Positions 1 through 64,000 of a stretch of DNA of 64,000 bases are shown here, in pieces. The stretch is taken from NCBI GenBank assembly GCA_037447655.1, contig JBBHKE010003519.1, forward strand, positions 434,966 to 498,965, given 5' to 3'. The number at the start of each line of letters is the position of its first letter. Position 1 is the stretch's first letter. A program made the translations under genes and the position numbers. The notes below the pieces were generated by a model. That model was not told the DNA's origin. It saw only the letters and a list, made by a program, of their open reading frames with translations, and did no database searches. This DNA is from Zygnema cylindricum (Eukaryota; Streptophyta; Zygnematophyceae; Zygnematales; Zygnemataceae).

Positions 1-1156
1 ACGAGTTTTTTACAAGTTTGGAATATATTCGAATCAATTCGAATCATTCTATCTACTTATTTGAGGACAAGGAAGGTATAATTTTCATTGCCATATATGT
101 TGATGATTTGCTTGTTTTGAGTAAATCATTGGAGAAAATTAATAGATTGAAAAAGGATATAAAAAGTAAATTTGAAATGAAAGATTTGGGAGAGGCAAAT
201 TACATCTTTGGAATTCAAATCGAGAGAGATAGAGAAAAGAAAAAAATTAGACTAACTCAAAAGGAAGTAATTGAGAATATACAAGAAATATTTCAAATGG
301 AAAAAGGCCGAGCCATCCCGGCCGAAGGGGGTAAGAGAGCGAGCGCTTCGTACGAAGGTCAAACAGTTGTACAACTCCAATGGACTTAAAGAAGGGAAAT
401 GAGGGGAGCTTAGAAGAGGGAATCTTGATATTAGATAATGAGTTAGGACTTGAGGAAAACAAGTACATGCAAACTATTCCATACAAAGAGGTTGTCAGTA
501 GTTTGATATACTTTATGAATTGTACTCGCCCTGATATAGCTGCAGCCGTGGGAGTATTAAGTAGGAGTCTGAATGATCCTACGAGAAAGATTGGGAAGCG
601 ACCAAAAGGGTCATGCGGTACTTGATAGGAACAAGAGATCAATGGTTGCATTTGGGAGGGGATAATACTGACATCACCACTTGGAGTGATGCCAGTTATA
701 GGGATGCTCCGATGAGGAGGTGTACTTCTGGGTATGTGTTGTATGTTGGGAATGGAGCTTGTTGTTGGAGCAATAAGCAACAAAAGGTGATTGCTCAGTC
801 CACCATAGAGGCTGAGTATATGGCCTCATGTTCGGCTGTGAAAGAATTGATGTGGGTAAAATCTTTGCTTCAAGAATTGGGATATATGAAGAGCAGAGTG
901 CAAAAAGTATTTTGTGACAATCAAGCAACGATTACAATTGCAGCAAACCCTAAGCATCACTTTAAAGCAAAGCATATGGATATTTGTTTGAGCTTTGTTA
1001 GAAAGAAGTTTGAAAATAAAACAATTAGTTTGGAATATAGACCAGATGGAGAGATGGTAGCAGATATGATGACTAAGCCGGTTCATTCTCCCAAATTAAA
1101 ATTTTGTAGGGAGAAGTGTGGATTGAAAGAAAAGATAGACTTGAAAATAAGGGGAG
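1..1156 (+). pseudogene. copia E1 pol 3' end: reverse transcriptase tail and RNase H
   Basis: This is the C-terminal end of a Ty1/copia polyprotein that begins upstream of the window. The RT part contains the YVDDLLVLSK catalytic box at about residues 27-36 of the first reading frame, followed by DLGEANYIFGIQ. The RNase H part shows WSDASY, AQSTIEAEYMA and VFCDNQA and ends with VADMMTKPVHSPKLKF, the usual end of copia pol. The frame is broken by a 55-bp insertion near 306-360 and by an indel near 610, so it occupies three frames (18-389, 380-625, 613-1236). The last frame runs on into the LTR. It directly precedes a purine tract (about 1145-1156) and the 3' LTR. Dead copy; family assignment is secure. 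Confidence 0.93.
306..360. other. 55-bp GC-rich filler insertion inside E1 RT
   Basis: Related copies such as E5 run directly from the codons before 305 to the codons after 361. E1 has about 55 extra bases here, much richer in G and C than its surroundings and including the palindrome CTTCGTACGAAG. It shifts the reading frame. No terminal repeats are visible. It looks like filler DNA from double-strand break repair; its source is unknown. Confidence 0.6.
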
Positions 1157-2267
1157 TGTTGAAAAGTGATATTTTGTATTCTACCCTTTTTTTTAGTCTT
1201 GCAGTTCTCATACTTGTTGTAGTCACTGAAAATTGACAAGCAACCATGGCTGCTTTGGACAAATGAGAAGATAGACAGAAGACAAAGCTCTTGCAAAAGT
1301 AGTTGCCACATAGAGGGTTTGATCCTGTAACCTCCGCACGAAGGCTGTAAGGAAAAAGGCGTACGCCTTATCCGTTAGGTCTTAATGAATCGATACATAC
1401 GTTATGTTTCATAACTATTTAAAGATGACATAACGACATATTCCTTTTAGCGACTTACGGAATGAAACGAAACATGGAACGTGTGGTACCGCACGAAATG
1501 CAGTACCGCACGAAATAAATGAAACATACATTTGATTTCGACAGTCGAAATTAAATGTCGCGATCGACGGCTCGCGAAGCAAGAAGAAAATTTAAGAGGT
1601 CAACACGAAATGTTGACCGTCAAAATTCAACGGTCAACACGGAACTTTTACCAGTTTAATTCAGCATTCAACATGTATTTGGCGCGCCGTCAAATCGAAC
1701 GGCTGCAATTGATCACCGTGAAAAGAACCTACGGCAAGCGTGAGTGACGGGATGTCGGAACGACTATCTGGGAGAAGAACGGCGAAATGGGAGGAAATGA
1801 CACGTGGCATCATCCTATAAGATGCTGGAAGAGAAAACGGACAGCATGTCATTAACCTATTTTGCCACGAGGCAGACCGGGAATGGTGCCAAATATATCC
1901 GTACATAAAGTACGGCGGCTGTTGTACTTTATATGCACAATAATTAGGGCACTGCACTTTGATTGGTTTAGAGTAGTTATTAGGAGTTTTCAAGTCTTGG
2001 AAAAATATTGAAAAGTCCTCTCTCCCAGAGGCCATTCAGATATATGTCGTCCTTTTGAACGCCACAACGAAAATGCTCGTGTGAGTGAATCCTGATTATT
2101 TTGCAGCAGACTTACGGGATTCCAGGCTACTCAGATGTGTAGTCAATCAAAGTTTTTGCGTCCCAGGGTGGGACTTATCCACTGTCAAAGTCAAAGGTGC
2201 ATATACTATCCTAGAGGCTTCACATAAGCTGAACATTCTGTGTACCAATGGAGATCACAGAATTACA
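1157..2267 (+). repeat. 3' LTR of copia E1 (type-1 LTR)
   Basis: The LTR starts TGTTGAAAAG immediately after a polypurine tract (AAATAAGGGGAG) and ends ATTACA. Its last 30 bases (ACCAATGGAGATCACAG and following) match the U5 ends of the other type-1 LTRs in this window. It contains the type-1 modules: an antisense tRNA-like unit near its start, a U3 hairpin around 1190-1262 with the TACTTGTTGTAGTCACTGA core, and a conserved U5. The next base is already gypsy A sequence, so E1 inserted into gypsy A. Confidence 0.85.
1295..1385 (-). ncRNA. antisense tRNA-like Pol III unit in E1 LTR
   Basis: On the minus strand, opposite to E1 transcription, the segment reads CCTAACGGATAAGGCG (box A, close to the D-arm of arginine-type tRNAs), then GGTTACAGGATCAAACCC (box-B-like), then TTTT at 1298-1295. 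Order, spacing and terminator fit an internal Pol III promoter unit of about 80-90 nt. No full cloverleaf is evident, so it is tRNA-like rather than a working tRNA. The same module is present in all other type-1 LTRs here that are long enough. Confidence 0.6.
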
Positions 2268-2289
2268 CGAAGAACATGAAAGTAGGTCG

Positions 2290-3209
2290 GCAAAATAGGT
2301 AAGGTGGAAAGTCGTCACGTATTCTAAACACTTTAGTCGACAAGGAGCCACATTGATCTGATTTTCCTTTATTTTTTGACCATCCTTCCTCTTGAGTGTC
2401 ACAACACCCCTATTGGAAACCTCTACCACATTTAAAATCACCTGTCCCGCTGAAATATTTAAAGTTTCCTTCTTCTGTTGCATCGTGTACATGAAATCCT
2501 TGGGTATAAAGTACCGTTGCCATGTGATAAAATTCCCGCGCCGGCGTTGCAAATACGAGAGTTGATCTTGGCGCTGAGGTGCCTGTAAGTTCCCCATGGA
2601 AAGAGGCACTTCATGGTGGAATACCTTTGCCCTAACGGCAATCAATATCTCGAGTGTTCCTTCGTTATCCATTTCCGCAAGGACCATTTCTTAGGATGAG
2701 GTAGCGGTAGGTAAGATGGGAGGTCGTCCGAACAAGATAGAGTAATGACTATAGGTATAGAGGGAAGCTTTTCGACTGAATGTGTACCCTATGGCAATCT
2801 AAGGCACCCTTTTGTCCCACTCTCCTAAATCCTCTTCAACAACATATTTTCGTTGTGACCGTTTCACTATATGTAAGCACCTTTTTGCCAAACCTTTTGC
2901 AAAACCGTCGGCATGCGGGTGGTCTCGTCTTGTCAATCTTTGGTCGATAAGTCACAATTCCAACAAGTTGGGGAATTCCCCTGCAAATTCGGAACCTTGG
3001 TCAGTTAGAACTTTGGCTGGTGCCCCAAATTGGGACAACACTCTTTGTAGGTTTTTGGCCTTGTCAGCCATGAATGTACCCTCGGAAGCACCACTAACTA
3101 CCCCAAAATGGCCTCCTTTGACTCCACTCAGAATTCTACCGAATATCCTAACCAAGCTAAAACTGCTCAACCAGATAGATCCTAGGCCACTAAGTATTCC
3201 CACCAAATT
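2290..3209 (-). pseudogene. gypsy A integrase core and C-terminus fragment
   Basis: The minus-strand frame starting at 3206 reads LSQFGAPAKVLTDQGSEF, the typical second-aspartate block of Ty3/gypsy integrases. After frameshifts it continues with DHPHADG, then YSILFGRPPILP, and from 2687 a C-terminal region with NRGVVTLKRKDGQKI followed by APCRL. This resembles the integrase of gypsy C. The first aspartate and the HHCC zinc domain are absent. It ends where E1 begins, so it is unknown whether a PHD finger like that of gypsy C once followed. Several frame breaks; a relic. Confidence 0.82.
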
Positions 3210-4116
3210 TCATATAATAATACCAAACCGAATAATCACAACACTCAGTCAAATTTGCAGAAAACAGCTTGCCAGAACTTTGATAAATCTGACCAACTTC
3301 ACAATGAAGCCCCAAGCAAATCAGACACACAATAGGTCTGCAAATTTGCCACAATATTCTCAACACAAGGAGGAACACACATGCTAAATTGCAAAAAAAT
3401 ATGCCGATAAAATTGAGAGCAATTTTCAGATGAAAATACCATAAATGACTTAAAACAGATTTTCATCTAACGGTTCTTAAGTCTCAAAATGATTAAGTCC
3501 TACAAATATACACTACAGCTTACTACTAGCTGTACGGAGGCATACCAGCCGTACGTAGTCAATCAACTACCTTTATTAATGTGAGTGTACCCGAAATCTA
3601 CATTAATCATTAATACACAAAACAAAACATTGTTAAATATTTACAAGTCTTATGAATTCCGTCAAGCGAATTTGAACCGTGCAAAATAAATATCGTGTGA
3701 TGGACGCGATTTCGCGTCCCTCACCAAAATGACCAAACTGACGGCGCCGAAATCCGTAGCTCAGGCGGCGTCCGATTCATAAAATGTCGCCCGTTGCATT
3801 TCGTTTCGTACGTGCGACATACATTTCCAACCACGTCGATTATCTAACATCGGATCGCTTCGCGATCTGCCGTCCATTTCCCTTTAAGCAGACCGTACTT
3901 TCGTCTATGTGTCTTCGTGTTTCATGAAGTCTAATTCCGTACGTGTCAATAAACTTAGCACATAGTACGCAAGTTGTTATGACTGCGATGTGACCAGCGC
4001 AACATGGCAACATAATATATTTATCGCACACGCTGCTATGGCTCTGATGTAACCACCGCAGCATGGCAGAATAACAATGTGATACAGAGAGGACTAAAGG
4101 TTTCCAAAAACCAACA
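3210..4116 (-). repeat. solo-like type-2 copia LTR inserted in gypsy A
   Basis: This stretch has no coding sequence and shares blocks with the 3' LTR of the type-2 copia at 33519-34312: GACCAACTTCACAATGAAGC near 3290, and GGACTAAAGGTTTCC followed by AACA at the right edge (4116). Gypsy RT/RNase H resumes at 4117. The left edge is approximate because the TG terminus is not clear. With no internal region it is either a solo LTR or the remnant of a larger deletion, since gypsy sequence is also missing at this point. Confidence 0.6.
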
Positions 4117-5260
4117 CTCTTTGCAAGAATCTATCTGCAATTGCCTTGAACTCCTTCCGGTGTAGGACCATCAATTTTAATACAAAGCTCTCTAATGATT
4201 GGGCATGAAGACCACAGTGTGTTGTTTAAGGGAATCCTTTAGAAACTGGAATGAAATTTGTTGTACTTCTACCCACTGCCACTCTTGGTCCTTCCGCAAT
4301 AACAGGCTCAATGGCTAGGCATGAGTGCTAAACTTGGGGATGAATCTCAAATGGTAGTTGGCTAGGCCTAAAAACATGCGGGGTGCCGAAACGTCTTGCG
4401 GAGGAGGAAGGGCATCAAGGGTTGCAACCTTTACCATATGAGGACCCACTGTCCCGGGATTAACTTCATGTCCCCGGTAAATAATGTTCTGCACCCCAAA
4501 AATTTCCTTACCCATGTCACATTTCAAGCGAGCTGCTTGGAGGCCACGGATGACAATCTGTATGTACTCCAAGTGTTCATCTAAGGTCTTTAAGAAGATA
4601 ATCACATCGTCAATATAGCACCGTACACAGTTGATTCCTCGGAGTGCCTTGTCCATGTCCCGTTGGAATTTCGTTGGTGCATTCTTCTGCCCGAAAGGCA
4701 TGTAGAGCCATTCATACAACTTGGACCCTGCCCAAAAAGTTGTCCTTTCTCGGTGCTTTGGCTCCATCGCAATCTGGTGGAACCCATTCTTCATGTCTAG
4801 TCTGGAGTAAATGGTGGCCTCGGCCAGCGAGTCAAAAATCTCTTCCGAGGTAGCATTGGGTATCGGTCAGATACAGTGGCCGTGTTAAGCATCCGGTAAT
4901 CTCCACACATCCGAAAGTCTACCGTTTTCCCAGATGAGTCCTTCTTGGGTGGAAGAACGGTTGGAGACGCAAATCCATGGAGTCCGGTACTTTCTTGAAC
5001 CAATCCTGCTTCCACCAGAGTTTGTACCTTTGCCGTGATGAACTCCTTTTCCTTGAAACTGAGAGGGTACTGCTTCTGCCAAACAGTAGCCGTCCCGTCT
5101 ATTAAATCAATTCGAAAAGGGGTTCCTTTGTAGATGCCTACGTCGGTATCTGACCAAGAGAACACTTGTTTATTCTTTTCCAACAGGTCGGAGAGCTGGG
5201 CCTTTTGTTGAGGGTTCAACTACTCCCCTAAGGTCCAATCCATCTTCCCGGGTTCCACCG
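4117..5260 (-). pseudogene. gypsy A reverse transcriptase and start of RNase H
   Basis: The RT begins after the methyltransferase with LNPQQKAQLSDLLEKNKQVF, the usual pre-RT block. It shows KTVDFRMCGDYRMLN, LYEWLYMPFGQKNAPTKFQR and the catalytic CYIDDVIIF box. RNase H begins with KDQEWQWVEVQQ downstream of 4315 and is cut at 4117 by a copia LTR. A frameshift near 4860 separates the N-terminal third (frame ending 4797) from the palm (4794-4315). An in-frame stop at about 5217 separates the RT from the methyltransferase linker. The family is clear; this copy is dead. Confidence 0.9.
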
Positions 5261-6660
5261 CTGCCCAGGCCTCTGGGGGTCTACCCCAGCGGGAGATATC
5301 GAATTCCATTTCTACCAGCGGGTTTACCTCAGCTCCTCCCGTTAGGATGCTGCTGCTAACAGCTTCCGCTAAGCTGTCTCTCTCCGAGCCTCCGCTTCCC
5401 CCCACTGAGGAATCCCTTAATTTCGGTAAAATTTTGGGACTGGAAAATTTTGATGATAAAAATTGTTTTCTTACCTCCCTCCCCCCCTCAAGCTGCAAGT
5501 GGGCCTGCACCGCTAACAACTTTGGAGCTTGAAGGTAACAATCCGTTGATTGCGGCGACTGAAGGCTAGAGAAGGCCAGAGAATGTTTTATCACCCATGT
5601 TATTGCATTGAGATCCATGCTTTGTCCGAGTAGGCTGCACCTCTGGAGGTCTGATATACCTGGTGCCGCTGTACTAGCTGGTTGGAATCCCATGGCTTGT
5701 TCTCGTTCTTCCACTGTTGGCGTTGTCTAAACTCCACGTTTGCTGTCAAATATCATTCCTGCCGCTCCCTTTCGATACGCATGGCTATTAGGGAAGAAAA
5801 CCAATGTTGGCAGTGCTCGTCGAGGTGCTCGTGGTTGGTTGCACTGGAAGAACGGGGGACGATCAACCTTAATTACGGGAGTCGCCGTCAGCCCTGTCCC
5901 TAAAATTTGTTGCAAGGTATTCTGGGGATCTGTTTTGTGGTTCTGTAAGAGCTTGTTCAGGACTGACAGAAGTATCAAATTGGTACATAACGCCCGAACT
6001 CTGTGAGCCCTGGATCCCAGTTGAGCCGCATCGAAAACAAGTGGAGCTCCTAGAATCTGTTTGACTTTATTCCAGCTATTTGCGACTTGTTTTCTCGTAT
6101 CATCTCCTGGGTGGACATTCTTCGAAACGTACCCCACTGGTTGGTCTTGGGATTGCTGCAGCCAGGAAAGTAATTTGATCATCTGGAAGAAGGTTCGACT
6201 TCTGCTATCCTGATGTCCCTCGCCTTTCCCGGCTAGAGAGTATCCTTGACATGGCCATCTTGCAATCACCAAATCTACCCGTTCCAGCAAAGCGAGATGT
6301 GGCTTAAGGATATTGTCTATATTTTACGGGACACTTTGGTGCGATCTGCAGATGGCCGATATCGGAAGTTGTTGGGGATACAATTGGTGGAGTTGTTGGA
6401 GTCGGTATTCACTGACAGCTCGAGCATCCGGTGAAATTTCCATGGCCACATATGACTCCACTTTATGCCCAGCCTTCAAGACAGCTTCGAGGTCCGAGCT
6501 AATTCCAAAAAATAAGGACAATATTCGGAGTCCAGAATCTAGGATAGATAATGACACCACTTGTCGATTAAATTTTTGATTTTCGGTCGAAACTTCTGAA
6601 GGTTCCAACCGCAGTTCTTTTTCCTTCACAAAAACAACTGTCAAGGATTTGTCCACTTCC
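5261..6660 (-). pseudogene. retrotransposon-encoded C5 cytosine DNA methyltransferase (gypsy A)
   Basis: The motifs run in the standard order of C5 methyltransferases. Motif I is RILSLFFGI (near 6520), followed by VESYVAMEISPDARAVS. Motif IV is RWPCQGYS with the catalytic Cys codon at 6249-6251, then GHQDSRSRTFF. Motif VI appears as VGYVSKNV, where the usual Glu is Lys. A motif VIII-like block is QLGSRAHRVR, and motifs IX/X are EREQAMGFQP and RCSLLGQSMDLNAI. The unpermuted order argues against plant DRM enzymes, and several blocks resemble the DNMT3 style. Stop codons at 6324 and 5727 lie in one otherwise open frame shared with protease and RT. Family knowledge: such enzymes put methyl groups on cytosine C5. 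This copy is inactive. Confidence 0.85.
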
Positions 6661-7330
6661 CACCGAAGTTTTGTTATTTGTAATAATCTGTTCTGGTATC
6701 CTTCTTCCCATCGCTTCGAAATAGGGAAATGCTATATTATGTCTGCGATATCGGTGGCGCTGGCGAGCAGTTCCGTGGGTGTGTGAGTAGCATAGACGGG
6801 ATAACATCCTGCGACGAAAGCATTATCTTTCCCCATATTCCATAGATCCAGAGGAACCACCACCTTGACTCCTTCGGGATCCTCAGGATCATGAACAGTA
6901 AACTGCTCATTCCACACAGTTAATCCCATATTCACCCTTGTCCAGGTGGCCATTCCCAATAAAATCTCAAACTGCTTACCTTCCACCACCAAGAACGGAA
7001 GTTGAATTCAGACCTTTTGACCCGCGTCAACCGAGATTTCAATTAACATGGCTTTGATAATTCTGTGAACTAGTTGGTTCCCACTGCTCACTCTGCTCAT
7101 GTAGATGTTACTGGGGGAGATTTTTGCTCCAAGTTCCTCGGGCATTTAAAGCAGAGCCGAAGTTGAAATTAGGTTTGGAAGTTCTCCGGTGCAGACCACT
7201 GCATCTTGGTATCCGCCGTATCCGCTAAGTTTAAAATTTCCCGTCCAGTTGAGGATGTGAGCCACAGATAATGTCTTATAATCCTTATCCAGCATAAGAG
7301 TCTTTGGATCTGCTGACCAAAAGACTTACC
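6661..7330 (-). pseudogene. gypsy A aspartic protease region
   Basis: The minus strand encodes DYKTLSVAHILN, then GNFKLSGYGGYQDA, ELPNLISTSAL and later VEGKQFEILLGMATW. This corresponds residue by residue to the protease of gypsy B, where the active site reads DAGVDSGALPNLI. In gypsy A the DSGA position is degenerate (CTGE). The block ends with a stop at 6732 and then runs in the same frame into the methyltransferase, which places the protease directly upstream of the DCM domain in the polyprotein. Confidence 0.7.
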
Positions 7331-9791
7331 TGGGCTGATCTGCCCGGTCTCTTTTCTCCCCTCCTAATTGAATCTCTTCTCCAAAGGCATGTATGAGAAT
7401 TTCTTTCGGCAGGTTATGGGAAGAAGTTAGTGTTTTCACGTGAGTGAGGGCGTGGGGCATGAGATGCCTTACCAACATCACTGCAGGTTTTGAGGAAAGA
7501 GGTTGAGTTTTTGGCGACGAAATGGGGGAACCTCGTTCCTCTGGTTTTTCCTACTCTCCCCCCTCTGTTTCCTTCCTTTCCTTGTAGGATTCCAATTTAG
7601 GGGCCGTTTCTGGTGTGTTGTTGTTCGGGCATTCCGCCAAATATCGTTCAAACCAGTCTTGGTTTTTTCGTTTTACCTCCTCTTCCACCTATTTTTCCAT
7701 CTCCCTTTGCTTATATGCTTTGTAATTCTCGAATTCGGGAGGTAATTTCTTTACAGTTGGGGGAGGCCGATTTGTGGGTTTGATTCCGAGACCTGTTTGA
7801 CCGTTTAGAATAAATGCCATGGGGGTGAATGACAAAGGTCCAGTGGCCTTCGTGTTGTGATCTCCTTAAGCCAGTCTTTGCTTGTCTCTCCACTGCTCCG
7901 ATGTTGAGTTACGTAGTTGCTTGAGACTGTCTCCCACGCCGACATTCCATGCTCCGGAAAGGAAAGTTTGTGCGTGATGTGCTTTAAGAGGTTCCATATC
8001 CCACCCCATCACATCGTCATCGTCTCTACCTGCTAGGATTCTTGTTCAAGCTCCGCCACATTTTGTAGTAGTTTTTTTTTTCTCCGGTGGAGTTTCAGAT
8101 TTGCTGTTAGAGCAGGAGTCCTCAAGGGAGAACCCGAACGCAGGGCAAAGAATTCTGTAGCCATTACGGCCTGTTGTTCACTTTGCTCTTAGATGATAAT
8201 CTCCGGGATGAGCCTTGCTTGACCTAGTTTCTGTCGTTCCGGTTCTTATGTGGTGCGACGTCCCTAAAGGTAAAGAAGCTGGAGAGGGAGAGGGTTTACG
8301 GCAGTTTCACCTTCGTCGATAAACAATACATATTGCATCATCTCCTTTAAGACCCCATTCCTTTGGAAACACTGCCCCTCCTTGTGACCCATGAAATTAG
8401 AAGCCTCACATTTGGAGCCCTCGGTGGTGTATTTGCCCCTTAATTCATTGGAGATTTACGCATCATTGAATTTTTGGAAGTTTGATTAGTCGCAATTGGG
8501 CTTGTGACATTTTTGCAGTTTTAGACCGGCGAGTGGGATGGTAATTGTCTTTGTTCAACGTTGTTTTGTCTTCCGATCCCCCTCCTTGTTTCCTTTCCTG
8601 CTGCTTATTGCTCCTTTCAGCTCTCTCTTTTTCCCATTCTTTGTGCTTAAGGGAAAATTTTGGTTTGAGCTTTCAGGGCAGCGTTTCCATCCATGACCTG
8701 TTTGTTGACAATTCAAACAGTTGTATACGAAGACGCGGTCATCGGTCCCATGGAGGGTTCAAATCCGCTATCCACCACCTGTTTCCCCATAAGCTCCCGC
8801 AACGATAGAAGTTTTGCCGATTCCTCAATGTCAAGAGGCATTTCTCCAACAAATCTTGCAAAGCTTCCCCTTGTTTTGCCTGTTACCACCTTCTCTCGGG
8901 CCTCACTATGAACGAAGTGGTCGTAGAGCTTCATTGCGGCATCCGAGATGTCTTTAGCGGAAGGATTGATGTCTTGGATGGCCTAACATGTGATCCAATT
9001 GTCAAGGGCAATCTGCCTTGTGGGCCCGAACGAATTCCTGACCGCGATAAAGTATTTGGTTGCCATAGCTGGGAGATCGATGGTCGATAGTTTTGTCTTT
9101 TGGCAAAGGCTTGACATTTTGTTGAACAAAATATGGGGGGTTTCACTCTTGAGACATCAGAATTCTGTGAATTCCTTGATAGCCAATTCATCCTTTTCTG
9201 TGTAAAGGAGTCTTTAGATGTTCAAAAGAGAATTACAAGGTGTGGGGTCTGCAATTATTTGGGTGACGGCTTTGGCGGCTTCGATGGCCTACAGCTCGTT
9301 GACATAGGCTTGACTTTGGGCCTGCAGTTTCATGTCATCTCTGAAGGCGGCGTTAACGAAGCGGTTGCTGCTGCAGGGAAGTCGGCTTATGCTTGCAATA
9401 CTGGCGCATAGAGAATCGGGTTTGAAATCTTGTTGCTGGGAGTTATCAAGAGAGGTTATCGCTCTTTGTAATCTGCTAAAGCGCCCCCAGCAAGATAATT
9501 GACCAACATTGGGAAGAGGGTAGTTTCGTAGTCATATGGGATTGCTCCCCCCCTATACTTGTTTATCTCGGATTGTGTGAAAGATTTCCACAACAGTTCT
9601 AAATATGAGAAAACGATCCCCCAATTTTCCCCTATGAAAATCCTTACGTCACCCATTTTCTCCTCCTCCGCGAGGTTAGTGAATTGGGGCGACGAAGGGC
9701 GGGTGGGACTGACAAATTGAACAGGTGAAATGACCCCTGGATTTGCGTCTTCGGCATGCAAACCGCCTTCTCCTCCGCTGAGACGAGCGGG
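7331..9791 (-). pseudogene. gypsy A gag with CCHC zinc knuckles
   Basis: The N-terminal part (9761-9456) reads PVQFVSPTRPSSPQFTNL and then IVFSYLELLWKSFTQSEINK, colinear with gypsy B gag. A better preserved middle block is SEAREKVVTGKTRGSFARFV (about 8934-8713). A CCHC knuckle, CLNCQQTGHGWKRC (C-x2-C-x4-H-x4-C), lies near 8670-8712. A second, damaged one with MGHKEGQC lies near 8370-8420. Many stops and shifts interrupt the gene. The extreme N-terminus is lost at the junction with copia E3 near 9791. Confidence 0.75.
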
Positions 9792-11791
9792 TGCATCGCC
9801 TCTCCATAAGTTTGAGGTTCATCTTGATGAGATAGTTTAGTTACCTTGTTATTAACCTGTTTTTCTTGCAATCTTTTGCTACTTCTCCTCCCCCCCTCAA
9901 AATCTGAGGCCGGAATAGATGGTTCTCGTGGATTCTTTCGAACAAACTCGACTTCTCCCCTATCCCTTGATTCCGAATCAATTTCCACCACGTCTTCCGC
10001 TTCGAGTAGAGTTGTCACTGGAGTTTCCACAGCCGAGTCCTTTTCGGTCTGATTTGTTCCTGCAAGAATGTCATCTTCTCTAAAACCTGGATAGTTAGGA
10101 AGCTCAAAGTCATCGGAATTTTCTGACTCAAATCTGATTTTTACTGACTTCGTATATTTGAAGGGATCTACAGACTTTCCTTCATCCATAACTACTAGAT
10201 GCTTTACTAAGATTATATCTTCCCTTTTTAGATCATAAACTCTATATCCTTTAACATCTTCATCATATCCTAATAAGTATCCCGGTTTTCCTTTAGGATC
10301 TAGCTTCCAATTGGACCGATCAGTATCTAGACTGAAAACTTGACTGCCGAAAACCTTTAAGTGAGATATGTCTGGTTTCCGGCCTGTCCATCTCTCATAA
10401 GGTGTTTGATCTTTTATAGCTAAAGTAAGAACTCTATTCTTGAGGTAATTAGCACAGTTCATTGCTTCTGCCCAAAACCTTTTTCCTATCTTTTTATCTG
10501 ACAACATACTTCTAGCACTATCACTTAGTGTTCTATTTAACCTTTCAGCTACCCCATTCTGTTCCGGATTTTCTGGAATTGTCTTTTGGTGTTGAACCCC
10601 ATCTTCCCTCAGAAAATCCTCAAACTGGTTAGAAGTATACTCTCCACCATTGTCACTCCTTACTCTCTTGATTGGAGTTTCATGGAGTTTTTCGCTCCAT
10701 GCTTTATATTGTCTAAAACAATCCTCAGCTTCGGATTTGTTTTTCAAAAAATATACCCGGGAATACCGAGACCAATCATCAGTTATAGTCATCATAAATC
10801 TCTTCCCCCCCGGTGAGGGCACTTTAGCCGGTCCCCAAATATCTGTGTGTACTAGATCTAGGATTTTTTCTCCCTTGTAGGTGGTTGACTTAGGAAAGGG
10901 TAATCTGTGTGCTTTACCTTGAGCACATCCACTACAGTCACTTATATCATCACTCTCACTGAATTGAATCCCTTCCACCACTCCCATCTTTTTCATCTCT
11001 CTTAACTTATCTAGATTCACATGCCCAAGCCTCTTATGCCACATCATAATATCATGAACACCAGCATAATAAAGTTTCTTCTTTTCATTACTTAAGATCA
11101 GCCTAAACATCCGATGGCTACCTTTCTCAGCAATGAAATAGACATCATCCTCAAAACTAGCAGTAAAGACTCCTTCCCTAGTGCTAGTAAAAAAACCCTT
11201 ATCATCTAATACTGATGTAGAGATAAGATTTTTGTTTAGCTCCGAAATAAACAATACATCGGAGAATGTTAATATGGATGACTTTCCTTCTACTAACACT
11301 TTTAGATCTACCGATCCTACAAGAGTAGTGGTGACTATCCTCCCATCCCCGTATTCTATCTCTACGGTGGGAATCTTTCTTATCTTAGTGAACAGGTGTC
11401 TATCGTTACACATGTGCATGGAGGCACCTGAATCTACAATCCAGCCTGCTTCACCTTTCAATCCACCGTAAGCACATTTCTGCCTTCGTGGAATTTCGAC
11501 CTCATTTTTCGCCTCCAACTCCTCATCTAAAAGGAGCTCATCGTCTTCGTCCTCGTATTCAGCCTCAAGTACTTGTGTCACAAGGGCCATTTTCTTTCCT
11601 CTCGGGGTACCACCGGTCTGCCCCTCCTTTAACCGAAGCTCGTTTAGCTTAGTGCACTCTGCCATATAGTGCCCCGGTTTCTTACAAAAGTGACATAGAC
11701 CTTTGGGAGCCCTTGGTTCGATCTCATCGGCCTGTTTTTTCTGCTCCCTACCCCCATAGTTTCCGACCGGTTTTCGGGAATCCTTGTTCCT
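9792..11791 (-). pseudogene. copia E3 zinc knuckle, protease and integrase
   Basis: A zinc knuckle CHFCKKPGHYMAEC (near 11700-11650) is followed by the protease active site WIVDSGASMHMC. The integrase has an HHCC finger (HKRLGHVNLDK and CSGCAQGK) and the catalytic D-D-E set in HTDIWGP, RSDNGGEYTS and EQNGVAERLNRT. Its C-terminal region includes PYERWTGRKPDISHLKVFGS and ends with EPQTYGEA. The frame is open from 11665 to beyond the junction at 9791 and then reads out of frame through gypsy gag to 9644. Gag and pol share one frame. Missing RT makes it non-functional alone, but these domains look intact. Confidence 0.9.
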
Positions 11792-12592
11792 CTAATCAGT
11801 CGCTGTTGCCAAGGCTTGGCCACTCTTTCCTCCCCTTTGGATTTCAATTGTATTCTCTTGAACGAGAATCATCCCTACCACTGAGTTCCATATCCACCTT
11901 GAGTCAGGCAAGTCCTGCACACGGTAAACTATGTTCACGAACTCATCAGGTAACTTCATTAGTAAACAGTTAACCTTTGCTTTTTCACTAAAATCTTTTC
12001 CCGCACTCTGTAGCTCCATGAAGAGTGTAGCAAGCTCATTGCAAAAATCCAACATATTTCCCCCTTTTTATACATACTCCTTAACTTTCAGATCAGCCAA
12101 CTGTTGTTGCTGAATCGTACCACTTCGGTACATCTCTATGAGAGCCATCCAAAGATCGGATGCTCTTTCTACCTGCAAATGAGGACATGCAAGTCCTTGA
12201 GTGAGATGGCGTAGGATGAAGTGCTTTGCCGCCATATTGTTGAAGTCCCAGGTTTCAGTATCATTCTCCTCATTCCTCGGAATAGGTGACATGAATGTCG
12301 AACCAGTTGCTATTGGTGTGGTCGTCTCCTTCTCCTTTCCTTTGTCCACCACCTCTCCTTCTTTTGTTTCCTCCGTTGAAGGTGGGTCCTCTTTATTGGT
12401 GAATCTGGTTCCTCCAAACCCTGGAGGAATTCCAAGACTTGATGGACGCCCCAACCGTCCACTCACTATCCCCCAAAACCTTTTTTCGCATAGAGCTCCT
12501 ATCATCATACTTTCCCAGTATATGAAGCCAGTTCCATTAAACATTGATACCCTAGAGGGTGAGCCCATAACCTGAAACTCTGAGACCTCCAT
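11792..12592 (-). pseudogene. copia E3 gag
   Basis: Gag starts at an ATG inside the 5' LTR (12592), with MEVSEFQVMGSPSRV reading through the primer-binding site. It then shows FNGTGFIYWESMMIGAL, FILRHLTQGLACPHL and SGTIQQQQLADLKVKEYV. An in-frame stop interrupts at 12068, where relatives have a tyrosine codon, and a second near 11792. Between them lies MLDFCNELATLFMELQSAG. Family knowledge: this is the capsid-forming protein of a Ty1/copia element. Apart from the two nonsense codons the frame is intact into pol. Confidence 0.82.
12558..12572 (-). other. primer-binding site of E3 (half-tRNA iMet)
   Basis: The minus strand reads GGTTATGGGCTCACC directly next to the LTR end. It is complementary, with one mismatch, to the anticodon arm of plant initiator methionine tRNA, not to the tRNA 3' end. 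Internal-tRNA priming of this kind is known for Drosophila copia and yeast Ty5. Confidence 0.75.
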
Positions 12593-12782
12593 AAGTCCTC
12601 AGAGTAGACAGCTTCCAAGAAGCCTTTAGGATAATCCTGACCCCTTTGTGTTCCAACAAAAATAACTGCCACCCTGGCAGACAAAAACCTTGACCACCTG
12701 CACTCCTGTGAAGGCAAGACTTCCCTGAGTTGATAGCAAAAAGAATCTCTGAATTTGCTCCCCTGAGCAGTAAGTTATGGAG

Positions 12783-12803
12783 GGTCAAAGTTGACCTTTT
12801 ATA
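12783..12803 (-). promoter_or_regulatory. TATA box with inverted W-box palindrome (E3 LTR)
   Basis: On the minus strand TATAAAA is followed at once by GGTCAACTTTGACC, two facing TTGACC motifs. The arrangement recurs at the same place in most type-1 LTRs here, for example near 19793, 23026, 36265, 39479 and 42463. TTGACC matches the core bound by plant WRKY factors. Use as the element promoter is inferred from its position upstream of the transcribed U5. Confidence 0.55.
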
Positions 12804-13334
12804 CAGAAGCTCTCTGGGAGAGAGGGTCCTATCTTCTAAATTTTTCTAAGTCCTATCTCTCTCACAGACTCTATCTACTGATGTACGGAACCAATCAGAA
12901 TTGAGTTCCGTACGCAAAAGTACAGCTGCCGATGTACTTTAGGTACGGACAGTGTACGACATGGCCTAAATGTCGACACATGTCATATCTGGATTCGGTA
13001 CCATAATCTCTGGAGATTCCTCGATCCAACGAAATTTCGCCACGCGTCATCCGATGTGGCGATGGCCACAAACCGCCGAAATCTTCCTCCGCGATCTCGG
13101 CGCTAATCCCGGCCGTCCGATTAAATTCGGATTTAATCGTAGCCGTAATAAATACATGCGCGATATTTGTTTCACTTATGAAACAAATGCGCGGTATTGA
13201 TTTTGAGTCCATACCGTAATCCGTACTCTATGTATTACTGGATCTATGTATCCCGTAATGTGTTATAGTTAAATGAATTATCGTACAAATAGTCATATAA
13301 TTAATTATCAAACTATATAGTACGTAACACTACT

Positions 13335-13424
13335 GCTAGACCTAACGGCTAAGGCTACCGACAACTTCCTGTCTGCCGGCCGGTAGGTACAGGGATCAAA
13401 TCCTGTCGCCGGCGCATAACTTTT
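13335..13424 (+). ncRNA. antisense tRNA-like Pol III unit in E3 LTR
   Basis: Reads CCTAACGGCTAAGGC (box A) and GGATCAAATCC (box B) and ends with TTTT at 13421. A GCCGGC inverted repeat brackets the box-B hairpin. It lies on the strand opposite to E3. Confidence 0.6.
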
Positions 13425-13624
13425 AATTAAATAAATAAACCCTAATATTAAATTCCCGTAAACCTCAGGATAGCCAAGGTAGCCATGGCTCTAGCTTCCT
13501 CCCCAACTTCTCAGTGACTGCGACAAGTTTGAGAGTTTGGAGAGAGAAGTTAGAGATAGACTGCCTCGACTTCTATATTTCTTTTCATACCTAGAAAATA
13601 CTAATAAAACCATTAGTTTCTACA

Positions 13625-13890
13625 CTTGGGTGGGAGAACGGTTGGGAATGGAAACCTATAGTGTCTTGTACTTTCTTGCACCAATCCTGCTTCCACTAGG
13701 ATTTGTACCTTAGCCGTGAATTTTTTTTTTTCCTTGAAGCTGAAGGGATACTGCTTCTACCAAATAGTCGCCGTCTCCTGTATCAAAGCGATATGGAAGG
13801 GTGTACCTTTGTAAATGCCAACGTCGGTTTCATGAGAACATTTTTGTTCTCCTCTTTTGAGGGCCGGGCTTAGCTGAGGTCAGAGCTTTT
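13625..13890 (-). pseudogene. gypsy B reverse transcriptase, N-terminal scrap
   Basis: The minus strand encodes AKVQILVEAGLVQESTR followed by PTVLPPK, matching gypsy A RT (AKVQTLVEAGLVQESTGLHG), and starts in the pre-RT block near 13890. It is cut at 13625 by the copia E3 LTR. Stops are present. Confidence 0.75.
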
Positions 13891-15200
13891 GGTCCAATTA
13901 TCTTCCTTTTCCATCGTTCAAAGCTTTCGGGGCTCCACGGCATCCACCGCGACGCCAAACTTCCATCTCCATCCCACCCACAAACCCCGTTGTTGGGAAT
14001 GGAAAATGTATTTCTCCTGCCACTCTCCCCTCAAGCTACAAGTTGCCCGCACTGCTAACAACTTTGGAGCCAAGGTAACTATCCCTGACTGAGGAGACTA
14101 TAGACTAGAAAAGGCAAGAGAATGATTAACACCCATGTGACCGCATTCGATCCATGCCCGTCCGGGTAGTCTACACCTCTGGAGTCTAAAATACTTGGTG
14201 CTGCTGTTGTTGCAGGTTGGAATCCCTTTGCCTATTCTTGTTCCTCGACCGTCGGTATTGTCCAAGCTCCTGCCTTGCTATTGAATAGCATTCTTGCCTC
14301 TCCCTTTCGAAATGCATGACTATTGGGGAAGGAAACTAGGGTTGGCAGGGCTTGCGGTGGGGCCTCTAGTTTGTTGCACTATAAGAATGAAGGAAGATCA
14401 TCCTTTGTCACTGGAGTGGCCATCCGCCCTAGTCCAAATATTTGTTGCAGAGTTATCTGGGGATCTGTTTCGTGGTTTTGTAAGAGTTGGTGGAGGACTC
14501 GAGAAGGGATTAGATTAGTCCAATAAGCCGTAACTCTGTGAGCCCTTGATCCCACTTACGCTGCATCGAAAACAAGTTGAGCCCCTAGAACCTCCTTAAC
14601 TTGATTCCAGCTATTAGCGACCTGTTTTCTTTTATCATCTCCCGGATAGACGTTCTCCAAGACGTACCCCACTGGTGTGTCTTGAAGCTTCTGCAGCCGA
14701 AAATTCATAGAATCATCTGAAAGAATTTTTGATTTCCGCTGTCTTGATGTGCCTCACCTTTCCTTGCTAGAGAGTATTCTTGACACCACCATCTTGTTTC
14801 TACCAAATCTACTCGTTCCAGCATGGTTAAATACAGTCCCATGATGTTGTCAACATTTTGGGGAAGACCTCAGTGAGCTATGCAGATTGCGAATACGGGA
14901 AGTTGTTGGGGATAAATTTGGTGAAGTTGTTGTAGTCAGTGTTCACTGAGAGCCCAAGCTTCGACTGACATTTCCACGGCTACATAAGACTCCACCTTAT
15001 ATCTTGCCTTTGAAACAGCTTCTAGGTTCAAGCTGATTCTAGAGAAAAGTGATTGTATCCGGATTCCGGAATATGGAACTGATAATGACACCACTTGTCG
15101 ATTAAATTTTTGGCTTTCGTGCAGATCCTCCAAAGATTATGACCGAGGCTTGGAAGTCTTATCCTTGGCAAAAGTAGCAGAGAAAGACTAGTCCACTTCC
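13891..15200 (-). pseudogene. gypsy B C5 DNA methyltransferase (decayed)
   Basis: Colinear with the gypsy A enzyme. KFNRQVVSLSV and YKVESYVAVEMSVEAWALSEH mark the motif I side. The motif IV equivalent is RWWCQEYSLARKGEAHQDS, with catalytic Cys kept but Pro and Gly lost. EEQE followed by AKGFQPATTAAP marks motif IX. Several stops and shifts break it. Its position between protease and RT is the same as in gypsy A and C. Confidence 0.78.
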
Positions 15201-15900
15201 CGCCAATGTGTGGATACCTGTGATAATATGCTTTAGTATCCCTCTTCCCTCCGCTTCGAAATAAGGAATTGCTATGTTACCATGGCGATGTTTGTGGCGC
15301 TGACGAGGAGTTATCATGGAGTGTGGGTGGTATAAACAAGATAACATCCGAAAACGGAAGCATTGGTTTTCCCTCGATTCCATAAATCTAAGGGTACCGC
15401 CACTTTGGTCCCCTCCGGATCCTTAAGGTTCTGAACTGTAAGCTGCTCTATACACACACTTAAATCCATATTCAACCTTTTCCAAGTGGCCATCCCCAAC
15501 AAAATTTCAAACTGCTTACCTTCCACCACCTAGAAGGGAAGTTGGATTTGGACTCGCTGACCCGTGTCATCGAAGAACTCGATTAGCATAGCATTCATCA
15601 TCCCGTGGACCGGTTGGTTCACACTGCTAACTCTGCTCTGGCATATGTTGTTGGGGCAGATTTCCGGCTAAAGTTCCTCATGCATTTGCTGCAAAGCCGA
15701 AGTCATTATTAAATTTGGGAGTGCTCCGCTGTCAACACCTGCATCGTAGTATCTTCCGTATCCGTTGATTTTGAAATTTCGTGTCTGATTCAGGATAAGC
15801 GCCACGGATAACGTCTTATAATCCATATCCATCATAGAGGTATTTGGGTCTGCGGAGAATGAAACTGACGTTGATTGGTCTGCCAAGTTTCTTTTCTCCC
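15201..15900 (-). pseudogene. gypsy B aspartic protease
   Basis: The frame 15886-15668 reads DYKTLSVALILNQTRNF and DAGVDSGALPNLIMTSALQQ, with the D-S-G-A signature of retroviral-type proteases. The next frame contains VEGKQFEILLGMATWKRLNM and VAVPLDLWNRGKTN. This copy keeps the protease active site that gypsy A has lost. It lies directly upstream of the methyltransferase in element order. Confidence 0.75.
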
Positions 15901-18900
15901 CTCCCGAGTGAATTTCCGTGCCTCAATGAGGATTTCTTCAGGCAGGTTACGGACAAGGCTAGTGTTTTCACATGGGTGAGGGCGTAGTGCATGAGGTGCC
16001 TTACTAGCATAACTGCTGGTTTAGAGGAAGGAAGTTGAGTTTTTGGTGATGAAATGGGGGAGCCTGGTTCGACCAGTTTCTCTGGCTCCCCCCCCCTACT
16101 TCCTCACTTTCATTGTCTGGTTCCTCTGCGAGAAGCATTTCTGGTGTGTTATCCTTCGGGTGTTCTACCATATACCCGTCGAACTAATCTTGGTTGCTCT
16201 GTTTGTTGTTCTCTTTTACCTATTTTTCCTTCTCCCTTTTTTTATTGGTTTTGTAATCTTTGAATTCGGGAGGCAATTTCTTCACGGTAGGGGGAGGCAG
16301 ATTGGTGGGTTTGAATCCAAGATCGATGCCGTTGTTCAGAATCACCGACAGGGGAGAGAAAGACAGTGGTCGCGTGACCTTTCTGTTATAGTCCACTTGG
16401 TCTAGTTTCTGCTTGTCCTTTCTTTGCTCCAATGTTGAGTTGCAAAGTTGTTTGCGACTGTCTCCCACGCCTACATTTCAAGCTCTTGACACAAAGGTAC
16501 GAGCATGGTGAGCCTTAGGAGGTTCCATATCCCACCCCATAACATCGTCATGATCACCAACCGCTATGGATTCTTTTTTAAGCTCTGCTAGCTTTTGTAG
16601 TAACCAGTGTTTCCTACATTGGAGTTTTTGAGGGGCCGTCGAAGCAAGAGTCTGAGAGGAAGATTCTAAACGCAGGGCGGCTAATTCTGTAGCCATCGCG
16701 ACCATTTGCTTGCTTTGTTGCTGGATGGTATTCTCTGGTGTGAGTCTTGCTTGACTTGCTGGTGCTCCTTCTAGCTCTTCCATTGTGCGACCCCCTTAAA
16801 GGTAAAGGAGCAGGAGGGAGAGAGGATTAACGATAGTTTTTCCTCTGCAGCGAAACAAACCGTACTACATCATCTCCTTTGGGACCCCATTCTTTCGGAA
16901 ACATTAAACCTACTTATATCCCATGAAGCCGCAAGCCTCACACTTGGAGCCCTCACTGGTGTATTTTCTCTTTAACTCATTGGATATTTGCGCATCATCA
17001 AATTTTGGGAGTTTGATTTGTCTAAACTGAGCTTGTGACATTTTGGCAAATTTGGACAGGGGAGTTGGACGGTAATTGTCCTTGGTTACTATGTTTTATC
17101 TTCTGATCCTCCTCCTTCTTTCCATTTCAGGTGTTTCTTTGCCCTTTAGCTCTCTCATTTTCCCATTCCTTTTTCTTTAGGGCAAGTTCAGGTTTGAGAT
17201 TTTGTGGGCAGCCCTTCCACCTATGACCAGTTTTGCTGACAGTTCAATCAATTGTACAGGAAGACTCGGTCGTCGGCCTCCATAGTTGGTTATGATCCGC
17301 TATCAATCTCCTGCTTCCCCTTTAGCTTCCGCAAAGCTAGAAGTTCCACTGCTTCCTCATTGTCAGAATGCATTTCTCCGACAATCCCTGCAAAACTTCC
17401 CCTGCCTTTGCATATTACCGCCTTTTCTCTGGTTTCACTTTGAACCAAGTGGTCGATGAGTTTCATGGTGATCAGCAAAATTTCTTTAGCAGATGGAATG
17501 ATATCCTAGATTGCTTGGAATGCAATCATATTGTCGAGTGTAGTATGCCCCATGGGCTTGAAAGAATTCTGGACTGCGATGAAATATTTGGTATCCATAG
17601 CCGAAAGTTTGGTCTTTTGACAAAGGCTTAACAGTGTGTTAAAAAGTGTTTGTGGTGTCTCACTTTGGAGACAATGGTATTCGTAAATTCCTTGATAGCA
17701 TATTCATTCCTCTCGGTGAAGAGGAGCCTCTAGATGTTCAAAAGAGTGGTGCACGGTGTAGGGTTTGCGACCATCGTAGCAATAGCCCGAGCAACCTGGA
17801 TAGCATGCAATTGATTGACAAAAGCTAGCCCCTGTGCTTGTAATTTTACGTCTTCTGTGAATGTAGGTGTGATTGGAGTCACTACAGCCGAAGCCAGATC
17901 TGCTTCCGCTTGGAAGACAGTTGCGTCAAGAATTGGGTTTGAAATCTTGATGTTTCGCGCCATTAGAATGGTTTCTACCTCTTTCAAGTCCACCAAAGCC
18001 CCCCCGAAGAGGTAGTTGACCATCATCGGGAAAAGTGTAGTCTTGAAGTCATCAAGGATTTCTCCTCCTCTATACTTTTTTATATTGGATTGTGTGAAAG
18101 ATTCCCACAACTGTTCAAAATCGGAGAATACAATCCGTGAACTGGCCCCTGTAAAAATCCTTACGTCCCTAATTTCTTTCTCCTCCTCCGCAAGGTTGGT
18201 GAACTGGTCCGAGGAAGGCTTGTAGGAACTAACAAATTGAGCCGGTGAAATGACCATGGATCCTCCTCTTCGAGATCTGAACCGCTTCCACCTCCAGTAG
18301 AAGAGATTGCCCTGAGAGAGGGGGATCCTCCCCCCAATGAGGAAGTTTTTGTTGTTGAATATATATTTAGAGGGTTAGTGGTTCCAACTGGCCTTATTGC
18401 GATCCTCCTGGGTTCAAGTGGTGTCCTAGAACGACGACCGGTTTTGAGAGGTGGAAGATTCAATTTGGGACTGTTCAAATGAGTCCCTCGGAGTGATGAA
18501 GATAAACGAAAAGATGGAGGCCTTTGCCTCGGATACGATGTAAGTCCACGAGCAGTGCGTTCAATCAGGATGAAGGTGGGTTTCAGTAGCTGGATGAGGG
18601 CGATCGGCGATAAGAAGGTGAATAGGTTGCGATGATGGTTTGAAGAAAGGCGAAAACAGCAAGAGTTTGCGCAGCTAACCCAGATGAGGCGACAATGATT
18701 TCTTTTAGGTCGGCCGAAGGCCTCGTTGGCTGGGAAGAAAGAGGTGATGGAGGAGTGGTCGGTCTCAATGAAATGTGAATCCTCTCGTCCGGTTGGAATT
18801 CCACCAACGCTTTTGCAACAGATGAGGCCTCTATCGTGACAAAGGTGGGAGCGTACCAAGGAGAAGCAACAAATTTAGGACGAGAATCTGCACCCAAACT

Positions 18901-19425
18901 CTTCCCATTAGGTCGTGTAATTTCCCCCCGTTCCCACGGAAGAGGAGTATCTCGGTTAGTCTTTGAGAGAGGAAGCCCTAGTTGCGTCTCCTAGATAGGA
19001 GTGGTTCCTTGAATAAGTGTTCTAGGGTACGATCTTGTCATAGGAGAAGTGAGTATTTGCTCGCTGAGAAGCCCACTAGACCTACACCACGCTTCCCGAA
19101 TAAGGTTCAACTCTTGTTCCAACGATTTTTTTTCTTTCAGCCTCTGCTGCTTCCTAGTCTACAGTGACGGGTCCGGCCCCTACCGTAGCCTTACCGGATG
19201 CCAAAACATTTACCAATTCATGAGCCCTGCTAATTACCCTGGTCAAGTTTGCTATACCCAGATCGGGACCTCTGGATCAGGGTCCTAGATTGTTAGGTCT
19301 TGACTGCCACAATCCTCCGGAGGTCGAACAGTTGGGGCATCTGGAGGTGACTCCTCAGATGCGGCTGTTGCGGGAGTAGGGAACGTCTCTTCCCTAACTA
19401 CTGTGGTGAACTTGCCTTTGGTGTC
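15901..19425 (-). pseudogene. gypsy B gag, main part
   Basis: From right to left the reading shows DSRPKFVASPWYAPTFVT (near 18890), AQFVSSYKPSSDQFTNLAEE (near 18250), IVFSDFEQLWESFTQSNIKK and then SETREKAVICKGRGSFAGIV (near 17440). The zinc-knuckle region near 17205-17260 (CQQ, then a shifted GHRWKGC) and 16900-16970 (SEGSKCEACGFMG) is frameshifted. An Arg/Lys/Glu-rich stretch (EAERKKIVGT) near 19130 may be a coiled coil. Many frame breaks. The N-terminus continues beyond TR-GAG1 at 23902. Confidence 0.7.
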
Positions 19426-20662
19426 TGAAATTCTATAGGCTCCATTGCCCACAGAATTCGCAGATCCAAAAGAAGCTAATCTAGATAGTGCCAACTCCAA
19501 GTTGATATAAACCCAAATAAATGATCCCTTGACAATAAGAACCCCAATACACCTTCACCCCTGTGAAAAGAAGACCTTTTGTGTGCTCAGTTCCACCACA
19601 GAATGCAAAGCTTGAATATGTGATTTGGACAATATTCCCCACTTTGACTTTCCCACTGAATAAGTGCCACCCTGACCGCCACGCAAAGACTCTGACCGAC
19701 TACTCCCTTGTGTAGCTTAGTCTCCCCTGAGTCGGCAGCAAAAAGAATCACTGAATTTGCTCACCCGAGCATTAAGTTATGGCTGGTCAAAGATGACCTT
19801 TATAGTTACAAGCTCTCTTAGAGAGAGGTACCGAAATATCACTAAGTCTTAGTCTGCCTACTCATGACTACCTACTACTAAACCCTAGTCCAATAGGAAC
19901 ACTATATAGTACAAAAAGGTACAATGGGCGATGTACTTATTGTACGACCATTGTACGACAAGGTCTACAAGGTGACACCTGTCAAATCGGAAGCCATGGT
20001 TCCTCCTCCCATCTTCTCCGGTATCAAATAATGTGGCGCCACGTGGCACTGCGTGACGCTATCTCCGTATGCCGCCAAAAGCTCACTTCGCGTGGCGGCT
20101 ATAATGCCGGCCGTCTGATCAAAACATATTTTACACGGTTCAGATTCGCGTACATGCAGGAATTGCTCCTTTTGGTTAGTCTGCTATTAATTAGTTATTG
20201 CGTTAACGTTTATGTATTTATGGAACCCCTCACGTGTAATGTTTCGATAACGCCTTATTAATTAAGGCTTACATCTACAAATATAACCACAGACCATGGT
20301 TCAAATCTGGTTTGGAGCAGTTTTTGGTTATTTGTTAGTTTGTTAGAACTCTCTTCTTGTCCATGTATAAATACCTATTGTACCCTACATATGCCATCGT
20401 TTACTCTAAGCTATAGGCTAAAGCTAACGTTTGAGTAGGATGTAGGTACCAGGATCAAATCCTGGAACCGTCATAACCATTTTGGTACAAACTACGAATT
20501 AGTCTATCCTCTTTAGACAGCCATGGCTCTAGCTCTCTCTGGTCTTCAGTGACTGCAACAAGTATGGGGACCGGAGAGAGTTGAGCGAGAAGTAGGTTGC
20601 CTTTGCTGACTTACTCTATTTATTTTTCCAATACAGACCTAGAAAATACATAAATTTCAACA
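19426..20662 (-). repeat. 3' LTR of TR-GAG1
   Basis: Begins TGAAATTC and ends TTTCAACA in window orientation, followed by the reversed purine tract CTCCCC. It is about 98% identical by eye to 22664-23901. It carries the type-1 modules: TATA with GGTCAAAGATGACC near 19793, antisense tRNA-like unit, and U3 hairpin at 20518-20590. Confidence 0.92.
20405..20483 (+). ncRNA. antisense tRNA-like Pol III unit, TR-GAG1 3' LTR
   Basis: Box-A-like TAGGCTAAAGCTAACG is followed by CCAGGATCAAATCCTGG, a 5-bp stem with a 7-nt loop exactly like a tRNA T-arm, then TTTT at 20480-20483. If transcribed it would run toward the internal region, antisense to the element. Confidence 0.6.
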
Positions 20663-20675
20663 CTCCCCTTTTTTT

Positions 20676-22683
20676 CTAGTCTACTTTCTTTTCAACTCCC
20701 ACTAAAAATATATATAAAAAAAAAAAATTCCTTCTTTTCTTTTTCCTCTTTCTTTTCTCCTCATAAAACTTTAAGTGAATACTCTCGTATTTTAAAAGGT
20801 CCGTTAGATGACCTGAAATAAACATTCCATCTTGCTGATCACATATTTTATTAAGCATACAATTTTCCATAAATCCAAGCAAAGATTTTATCCCACTCAT
20901 CTCTTTTCCATCCACACAGAATCCGATTTCCCTCTTGCAATTAAAAAAACCATCACCATCCCCAATCCGCGACACACAACCAGATGCTATCCCTTTTACA
21001 GGCACACCACCATAAATGCCATCACTCCCATTTGTGATGTCAAAACCATTACCCCCCATATTTATCGTTATATCAAGATTCCCCACTAAGTTCCTCATAA
21101 AATCTACATCTTCCGAGCTCATATTTTTATCCATGATACTCAACCCATTTTCTGAACTTTCCTCACTCTCTCCCATGGAATTCTTTCCACTATCACTTTC
21201 TATAATGATTCCCAAAGAGTATTTCTCCTCCCCTAAACTTTTCATTAAATATTTCTTTTTACCCCTATCCTTTAAAACCCCCTCTAGTTTTACTTCTCCC
21301 CTTTCCTCCAAATCCGTTGAAGTCTCCCTTTCCAACCAATTTTCTGTTTCCAAAATATTTATAAAATTATCCTCATTATTTTTATTTTTCCCTTTTTCAT
21401 TTATGTATCCTAGATTTGACTTTCTCATTTCTAAGTCATACTTTTTACACTCTTTCACATCCTCATCATTTCTAACTCCCTCAAGTACCTCCCTTCCTCT
21501 TACTTCCCTTATACCTCCAAAAGCACATCGTTGCTTTCGTGTAATTTTTGTGTACTTCTCTCTCTTCTCCATTCTACCGATGTGAAGAAGCTCCAAAATT
21601 TCTTCATCCTCTTCATCCTCTTCCCCTTCTTCCTCCTCTTTCACATTCCAACTTCTAAGTTCTTCCAAACAAGGACACTCCTCTATATAGTGACCCGGTT
21701 CTCTACAAAAGAAGCAAACACCCTTTTTAAAAGCTCCCCTTTCTTTTCCTCTCATCCTCTTTCCACCAAAATTCCGATAAGGTTTACCTTCGTCTTTCTT
21801 CGTCTCATCACGCTTCCACTCGTCACCGCCGTTCCTCTCATCACGCTTCCGCCAATCACCACCAGCTGTAAATGCAGTTACCCTCTCACTTCCCCTACGA
21901 AGCTCCAAAGTGCTTTCCCTCACAAGAATTATCCCCATGGTAAAGCTCCAAGTCCATGAGGAGCCATCCATTGCCTGCATACGTTTAATGATGTTTTCGT
22001 ACTCATTTGGGAGTTTCATGAGTAGTGTATTGATCTTTCTCTCCTCAGATTCTACATACCCCGCACTAGCAGCCTCAACATATAACGCAGCAATATCATT
22101 GCAAAACTCTATCATGTTACCGCATTTATAAACATAGGCATCTATTTCTTGTTTTACTAACTGCTGCCTCTGAATAGTCTCACTCTTATAAATCTGCCTT
22201 AGTGTTTCCCATATTTCCGAAGACTTGGTAAGACTTAAAAGAGTGATAGCTATGGACTTAGACACATATCTAAGTATAAGATGTTTTGCTATAGTGTTTT
22301 TATACTCCCAAATTTTAATATCATTTTCTTCAGTTTTACTTATAACCCCTCTAAGTGAAGATGTGGCGGAGAGCATAGCTCCCCTCACCATAAGTGTCCC
22401 TTTATCCTTCTCCCCTATTTCCCCATCCACGAAAAGGTTTTTCCCTTCACCTTTTGATTCATCTGAACTCCGGTTTATATTTTGGGCAGCCTCAAATGAT
22501 TCTCCATAGTAACCTCCTCCAAAGCCAGGTGGCGGACATCTCACTTGTCCCGAAAAAAATTCCCCATAAGTGCTTCTCGAAAAGCAATCCCTCCATAATA
22601 AACTCCCAATAAATGAAGTTTGTTCCATCGAACAAAGGCACCCTAGATGGTGGGCCTATAACCTGAAATTCTATGTGCTCCAT
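20676..22683 (-). CDS. TR-GAG1 gag with remodelled pol remnant
   Basis: The natural start is the ATG at 22683 inside the LTR (MEHIEFQVIGPPSRVPLFDG). A seven-T run on the coding strand (A run 22553-22559) puts this N-terminus out of frame with the main 650-residue frame (22628-20676). The main frame holds gag helices, a CCHC knuckle CFFCREPGHYIEEC (about residues 305-318), an acidic patch, and KQRCAFGGIR where protease would start. A 270-residue tail follows. It still aligns with the ends of RT (SLGEEKYSLGIIIESDSGKN) and RNase H (KEMSGIKSLLGFMEN, HLTDLLKYESIHLKFYEEK) but has lost the YVDD box and the RNase H AEY residues. The tail is Lys-rich. A capsid role for the first half is well supported; the role of the tail is unknown. 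Confidence 0.85.
22649..22663 (-). other. primer-binding site of TR-GAG1
   Basis: The minus strand reads GGTTATAGGCCCACC, abutting the LTR, with one mismatch to the complement of the iMet tRNA anticodon arm. It also encodes part of gag (VIGPP). Confidence 0.75.
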
Positions 22684-23901
22684 TGCCCACAGAATTCGCA
22701 GATCCAAAAGAAGCTAATCTAGATAGTGCCAACTCCAAGTTGATATAAACCCAAATAAATGATCCCTTGACAATAAGAACCCCAATACACCTTCACCCCT
22801 GTGAAAAGAAGACCTTTTGTGTGCTCAGTTCCACCACAGAATGCAAAGCTTGAATATGTGATTTGGACAATATTCCCCACTTTAACTTTCCCACTGAATA
22901 AGTGCCACCCTGACCGCCACGCAAAGACTCTGACCGACTACTCCCTTGTGTAGCTTAGTCTCCCCTGAGTCGGCAGCAAAAAGAATCACTGAATTTGCTC
23001 ACCCGAGCATTAAGTTATGGCTGGTCAAAGATGACCTTTATAGTTACAAGCTCTCTTAGAGAGAGGTACCGAAATATCACTAAGTCTTAGTCTGCCTACT
23101 CATGACTACCTACTACTAAACCCTAGTCCAATAGGAACACTATATAGTACAAAAAGGTACAATGGGCGATGTACTTATTGTACGACCATTGTACGACAAG
23201 GTCTACAAGGTGACACCTGTCAAATCGGAAGCCATGGTTCCTCCTCCCATCTTCTCCGGTATCAAATAATGTGGCGCCACGTGGCACCGCGTGACGCTAT
23301 CTCTGTATGCCGCCAAAATCTCACTTCGCGTGGCGGCTATAATGCCAGGCGTCCGATCAAAACATATTTTACACGGTTCAGATTCGCGTACATGTACGAA
23401 CTGCTCCTTTTGGTTAGTCTGCAGTTAATTAACTGTTGCGTTAACGTTTATGTATTTATGAAACACCTCACGTGTAATGTTTCGATAACGCCTTATTAAT
23501 TAAGGCTTACGTCTACAAATATAACCACAGACCATGGTTCAAATCTGGTTTGGAGCAGTTTTTGGTTATTTGTTAGTTTGTTAGAACTCTCTTCTTGTCC
23601 ATGTATAAATACCTATTGTACCCTACATATGCCATCGTTTACTCTAAGCTATAGGCTAAAGCTAACGTTAGAGTAGGATGTAGGTACCAGGATCAAATCC
23701 TGGAACCGTCATAACCATTTTGGTACAAACTACGAATTAGTCTATCCTCTTTAGACAGCCATGGCTCTAGCTCTCTCTCTGGTCTTCAGTGACTGCAACA
23801 AGTATGGGGACCGGAGAGAGTTGAGCGAGAAGCAGGTTGCCTTTGCTGACTTACTCTATTTATTTTTCCAATACAGACCTAGAAATACATAAATTTCAAC
23901 A
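22664..23901 (-). repeat. 5' LTR of TR-GAG1
   Basis: Partner of 19426-20662, with small differences clustered near 23280-23520. It contains the gag start codon at its internal end and the U3 hairpin at 23757-23830. After its end comes GTTTC, likely target duplication, then gypsy B gag. Confidence 0.92.
23644..23721 (+). ncRNA. antisense tRNA-like Pol III unit, TR-GAG1 5' LTR
   Basis: Same organisation as the unit in the 3' LTR, with CCAGGATCAAATCCTGG as T-arm and TTTT at 23718-23721. From this copy a transcript would run outward into flanking DNA. Confidence 0.6.
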
Positions 23902-24219
23902 GTTTCACGACGATCAAGTCTTTTCCCTCTCAAGGGCTCCTAGAAGCTTTGCATGTTGGTTCCTTCCCGTTTACGAAAAGTAGTTTGACCCCAGGAAGGC
24001 CTATTGGTGGCCGTGTCTTATAATTGATCAGCCTGGGGACGTGAAGCTAGATCCCTCCAATGCCGGTCCGCTACAGACTAAGAGGAACTACATTCTGAAG
24101 GGCTACTCATAATCTCCACCACCCCTTTTACCGGCCTAACTACCCAAGCTCAATCGGTGTGGGCTGCCCTTTGATCAAAATCTCTCGTCACATTTAACTC
24201 ATGGAAATTGTGAAGGGTC
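23902..24219 (-). pseudogene. gypsy B gag N-terminus and leader
   Basis: The minus strand has an ATG near 24113 followed by MSSPSECSSS, then a stop, SVADRHWRDLASRPQADQL, another stop and WGQTTFRKREG. The reading approaches the TR-GAG1 edge and continues on its far side (KGKFTTVVREETF at 19420). It is the best candidate for the start of gypsy B gag. About 100 bases of leader lie upstream before the LTR at 24220; no clear primer site is seen. Confidence 0.55.
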
Positions 24220-24916
24220 TGTTGAAATTATTTTTATATGGTATTTTCTAGGTCTAAATTTAATACAAATAGAAAAAGGAAAAAGGCGGACAGCTTGCCT
24301 CCACCTCCTCTCTCTACCCACCATACTTGTCGTAGTCACTAAATGATAGAGAGGGTGGCTGAGCCATGGCTGTCCTAGCTTAAGCAGGCAGGGCTAAAGG
24401 GTGACTTATGTCACTCTCAACAAAAGGTTGAGTCCAGCAAGACTCGAACCTCTAACCGGCAGGGCGCGGCGTAGCTGGTAGCTCTAAACAATCTGTCGTA
24501 TAAGTCCGTTAGGATACATTAGGTTTGATAATTATATAAACAGTGTTAAAACCATGATTCTAATTAACGGGATAACGAACAAAAGAACATAAAACCAATT
24601 TTATATTGTGCGAACATTATCTCGCACAAAATCAAATGAATCGGACATTTGTTTTGACAGCGTACATTTAATGTTGGATTTACATCCGACTGCGTATATA
24701 ACTGCAGAGATCACGGAATGGCCACTTTGGCGTTTATGGAGGTGGCATGACGTGGCGCCACGCGGAGGGATGACATTTGATCGCCCTATAAAAAAAAAGT
24801 TCTCCAAAATAAGTTTAGTGGAATTTCCTAAGGGTTTTCTCATGAGAGAGTACTGAAACAACAATCTGTATCTTTCGTCCACAAGTGCCTTATACAATAG
24901 AGTTTGTCCAGTTTCA
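24220..24916 (+). repeat. plus-orientation type-1 copia LTR
   Basis: Starts TGTTGAAATTA and contains the type-1 U3 hairpin (24300-24400, arms CCACC...CTCTCTA against TAGAGAG...GGTGG) and an antisense tRNA-like unit. The 3' edge is uncertain; CAGTTTCA at 24916 is the best TG...CA end. No internal region follows, so it is a solo LTR or a truncated copy. Confidence 0.65.
24422..24515 (-). ncRNA. antisense tRNA-like Pol III unit in LTR 24220
   Basis: On the minus strand CCTAACGGACTTATACG (box-A-like) is followed by GGTTCGAGTC (good box B) and TTTT at 24425-24422. It lies antisense to its LTR. Confidence 0.6.
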
Positions 24917-25692
24917 GATCCTAAAAGGTCAACGCAATGAAAGGGGCCAATTAGCGGAGAGCAAATGCTATCAAACTGAAATGGGACAAATAAGGTCGTA
25001 CCACACTCGGGGCAGAAAGTTCTACTTCAGATTCCGGCTAAATCCGGAACCGAGAGTCCAAATCGCATCCACTAATCTATCAAAAGTACTTAGGTGGCAC
25101 TGAAAAGCCGAACCAATACCTAAGGTAATTAATGAATCGAAAGCTTGTTGGACCTAACTAAAATCCGACTAACGTCTTACAACAAAATCTAGATTGTAAT
25201 TCCAAAAGTTACGTGTAACTCCACAATGTACCATCCGCTAGGGGTGTGGGAAACTGCTTCCAAGTGGAGAAACTGCAATCTTGGGACCGGAATAACTTGG
25301 TCCTCCGGCCCTCGTTAGGCGTAAACCAAATTGCGTCGCGCTTTATGTGGAAAATATAAGAATCCAGTTTAGTCTCTTACGCCTCAATATCCGTACGTTG
25401 ATGACCGTACGGGAAAAAGGGGTTCCGGCAATCGAGGATATATGTGGGTGTGCTAGAAGGCACACGAGCTAGACACCACGTGTAAATAAAATTGCGGCAA
25501 CCACATCAATATATAAATTATAGACGTTTGGTCGCCTTCAAAGAAAGCTTTATATAGGCGGTGTGTTTGTCATCTTTTTTTTTCTGTCCGTCCGCAATAT
25601 AGAAGTTTGCCGTCAATATGCTGTCGATTTAGTTTTGGAACAAGAAATGTCCTTGATTTGTCGTCAACTGACTCTACTTACGACTAGCCTCC
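24917..25692. other. unassigned DNA, no gene recognised
   Basis: No coding similarity or RNA gene is seen. By position the left part could be leader or LTR of gypsy B, but I found no repeat partner. A motif GCGGCAACCACA near 25494 recurs in the fold-back region to the right. Confidence 0.4.
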
Positions 25693-25900
25693 CTACCGCT
25701 GGCACAATGTAACGTTGCCATCATCTACGAATGACATGTCGTTGTACTGCTGGCACAATGTAAAATTACCGTCATTTACGAACGACTAATCGCCGTACCG
25801 CTGGCACACCATGACGTTGTCGTCATCTACTAACAACTAATTGCTATACTGCTAGCACAATGTAATGTTGTCGTCAATTGACTCTACGAACGACAACGTG
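25693..25900. repeat. 51-bp minisatellite, four units
   Basis: The octamer GCTGGCAC (GCTAGCAC in the last) occurs at 25698, 25749, 25800 and 25851, exactly 51 bases apart. Each is followed by a diverged version of ATGTAACGTTGCCATCATCT and ACGAACGAC. The units are imperfect, so the array is not very young. Confidence 0.8.
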
Positions 25901-26204
25901 AAAAGGTACGAGACCATCCAGGGAAAAGGTATGGGTTTTCATTTTTTGTAACAAGTATGAAAAACAAGGATGGAAAAAATGCATGAAATCGGGCATGATA
26001 AATAGGACATGGTACATGCCCGTGTAACGGGCGTTTATTTACTTGTGTAAATAAAATTATTGCGAGTAGAAAGTTTCTCACTTCAACAACTTTGCCGCGC
26101 ATGATAGATGCACATATAAAGTTAAAAAAATGTACGCACTTATAGGATAATATTCATATCGCGCGTTTTTATCATTTAGTTTAATCGATATTTCTACGTG
26201 GGTA

Positions 26205-28310
26205 CGTTTTTATTATTTTGTACAACGTTTATTTTGTTTCATACAAGTTAATTAATCTATAGAAGGTAGTCCAATAATTTGTGTCGAAGTAGAGCGTAAT
26301 GCTTTGCGATTACATTCCATTTTTGCGGCTAAGTTAATTTTTGTCAGTACGTTCTCTCACACTGCAGCTCACGTGAAGAGAGAAACTGCCTGGGCGCAAC
26401 AAATTTGTTTTCCTGTGGTTGCCGCACTTTTGTTACAGTAAACCTTGGCTAGCCGTGTGAATTGTTTTTTTTTTATGACAGTCGACATTCGCAAGCACGA
26501 CATTTTTTTAACCGTCGTTACAATATTTCGCCAGTCAAAGTTGTTCAACGGATTGAATGTCAAATCTGTGCTCAAAGGTAGGTAACTTGTACTTCAACGT
26601 ATTTCAAATGTACAATTTTTTACAACTACCTGCACGCAGCAAAAATTGTCTCTGCGATTAGCAATTCCTATTAAAAAAATCAAAGATTTTTCACACTGTC
26701 CAATTTAAACTTCAAATCTTCATTTGCATACATAGATGTCCTATGCATATAAAACGCACAAAGTAAACAACACTACGTACAGTGCGCATCAAACGATTTG
26801 GAAAAGTAAATAATATTTGTGCCTTACTGTGCACCCATACAGGTATTGTACATTTCCGTGTATTTCAAGGTTATTTTAGCGAGATTTCAAGGTTTTCAAA
26901 AAACATTCCTAGACGTTTTCGCATTTTTCAAATTTTCAGTACAACTATCTTAGATTTTCCGAGATTTTATGGTTTTCAAGGTACATTTAAGTACGTTTGC
27001 GTATATTTTGTTTGGGAATTGATCATGACAATGATTGTTTTGGTAGCGCACAGTCACTTACGTTATTTTGTCAAAATTTGTACGTTTGATGTACATATTG
27101 GTACCAATAAAATCCTATTGAGTACAAATTTGACGGTCTATCGGTTGGACAACTTTGAATTTCAAAATATTTTTTCAACCGCTTAAAATTTAGCCGCACT
27201 TGCGGACGTCGACCGTCATAATAAAAAAAGCAATTCACACGGTCGGCGAACGTTTACGGTAACAAAACTGCGGCAACCACATGTAAATAAAAGTGTTACA
27301 GATAGTCACTTTTTGTCTTTACGTGAGGTCCACGATGAGATTACTTAGCCGCAAAATTAAAATTTAATCGTGTAAGCGTTACATTGAAATTAAACGCAAA
27401 TTGAAAAGAAACCTCTTTAAAGTAAACTGAACTATTGTAAGTTTTGCACAGAAATATTAATACGCACGCAAACAAAATTTTGCTGTCAATATAAGAATGC
27501 TTATTCATAGATAATGTGGATCGATTTCGTCGCGCGTGACGACGCACATTTTTTTCATTTAATTTCAATTGATATTTTTACGCTGGTTTTTTTTATTATA
27601 GTGTACAAAGTTTATTTCGTTTCGTGCGTTTTAATAAACTTGTACAAGATTTATAGTTCTTTAGTTTAAAGAGGTTTCGTTTCACTTTGTGTCTAAATTT
27701 AATGTAACGCTTACACGATTAATTTTCAATTTTGCGGCTAAGTGCTATCACCGTGAACCTCACGTAAAGACAAAAAGTGAGTGTCTGCAACACTTTTATT
27801 TACATGTGGTTGCCGCAGTTTTGTTACCGTGAACAGTCGTCTGCCATATGAATTGCTTTTTTTTATTATGACAATCGAAGCCGCAAGTGCGGCAAAATTT
27901 TAAGCGATTGAAACAATATTTTGAAATTCGAAGTTGTCCAACCGATAGACCGTTAAATTTGTACTCAACAGGACTTTATGGGTACCAATATATACTTCAA
28001 ACGTACAAATTTTGACAAAATGACGTAAGTGACTATGCGCAGCCAAAACAGTCACTGTCATGATCAATTCCTTTTCATTTTAGTACAGCTATCGTCAATT
28101 TTCCGTATATTTTTGCACATTTCCGTATAGTTTTGTACTTCCCGTATATTATATTATATTTTCAATTTTTTTAAGGATTTTCTACCGTCATTTTTTTTGT
28201 ACATTTACGTGCATACTTAGGGTTATTTAAGCGGGATTTTAGGTTTTTTTGGGTACATTCACGTTCGTTTTCGTATACTCTAGTATAACTGTTATAGATT
28301 TTTGATATAG
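26205..28310. repeat. fold-back repeat region with inverted arms of about 470 bp
   Basis: 27015-27482 is an imperfect reverse complement of 27603-28071, with a spacer of about 120 bases. A diverged direct copy of the right arm lies at about 26205-26600. Material beyond it (26845-26960) recurs directly at 28198-28310. All copies share GCGGCAACCACATGTAAATA or its complement. No transposase frame is visible; the 134-codon frame at 26782-27186 has no recognisable similarity. It may be a fold-back or Mutator-like DNA transposon remnant. Confidence 0.6.
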
Positions 28311-28508
28311 TTTTGGAACATTTCCCTCTTTTGTCCGTAAAGTTTCAGTTTTTTTAAGGATTTTCTAGGGTCAAGCTTTCGTACATTTTTGTATAATGGT
28401 ACAATGAAAACAATACAAACTTTACTAGAAGTATGAAAAAACAGGAAAGCTAAGTAATTTTCTTAAAAAAATCGAAATCCATACGAGTTCGACATCTATG
28501 GTAGCATA
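28072..28508. other. AT-rich DNA right of the fold-back region
   Basis: Low-complexity sequence with repeated TTCCGTATA and TTTTCGTAC runs. Part of it (28198-28310) belongs to the direct repeat described above. No gene seen. Confidence 0.4.
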
Positions 28509-29472
28509 TGTAAATGTGTGACCTCCATTGGTACACAAAATGTCCAACTTATGTGAAATCTCTAGGATAATATCTGCACTTTTGACTTTGGCATAGAATA
28601 AGTCCCACCCTAGGACGCACAAACTTAGATCGACTACATCCTTGTGTAGCTTGGACTCCCTTGACTCCTTAGCAAAAAAAATCACTAAAATTGCTCCCTT
28701 GAGTATTAAGTTATGTCTGACCAAAGTTGGCCTATAAATACAACTGCTCTCTTAGAGAGAGACAGAAAAACCTAAAAATGTTATAAGTCCTAAACTCCCT
28801 CTTCAAGTCTACTACTAGTGTACCTAGCCAATCAGAAGATTGTAAAGTAGAAAAAGGTACAGGTAGTGTTGTACTTCTTGTATAGCCATAGTACGGCATG
28901 GCCGTTCCGCTGACGCGCGTCAGTTCTAGAGCTGTAGTTGCTCCTCCCGCGATAACCCCTGTCTAACCATGTATTGCCATGTGTCATCCGCCAACATCTG
29001 CTCCGCAAACCGCCAAAATACCACTCCTGTATTCCAACTCCTTTTGAGTCGTTCGATCTAATCCGCACATTCGATTTCGTCCCTCGAAATTGAAAGTCAT
29101 TTTGTAATTTCAGTGCAATCCGGATTTCGTGCGCTCCGGCATATTTCTATGTTCAGTTTGTCCCGTAACTAGTTAAATGAAATACATTGTGAGATATCTG
29201 TTTAAATAAATATCATACCATATACATGTATTGGTCTCACAAGACCTACCGGATAAGGTAAACGGTTTATCACTATGGCGGTCATTCGGAGGTCACCAGT
29301 TCAAATCCTACTAGTGACCGCCTATATTTTGCAGAAAACTACTCTATTCATCTACCTATCTCCTTGGCTGCAAGGGGCAGCCATGGCTGCCTGCAAGTCC
29401 TCATTGAATACGACAAGTATGAGGGTTGCAGTAAGAACAAAAGATTAAGACTTTAAAATACCTTCTACAACA
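28509..29472 (-). repeat. 3' LTR of copia E5 (type-1 LTR)
   Basis: Runs from TGTAAATG to CTACAACA and is followed by CTCCCCTTATTTT (reversed purine tract). The U5 end contains ACCTCCATTGGTACAC, the counterpart of the gag-start region. The TATA region near 28720 has GACCAAAGTTGGCC. The U3 hairpin is at 29370-29440. Confidence 0.85.
29240..29330 (+). ncRNA. antisense tRNA-like Pol III unit in E5 LTR
   Basis: CCTACCGGATAAGGTAAACG (box A) is followed by AGTTCAAATCC, a near-perfect box B, and TTTT at 29327. GGCGGTCA and TGACCGCC form an 8-bp acceptor-like stem around the box-B hairpin. It is one of the best preserved units. Confidence 0.65.
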
Positions 29473-31140
29473 CTCCCCTTATTTTCTAGTCTATCTTTTG
29501 CTTCAGTCCACACTTCATCCTACGAAATATTAATTTGGGAGAAAGAACCGGTTTAGTCATCATATCTGCTACCATCTCTCCATCTGGTTTATATTCCAAA
29601 CTAATTATTTTATCCTCAACCTTCTCTCTAACAAAGCTCAAACGGATATCCATATGCTTTGCTTGAAATTGATGCTTAGGATTTGCTGCAATTGTAATCG
29701 CAGCTTGATTATCACAAAAACATCTTTTGCACTCTATTTTTCATATATCCTAATTTTTGAAGCAAAGATTTCACCCACATTAATTCTTTCACATATGAAC
29801 TAGAAGCCATATACTCAGCCTCCATGGTGGACTAAGCAATCACCTTTTGTTGCTTACTACTCCAATACCAAGCTCGATTCCCAACACATAATACATACCT
29901 AGAAGTAAACCTCCTCATCAAAACATCCCTATAGCTAGCATCACTCTAAGTGGTGATGTCAGTATTATCCCCTCCCAAATGCAACCATAGATCTCTTGTT
30001 CCTATCGAGTACCGCATGACCCTTTTGGGCGCTTTCCCAATCTTTCTTCCTATGATCATTCACACTCCTACTTAATACTCCCACAACTACTGCTATATCA
30101 AGACGAGTACACTTCATAAAATAAATCAAACTACCGACAACCTGTCTGTACGGAATAGTTTGCATGAACTTGTTTTCCTTAGGTCCTAACTCGTTTTCCA
30201 AGATCATGACTCCCTTTTCTGAGCTCCCCTCATTTCTCTTATTTAAGTCCATTGGAGTCGTACAACTATTTGTTTTTTCTATTTGAAAATTTTCAAGCAT
30301 ATTTCCAATTGCTTCCTTTTGAGTTAGTCTTATTGTTTTCTTTTCTTTATCCCTCTCCATTTGAATTCCCAAAACATACTTTGCCTCCCCCAAATCTTTT
30401 ATTTCAAATCTACTCTTTAGATCCTTTTTCAATCCATTAATTTTCTCAATTGATTTACTCAAAACAAGCAAATCATCAACATATATGGAAATGAAAATTA
30501 TACTTTCCTCATCCTCAAATAAGTAGATGGATGATTGGATATATCCCAAACTTGTAAGAAACTCGTCTTGCTTCTTGTTCCATTGGCATGGAGCTTGCTT
30601 TAGTTCGTAAAGGGACTTTATCAATCTACACACCTTGCTTTCTTCTCCTTTCTCCACAAATCCCTTCGGTTGTTGCATGAAGATCTCTTCTTCTAATTCT
30701 CCATATAAGAAAGTGATATTGATGTCCATCTGGTGCACTTCCATGTCTTCCGCTGCCCCAAGACTAAGTAGAATCCGGACGGAAGGGAATCTAACAACCG
30801 GAGCAAAAGTCTCCTCATAATCGATCCCCTCTTTTTGTGTGAACCTCTTTGCCACTAATCTGGCGTTGTATCGCTCGATAGTGTTGTCTGGATTGAGCTT
30901 CAACTTAAATACCCACTTGCATACTATTGGCTTTTTATCGGGAGGGCAATCCACCAACTCCCATGTGTTTGCTTCCATAATGGAAGCCATCTCATCATTA
31001 ATAGTTGTCACCCATCTATAACCCTCCGGACTATTAATTGCTTCCGAATAAGTCTGAGGTTCGCTCAAATGTGACAGCTTAGTTACCTTACCTTTTCACT
31101 TATCTCTCTTGAAGTCTCTTGCTGCTTCTCCTTCCTCCTT
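29473..31140 (-). pseudogene. copia E5 reverse transcriptase and RNase H
   Basis: A frame from 31068 to 29965 starts with SEPQTYSEAINSPEGYRWVT and includes VCKWVFKLKLNPDNTIERYN, IYVDDLLVLSKSIEKINGLK (catalytic box) and CTRLDIAVVVGVLSRS. RNase H continues from about 30000 to 29520 in broken frames, with CDNQAAI, and ends near VADMMTKPV. An indel near the RT-RNase H border and a stop in the RNase H part make it non-functional. Confidence 0.9.
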
Positions 31141-31960
31141 CAAACTCCAATGCTGGGATAGAGGGTAATCTCGGGTTTCTCTAAGTGTTCTACTAGAATT
31201 ATGTCTTCTCTTCCGAGATCATAAACTCTATACCCCTTTACATTTTCATCATACCCAAGTAAGTATTCCGACTGTCCTCTTGCATCTAACTTTCAATCAG
31301 ATTTTTCTGTGTTTAGACTAAACATTTGACTTCCAAACTCCTTTAAGTGTGAAACTATAAGTTTTCTCCCGGTCCATCTTTCATAAGGTGTTTGTCTTTT
31401 TACCGCCGAGGTAAAAACTCTATTTTTGAGATAGTTAGCACAATTCATAGCTTTTGCCCAAAAACCTTTTCTTATCTTTTTATATGTCAACACGCTACGG
31501 GCACTATCACTTAATGTCTGATTTAGTCTCTCGGCAACACCGTTTTGTTTTGGGTTCTTTAGGAGAGTCTTTTGGTGTTGAACCCCTTCCTCTTTCAAGT
31601 AATCCTCAAACTCATTAGAAGTGAATTCCCCCCCATTATCACTCCTCACTCTCTTTATAGGTGTCTCAAGAAGCTTTTCACTCCATGTTTTATACACCTT
31701 AAAATAAGTGGAAGCGTCAGATTTGTTTTTTAAGAAATATACTCTAGAGTATCTAGACCAATCATCAATAATAATAAGCATTAACATTTTCCCTCCAACT
31801 AATGGCACTTTGGCCGGTCCTCGTATGCCAGTATGAACTATATCTAAAAACATTTCACCCTTATATGTTGCGGATTTTGGAAAAGGCAATCTGTGGGTTT
31901 TTCTTTGAGCACACCCACTACAATCATTCAAAGTCTCATTATCTCCAAAATGTATTCACT
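31141..31960 (-). pseudogene. copia E5 integrase
   Basis: The frame 31931-31293 reads CSGCAQRKTHRLPFPKSATY, then IVHTGIRGPAKVP (the usual Asp of HTD is Gly), IKRVRSDNGGEFTSNEFEDY and KQNGVAERLNQTLSDSARSV. The HHCC histidines lie in the protease-side frame (WHKRLGHVHLDRLKEM). The first catalytic Asp is substituted and the C-terminal part near 31141-31290 is frame-broken. Confidence 0.85.
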
Positions 31961-32670
31961 CAACTACACCCATTTTCTTCATTTCTTTCAATCTATCTAG
32001 ATGCACATGTCCCAATCTTTTATGCCACATCCTCAAATCAGTTAAACCAGTATGGTAAACTCTCGTCTTTCCATTACTCAAATTCAACCTAAACATTCCC
32101 TGGCTACCCTTTTCAATAGTGAAGTACACTTCATTCTCATAGCTAGCAACAAAGAGTTTTTTTTTAGTACTAGTCTGAAACCCTCTATCATCTAAGACTG
32201 ACGTTGAGATAAGATTTTTGTTCAACTTTCGAATAAAAAGAACATCGGATAAAGTGACTATAGATGTCTTACCATCAACTAACACTCTTATATCCACTGA
32301 TCCCACTAAATTAGTGGTCACTATTGTCCCATCACCACACTCTATCTTTACAGTATGGATCTTTTACATTTTGGTAAACAATGGTTTTCTCTACACATAT
32401 GCATAGAAGCTCATGAATCAATAATCCATATTTTTTCAGGAGCTTCTCTTACTCCACCAAAAGCACACTTTTGCCTCCTTGGAATCTCTAACTCACCTTT
32501 CACCTCCAGCTCCTTGTTGAGGAGGAGTTCTCCATCGTCATCATCGAAATCCTCTCCGATAGTTTGTATTGCCCCTAATGCCTTCTTTTTCCTTGCGGCT
32601 GGTTTTCGGACTTGTTCCTCCTTCAATCTCAACTCTGTCAAATTAAAACACTCCGCCATGTAATGTCGCG
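31956..32670 (-). pseudogene. copia E5 protease and zinc-knuckle region
   Basis: The frame 32677-32411 carries the post-knuckle segment RRQKCAFGGVREAPEK and IDS of the protease active site, after which the frame breaks. The frame 32321-31956 continues with MTTNLVGSVDIRVLVDGK, LNKNLISTSVLDDRGF and ends at the integrase zinc domain. A knuckle-like KPRHYMAEC precedes it. The active-site glycine region falls on the break. Confidence 0.78.
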
Positions 32671-33518
32671 GCTTCATAAAAAAATGACTAAGCCCCTTCG
32701 GAGGCCTCGATCCAGATCCGTCCGATCTATTTCCTCTCCTCTTCCTCCTGATTTTCCATAAGGTTTCTTAGAATCCTTATCCCCCCAATTAGTTTGAACA
32801 GCCAATTCTTGAACACTCTTTCCTCCTCTTCGAATCTGATTTGAGCTTTCTCGAACCAAAATCATTTCCACAACAGAGTTCTAGATCCATCGCTGATCTC
32901 GCAAGTCCTGAACGCTGTTAACAATGTTCTCATAATCATGTGGGAGTTTCATCAACAAAGTATTAACCTTCTCTTTATTGGTCTCCCTTTTCGTGCAATC
33001 TGCAACTCTATAAATAATCCGGCCAAGTCATTACAAAAATCTAACATCTTTCCCCCTTTGTACACATATGCTTGTACCTTCTGATTTGCCAACTTCTGCA
33101 GCTTAATCGTACTACTATTGTAAATGTTCACAAGAGCCTCCCACAACTCATCCGCCCAGTCCACATGAAGATAAGGTGTAGCCACTGCCTGAGTGAGATG
33201 CTTGAGAGTAAAATGCACGGTTTTGTTGATATCCCATAATTCACAATCATTAGCCTCGTTTTTTTTAACATCTACTACCACAATCGATCTTGTAGCCATC
33301 GTTGAGAGTTTCTCCTTCCCCTTCTCTTTCCCTCTGTCCAACACGATGCTTTTCCCGACATCCTATACCTCCTCTGCCCCCGCAGATCCTCCTTTGAACC
33401 GAGATCCTCAAAACCCTAATGGAACTCCTAGTTTTGAGGATGGCCGACGCAAAAGGCCACTCACAATGCCCGATATCCGTTTTTCAAACAATGCACCTTT
33501 ATCGTAGTTTTTTTCTTG
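32671..33518 (-). pseudogene. copia E5 gag, 5' end truncated
   Basis: The frame 33344-32952 contains WDINKTVHFTLKHLTQAVAT, SSTIKLQKLANQKVQAYVYK and MLDFCNDLAGLFIELQIA. The N-terminal NPNGTPSFEDGRRKRPL-type segment is readable in the antisense of 33419-33510. The start, primer site and 5' LTR are gone. Frameshift near 32950. Confidence 0.78.
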
Positions 33519-34312
33519 AGGAAACTGGTGCCCCAGAAGAAGAAGAAGAGGCAGTAGACATATTAATTAATACAAAAAGAGGAAACTCTCACCAAAACAC
33601 ACAAAAGACCAACTTCACAATGAAGCCCCAAGCGAACCAGACACACCCTAGTCTTGAAAACTTTCCACAATGTAGATTATACAACAAATAAACCACATGC
33701 ATAATTTCACAAGGTTGTGCCTAAAGATCATAATAATGTTGTAATTCAAAAACCCCCAAAAACTGCTTTTCCAGTTTTTCCATACAAGGAATTCTTAACT
33801 CCAAAATATTTTAAGTCCTATATATATAAGTGAACCTGCAGCTGATCCACATCGTTGGTTGACCGTTACACTAAACCTAATCAAACAAAAACCCATCGTC
33901 AACCATACACAATATTTACAACAAACCTAAAACTAACAACCGTTAAAATGAAATAGTACGCGGTCAAAGTTCGTTGGCTGATTTGATGGCACAGTCAATA
34001 TTCTTCTTCCAAAAAATGACAGCGGACTCCGTTCGATGTCCGCGCATTTTTCCATCACTGAAGGTGAACCTCCACGTGTAAAATCGGTCCCCAACCAAAA
34101 CTGTACTTTTCACAATTCGAAACACACAATCTTACTTCCCCACGGACAGACACGTTTGCCTGGAGTGTACTCAGCCCGTGTACTCCCTTTGGACTTACAT
34201 ACCACAATAAAAATCTTTCTACGATAAATCAGCCTGCACACAAAACGACTAAGTCTGAAATCTCTTTCTCACACTTGAGATATATAAAGGACTAAAGGTT
34301 TCCTAAACAACA
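33519..34312 (-). repeat. 3' LTR of the type-2 copia
   Basis: Ends TCCTAAACAACA at 34312 and shares GACCAACTTCACAATGAAGC and GGACTAAAGGTTTCC with the LTR at 3210-4116. The left edge is approximate (TGGTGCCCCAG near 33531 is a candidate). No tRNA-like unit is visible, unlike type-1 LTRs. TATATATAAG near 33825 and TATATAAAGG near 34281 are possible TATA boxes. Confidence 0.65.
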
Positions 34313-35944
34313 CTACTTTAAACATTTAGACTCTTTCAGCCACTAAGTCCACACTGCTCTCTACAAAACTTCAATTAAGGTGCAGGTAATGCCTTAGTCA
34401 TCATATAGGCTACCATCATCACATCCGGTAAGAAACTGAATTTCAAAATTCTGTTCATCACCTTCTCTCTCACAAAATGCAACTTGATATCAATGTGTTT
34501 GCTTTTGAAGTGATGACTCGGATTAGATGCAATCACAATAGCTGCCTGGTTATCACACCACACTATTTGAGGTCCGGATTGCATAAAATGAAGATCTTGA
34601 AGGAGAGACTTTACCCACCGTACTCCTTGACAGTTGAGCTTACCGCCATATATTCAGCCTCCATTGTAGACAGAGTCGTTACCTTTTGAAGCTTGCTGCT
34701 CCACCAGCATATTCCACTTCTAATCTTCAAAATAAATCCGGTGGTGGAACGGCTGCTTGGCATGTCTGCGTAGCTAACATCGCTCCAAGACTTAATTTTT
34801 ACTTCGTCCCACCTACAGCAAGTCGAAGATTTCGTGTCCCTACAAGGTACCGAAGAACCCTTTTTGTTGCCTCCCAATATGTTTTCCTTCGATTTTGCAA
34901 ACTCCGGCTCAAAGCACCAACTGTTGCCGCAATGTCCAGCCTCGTGCAATTTATGAAGTAGATTAGGCTGCCGATAATCTGCCGGTATGGAATGGTGGCC
35001 ATAAAATCTGCCTCCTCTAACTCCAAAGTGTCGCCAAAAATGACTCATTCGTCGGTCTCCATGCCTTCCACTTTCTGCTAAAATTCCATGGGAGTGGCAT
35101 TTCCCTTTTCCTTTGCCATGCCGAATTTCTCAAGCACATTCCTTATGGCTTCTTGCTGCGTTAGATAAATTAATCTCCTATCTCTATCCCTTTCTACTTG
35201 AATTCCAAAAATATACTTTGCCTCCCCTAAATCAATCATCTCAAATCTTGAATTCAAAGCTGCTTTTATTATATTAATTTCATTCAATGACTTACTTAGA
35301 AGCAACAAATCATCTACATATACCGCAATGCAAATAATCCCATCTTCCCCTTCTATAACATAGACTGAGTGATCTGAACTAATCCTTACAAATCCAAGAC
35401 CAGTTAGAAACTCATCTAGTTTCAGATTCCACTAACGAGGAGCCTGCTTCAGGCCGCACAAGGATTTAAACAGCATACAGACCAGATTTTCTTTTGCAGT
35501 GTCTGCATACGTTTCATGGTGTTTTAAATAAATCACTTCTTCTAAGTCTCTATGAAAGAAAACGGTTTTAACATCCATTTGACGTAAATCCATATTATCA
35601 ATAGCCGCTATAGACAACAAAATTCTAACAGTAAGAAACTGGACAATCAGAGAGAAAGTCACTTCATAGTCAATTCCCACTATTTTACTATAGCCTTTTG
35701 CCACAAACCTAGCTTTATATCTTTCAATGGAATCCAGATTCAACTTTACTTTGAAGACCCACTTACAGCCAATTGCCTTTCAGTTCAACGAAAGTTCCAC
35801 AAGCTCCCAAGTGTGAGACTCTGTAATCGATCGTATTTCATCGTTCGCCGCGGAGATCCATTAATCTTTTTCTGGAGCTGAAAAAGTCTCCTCTATGGTA
35901 GTCGGTTCTATTATGCTAACAGAAAATAGAGCATACTCTACCAA
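34313..35944 (-). pseudogene. type-2 copia reverse transcriptase and RNase H
   Basis: The RT frame 35743-35432 has YKARFVAKGYSKIVGIDYEV and the next frames FEMIDLGEAKYIFGIQVERD and NCTRLDIAATVGALSRSLQN. RNase H shows SWSDVSYADMPSSRSTTGF, TMEAEYMAVSSTVKEYG, IVWCDNQAAIVIASNP and MVAYMMTKALPAP. At least four frame breaks. The linker AANDEIRSITES continues to the edge of TR-GAG2 at 35944. Confidence 0.88.
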
Positions 35945-37084
35945 TGAAACTCTATGGGGTCCATTGTCCCACAAAATGGCGATCAAAGAAGCCGGACTCA
36001 AGTTTATGTAACCCAAGTGATCGACACTTTGAAAATCGAGCCCCATTATAGTTTCATCCCTGTGAAATAAGACTTTCAGTGTGCTCGTTCCACCACAAAA
36101 TGCAAAGTTAGAATATGACTTTGGACACATTCACCCACTTTTTACTTTCTTAGATATGACCACCTCGTCAAAATTTCGAACGACTATACCTCCTTGTAAC
36201 ATAGACTCCCCTGAGTCCGTAGCAAAAAAAATCTCTGAATTTGCTCCCCTAAGCTAGTTAAAGCTTGTCAAAGTTGACCTTTTATACAAAAGCTCTCTCA
36301 CAAAGAAGCGGCTACCTACTATTTTTTTAAGTCCTAATCCGCACTCTAAACCCTCTACTAATGAGGTACGACACCAATCAAAGGATTGTACCATACATAA
36401 AGTACATGTGCTGGAATACTTTCAGTACGGAATTTGTACGGCATGGCCATGACGATGACACATGTCACATCCGTACTTGTTATCGTGCGCTCCGGAGATT
36501 CCGCAAACCCGTAAGATGTTGCCACGTGTCATCCGAAGTGGCGATGACCGAAAAACGCCAAAACGCCCACTCCGTGATATCAGCTCCTACCATGGTCGTT
36601 CGATCATGACCGACCTTTAATTCTAGCTGTCGAAATAAATATGCAACACATTTGTTTCGTGCGGTAACCAAATTCGTACTAAATCTAACTATGTATATAT
36701 GTTGAGAATCTTATTTTTTATGTTAAATGAATTAGTTTACGTGTTACCTTTTAAATACATATCAAACCATATAAATCTCTGCACAGGTCCTAGTCTATGC
36801 ACAGGTCCTAGTCTATAGGCTAGAGCTAACGGCTACAGGCAAATTGACAGATGACAGATGACTGGTACCAGGATAAAATCTCATTTTTGTCAATCTCCCT
36901 TTTGGTAAATCTTCTAAAGCTACTCCCTGTCTCTTTAGAGGGCCTATGCAGCAATCGCTCTAGCTCCCTATCTAGCCTTTAGTGACTACAACAAGTGTGG
37001 GGGCTTGGAGAAGGGAAATAGAGGCAGACTGCCTCTGCTCCTTTCTATCCTAATTCAAACCACAAAAATACTGAAACTTCAACA
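35945..37084 (-). repeat. 3' LTR of TR-GAG2
   Basis: TGAAACTC to CTTCAACA, then CTCCCC. It has the TATA/W-box palindrome near 36265 and the U3 hairpin at 36945-37020. An 18-bp direct duplication (GCACAGGTCCTAGTCTAT) lies at 36781-36816. Confidence 0.85.
36803..36903 (+). ncRNA. antisense tRNA-like Pol III unit, TR-GAG2 3' LTR
   Basis: GGCTAGAGCTAACGGC and GGTACCAGGATAAAATC form boxes A and B, with a mutated B. ATTGACA and TGTCAAT form an acceptor-like stem. T runs lie at 36884 and 36900. Confidence 0.5.
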
Positions 37085-39125
37085 CTCCCCTTATTTTCTA
37101 GTCTCCTTTTTCTTTAAACTTACACTTAATAACAGAACAAAAAAAAACAACATTTTTTTTTTCTTTTCTTTTCATAAATGTTTAAGAATATACCCTCGTA
37201 TTTGAAACATTGTATTAGATGAACTGGAATAATAATTGCATCACACATTTTATTTTGCATTTCATTTTTCATAAATCTGGGGTTTTGGAGCAAGGATTTT
37301 ATCCACCTCATCCCTTTTTCATCCGAGCTAAACCCAAATTCCCACTATTTGTTCCAACAGTCTGCGCCATCCCCAACATGCAACACATACCCAGATGCTA
37401 ACCCTTTTTTATAAGCACACCTTCATAAATGGCATCACTCCCATTAGTGATGTTTTTACCTCCCAAATTTATCCTCAAATCAAGAGTGTCCACTAAGTTC
37501 CTCATAAAGTCTACATCGTCCGTCCTCATAAATTTGTCCATGATAATTACCCCATTTTTTGAATTTCCCTCAGTCTCTCCTATGGAGTTCTTTCCACAAT
37601 CACTATAAATATTGATTCCCAAATAATATTTCTCCTCCCCTAAACCATTCATAAAATATTCCTTTTCTACCCTATCTTTAGGAGCCCCCTCTAGATTTAC
37701 TTCTCCCATTTACATGGAATATGTTGAAGTCTCCTATTTCGACCAATTTTCTGTCTCCAAAATATCTATGAATATATCCTCAATATTTTGATTTTTCCCA
37801 TTTTCCAACTTTGATTCTAGATTTGACTTTCTCATTTCTAAGTCATTTACCCTACACTCCTTGACCAACTCATCATGCTTAACTCCCTCAAGTACCTTGT
37901 TTCTCTTTACTTCACTTATACCTCCAAAGGTACACTGTTGCTTTCGTGGAATTTCTGTGTGCTATTCTCTCTTCCCCATACTACCGATGCGAAGAAGCTC
38001 TAAAATATCTTCATCCTGTTTCTCCTCTTCCTTTACTTCCTCCTCATCTACATTCCAACTTCTAAGTTCTTCCAAACAAAGACATACCTCCATATAGTGA
38101 CCCGGTTCCCTACAAAAGAAGCAAACCCCTCCTTTCAAAGCTCCCTTCTCTTTTTCTCTCCCTCTTTTTCCACCGAAGTTCCGATAAGGTTTATCTTTGT
38201 CTTTCTTCCTCTCATCTCCCTTCCGCGAGTCACCATCATTCCTCTCTTCACGCTTCCGCCGTCACCACCATCCCTCTCATCATACTTCCGCTAGTTACCA
38301 CCAGGTGTTAGTGCATTCACCCTGTCACTTCCCCTACAAAGCTCTAAAGTGTTTTCCCTCACAAGAATCATCCCCATGGTAATGCTCCAAGTCCATGAGG
38401 AGCCATCTTTTTCCTGCATTCGGTTAATGATGTTTTCGTACTCATCTTGGAGTTTCATTATTAGTGTGTTAATTTTTCTCTCCTCAGATTCTACATATCT
38501 TGCACTAGCAATCTCAATATATAACGCAGCAATATTATTGCAAAACTCTATCATGCTACCGCCTTTATAAACATAGGCCTCTATTTCTTGTTTTACTAAT
38601 TGCTACCTCTGTATAATTTCACTCTTATAAGTCTTAATTAGTCCTTCCCAAATTTTTGAAGATTTGGTTAGAGGAATAAGAGTGATAGCTATAGACTTAG
38701 ACACATTTCTAAGTATGAGATGATTTCCTACACTGTTTTTCTACTCCCAAATTTTACTATCATTTTCTTCAATTTTTGGTTTAGTTGTACCTCCTACAGG
38801 TGGAACCATAGCCGAGAGCCTAGCTCCCCTCACCATAAGTGTTACTTTACCCTTCTCTTCTATTCCCGCTTCCATGGCAATGTTTTTCCCTTCACCTCTC
38901 GTTGCAATTAAACTATGGTTGGTTTTCTAGGAAAGGTTGGTTTTCCAAGAAGCCCCAAATGAATCACCATAGTGTGCTCCACCGAAGCTCGGTGGCGGAC
39001 ACTACACTTGTCCCGAAATAATTCCCCATAACTGATTTTCGAAACACAAACCCTCCATCATAAATCCCCAATAAGTGAAGTATGTTCTATCAAACATAGG
39101 CACCCTAGATGGTGGGCTCATAACT
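37085..39125 (-). pseudogene. TR-GAG2 gag and remodelled pol remnant
   Basis: Gag start MDPIKFQVMSPPSRVPMF is readable from the ATG in the 5' LTR (about 39148). MIEFCNNIAALYIEIASARY (38554) and the knuckle region follow. The tail (37709-37398) reads EYFMNGLGEEKYYLGINIYS and DDVDFMRNLVDTLDLRINLG, and IKSLLQNPRFMKNEMQ (37311) is followed by a Lys-rich end. About 60% similar to the TR-GAG1 tail, with several frameshifts. The conserved tail shape shows that the pol deletions predate both copies. Confidence 0.82.
39111..39125 (-). other. primer-binding site of TR-GAG2
   Basis: The minus strand reads AGTTATGAGCCCACC, abutting the LTR: the half-tRNA(iMet) site with two substitutions. Confidence 0.65.
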
Positions 39126-40270
39126 TGAAACTTTATGGGGTCCATTGTCCCCAAAAATTCGCAGATCCAAAGAAGCTAATCTAGGTAGTGCTAACTCCAA
39201 GATTATATAAACCCAAATGAGTAACCCTTAACAATCAAAAACCCATTATAGCTTCACCCTTATGAAATAAGACTTTCTGTGTGCTCAATTCTACCACAGA
39301 ATGCAAAGTTAGAATATGACTTTTGGACACATTCACCCACTTTGACTTTCCCTTATATATGCAGCTACTCTGGTAGGCAAAAACTCTCACCGACTATACC
39401 CTTGTGTAGCTTGGACTCCCTTGAGTCTGTAGCAAAAATAATCTCTGAATTTGCTCCCTTGAGCAGTTAGTTATAGCTGGTCAAAGTTGACCTTTTACAC
39501 AGAAGCTCTCTCGCAAAGAAGCGGCTACCTACTATTTTTCTAAGTCCTAATCCACACTCTAAACCCTCTACTAATGAGGTACGACACCAATAAAATGACT
39601 ATTCTGTACATAAAGTACATGTGCCGGAGTAGTTTCTGTACGGAATTTGTATGGCATGGCCATGACGATGACGTCTGTCACATCCAGACTTGTTATCGTG
39701 CACTCTGGAGATTCCGCAAATTAGTAAGATGTTGCCACATGTCATCCGGAGTGGGGGTGACCGAAAAACGCCAAAACGCCCACCCCGTGATATCAGCTCT
39801 TACCATGGCCGTCCGATAAAGACCGGCTTTTAATTCTAGCCATCGAAATAAATATGCAGCACATTTGTTTCGTGCGTTAACCTAATTTGTACTAAATCTA
39901 ACTATATCTATATGCTAAGAATCTTATTTGTTACGTTAAATGAATTAGTCTACGCGTTAAATTTAATATACATATCGAACCAAATATATCTTAGCATTGG
40001 TCCTAGTCTATACGCCACAGTTAACGGCTACAAGCTAATTGACACACGGTAAGTTCTAGGAACAAATCCTGGGTTTGTCAATCTCCTTTTTGGTAAATCT
40101 ACCAAAGCTACTCCTTTTCTCTCTAGGGGTCCTAGGCATCCATGGCTCTAGCTCCCTATCTAGCATTCAGTGACAGCAACAAATGTGGGGGCTTGGAGAA
40201 GGGAGTTAGAGGCAGACTGTCTCTCCCCTTTTGTATCCTAATATAGACAAAAAATATTGAAATTTCAACA
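39126..40270 (-). repeat. 5' LTR of TR-GAG2
   Basis: TGAAACTTTATGG to ATTTCAACA, partner of 35945-37084. The palindrome GGTCAAAGTTGACC lies near 39479 and the U3 hairpin at 40135-40210. Type-2 copia sequence resumes at 40271. Confidence 0.85.
40000..40091 (+). ncRNA. antisense tRNA-like Pol III unit, TR-GAG2 5' LTR
   Basis: Box-A-like CCACAGTTAACGGC and box-B-like GGAACAAATCC, with stem TTGACA/TGTCAA around them and TTTTT at 40087-40091. Confidence 0.55.
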
Positions 40271-42449
40271 AATGGTTCACCTCGCAACCTACTGCTCTGC
40301 CTTCTTCCCCCTGGAAAATCTGAGGCTGGAACTGTCGGATTCGTACGTGGCCACCGAGGAGGAGGAGGAGGAGTTGGAGGAGGTCGAGTATCTGGACAAG
40401 TGGAGCAGTCGGAGTGTTTGGAGTATGAATAAGAGATGTTCCACCACCGATAGATGAGGATTATGTGGTGGAAGATGTAAAAGGAACACTTTCAAAATTA
40501 ACATATTCTTGAATTTTGACATTTTTTTATAAATCTATCATGCCATACACATCAACCAATTTACTTTCTTCCTTAACCTGAATATTAATAGCAATTTGAA
40601 GAGTTTTTCTATCCGTATTGTTTCCTCTATAGCCTACGGACTCATCATCATATCCCATAAAAATCACAGGAACCGATTTCGGACAAAGCTTAGAAATAGG
40701 GAGATTATTCAAAATAAAACATTTGCTCCCAAAAACCCGAAAGTAACTAACATTAGGATTTATTCCGGTCCACACTTCATTTGGTTTTTTCCCTTTCATT
40801 GCTCTAGTTTCTATTTTATTTCTTATATACGAAGCACAAGAGAAAGCTTCATCCCAAAACTTGAAATCTATCCCTTTATCTAACATCATAGATTTTGCAC
40901 TTTCCGTTAAAGTTTGGTTGAGTCTTTCCGATACTCTCTTTTGCTTCGGAGTATAGGGAAGTGTATATTGCCGAGAAATGTCGTTTTCCTTTAAATATTA
41001 TGAGAATGCATGGGAAATATATTCACGTTGTTGTCGCACCGAAGGGAGAGGATCGACTTCCCATGAAGCTTTTCTGCCCAAACCCGAAAGTGCTTGAATT
41101 GAGTGAACACTTCACTCTTCTCCTTCATAAATTAAACCTTGCTGTATCGGGAGAAATCATCACTAAAAGTGACCAAAAACCAGCTGCCACTGAGGGAAGG
41201 GACTTTTGACGGTCCCCACACATCCGAATGAATAATTTGCTGCAAATTAGTAGCCCGGTTATCCGCGGCCTGAGGTAGGGGTAACTTATGAAGCTTTCCC
41301 AAAGCACACCCATCACATACATGAGAGTCCTTTTGGACTAAATTAACACGATCTATCATATTTTGTTTTACCATTTTATCAAGTCTCTCGCGATGAACAT
41401 GACCTAGCCTCTTATGCCACAAAGCATTTTCCGGAAGGACACTGGAGTATGCAAAGTCAATTTCATTAGCCAAGTCCATCAGGTACAAAACGTTTGGGCC
41501 TCAAGTTCTTACCAAGGCTACTCTTCCCTCTTTGCTTACTACCTTTTTCCCATTCTTTTGCAAAGCTTCAAATCCTTTCATTTCAGCCACCGAAGTGGAA
41601 CACAAATTTTTCTTAAACTTTGGAATATAAAGAACATCATGGAAGGTCCTTTTTACAACCTGACCATTGATATCACAAGCTAACTCTATGCTTCCCTTTT
41701 CCATAGTATCCACACCGGTATCATCCGCAAAATAAATACAGCAAGTGGGAATTGGAGTGAGGGTTTTGAAGTAAGCCTGGTTGCCGCACATGTGGGAAGA
41801 GCATTCGGAGTCCATAATCCACCCGTTTTCTTGAGGTCCCTCCATGAGATTCTTTGCGAGAGCAAAGAACTCATTGTCATCTGATTGCGGAAATCTGACT
41901 ACGTCGTTTTTTTCCTCCACCGGTTCTTCTTGTGGCGTCTCGTCGGTTGCAAAGAACGCCACATTTTTAACCGACAATTTTGATGTTGCCACTCTGGATG
42001 ATGAATCCTTTGACCGCACCTTCCATCCTGCACAATAAATTTATTTTTCACACGCTTTTATAAATTTTGGACTCAGCCGGAAAACATGACCTTGACCAAA
42101 GCAATAGACACACCTATCATATTGCCTATCATTCAGATTAGGGTTAAAGTTCCTTATTCCGAAAATCTAGTCGGCTTATATGTATAAGCATTGTAAGCTA
42201 CCGCTGACTGTCCACCATTTAATGCTATCTGAGTGGCCTCTTCCTCTAAGATATAAGCTTGAGCTATATATATATTCCGTTTACTCTTCTCTAACCTCTT
42301 TAACTGTTCCGCGGCTCCATTATATTCATTAGTAAGCCCTCTCATTAGAATCATAGCTTGATGATAGGTAGGAAAATTCCCCCCGCCGAATACGTGGCGG
42401 CTACTCAAGTAGCAAAAGAAGCTATTTGGCTTCGCAACTTTTACTCTGA
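40271..42449 (-). pseudogene. type-2 copia integrase, protease and gag
   Basis: The protease frame 42019-41501 has NGWIMDSECSSHMCGNQAYF, where the usual DSGAS is DSECS. Integrase follows with WHKRLGHVHRERLDKMVKQN, CDGCALGKLHKLPLPQAA and IIHSDVWGPSKVPSLSG (41488-41132), and FWDEAFSCASYIRNKIETRA (40889-40527). A serine-rich segment near 40330-40400 lies downstream. Gag (42474-42154) has GRLTNEYNG-like and AEQLKRLEKSKRN parts. A piece of the integrase catalytic core around 40890-41130 is frame-shifted. Cut at both ends by other elements. Confidence 0.85.
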
Positions 42450-42691
42450 GATAGGGTTTAACTATAAAGGTCATCTTTGACCAGCCATAACTTACTGCTC
42501 AAGGGAGCAAATTCAGTGATTCTTTTTCCGTTTGGCTCAAAGGAGTCAAGTCCTCATAGAGGTGAGGGTGGTTAGAATACTTGTGTGCCAAGGTGGCAAT
42601 TATTCATTAGGAAAGAGGAAGGGACATACATTATCCTAGAGGCTTTACATAGTTGCCGGTTTTGTGGGTCAATGGAGACCACATAATTGCA
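42450..42691 (+). repeat. U5 part of the 5' LTR of copia E6
   Basis: Contains TATAAA (42463), the palindrome GGTCATCTTTGACC (42469-42482), TTACTGCTCAAGGGAGCAAA and an end of AATTGCA next to the primer site AGCTATGGGCCCACC (42692-42706). The U3 half, where the tRNA-like unit would lie, is missing. Confidence 0.8.
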
Positions 42692-45640
42692 AGCTATGGG
42701 CCCACCCTCTAGAGTGCCTATATTTGATAAATCAGATATTCTTTGTTGGAATATGATGATGGAGGGAGAACTCTTTGAAAAGCACCTATGGGGCATTGTG
42801 TCCGGACAAATTGATGCCCACCTCCATTGTGGTTGGGAGGAACACGTTTTTCTGGCTCCTCCCTCCCTACTGTTGCCAAAATATCTACCACCATCACTGA
42901 TGATGGCGAGGAAGGGGAGGAGATTATCATAGAGGGAGAAAAAAAAAGAGTCGCATCTCAAAAGACTCTTTTTTCAAGGACGATATCGGCAGCAACACCA
43001 CCAGCAATGGTGACAAAGAGGTAGAATAAAGAGTTAGAATAAACGGTCAGAGTATGAAAAGTGGAACTATAAGAACAAGGTTGCTAAGCTCTTTATTCTC
43101 AAAATTGTTAACCACCACGTATGATTGGTCTAGATACACCAAGGTATACTTTCTCAAACATAAGTCTGAGGTATTGAGATGTATCAAAGAATATAAAGTG
43201 TGGAGTGAAAAACTACATGAAACCTCAAAAAAAAAGATAAGAAGTGATTATGGGAAAAAATACACCTTAAGGGAATTTGAAAAATTTCTTAAAGAAGAAG
43301 GAATTCATCATGAGAAAAAATGTTCGCTATAATCAGGAACAAAATGGAGTAGTACAAAGAGTGAATAGAACTTTAGGAGATATGTCTAGAAGTATGCTAA
43401 ATGATAAGAAGATAGGATTGTAATTGGGCCGAGTCTATGAACTGTGCTAATTTCATCAAAAATAAAGTCATAACTTCAGCAAATAAGGAGGAAACTCCGT
43501 ATGAGAGGTGGACAGCATAAAAGCCAGATTTGTCTAGTTTGAGAGTTTTCGGAAGTCAAGTCTACAGTTTGGATTCCGATAAGACTAAATGGAAGTTAGA
43601 GGGAAGAGGGAAACCATGAAGTTTTGTAAGATATGATCAGAGCACAAAAGGATACTGAGTGTATGACTTGAAAAAAAAAGATATAATTTTGGTATAACAC
43701 ATAGCGGTGATGAATGAAGTGATGTCCAATAATCCATTCAAATATAATAAGGAAGTCAAAATCAAATTTCTACCGGATCAATTTTTTGACATTGACTTTG
43801 GAAATGAAGAGAGGGAAGATGGAGAAAAGGAAAAACCTACAGATATACCAAAGAAGAAAGAAGAAAGGACAACATCCGAGGCAACGCCACAATTCAGAGT
43901 GGAAACCGATTGAGACAGCGGAATTGGAAGATAGGAGAGCTAAAAATCTTCCTAAACAAAACCTGAGGATGCTTTCCATACCATCGTCAAATTTTGAAAG
44001 GGGAAGAAGTAGTTAACGCCTTCAAGAAAGACAAAGTAATAACCAACTCACAATGATGTCTCACCCAGATGAACCTCAGAGATACTTAGAGGCCATAAAC
44101 ACCCTAGAAAGTAGCCGGTGGATCACAGCTATGAATGAAAAAATGGCCACCATCATGGAAGCCAATACATGGGAGTTGGTAGATTGTCCACCAAACCGAA
44201 AACCGACTGGATGTAAGTGGGCTTTTAAGCTTAAACTTAACTCAGATAATACCATTGAAAGATATAAAGCTAGGTTAGTTCCATAAACACCCTGGAAAGT
44301 AGCCGGTGGATCTTTGCTATGAATGAAGAAATGGCCACCATCATGGAGGCCAATACATGGGAGTTGGTAGATTGTCCACCACACCGAAAACCGATTGGAT
44401 GTAAGTGGGTTTATAAGCTTAAACTAAACCCAGAAAATACCATTGAAAGATATAAAGCTAGGTTAGTTGCTAAAGGTTATACTCATAAAAAAATAATAGA
44501 CTATGAAGAATCTTTGCACCTGTAATCAGATTCCCTTATGTCAGAATCCTCTTAAATTTAGCCGCAGCAAAAGATATGGAAATACACCAGATAGATATTA
44601 TGAACGCCTTCTTACACGAAGAGTTGGAAGAAGAAATCTACATGAGGCAATCGGAAGGATTCGTGGAAAATGGAGAAGAAAGCAAGGCATGCAAAAATAT
44701 AAAATCACTTTGTGGCTTTAAACAGGCCCCACGATTATGAAACATAGAGGTGGACGAATTTTTGACCGGTTTGGGGTATATCAGAATTAGTTTGGATCAC
44801 TCCATATATCTATTTGAAGATGAGAATGTAGTGATATTCATTGCTATTTATGTGGATGATTTTTTAGTCTTAAGCAAGTCCTTAGATAAGATTAACAAAC
44901 TAAAACAGGATCTAACAAGTCGGTTTGACATGAAAGATCTCGGCGAGGCCCAATATATTTTCCGGATTGAAATAGAGAGGGATAGAGGGAACATAATTTT
45001 AAGACTCACTCAAAAAGAAGCTATTGGCAATATGCTAGAAAATTTTCTGATGGATAAAGCAAATGGATGTACCACTCCCAAGGATCTAGGGATCTAAAGC
45101 AAGTATCACAGGGGAGTGAAGAGGGAGGAATATTGATTTTGAATGATGAGATGAATGAGGAGGAAAATAATTGTATTGAAGGGATTCCGTATCGGTTGAT
45201 TGTAGGCACTTTAATTTAATTTATGAACTATACTCGTCCAACTATAGGTGCAGCTGTAGGTGTCCTCAATAGAAGTTTAAATGAGCCCAAAAAGAGAGAC
45301 TGAAAAGCAGCCAAAAGAGTGATGAGATATTTGGTGGGAACAAGGGAATTGTGGTTGCATTTGGGAGGGGAGCACAGTGACATCTCTACTTGGAGTGATT
45401 CCAGTTATGGGGAAGTGCCTTTAAGGCGGTGTACAATTGGATATGTGTTGCAAATTGGATCCGGTGCATGCTGTTGGAGTAGCAAACAACAGAAAGTAGT
45501 TGCTCAGTCCACTATGGAGGTTGAGTACATGGCTTCGTTGTTAAGATTTCTGCGTTCATTTTCAGCGAAGGACCAAAAAGTCAAACATGGTCAAAGTTAC
45601 GTGAGAGAGAAGTTACGTGAGAGAGAAGTCAATGTGACGT
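42672..45640 (+). pseudogene. copia E6 gag scrap, integrase, RT and RNase H
   Basis: A gag start (ALQ)MGPPSRVPIFDKSDILCW is joined near 43085 directly to integrase (DWSRYTKVYFLKHKSEVLRC, KKIRSDYGKKYTLREFEKFL), so most of gag and the protease are deleted. Integrase continues in broken frames to about 43690. RT follows with EANTWELVDCPPNRKPTGCK, then YVDDFLVLSKSLDKIN (44870). RNase H has WSDSSYGEVPLRRCTIGY and ends abruptly after TMEVEYMASLLRF near 45560. A 188-bp tandem duplication (44093-44280/44281-44468) breaks the RT. No 3' LTR. Confidence 0.88.
44093..44468 (+). repeat. 188-bp tandem duplication in E6 RT
   Basis: CCATAAACACCCT begins at 44093 and again at 44281. Both units encode the RT N-terminal block up to AGGTTAGTT. 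They differ at several positions, so the duplication is not recent. The unit length is not a multiple of three. Confidence 0.85.
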
Positions 45641-46116
45641 GAAAAATAATCAACCGAAGTCTTGTACGGTTGATTAGATGTAAAGTATGATTTGGTAGAC
45701 GTCACGGTACTTTGCGTAGACGTCAAGTTTTTTGGTGAAAACGTAATGGTCTACTTGAATTGTACGGCAAGTTAAGTTGTCGCAGATTTTGAGTATGTTT
45801 CACGTAGTAAAGTGTGACCGTTGATTTGTTTATGTAGGTCACAAGTTAAGATTGTACTTCTTTACGTGAAAGACAAGTAGCGTAGCACCTACGTCATCTA
45901 GGCACATAAAAATGTACTCATGCACACATTGAAAATTAATCATCAATATACTGAATGATTCTTCCTTGTTGCTATTTTGGCAGTGTGTGCTTATTTTGTC
46001 ATGTCATTAATTTATCTTCCTTCTTTGCTCAGTAATTAAGCCTTGCTTTCTCATATAGATATTTGTTTTCCTTAGCTTCCTGTCTAGTAATTGATCGATC
46101 CTATGGCCACTATTTC
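45641..46116 (+). repeat. type-3 copia LTR, plus orientation
   Basis: About 45985-46116 is the reverse complement of the LTR at 48134-48280 (shared CTTCCTGTCTAGTAATTGAT and GATCCTATGGCCACTATTT). The part to the left, with AGACGTCA repeats, may be its U3; its start is unclear. It is joined at 46117 to minus-strand integrase, an arrangement no intact element would have. Confidence 0.6.
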
Positions 46117-48133
46117 TGTTGGGATGTGAACAAAGGTTTTGCTTCCAAAAACTCTAAAGTGCTTAACACTAGGTTTAAAGCTTGACCAAGCTTCTTCAGG
46201 TGTAATATCTTTCAGAAAAGTACTAGGAGAACGATTTTTCATTTAAACTGCAGTAAGGATAGCTTCAGCCCATAGGTTTTGACTTAGTTTTGCACTATGT
46301 ACTAAACAACGTGCAATTTCAACTAAAGTTCGATTAAGTCTTTCTGATACTCCGTTTTGTTGTGGAATATAAGCTACTGTAAATTCTTGTTGTATCCCCC
46401 AAGTTTTGTAGTTTTCCTTAAAAGCAATGGAGGTATATTCTCCCCCATTATCTGACCTTAAAATTAAGATCCGTTCTCCTACCTCGTTTTCTACCATGGT
46501 TTTAAACTCTCTGAATTTCTCAAGGGCTTCACTCTTGGATTTCATAAAATACACCCATACTTTTCCAGTGCACTCATCCGTAAATGTGATGAAAAATCTA
46601 GAACCTCTAGGACTTAAGGGGTGAGGACCGCTCAAGTCACAATGAATAAGCTCGAGCTTCCTTCTATGTTTAGGTTCATCATCTTTTTGAAAAGGAAGCC
46701 TTCTTTGCTTACCTTGAGCACATCCTTCACACACCTTAAGGTTGTCTTTGGCGTTGACGTCCTCAAGTCCTCGGACCATCTTCTTTTCGATGAGTCGTTT
46801 GAGATTCTGCTCTCCTAGATGACCAAACCGTTGATGCCATAGCTCCAAAGTCTCCGCTTCTTTGCTGAAATTCATCTATGAAACTTCATCATCCAAACGT
46901 AAAACAAAAAGATTCCCTTTCCGATATCCAAGAGCGATTAGCTTCCCCTCACTTTTGATTTCACACCGTTCACTTTTCTTTTTCTCAAATTCGATTTTTA
47001 GTCCACTCTTCACAGCATTCATAACACTAAAAAGGTTATGCTTTTAAACTGGTAAGTATAAAACATCTTTTAAATGCCCTTCATGACTACCAGTATCACA
47101 GTATAACTGTAACTTAACCTCGCCTACTAAACTGGTCTCTAGAATCTTATCATCTGCCAATGCAATTTGTCGAGGATTCAGTGAAGCCGTGATAGAAGTA
47201 GAAATGGACTTGTCATTACACATATGATGAGACGCTCCAGAATTTATAATCCATTTACTTTTCTGAGCTTTTGAGTGTGTGAGAAAAAGTTTAGTCTCAT
47301 CCTAAATAGACATGGCAAATGATGGTTTGTTTTGTCTGTTTTTGTCTTTACTACGACAAAGTGAAGACTTATGACATGGTTTTCCACAATTGTAACAAAT
47401 AATCTTTTTCTTGAAGTTTTCAGTTTTTTTCTTTTTACATCTACAATCAGGAGTCTGATGATTGGTTTTGCCACATATGGCACAAGCAGTTACTGACTCA
47501 TTATGTTTGATTGATTGTTTGCCTTTGAAATAAAGAGCTGAATCTGACTCTTTTTCCTCCTTTCTTTTGATTTCAACTTCTTCTTAAATGAAATGTTGAC
47601 ATACTGTATCAAAGTCTAAAGTAGGTTAACTTTTTAAAGTCGTGATCATCATAGCATACTGTAATGGTAATGACCTAAACACTGTAAGGATCAAATCTTC
47701 ATCATTCAGTTTTGTGCCGACTGGCGCTAGTTGTAGTTTAAGCTCTTTCAGTCTATTTATATGAGTTTCCATATTATCCCCACTCTCGATACTAAAATCC
47801 AGCAATTTATTTTTTAATTGCATGATATTTGAAGGATTAATACGCTCATGTACAGTCCTTAATTCATCCCACATAGCCTTAGGTTTTTCTAACTCAACTA
47901 TGTGTAAAAGTTGACTGTCTTCCACTGCTAGAAAAATTAATGTCGCTGCCTCTGCTTCCCTTCTATCATAACATGCTGCCATTAAAGCTTTAGTAGGTTT
48001 CAATTCAGTGCTTGCTACAATACCCCAGTAATTCTTATATTTTAAAATACGGGTGATCTTAGCTTTCCATAGTAAATAATTACTACCATTAAATTTATGG
48101 ATGTTTGTAATTTTACCTAAAGCTCCGATACCA
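46117..48133 (-). pseudogene. type-3 copia gag, protease and integrase
   Basis: Gag (48171-47626) has FNGSNYLLWKAKITRILKYK, NYWGIVASTELKPTKAL and MQLKNKLLDFSIESGDNMET, a UBN2-type gag. Two knuckles follow near 47480-47390 (CGKTNHQTPDC and CYNCGKPCHKSSLC). The protease site reads WIINSGASHHMC with Asn for the catalytic Asp. Integrase (46875-46243) has WHQRFGHLGEQNLKRL, CEGCAQGK, ILRSDNGGEYTSIAF and QQNGVSERLNRTLVEIARC. A sequence matching HFRVFGSKTFVHIPT ends at the 46117 junction. RT is absent. This lineage differs from types 1 and 2. Confidence 0.88.
48122..48133 (-). other. primer-binding site of type-3 copia
   Basis: The minus strand reads TGGTATCGGAGC, one mismatch from the usual plant site for the 3' end of initiator methionine tRNA. 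It contrasts with the half-tRNA site of type-1 elements. Confidence 0.75.
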
Positions 48134-48280
48134 TGTTGAGATTCAAAAATAGTGGCCATAGGATCGATCAATTACTAGACAAGAAGCTAAGGAAAAACAA
48201 TTCTCTTTATGAGAAAGCAAAGCTTAATTACTGAACAAGAAAGAAGATAGATTAATTCCACGACAAAATAAGCACTTACT
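48134..48280 (-). repeat. type-3 copia 5' LTR fragment
   Basis: Starts TGTTGAGATTC in window orientation and is truncated near 48280 where plus-strand integrase begins. The gag ATG (at 48156) lies within it and the frame passes through the primer site. Confidence 0.7.
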
Positions 48281-48680
48281 GTAAAACTAAGTCAAAACCT
48301 ATGGGCTGAATCTATCCTTACCGCAGTTTATTTCAAAAATCGTTCTCCTAGTACTTCTCTGAAAGATATTACACCTGAAGAAGCTTTGTCAGGCTTTAAA
48401 CCAAGTGTTAAGCACTTTAAAGTTTTTGGAAGGAAAACCTTTGTTCACATCCCAACACAGAATAGAAAGAAATTTGATAAGAAGAGTTGGACTTGAGTCT
48501 TTGTAGGTTATGACATAAATAGAAAAGCTTACAGAATTTATGACCCAGTTACAAGGAAAGTTCATGTTAGCCGAGATGTGACTATAGATAAAGGGAAGGA
48601 ATGTAATTCTGATGTGATAGGTAGTTTTGATCCTTCGTATAAAGAACCAGAGACTGTCACTGTTCCTGTTAACAATCAAG
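48281..48680 (+). pseudogene. type-3 copia integrase C-terminal fragment, inverted
   Basis: Plus-strand reading gives LSQNLWAESILTAVYFKN, TPEEALSGFKPSVKHFKVFG and, after a stop, DINRKAYRIYDPVTRKVHVS. The first 170 bases duplicate, in inverted orientation, the integrase end at 46117-46290. It joins copia E7 RT near 48680. Confidence 0.82.
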
Positions 48681-49630
48681 TCCATGGGAGTGGTACAATA
48701 GTTAGCATTTTCCATCTAAAATTTCTCAAGCATATTTCCTATTGTTTCTTTCTCAGTAAGTCTGATAATCTTTTTCCCCCTATCTCTCTCCATTTCGATC
48801 ACCAAAATATATTTTGCCTCCCCTAAGTCCTTCATATCAAATCTGCTCCTAAGATCTTTCTTTAACCTATTGTTCTTCTCCAAAGACTTACTCACCACAA
48901 GCAGATCATCCACATAAACTGCAATAAAAATGACACCATTCTCATCTTCAAACATATACATAGAATGGTCAGAGCTGATCCGGATATATCCCAGACCGGT
49001 GTGAAACTCATCTAGTTTCTTATTCCACAATCGGAGAGCTTGCTTCAGTCGATATAAGGACTTTATGAGCCTGCAGACTTTGTTCTCTTCTCCTTCTTCC
49101 ACGAACCCCTCGGGTTGCCTCATGAAATTTTTTTCCTCTAACTCACCATTAAGAAAAGCAGTTTAATGTCCATCTGGTGTATTTCTATTTCTTCCACTGC
49201 TGCCAGACTAAGGAGAATCCTTACTGATGGGAACCGAACAACTAGAGCAAAGGTCTCCTCATAGTCAATCCCCTCTTTTTGGGTGAACCTTTTCGCTACC
49301 AATCGAGTATTGTATCTCTCAATGGTATTATATGGGTTCAGTTTTAGTTTAAATACCCATTTACACCCAATAGGTTTTTTGTCTGGAGAACAATCCGCTA
49401 GTTCCCAAGTAATTGCTTCTATGATAGAAGCCATCTCATCATTTATGGCTCTAATCCATCTTTTTTTCTCTGGACTATTCACGGCCTCTGAGTAAGACTG
49501 AGGCTCATCTGGGTGAGATAGCTTAGTTACCTTATGAGCAGTTTGTTTTTCCTGTATCCTTTTGCTGCTCCTCCTTCCTCCCTCAAACTCTAAAGCTGAA
49601 ATGGATGGAAGCCTTGGATTTCTTCTCACT
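48681..49630 (-). pseudogene. copia E7 reverse transcriptase (N-terminal two-thirds)
   Basis: The frame 49629-49138 has SHPDEPQSYSEAVNSPEKKR, GCKWVFKLKLNPYNTIERYN and IDYEETFALVVRFPSVRILL. After a shift, 49123-48716 has VCRLIKSLYRLKQALRLWNK and YVDDLLVVSKSLEKNNRLKK with the catalytic box. It ends at NMLEKF, a stop, then CTTPMDL at the junction near 48680. RNase H is missing. Confidence 0.9.
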
Positions 49631-51530
49631 GTCTCATCGGCTCCCTGTCCATGGAAGCCGGTTCTTGTCTCACTTCTTCTATCTCCTCGAAGTCTATAGG
49701 AGTATGTGAGGTTTCTAGTGAGTCACGTGTATTTTGGATCTCCCCTGAATCTGCAATCACAGGTTCACTCACGTCCCTTTTGGGAACGACCGAGTTCTCC
49801 TCACTTTCGGGCTCAAATCTGATTTTTATCTTCTTTGTATATTTGAAGGGGTCAAATGACTTTCTTTCATCCATGACAACTAAGTGTTTGATCATAATGA
49901 TATCTTTCTTTGCCAAGTCATAGACTCTATATCCCTTAACATCCTCATCATATACCACAAAGTATCCAGGTTTTCCCTTAGCATCTAGTTTCCAGTTTTT
50001 CCTATCCGTGTCAAGATTGTAAACTTGGTTACCGAATACTTTAAGGTGTGAGATATCTGGTTTCCTTCCAACCCATCTCTCATAAGGTGTCACTCCCTTG
50101 ACTTCTAAGGTAAGGATTCTATTCTTAATGTAATTGGCACAGTTCATTGCTTCTACCCAAAATCTCTTTCCTATTTTCTTCTCGGCCAGTATATTGCATG
50201 CACTATCTCCTAGTGTTCAATTCAACCTCTCAGCTACCTTATTTTGTTCCAAGTTATATGGTACAATTTTCTCGTGCTGCACTCCGTCATCTCTCAGATA
50301 TTCCGCAAACTAGCTAGAGGTTCCCCCCCATTATCACTCATTATCCTCTTAATGGGGGTTTCATGCAACTTCTCACTCAAGGCCTTATATTCTTTCAAGT
50401 AAGATGATGCTTCAGACTTTGTTTTTAGAAAGTAGACTCTAGAGTATCTAGACCAATCATCAGTTATTGTCATCATAAACCTTTTTCCTCCAACCGAAGG
50501 TACTGTTACAGGTCCCCTAATATCTGTGTGGACCAAATCTAATAGTTTCTCACCTCTATATGTGGCGGCTTTCGGAAACGGAAGTCTATGAGCCTTACCT
50601 TGAGCACAACCACTACAATCATCCATTTTTTCATTATCCCCAAACTGAATGCCTTCTACTGCCCCAAGCTTTTTCATTTCCTTTAACCAATCAAAATGCA
50701 CATGCCCTAACCGCTTATGCCAAATCATCAACTTAGGAACACCAACATAATAAGCATTCTTCTTTTCATTACTTTGGTTTAGCCAAAACATTCCTTGGCT
50801 ACCCTTATCTGCAATGAATTTAACCTTATCCTCATACTTAGCTGTAAAGACTCCTTTTTTAATGAAGGTATCAAACTCCTTGTCATCTAGCACAGACGAA
50901 GAGACAAGATTTTTACTCAGCTGACAAATGTAGAGTACATCTAACAATGTTAGTATAGAAATCTTACCCTCCACTAAGACTTTGAGATCTACTGATCCCA
51001 CTAGATCTGTAGTAACCACTTTCCCATCCCCATACTCTATCTCTACTGTAGGGATCTTTCTTAGCTTAGTGAAGAGTTCTTTATCACGACATATATGCAT
51101 GGATGCACCTGAGTGGATAATCCATCCTTCTAGTGGAGCTTCCCGAATTGCTCCAAAGGCACACTTCTGTCTTTGAGGGATCTCCTTCTCCTCCAGAATC
51201 TCATCAAGAAGAAGCTCTCCATCATCCTCAGAGGACTCATCCTCGGTTTCTCCTGTCACTTTTGTAACCATAAGTGCCTTTTTCTTCCCTCCGGAGGAAC
51301 CCCCTCCACGGTTCTCTTGGAGTCTCAGCTCTGAGAGCTTGAGACAATCTGCGATGAAGTGTCCCGGTTTTTTGCCAAAATGACAAAGACCTTTTGGGGG
51401 CCTCCGTCCTCCATATTGATCTCTTTCCCTTTTGTACGGTTTTGTTGGGTCCTTCCCCCATTTGTCCCCTTGTGCTGCTAGAGATTGAATGATTTTTCCT
51501 CCTCTCCTAATCTCCATTGTGTTTTCCTAC
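49626..51530 (-). pseudogene. copia E7 zinc knuckle, protease and integrase
   Basis: The frame 51517-50294 begins with KRERDQYGGRRPPKGLCHF, a knuckle whose second Cys is Gly (CHFGKKPGHFIADC). The protease site reads WIIHSGASMHIC, with His for the catalytic Asp. Integrase has WHKRLGHVHFDWLKEMKKL, CSGCAQGKAHRLPFPKAATY, LVHTDIRGPVTVPSVGGKRF and IKRIMSDNGGE. A short gap near 50150-50290 is frame-broken. The frame 50147-49626 supplies the integrase C-terminus (ERWVGRKPDISHLKVFGN). Inactive. Confidence 0.88.
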
Positions 51531-52258
51531 ACAAGTATCATCCTACCCACGGTTTTCCATTTCCATGAACTATCAAGCATTTCCTATACTCGATACATTT
51601 GATTCTCGTACTCATTTGGTAACTTCATGATAAGGGTGTTAGCTTTCATTTTCATTGTACCTCTCCACGCGGCACTTTCTATCTCCATATACAAACAAGA
51701 TAGATTATTACATTAATCTAACATCTTTCCTCCTTTGTAAGTGTAGCTCACTAGCTTTTGCTCAGCCAACTGGAACTCTTGAATAGTTCCAGCTCTATAA
51801 ATCTCCACCAAACTCACCCACAACTCTTCGGCCTTGTAAATGTGAAGATGAGGGGTGGCTAAAGCTTGAGTGAGGTGCCATAGAATGAAGTTCTGGGTAG
51901 CCATGTTTACATCCTCCCATAGTTGAGTATCGTTCTCCGCGGTCTTCACGGTCGCCGCTCGCGGTACTGTGGCAATAAGACTAAAGGGTGTCTCCTTCCC
52001 TTTCCCCTTTTCGGACACACTGCTGTCCCCATCATCTGCCTCCTCCACTGAGGCAGTTGTTGTTGTAGGAAACCTTACTCCTCCAAATCCTGGTGGAGTT
52101 CACGAAGGTGGACGTTTCACTTGTCCATTGACGATGCCCCAGTTTCGTTTTTCGCACAAAGCTCCCATCATCATGGCTTCCCAACAGATGAACCCAGATC
52201 CATTCAAGGTGGGCACCCTAAAGGGTGGGCCCATAACCTGAAACTCTGTCTCCTCCAT
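51531..52258 (-). pseudogene. copia E7 gag
   Basis: The start ATG at 52258 lies inside the 5' LTR and the frame crosses the primer site (MEETEFQVMGPPFRVPTLNG). TPPGFGGVRFPTTTTASVEE follows after an in-frame stop near 52103. Then come FILWHLTQALATPHLHIYKA, AGTIQEFQLAEQKLVSYTYK and MLD. The C-terminal third (51712-51531) is out of frame. Confidence 0.82.
52224..52238 (-). other. perfect half-tRNA(iMet) primer-binding site of E7
   Basis: The plus strand here is GGTGGGCCCATAACC, identical over 15 bases to the anticodon arm of plant initiator methionine tRNA as I know it. The minus (RNA) strand is therefore a perfect primer site. It abuts the LTR with no spacer and encodes gag residues VMGPP. Confidence 0.85.
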
Positions 52259-53273
52259 TGGACTAGAGAATACAAGAAGCCCCTAGATAGTTATTAACTA
52301 ACCCACTTTTAATGGCAACCACTGCTACCCGAGTAGACAAAAAGACAATATGACTGCACCCCTGTGCAGCTTGGACTCCCTTGAGTTTATAGGAAAAAAA
52401 ATCTCTGAAAACGCCCAACCAGACGATAAGTTATGAGGCAGTAAAAATGCCAATTTGTACAAACTCTCAAAGGGAGAGGTGACTACCTACCAAAATTTTC
52501 TAAGTCCTGATTCCCTCTAATAACTTCAATCTACTAAAGTACGGACCAATCAGATTAGTGTCAGTACCAAAAAGTACTTTTACCGCTGTACCTTTTGTAC
52601 CGCCTATGTATGACAAGGCTATTAAGCGGAAGCTTGTCTGCTTTTCACTCGTCCGTACATTCCTTGGAAATCTTGTGACCGAATGTCATCTCTCTCGTGG
52701 CTCCAGGTCAAGCCACGTCACAAAACGCCAAAGTGACCACTCCGAGATTCCGACGATGATGTGCGCCGTTGGATTTGGAGCGAGGCGCAATCTTAGCCGT
52801 AATAATTACTTGCGCGACATTTGTTTCTTGTCGAAACAAAATGCGTGGTATCCGTTTTGAAATAGTGTCGTACTTCGTAATTTCATAAATCTGTATCTAT
52901 GCACGCCGTATACAGTTTTAGTTAAATGGATTTGTTCCTCCCTAAAAATATATATATCTATCACATACTATAGCACTTAGCATTGGTCCTTATCTAATAG
53001 GATAAAGCTGACAGCTATCGGCCAACTTGACGAACTGCAGGTACCGGGATCAAATCCCGAGTCCGTCATGTAAAATTTTAGTAACCTACTAAAAATAGCT
53101 GTCTGTTGAACTAAGGCAGCCATGGATCAACCACCCTCTCTATCCTTTAGTGACTACAACAAGTATTGGGGCTAGAGAGAGGAGGTGGAGGCAGGCTGTC
53201 CATCCTTTTTCTTTTTCTTTTATACTAACATATTAAACCTATAAAATATTCTAGAAATCTATTAATTTCAACA
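52239..53273 (-). repeat. 5' LTR of copia E7 (type-1 LTR)
   Basis: TGAAACTCTGTC to AATTTCAACA. U3 hairpin at 53110-53195 with complementary arms CCACCCTCTCTA and TAGAGAGAGGAGGTGG. The TATA-proximal palindrome is weaker in this copy. Followed by a fragment of another type-1 LTR. Confidence 0.83.
52985..53079 (+). ncRNA. antisense tRNA-like Pol III unit in E7 LTR
   Basis: GGATAAAGCTGACAGC (box-A-like) and CGGGATCAAATCCCG (T-arm-like hairpin with 7-nt loop), with TGACG/CGTCA stem and TTTT at 53076. Confidence 0.6.
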
Positions 53274-53625
53274 CATGAATTGTTACTCTTCGTTAGTTTG
53301 GTGTTAATTAGCCGTTTTGTTAATGTTTATTTATTATTGAAATCCGTCACGTGTATCGTTTCGTAGCGCCATAACGGTTAAGGTTCTCGGCTAAAAAGAA
53401 TCCACAAGTTGCAGGTTCAAATCCGGACTTAGGCAACATTTTGGTAAAATATCATCTACTTCAAAATCTGCCACTTTCTAAATATGGCGGCAGCCATGGC
53501 ATGCCTTTGATCCTCACTCTCTCGCTTTAAATTATATCTAAAATAAAGAAGTGAAACATTAATTACCTCTTTTCAACAATTCATTTTAGACCTAGAAAAT
53601 ACTAAAAGAACCATTAATTTCTACA
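53274..53625 (-). repeat. U3 fragment of an older type-1 copia LTR
   Basis: Similar to 23400-23901 of the TR-GAG1 LTR (TTAATGTTTAT, CACGTGTA.CGTTTCG) and ends ATTTCTACA at 53625. E7 inserted into it. It directly abuts the truncated gypsy C methyltransferase. Confidence 0.75.
53365..53442 (+). ncRNA. antisense tRNA-like Pol III unit in LTR fragment 53274
   Basis: CCATAACGGTTAAGG (box A) and GGTTCAAATCC (perfect box B), GTTGC/GCAAC stem, TTTT at 53439-53442. The best box B in the window. Confidence 0.65.
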
Positions 53626-54400
53626 AACCATCAGTTACCAGATATTGATCCAATCAATTTAGTTTTTGTCGTATGGGAGTGCAAGGGAATGTCGCGTGCT
53701 AGGAAAGGTCTCGATTTGGCCGATCCTCGCACAAAATTATTTTTTGAATTAGTTCCCATCTTTCATTTCCAAAAAACTTTAGAACATCCAATACGATATA
53801 TCTTGGAAAATGTCGCGGCCTATAACTATCCTAGACCCACGGTCTTGGCTGATTATCAACTGATCAAACAATTAATTGGTCCGCCCCTTATTATTGACGC
53901 CGCTCGCCATGGTTCATTAGCACACATGGTTCGCTCCAAATGGACGACCTTGATTGATATTGGTCGACCCATTGAGGCTAACCTGTTAGTGCGTTCGCCT
54001 CTTACAAACATCAAGGCTGCCCTTCTTCCTTTCCATAAGGTGCACCCTTGCATTCAAAAGGAGTGTCCCCCTAATTCCAATATCAATGTGTCGGGTATAC
54101 CTCTCAAGGTTATTCCTACCTTAGTTTCTTACCCACATTCGCGAGCATTTTTAATGACGGTCCTAGCATGCTCCGAAACATTCAAACCGGTGAGCTCAAA
54201 GACCCTAACTCTACAGAGCGAGAACACCTCATGCATTTCATCCTTGGCACTACAGCAGTTGCTGATCTTAGGGAACGTCAAAGATGCAATTTATTAGGTC
54301 ATGTCATGGACCCGCAGTCTTTGTCTTTTGTTTTAGGTCTTGGGTTTGCAGCTGGTCGCCACTATCAGGCCCATCCGTCTGAACCACCTGGGGGGGGGAA
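53626..54400 (+). pseudogene. retrotransposon C5 DNA methyltransferase (gypsy C)
   Basis: The frame opens with DIDPINLVFVVWECKGMSRA: motif IV with the catalytic Cys codon at 53680-53682 but Pro and Gln replaced (WECKG for PPCQG). LADPRTKLFFELVPIF follows, then motif VI YILENVAAYN with Glu intact, IIDAARHGSLAHMVRSKW (motif VIII), and after a frameshift near 54165 motif IX/X (STEREHLMHFI, RQRCNLLGHVMDPQSLSF). The FFEL...ENV...IDA...AHxxR pattern resembles DNMT3-type enzymes. Motif I is missing. Gypsy A retains motif IV and gypsy C retains motif VI, so the family enzyme was probably once complete. Confidence 0.85.
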
Positions 54401-55720
54401 TGCATCATTAAACAAATCGTTCTGTCCCACTCTCAAAGGAACCACATTTCAATTTTTCCTCTCTCCTTCTCCAATTCCACCAGTTTCGGAAAACTCTATC
54501 TACAATTTCTTCAATCCTAGCCATATGTCCTGGTCTATCCTTGCATACATCGTTGTCCAGTCTGCAAGTTCCATGCATAATCCACCCAGTCCTCAATGGA
54601 CTACTGCTTTTCCAACACGCTGCTGGAATCATTCGGTTAATTGCCTTAAACAAACACATGTGGCTTACAAGTTAGGACAAACGCTTATTGCAGATGAGTA
54701 GTTGACCTTTGCACAAGCCATAAAGGCCATGACAATTGAGAATCCCAAGGCTCCTAAATGGAAATTTGGCACCAATCTAACAAAGGCCAAACAAGAATTA
54801 CTAAATGATGTAGTTTTACGAAATGTCGATGACTTTGCTATTTCTATGAACAATTTGGGTCGTCACACTGTTTAAATCTGTTAATAATTGATAGATTCTC
54901 GTTGATAGATCTCGAAGATGACCGCCCAATATTTAAACCGAAACATCGTTTATCAGAAACCGAATGGGAAATGGTAGACAAGTTATGTGCTGAGCTATAG
55001 GAAGTTGGCCTAATCTTTCAGTCAAGCTCCACATTTGCAGCTCCCACTGTCATGCCTCGAAAAAATGATTCCGAGGGTAATTTTAATGAACGTCAAATTT
55101 GCGGTGATTATCGTGAACAGAATGCTATAACTGTTGAAGATCGTTACCCCATGCCTCTCGCCGAGGAAATATTTGAACACATAGGCGGAGCAAATTATTT
55201 TAGTATCCTTGACCTTCGTCAAGGAATCAATCAAATTGAGATAGAGGAAGAAGATTGGCAAAAAACTGCCTTTTGGGGTAGTGACGGCCGATGGGAATGG
55301 GCGGCAATGTCGTTTGGATTGAAAAATGCTCCAACTGTATTTCAAAAATTCATGGACTCAGTTCTTAGAGGTTGTAAGTTTGCTAAGTGTTACATCGATG
55401 ACCTCATAATTGCCTCCGCTACTATTGAAAAGCATGCAGCTCACATCGAATGGGTATTAACTGAATTAAAAAAGTTTTCATTAAAGTGTCATCTCGCAAA
55501 ATGCACCTTTGGATCCGAGGGAGTGCCTTAACTCGGCTATTTCATCTCGGCTGAGGGGATCACACCTCTCGAAGCAAAGGTAGAGGCAATCCGTAAAATT
55601 GCGGCTCCCACGGACCTCACAAATCTGCGAGCGTTTCTCGAGCTTGCTAAAAATTATCGCAGGTTCGTACCTAATTTCAGTACAATTGCATCTCCTTAAA
55701 ATGACCTTCTCAATAAGGAA
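54401..55720 (+). pseudogene. gypsy C linker and reverse transcriptase
   Basis: The linker ends with KWKFGTNLTKAKQELLND and VDDFAISMNNLGRHTV, the pre-RT block. RT has RQICGDYREQNAITVEDRYP, FSILDLRQGINQIEIEEEDW, WAAMSFGLKNAPTVFQKFMD and the catalytic CYIDDLIIAS box (frame 55052-55531). Stops at about 54699 and 54999 and after 55531 break it. The connection domain EAKVEAIRKIAAPTDLTNLR follows. Confidence 0.88.
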
Positions 55721-56220
55721 GTGGCCTTCATATAGGGTCCCGATCAGATTTCGGCATTTCAAAAATTAAAAACCGCCTTATCGAGTGCTCTGATTCTCCG
55801 TCCCCCCAATCACAAACTCCCTTTTTGTCTCCAAAGAGATTTTGGAAAACTCGAAATCGCTGCTATTTTGACACAAAGAGAGTTGAGCGCAGAGGAATAT
55901 GTAGTTGCTTACGGAAGTAGAAGCAATAATCGTGCTGAATCGAATTATAGTAGTTACGAAGGGGAATGTCTAGCTGCGGTTTGGCGAGTCGTCCATTTCT
56001 GTCATTATTTGTACGGAAAGCCTTTCACACTTCTAATTGACCATAAGCCCTTACATTGGCTGATGACTAACGATAAGTTTTCCAAGAAATTAGCCCGATG
56101 AGCTTTAATTTTGCAAGAATATGACGTTGAAATAATTCACCGACCCGATCTGTTTAGTATAAATGCGGACGGAATTTCTCGCAATCCTTTGCCTAGAACG
56201 ACGGATAACGGAGTTTGACA
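55721..56220 (+). pseudogene. gypsy C RNase H
   Basis: The frame 55868-56101 has RELSAEEYVVAYGSRSNNRA, SNYSSYEGECLAAVWRVVHF and LYGKPFTLLIDHKPLHWLM. After a stop, LQEYDVEIIHRPDLFSINA and DGISRNPLP complete the domain. This is the ordinary gypsy RNase H arrangement. Confidence 0.85.
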
Positions 56221-57600
56221 GGATTTTGAGGACGACGAGATTCCCGTCATGTCAATGGGTTCTTATCTTACTTATTTTCTATCCGCTATTCCGAACCCTC
56301 GTCCTCTTTGGTGTGATGGGCCTCTCATTCTTTTCCTATCCTCCAAGACCTTCAAGTCTGACACTACCTTTGATGAAGAAGACAGAGTGAAAAAGAGAGC
56401 CAAAAATTACCTTTGGCTCGGAGGATCTTTAGTTCGGTTGCTAGCAGACAGAAGCTATAGACACGTCCCTCATCATACCGAGCGGATTTCTCTAATTCAG
56501 CAGATTCACACCAAGCTTGGTCACTACGGTTCCAAGCAGACATTCACACCAAGCTTAGTCACTACGGTTCCAAACGGACAATAAGCCTAGTTCAGGCACG
56601 GTATTGGTGGCTAGGAATGCAAGCCGATGTTGGTGGTCAGGATTGCAAGCCGATGTTGCTGCCAATCTACACAAGTGTGCCACCTGCGACCGTCCCCAAA
56701 CAACTTTCTCTAATCGGCACACTACGCTCCAACCTCCACCCATTAGGGGTTTATTCTATCGATGATCAGTCGATCTGGCAGGACCTTTTCCCATCTCACG
56801 TAGAGGAAAACAATACATCATGATTATGATCAAAAAATTTAGTAAGTGTGTAGAAGTCGTCGCCTTGCCTCACAAGACAGCAAAGTTAACCACCGTAGCC
56901 TTTAAGGAACATGTCCTTATGAGATACGGTGCCCCACCTGAGGTCCTTACGGATCAAGGTACATAATTTCGGGAAGAATTTCAAAATATGTTTGATAAGG
57001 CTCTCATGGATCTTCGTCGTACTCATTGCAATCACCCTCAGGCCGATGGCCTAGCTAAACGGGCAGTCTAGACATTTAAGCGTGCCTTGCGTAAGCATTG
57101 CCTAGAAAAACACATTTCATTTTGGGACGAGTCCCTCGGCTACATTACCATGGGATATCGCATGTCAGTTCAAGCTTCTCTGGCTAATTTTAGCCCGTAT
57201 TATGTTTTATTTGGGCGACAACCGTTGCTCGGTCGCAACATTCAGAAAGCTACAAGTTTTCCGCATTCGTTGATGTTTGAAACTATCTTTTTGGAAGAAC
57301 TCACTCGTCGTGCTTTGCTTTTTGCCCGTGAAATGCCCATGGCTTTTGATAATCTGCAAATTGCCCAACATTGAGACAAACTTCGGTTTGCCACCACTCG
57401 AAGCGGCAATTACAGGCCGCAACAGAAGCCCTATCAGGTAGGAGACTATGTGTATCTTCGCAGACAATCTTTTGACACTTTGGACACGAATATTTTAGCA
57501 TACATCCTATGGATTATCGAGGTGGATCCGAACGGAATGTTGGGATTACAAGGAGCGGACACACGGACTTTTTGAGAGCACTCCAAGAATCGTGCTCCAT
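56221..57600 (+). pseudogene. gypsy C integrase
   Basis: The zinc-domain histidines lie in HTKLGHYGSKQTF, duplicated by a 38-bp tandem repeat at 56504-56579. CATCDRP follows. The core shows DLAGPFP, MRYGAPPEVLTDQGT, then NHPQADGLAKR, and YYVLFGRQPLLG. The C-terminal part has QVGDYVYLRRQSFDTLD and NGMLGLQGADTRTF. Several stops are present. No chromodomain follows; a PHD finger does. Confidence 0.85.
56504..56579 (+). repeat. 38-bp tandem duplication in gypsy C integrase
   Basis: ATTCACACCAAGCTT starts at 56504 and at 56542, and both units run through CACTACGGTTCCAA. It duplicates the HTKLGHYGSK zinc-domain segment. Confidence 0.85.
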
Positions 57601-57847
57601 GTTATTTACCAGATTTTTCGCAGGATATGGATCCTATGCGGATGCCGATTACGGAGGCGACGGCATGTACCTTTTGTCATTGATCGGACGGGGAAACTAC
57701 TATGTTACTTTGTGATCATTGCAATCAAGGATTTCACATGGAGTGTTTGGTGCCACCATTGTTGGCGGTTCCGGATGGTTACAGGTTTTTTCACGGATGT
57801 CGCGAGTTTCCGGTCGTGTTGGCTAGCTCCTCTGCCAGCTAAAGAGC
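57601..57847 (+). pseudogene. PHD finger at the C-terminus of gypsy C integrase
   Basis: From 57666 to 57800 the plus strand reads CTFCH, one stop (TGA at 57681), SDGETTMLLCDHCNQGFHME, CLVPPLLAVPDGY and FFHGC. The spacing C-x2-C, C-x2-C, H-x2-C and the blocks LLCDxCNxGFHxxCL, PPL and VPxGY are those of PHD zinc fingers. The usual W-x-C near the end is R-F-F here, so the seventh zinc ligand is lost. Family knowledge: PHD fingers bind histone H3 tails. The domain follows integrase in frame apart from stops and ends at a TAA before a G tract. This is PHD rather than the chromodomain usual in plant gypsy elements. Confidence 0.82.
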
Positions 57848-58049
57848 TGGGGGGGGAATAAACCGACCTGACTATAACCAGCTAAGTCGTTGACCTTTCT
57901 TTTACTTCCACCTTGCTCTTTGTTGTATTTATCCATTTGTCACTTTTATGTTTTATTTCATTCACAATAGCTTGCCATCATTTGGGTTTAAGTGGAGCAC
58001 AGCTGATTTTATTGCATGCATCTTCACGTTTTTTAACACATGCAGGACA
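57848..58049 (+). repeat. direct repeat copy 1 after gypsy C (LTR-like)
   Basis: Begins TGGGGGGGGAATAAACC immediately after gypsy C and is about 90% identical by eye to 59327-59524. It may be the start of the gypsy C 3' LTR, because it follows the coding end and a purine tract. Confidence 0.7.
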
Positions 58050-59326
58050 GCTGTCATGCCGCATCTCGTCAGCCACTCTACTTATTTATATTCAGGTTTT
58101 AGAATGGGCGGTCGCCACACTAATCTGTATTTGTGTGTTATTCGGGTTTTGCAAGACCGTACATACTTACATTTCGCGTTCGCGTCGACCGTACATATTT
58201 ACACCGCTGTACGTATCAACCGTACATATTTATTTCTCGCCGTAATTTCCGCCGACTACTTATCGTCGCGTTCGTGTCGACCGTGCATATTTATTATTCT
58301 CGCAATTTCAGCCAACAACAAATTTTACCGTTCACGTCCGTACCTACGATTTTACTGTACCTAAAATTTTATTATGCTTGTATCTCCCGAAATTTCGACC
58401 GACAGCCAATTTCATCGTTTCGCGCGAAGGAGCATCTTGGCCGTCGACCCAAAAATATACAATTTTCGAAATTTAACATCTCGACCGTTGACGCGATGTA
58501 GAAACGAGCCGACTGTCAGTTTTGACGACGCAACGCGATTGGACCATTTTAAGTCATTAACGATTTGGAGGTTTACGCGTAGATAGGTAGGGTTTTAATC
58601 TGTAGGTTATAGATTTTGTAACGTATGACATAGGATTCCGGCCGCCTATTGGCTGAATCCAAACTAGACGCAAATACTTACATAGCACGTTGTAATCTTA
58701 TTGGCTTGTTTTCGCTAGGTGTAGGCTTTGGTACTTAGTTGATTTTAGATTATCTCCTACACACAATTTTCAAGTGCAATAATTATTATATTTTTGTATT
58801 GAAGATTTTCTGCAACCATCTTTTTTTTTGTAAAATTGTCCGAACAGCTTAGAGGCAATTTTCTTCCTTAGCGTGAAGCGTCTAGTTTCTATTACATTAT
58901 CAATCTCTTGTAAAGCCTTACATATTAATCAATATGGCTTCGACGAAGACCTACACGGTTTCCCTTCACCTTTTTTTGTCTGTTTGAATGGATTTCAATA
59001 GAGTCTTCATAACACAAACTTCTTTTCCTGAATGTGGCTGAACTTTAATTAGTGTGGAAGTTGCATATTGGGAATATCATATTGTTGTTTTTATTTCTTG
59101 TGATTTTGTATTTATTTCTATTTGGCTAATGCGCATCTTTTGAGGTTGGTTATCTCAAACCTCATAAGTGTTTTGTATATTGTTGTTTTCAGTTCTTGTT
59201 TTCCGTCTCGGTTGTTTCTATTTTGATTTATTCTCTTTAAGTCTAAATTCAGATTGTCTTCGATAGGATAAATCCTACAAGGAATATAAATAGACCGTGG
59301 GGCCTAGTGGCCATCCATCGGCTTAG
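58050..59326. other. AT-rich interval between direct repeats
   Basis: No coding sequence is recognised. A cluster of GACCGTACATATTTA-like units lies at 58155, 58187, 58218 and 58279. A TATA box (TATAAATAG) occurs at about 59285. It could be the body of the gypsy C LTR. Confidence 0.45.
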
Positions 59327-59524
59327 TGGGGAATAAACCGACCTGACCATAACTAGCTAAGTCGTTGACCTTTTTTTTTCTCCCACCTTGCCTGTTGTTG
59401 TATTTATCCATTTTTCACTTTTATGTCTTATTTCATTCACAATAGCTTGTCATTATTTGGGTTTAAGTGGAGCACAGGTGATGATATTGCATGCATCTTC
59501 ACGTTATTTAACGCATGCACGACA
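59327..59524 (+). repeat. direct repeat copy 2
   Basis: Second copy of 57848-58049, starting TGGGGAATAAACC and ending where copia E8 gag begins at 59525. Confidence 0.7.
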
Positions 59525-59962
59525 CACATTTAGGTGAGGTGTGGCAACTGCTTTAGTGAGACGCCCAAGAGTTAAATAAGTTGCCACGGTGTTGTTGCAA
59601 TCCCAAATCTTAGTATCATTTGCCTCGATTTTTTGAACAACTACTACCGGTACCAATCTAGTTGCTATCGGTGTGAGTTTCTCTTTCCCGTTCTCCTTCC
59701 CTTCTCCAACATGATGCTTTCTCCATCATCATCTACCTTTTCTACCGTTGCAGATTCCTCATGAGAATAGAGCTCCTCCAAACCCTGGTAGGACTCCCAA
59801 ATTTGTAGCTGGTCGTCGCACACTACCACTCACAATGCGCCATAGTTGTTTTTCAAAAAGTACACCCCTCATCATAGTTTCCCAATATATGAACTTTGTT
59901 CCATTTAAAATGGGCACGTTAAAGGATGAGCCCATAACGTTTGTGACCTTCATTGGCCCACA
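59525..59962 (-). pseudogene. copia E8 gag N-terminal fragment
   Basis: The minus strand shows the gag start KVTNVMGSSFNVPILNGTKF and WETMMRGVLFEKQLW, then LGVLPGFGGALFS, and further left the segment with ATNLTLGRLTKAV-type residues. It is cut at 59525. The primer site is degenerate (GCCCATAAC near 59930). Confidence 0.75.
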
Positions 59963-60886
59963 AAGTATCCAGCATATATGAAGCCTCTAAGATAACATTT
60001 GCCCTTTTCACTTTCCCACTGAATAAGTGCAGCCCAGACACACAAGTGTTCTAACCACTTTCACCCTTGTGAAGGCCCGACTCCCTTCTCCCCTGAGCCG
60101 AACGCAAAAAGAATCAGTAGATTTGCTCCCCTGAGCAATAAGTTATTGTTGGCCAAAGATGACTTAAAAATACAAAAGGTCACCTGAAAAGAGGCCCCTC
60201 AAAAACTTTTAGTCCCTAAACCTCTACTCACAGCTACCTACTATTAAACCTTAGACCAATGGGATGACTGTATAGTATAATATAATACAAGAAGGTACAC
60301 TGGCCACTGTACTCCTTGTATGACCATTATACGACATGACCTTCTGGTTGACACTTGTTAGCTTCGGAGTCATGGTTCCTCCTCACGTATTCTCTAGTGG
60401 CCAATGACATGCCGCCACATGGCATTGCGTGACATTGTTCCCGAATAGCCGCCCAAAGATCATTCCGGTTTGGCGGCGTGAATGTCGACCTTCTGATCAC
60501 GCTAATTTGTAGGGTCCAATTCCCGTCTGTTCATTTCGTACATTTATATGTACTGCCTCATCCGTTCATTCCGTTAAATGAATTAGCCGCCATGAAATTC
60601 GTTAAATACTTATCACGTCCCATATATGTTTCGATACTTCTACGACTTGGCGGATAAGGCGAAAGGCTCTTCCGTACGGTAGTTACCCAGAATGGCCCAA
60701 GATCAAGTCCTAAAGTGACTGCCTAACTTTTGTAGGGGATTGTTCCTCCTACTCCATTGGTTTGTCTCTCTATCCGCCTAAGGCAGTCATGGCTACCTGT
60801 AAGTTCTCAATGACTACGAAAAGTATGCGGGCTCACTAACATCAAAGAATAACAAAAGATAGACATACAAAATACCTTTTTCAATA
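59942..60886 (-). repeat. 5' LTR of copia E8 (type-1 LTR)
   Basis: Begins TGTGACCTTCATTGG and ends near TTTTTCAATA. It shows the type-1 U5, a diverged TATA palindrome near 60155, the antisense tRNA-like unit and a weak U3 hairpin at 60780-60850. Confidence 0.75.
60640..60731 (+). ncRNA. antisense tRNA-like Pol III unit in E8 LTR
   Basis: TTGGCGGATAAGGCG (box A), AAGATCAAGTCC (box-B-like), and a 9-bp stem GGTAGTTAC/GTGACTGCC with two wobble pairs, with TTTT at 60728. Confidence 0.6.
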
Positions 60887-61440
60887 ATGTGCACCATAAG
60901 AATCTTGATAAAATAATTATAGTAGGTATCATAGAAGGTTAGGAAATCAATAAAAATGAAGAAAAAATTGTGGTGGATATGCTATTTGGAATGATGCATA
61001 AAACACATTTTTTTTAGGAGACCATCGATACGATAAAAAGAACATTACGACTAGTTAATTCAAATGTATAGGGAGCGTCTAAGATCTCATCACCAAGAGG
61101 TTTTAGATACATGGTGACGTTCACCAAAGATTGTTCAAGGCACAAAGAAATATTTTTTATGAAAGAGAAAAGCGAAGTGTTTTGTCACTTTTAAGAATTC
61201 AGGTTCTAGAGTGATGAAATTCATGGAATTCCTATCTTGACCTTGAGATCGAACAATAGGGAGGAATATTTGCCACGAGACTTCATCACTTACTTGAAAG
61301 AAAGTGGAACATCTCATGAAATTTCAACCTTGTAATCTTTAGAAAAATATAATGTAGCTGAGAGAGTAAACAAAACACTAACTATAGTGTTAGATCAATT
61401 CTCACAGACAATGGTGTAGTTTTGAAATCATGTTCCGAGG
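60887..61440 (+). pseudogene. strongly decayed copia integrase relic
   Basis: Broken frames read SKISSPRGFRYMVTFTKDCS, FFMKEKSEVFCHF, GIPILTLRSNNREEYLPRDF and, after a stop, EKYNVAERVNKTLTIVLDQF. This follows the order of the copia integrase core (GPS..SPRG, RSDNGGEY, NGVAERxNRTL), with the second Asp replaced by Asn. It is not one of types 1-3 as far as I can tell. Confidence 0.72.
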
Positions 61441-62987
61441 GTTAAAATTGTGAAACGTATATTTTAAATGGCATTTAATCTAAACTAAAGTAACTTTAGG
61501 AGATATATAAAAAAGTTAGTCGGTCAATTTAGTTTTTTACCAAGTTGACGTTTTATTAATACTTAAAATAAATGGCAAATGAAACAAAAGGTATAAGCAA
61601 TTCTTTTAGTTGGTTAGATGTTCACTCAAAAGTTATATGGTATGTGTACTTTATAGTTATTTTTTATGATAGTTATCATGAACTCCTCAAAATATAGCTT
61701 TATTTGCTTTGAATCCCTTTTCGAACCATTCGCAAAGTCACCATCAGTCATACAAAATCATGAGTACTAGCCCTATCATGATAGCACTAGCCCGATTTAT
61801 TACGTATTCATAGAATTAATAATTAAACAAGTCACAATAGCGAAAGCATAAACATTGTGAATGCGAACCAAAGTTTTTTATTTAGTAGGGGCGTTTCGAA
61901 TCACGAAAAGGGATGCATTTTTCTCTCGAAAAAGTTTTGATTCTCGCACTCTCTCTCACTCATTATATCCAACTAACTAGCAACCCGAACAAAACAAGGC
62001 AAAAAACAAAGTAAAAAATAAAATTATACAAATCAACATAAAAGCGACCCAGTTCACACATAAGTGCGCCGTATATGGCTTGTCTGCACTAACCTTCCTA
62101 TAAACTAACTCTGTATCGGCTGTATAAAGAATGCCACGACTTGAAACACAAATTTCCTAACGGATGTGAAATCGAATAACCCATGGACGCCTGGTTTTTC
62201 AAATAATGTATCAACAAGTACAAAAACCAACAACTCAACCGTACACATTAAGAAAGCACGCAAACCACTACTGCTCGAAAGAAAACTACAATACCACGTG
62301 AATGCTACTAGTTGTATTAACGTTAATTTGACGCCCCCAAATTTGACCCTCCAACCTACAATGGAATTAATAACTCTATTTTTCTCTTCTTTGTTTAAGT
62401 AGGTACTCTTTAATTAAGCCCAATAACTTTTTTTTGGACAAGTTTTTACACGGTGTAGTGTATGAAATGTGTCACCTCGCACTAGAATTTCTTGTTAATT
62501 CTTTTAATCATATAGAAAGAGTGTCAAATAAAGGCGTCCGCACGGGAAAGTGAGAGCGTCGACACAAAAAAGTACTCTCAAATTTGTTCCTTGTGATAAA
62601 GACAGAGGAAAATCACGCTAACCTAACCCAAACTAGAGTTAATAACACGAATGGTTTTTTACACTATTTATTTCTTAACGCTAATAGCGATTCAGTGTGT
62701 ATGTTCTACACCTCCAATTGTTATAAGCGTTATGAACGCTATATCGACACCCCCAAATTTTGACTTCAAAACTTGAAATAGAATTAATAACACTGTTTTT
62801 TTTACGTTGATTAAGGTTCTGGTGAATTAACGTTAATTATTCTAGTTTTTGATTTTGTTTAATATTGTGGTGTACGGACGTGTCAGTCCGTACAAAATGG
62901 TACTTTGTTAAGTAGAAAAGTATGAAATACGGATTAAAATAATCGTGATCGCACGTAAAACAACGCTCAAAAGAAAAGGTAGAATGA
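61441..62987. other. AT-rich DNA without recognisable genes
   Basis: No domain or RNA gene is recognised. Short related segments recur, such as AGAATTAATAACACTGTTTT near 62780 and GGAATTAATAACTCTATTTT near 62365, suggesting old repeats. Confidence 0.5.
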
Positions 62988-63222
62988 GATCTATCTATTT
63001 TAGTGTAGAGATATTGATCGGGTATTAATTATACGGGAGTAAACCCATATTAGAGTTATGAATAAATTAGATTAAAAAGACGCGACGGTGTACGTTTTGT
63101 CAAGCGATCGTACCTACTTTAGTGTATAGATATTGATCGGGTATTAATTATACGCGAGAAAACCCGAATTAGAGTTATGAATAAATTAGAGTAAAAAGAC
63201 ACGACCATGTGCGATTTGTCAG
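62988..63222. repeat. 119-bp tandem repeat, two units
   Basis: AGATATTGATCGGGTATTAA recurs at a period of 119 bases (about 63008 and 63127, the second with TAGATATTG), with conserved flanks TAGAGTTATGAATAAATTAG. Confidence 0.85.
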
Positions 63223-64000
63223 ATTTTGTAATTTTACTTGTTTTACTGTGAAGAACCGGTTTTACTGTGAAGAAGATGATGGCAGATTTGTTGTACCCAA
63301 ATCAACGTTTTAGATCAATTAGAGTAAACTTTTTCTTTCGAAATCTTGAAAAACTCAAAATAGCGTTAATAACGCTAATTAATTTTTAACAGTAATAATT
63401 TCTACTCGCTAATAACGATTGGCGGTGTAGTCTTGTACGTAAAAAAAAACTTATGGGTCAAGTTCCATCAGTCGAAAAGTGGGGTAGTTTAAACAAATCC
63501 GCGACTATCCATACCAAACCGTACCGCTTATTTTGTTTTCATACGCGAAACAACATAACAAAGAATCTTGCCAATACTCTGCGAAGGTCTAAGAGGTAAT
63601 ACTGATCGTCGGATGTTCATCTGCGAGGCGTTGGCTTCATTGTTCGCTTGGCTTCATTGTTCGCTTCATTTTTCTCTGTAACTATGAGGCGTTGGCTTCA
63701 ATGTTCACTTCATTTTTCTCAATAAATGCCAATGTACCTGTAGGAGGTGGGTTGGCATATACAGAAAAAAAGTTAATCGTGACACGCTGGACGAATAAGC
63801 TACGTGCCACGATGGAAAACTAACGAAAGTTGACGAAATTTGCACATGGTATGTACTTTTCAAAATGCGACTGAAAACTAAAAAAGTAATCTCAAAACGG
63901 TCCTTCGTCGCGCTATTTCTAGCAACGCTGTTTCGTCACACTATTCTAGGCAAAGGATTTTCGTCATGTTGGAAAACAAGTGCCTTAAAAAAAGTGCTGG
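63223..64000. other. terminal stretch with short local repeats, no gene
   Basis: At 63624-63720 the phrase GGCTTCATTGTTCGCTT and a following CATTTTTCTC recur two to three times. Nothing else is recognised. Confidence 0.5.

Follow-up and report, generated by a model that had tools for sequence, protein, structure and literature searches.

Copia elements and LTRs of the window

The window, by which we mean the whole stretch of 64,000 nucleotides of Zygnema cylindricum DNA that was analysed, holds many copia elements, which show the gag, the integrase domains and the LTR pairs of the Ty1/copia group. Domains of the copia gag or integrase region (Retrotran_gag_2, gag_pre-integrs, rve and SH3) are present in three of the five ORFs scanned. 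In elements A (19425-23901) and B (35945-40270), LTRs of 1.14-1.24 kb flank an interior of only about 2 kb. Element A contains a 659-aa ORF with a copia gag and without a pol domain, so that gag-only elements coexist with pol-bearing ones. The LTRs of A start with TGTTGAAATTT and finish with AATTTCA; the site behind them, GGTTATAGGCCCACC, resembles the anticodon part of the initiator tRNA-Met. Primer sites on the anticodon region of a tRNA have been described for fungal elements in the covered parts of PMC10886601.

LTR C is followed by a primer-binding-like site and then, on its own strand, by a pol ORF (9644-11791) that carries integrase domains, and thus a coding element bears the unit described below. 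LTR E is tied to a coding element by the similarity of its interior to the pol DNA of C. Among the 120 matches listed, relatives of the pol reach 42% identity at most. LTR E forms part of a nested insertion (53180-53600), its start lying within LTR F, some 85 bases upstream of the unit of F. The window also contains a repeat of about 4.3 kb with 73% identity (5460-9776 and 14003-18295), in which the ORF 17730-18374 gave no Pfam match, and an inverted repeat of 465 bases with 87% identity (27015-27478 / 27614-28071), a possible DNA-transposon end or hairpin.

An antisense tRNA-like unit in the U3 region

All 11 LTRs of the window with a U3 contain, on the strand opposite to the element, a box A-like sequence, a box B-like sequence and a run of at least four T (Table 1), situated in U3 at about 200-290 bases from the LTR start. 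The initial annotation had placed an antisense tRNA-like module in each of these LTRs, and we find it at all 11 places; the 11 LTRs represent nine insertions because the units at 20405 and 23644, and those at 36803 and 40000, belong to LTR pairs. The individual motifs hold less strictly than had been described. Five of the 11 units have the box B GGWTCAAATCC unaltered (starts at 13393, 20452, 23690, 53047 and 53414), and the other six depart from it by at least one letter (GGATCAAACCC, GGTTCGAGTCT, AGTTCAAATCC, GGATAAAATCT, GGAACAAATCC and AGATCAAGTCC). The 15-base box A, CCTAACGGATAAGGC, is exact at 1365-1379 but in this one unit of the 11 only, and the T run, which had been put within about 15 bases of box B, always has at least four T but mostly starts 14-18 nt after box B.

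Two further features of these LTRs were absent from the initial annotation. A TATA-like element lies upstream of box A; of the 11 main units, seven match TTTAAATA at seven or more of its eight letters, and the remaining four (C, B5, E and F) at only six. Element A has a second antisense unit in each of its two LTRs.

Table 1. Antisense units and paired LTRs of the window
Feature	Position	Strand	Remarks
Unit in LTR L1 (+ strand LTR)	1295..1390	-	box A 15-mer 1365-1379 exact; box B 1315-1325; T run 1295-1298; TATA-like 1416-1423
Unit in LTR C	13330..13424	+	unit named in the initial annotation; weak TATA match (6/8)
Unit in 3' LTR of gag-only element A	20399..20483	+	TATA-like 20366-20373
Second unit, 3' LTR of element A	20246..20325	+	box B GGTTCAAATCT; TTTTT
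Unit in 5' LTR of element A	23637..23721	+	TATA-like 23604-23611
Second unit, 5' LTR of element A	23484..23563	+	
Unit in LTR G (+ strand LTR)	24422..24519	-	TATA-like 24533-24540
Unit in LTR D	29234..29330	+	TATA-like TTTAAATA 29201-29208
Unit in 3' LTR of element B	36803..36903	+	weak box B GGATAAAATCT; local duplication before box A
Unit in 5' LTR of element B	39997..40091	+	box B GGAACAAATCC
Unit in LTR E	52986..53079	+	primer-binding-like site next; interior resembles pol DNA of C; E inside F
Unit in LTR F (second LTR subtype)	53359..53442	+	box B GGTTCAAATCC
Unit in LTR H	60635..60731	+	TATA-like 60601-60608
3' LTR of element A	19425..20662	-	98% identical to 22663-23901
5' LTR of element A	22663..23901	-	ends TGTTGAAATTT ... 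AATTTCA; primer-binding-like site next
3' LTR of element B	35945..37084	-	81% identical to 39126-40270
5' LTR of element B	39126..40270	-	

No tRNA gene was found in the window by ARAGORN or by Rfam at the gathering score, and the eight weak Rfam matches obtained there at E values up to 10 are all to families other than tRNA. As judged by these two programs, the units have neither the cloverleaf nor the acceptor stem of a functional tRNA gene. The acceptor-like stem noted earlier for several of them does not appear as a general feature of their 5' ends in our reading of the predicted folds. A generic tRNA consensus, allowing up to three mismatches in box A and up to one in box B with TTTT behind, matches the two strands of the window at 10 places, nine of which are these units or the second units of element A, all of them antisense. 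Units L1, B3, B5 and H are missed at this setting, and a looser one (two mismatches in box B) gives many matches elsewhere in the window.

Occurrence and orientation in the genome

The set of LTRs was enlarged from the 352.8-Mb assembly independently of the module, using a motif of the R region that lies 550-650 bases from the unit. This motif has 5057 genomic matches, which are motif matches and not a count of LTRs, compared with 14 for the reversed control. Sixty LTR places were picked by hand from 100 matches listed, and 58 of them were long enough to be scored. A template derived from the LTRs detects the module in 44 of these 58 further LTRs, as 45 antisense units and no sense unit. At a score of up to 3 the generic consensus matches antisense in 28 and sense in 1 of the 58 LTRs (0.8 per shuffled set), and at a score of up to 4 antisense in 42 and sense in 7 (8.9 in the shuffles). 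The 14 LTRs in which no unit was detected are truncated, interrupted, rearranged or decayed: by reading, the U3 region is lacking or interrupted in seven (L027, L032, L043, L044, L057, L061 and L065) and rearranged or decayed in the other seven (L011, L020, L022, L023, L036, L037 and L068). At L044 a tandem array with the palindromic core TTAGCGCTAA (about 380-700) lies beside the LTR fragment.

The motifs of the unit were also counted directly. The box B sequence GGATCAAATCC occurs at 6050 genomic sites, against 125 for its reversed control. Placements of T4 at 9-21 nt after this sequence number 6163 (overlaps counted) compared with 289 for A4, the corresponding reversed controls giving 65 and 16, and T4 is present at 90 of the first 100 box B sites listed. 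Among 100 places listed, at least 11 same-strand pairs of units are 5.39-5.41 kb apart, as expected for the two LTRs of one element. The exact box A occurs 87 times genome-wide. Reading 28 of these sites in context revealed the U3 motif on the side and at the distance expected in 25, a loose CCATGG match only in two, and a truncated sequence in one. Box B (up to two mismatches) accompanies box A in 25 of the 28, TTTT follows within 30 nt in 21 (7 are without it), and a site like TTTAAATA with at most one mismatch lies 20-60 nt upstream in 26. No free, non-LTR SINE-like copy was found among these 28 of the 87 sites, and a free SINE family is without support in them.

Architecture of the unit

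The units have the layout of a type-2 Pol III gene, with box A followed by box B at a tRNA-like spacing and a T run behind. The start-to-start distance between the boxes is 54-55 in 41 of 62 scan rows and mostly 44-50 in the F-type units and in element A. For the flanking signals, 39 representatives of the 64 units were used. In 34 of them a TTTT begins 8-24 nt behind box B, compared with 5 for AAAA and 1 for TTTT in a control flank, and the run is mostly the minimal four T. A match of at least 7/8 to TTTAAATA stands 42-43 nt before box A in 28 representatives and anywhere in the 50-base upstream stretch in 31, against 12 for the reversed stretch. Avoidance of T runs inside the unit gave no clear signal: TTTT occurs there in 2 of the 39 representatives (4.2 expected, with an s.d. 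of 1.9) and AAAA in 3 (5.2 expected), so that any deficit is not particular to TTTT. Unit L1 has TTTTT between its boxes.

The module is present in two LTR subtypes, one with the box B GGATCAAATCC and the other, the F-type, mostly with GGTTCAAATCC. Both kinds are found within one LTR in element A and at locus L018, and at locus L025 a single unit is accompanied by an additional box B. A fusion of LTR types would explain the presence of both kinds in one LTR.

Comparison of the units with tRNA genes of the host was made on a set drawn from at least 63 RF00005 matches, of which 30 loci yielded 32 non-redundant ARAGORN genes of few isotypes. In these genes each position from -35 to -22 is 84-100% A+T, approximately where the TATA-like block of the units lies. 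TTTT is present within 25 nt in only 11 of the 32 (AAAA in 3) and absent from 21, and T4 is therefore perhaps not the main terminator in this host. The host tRNA genes (L089-L118) often have CATCA or CACA directly before the tRNA. For the box A of the units, tRNA-Arg(TCT) gives the best fit in 32 of 36 cases, with a mean of 12.7/17 against 7.6-8.7 for the other kinds compared; the comparison leans towards tRNA-Arg, since the scan template is itself similar to it and the isotypes compared were few. Most tRNA genes have T at position 54, and the box B of the main LTR subtype has A at the corresponding position. For flowering plants, the covered parts of PMC11700998 report a TATA motif in 22-32% of tRNA genes and a poly(T) signal in 67-72%.

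Conservation in diverged U3 regions

Constraint was analysed in an alignment of 18 U3s that are less than 80% identical; a U3 motif, and not the module, had served to find them. Pairwise identity averages 0.86 for T4, 0.82 for box B, 0.69 for the TATA block, which was delimited only after the alignment had been seen, and 0.62 for box A. The control values are lower, at 0.46 in the spacers inside the unit and 0.48 elsewhere in U3. In 300 half-samples no contrast of a box, T4 or the TATA block with a control was ever reversed. Windows of the same length that are equally conserved number 9 of 298 for box B, 12 of 305 for T4, 24 of 291 for the TATA block and 50 of 292 for box A. By this rank box A alone is not exceptional; many of the rival windows overlap box B or the CCATGG block. 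Most of the equally conserved windows lie on the unit or on the CCATGGCT block, the other strongly conserved stretch. Further conserved motifs of U3 are ACTTGTYGYAGTCACTGA, which was used to find the alignment rows, and CCATGGCTGCC; a conserved stretch lies, for example, at 13511-13531 (-), with the CCATGGCT motif about 45 bases on.

Constraint on the boxes and the T run in a larger set of LTRs was the check that the initial annotation had put forward, and its outcome is favourable, clearly so for box B and the T run and less so for box A. The accompanying suggestion, that the unit was captured by an ancestor and kept, gains support from its corresponding place in two LTR subtypes and from the conserved islands in an otherwise fast-diverging U3. 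Chance resemblance to a tRNA gene is rejected by the consensus matches in the window, the genome counts against their controls, the antisense bias and the constraint in U3.

Conservation does not extend in the same way to a folded RNA. On the antisense strand the T-stem, the only stem counted, has Watson-Crick pairs in 125 of 195 cells, which exceeds the slid controls (25-73). A-C combinations (25) outnumber G-U pairs (14), without the G-U excess that is predicted for an antisense RNA fold, and the fold z-scores are alike on the two strands (-1.2 and -1.0). Neither the T-stem pairing nor the two-strand fold energies support a structured antisense RNA as the main object of selection. The minimum-energy folds of the units in LTRs D, H and E and in the 3' LTR of element B have the 3' end paired with a stretch immediately in front of the T-arm, which is thereby closed by an outer helix.

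Possible function of the unit

We consider it rather probable, judging from sequence, that the U3 of these LTRs contains a tRNA-Arg-like type-2 Pol III unit that selection has maintained in copia elements, coding ones included. The LTRs of this copia clade would thus carry, antisense in U3, an internal type-2 Pol III unit made up of a TATA-like element, box A, box B and a T4 terminator, and a Pol III antisense RNA would be transcribed from it. The similarity to tRNA-Arg suggests that a tRNA-Arg-like gene or a SINE head entered the LTR of a common ancestor, and the conservation suggests that it has been retained because recruitment of TFIIIC, TFIIIB and Pol III benefits the element. Promoter, start region and terminator are kept but the body is not; therefore the act of transcription, factor binding or complementarity would seem to outweigh a structured RNA. 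It is conceivable that U3 is in this way held open or insulated from silencing, while the unit yields a short RNA, some 90 nt long and complementary to U3 in the genomic RNA. We put forward more tentatively a fuller proposal, namely that the LTRs of a coding copia clade may serve two polymerases: Pol II would make the sense genomic RNA and a captured unit of the tRNA-Arg type, transcribed antisense by Pol III, would be present in each U3. This unit, a cis-acting part that the LTR requires, would have been kept through many subfamilies and would number thousands of copies in a single genome.

Boxes A and B might instead work as an extra-TFIIIC element, a barrier or chromatin anchor that binds TFIIIC only and has no productive Pol III transcription. 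Such a role is consistent with the boxes being kept while the RNA body is free and without clear structure, and with the many host tRNA genes examined that have no near T run. It requires neither T4 nor a TATA-like block, yet T4 reaches the conservation of box B, and the TATA-like block exceeds box A in this respect; we regard such a role as unlikely. The antisense RNA could also control copy number in cis by pairing with the U3 of the genomic RNA, which would lower reverse transcription or feed small-RNA silencing. As a cis-encoded antisense RNA is complementary by construction, only its promoter and terminator need to be kept, and the confinement of conservation to these parts fits. However, self-limitation would be harder to select at the level of the element, and the analogy with antisense control of Ty1 drawn in the initial annotation is weak: the element shares with Ty1 the idea of self-control, but the control of Ty1 copy number is attributed to a Gag-derived protein, with no Pol III unit mentioned in the covered parts of these papers (PMC4599808, PMC8458377, PMC7055915). 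We think copy-number control unlikely.

We disfavour a functionless SINE or tRNA relic whose conservation reflects shared ancestry only. It has been proposed that tRNA-derived sequences enter LTRs as SINE insertions (PMC10886601, in the parts covered), and several single copies have indeed decayed. A relic should decay evenly, whereas the spacers stand at 0.46 and the boxes and T4 at 0.62-0.86 in the same alignment, which makes this origin of the pattern distinctly improbable. The islands could alternatively be enhancer or promoter motifs of Pol II that are read in sense and merely resemble tRNA boxes. The CCATGGCT block, whose conservation equals that of box B (0.83 against 0.82), would suit this explanation, as would the conserved ACTTGTYGYAGTCACTGA, which however served to find the alignment rows. 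Against it, box A, box B, the T run and the TATA-like block match one tRNA gene in identity, order and spacing, the best fit of box A being a host tRNA-Arg, so that we hold Pol II motifs to be improbable.

Ty1 inserts at tRNA genes, and the unit might accordingly act as a landing site, steering new copies to Pol III promoters and turning old LTRs into targets. LTR E sits in LTR F about 85 bases upstream of the unit of F, and, of 27 genomic 5' flanks, 6 border on a fragment of another LTR by our reading of the matches. These six insertions are spread along the LTR, at positions of about 140, 572, 648, 738, 941 and 954, and do not cluster at the unit (about 200-290); LTR-like sequence lies within 1.5 kb at only 2 of 30 tRNA loci. 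The landing-site role is unsupported by these observations and appears very improbable.

Relation to known Pol III units in retroelements

In tRNA-derived SINEs (SINE2) a degenerate tRNA head keeps mainly boxes A and B, and the units resemble such a head. The LTRs of foamy viruses contain Pol III units. Pol III units are likewise found inside bovine leukaemia virus, where a cluster of them makes microRNAs (PMC4992882, in the parts covered), whereas the units studied here are tRNA-Arg-like and antisense in U3. Cassandra resembles our LTRs in having a Pol III promoter and terminator conserved inside the LTR; unlike them it is a non-coding TRIM derived from 5S rRNA, and its transcription runs from the 5S part of the 5' LTR to that of the 3' LTR, according to the covered parts of PMC10886601.

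Helenus (TRIMp3; Kojima 2024, PMC10886601, in the parts covered) also has tRNA-derived boxes A and B in the LTR, with conservation around the boxes. It comprises several families per genome, and in fungi its primer sites are on the anticodon region of a tRNA. The LTRs described here share with it the tRNA-like sequence with boxes A and B. Helenus is, however, a short non-coding TRIM of 311-1263 bp, and Pol III is proposed to transcribe the RNA of the element itself, which PMC10886601 implies to be sense, its orientation not being given in the parts covered. Here the unit lies antisense in U3 (45 of 45 units), so that Pol III would not provide the sense RNA of the element, and the T run would end the RNA inside U3. 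The LTRs are about 1.1-1.2 kb long (1.14-1.24 kb as measured), at least 11 pairs of units are 5.39-5.41 kb apart, and the family includes elements with gag or pol, as seen in A and beside C.

Known or proposed Pol III LTRs, Cassandra and Helenus, are thus short and non-coding, with a promoter thought to drive the element itself, and not a few LTRs in Repbase contain part of a tRNA, in an orientation that the covered parts of the paper do not give (PMC10886601). The covered parts of the literature searched do not describe an antisense Pol III unit in the U3 of a coding LTR retrotransposon. The difference from Cassandra and Helenus lies in the orientation, the size of the LTR and the occurrence in coding-capable elements (C beside a pol ORF, E by similarity).

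The tRNA-like annotations in such genomes can be parts of LTRs and call for caution. If our interpretation is correct, two polymerases would meet in one LTR of coding copia elements and one genome would contain thousands of dispersed TFIIIC/Pol III sites. The use of Pol III by retroelements, whether for resisting silencing or for self-regulation, would thereby become testable.
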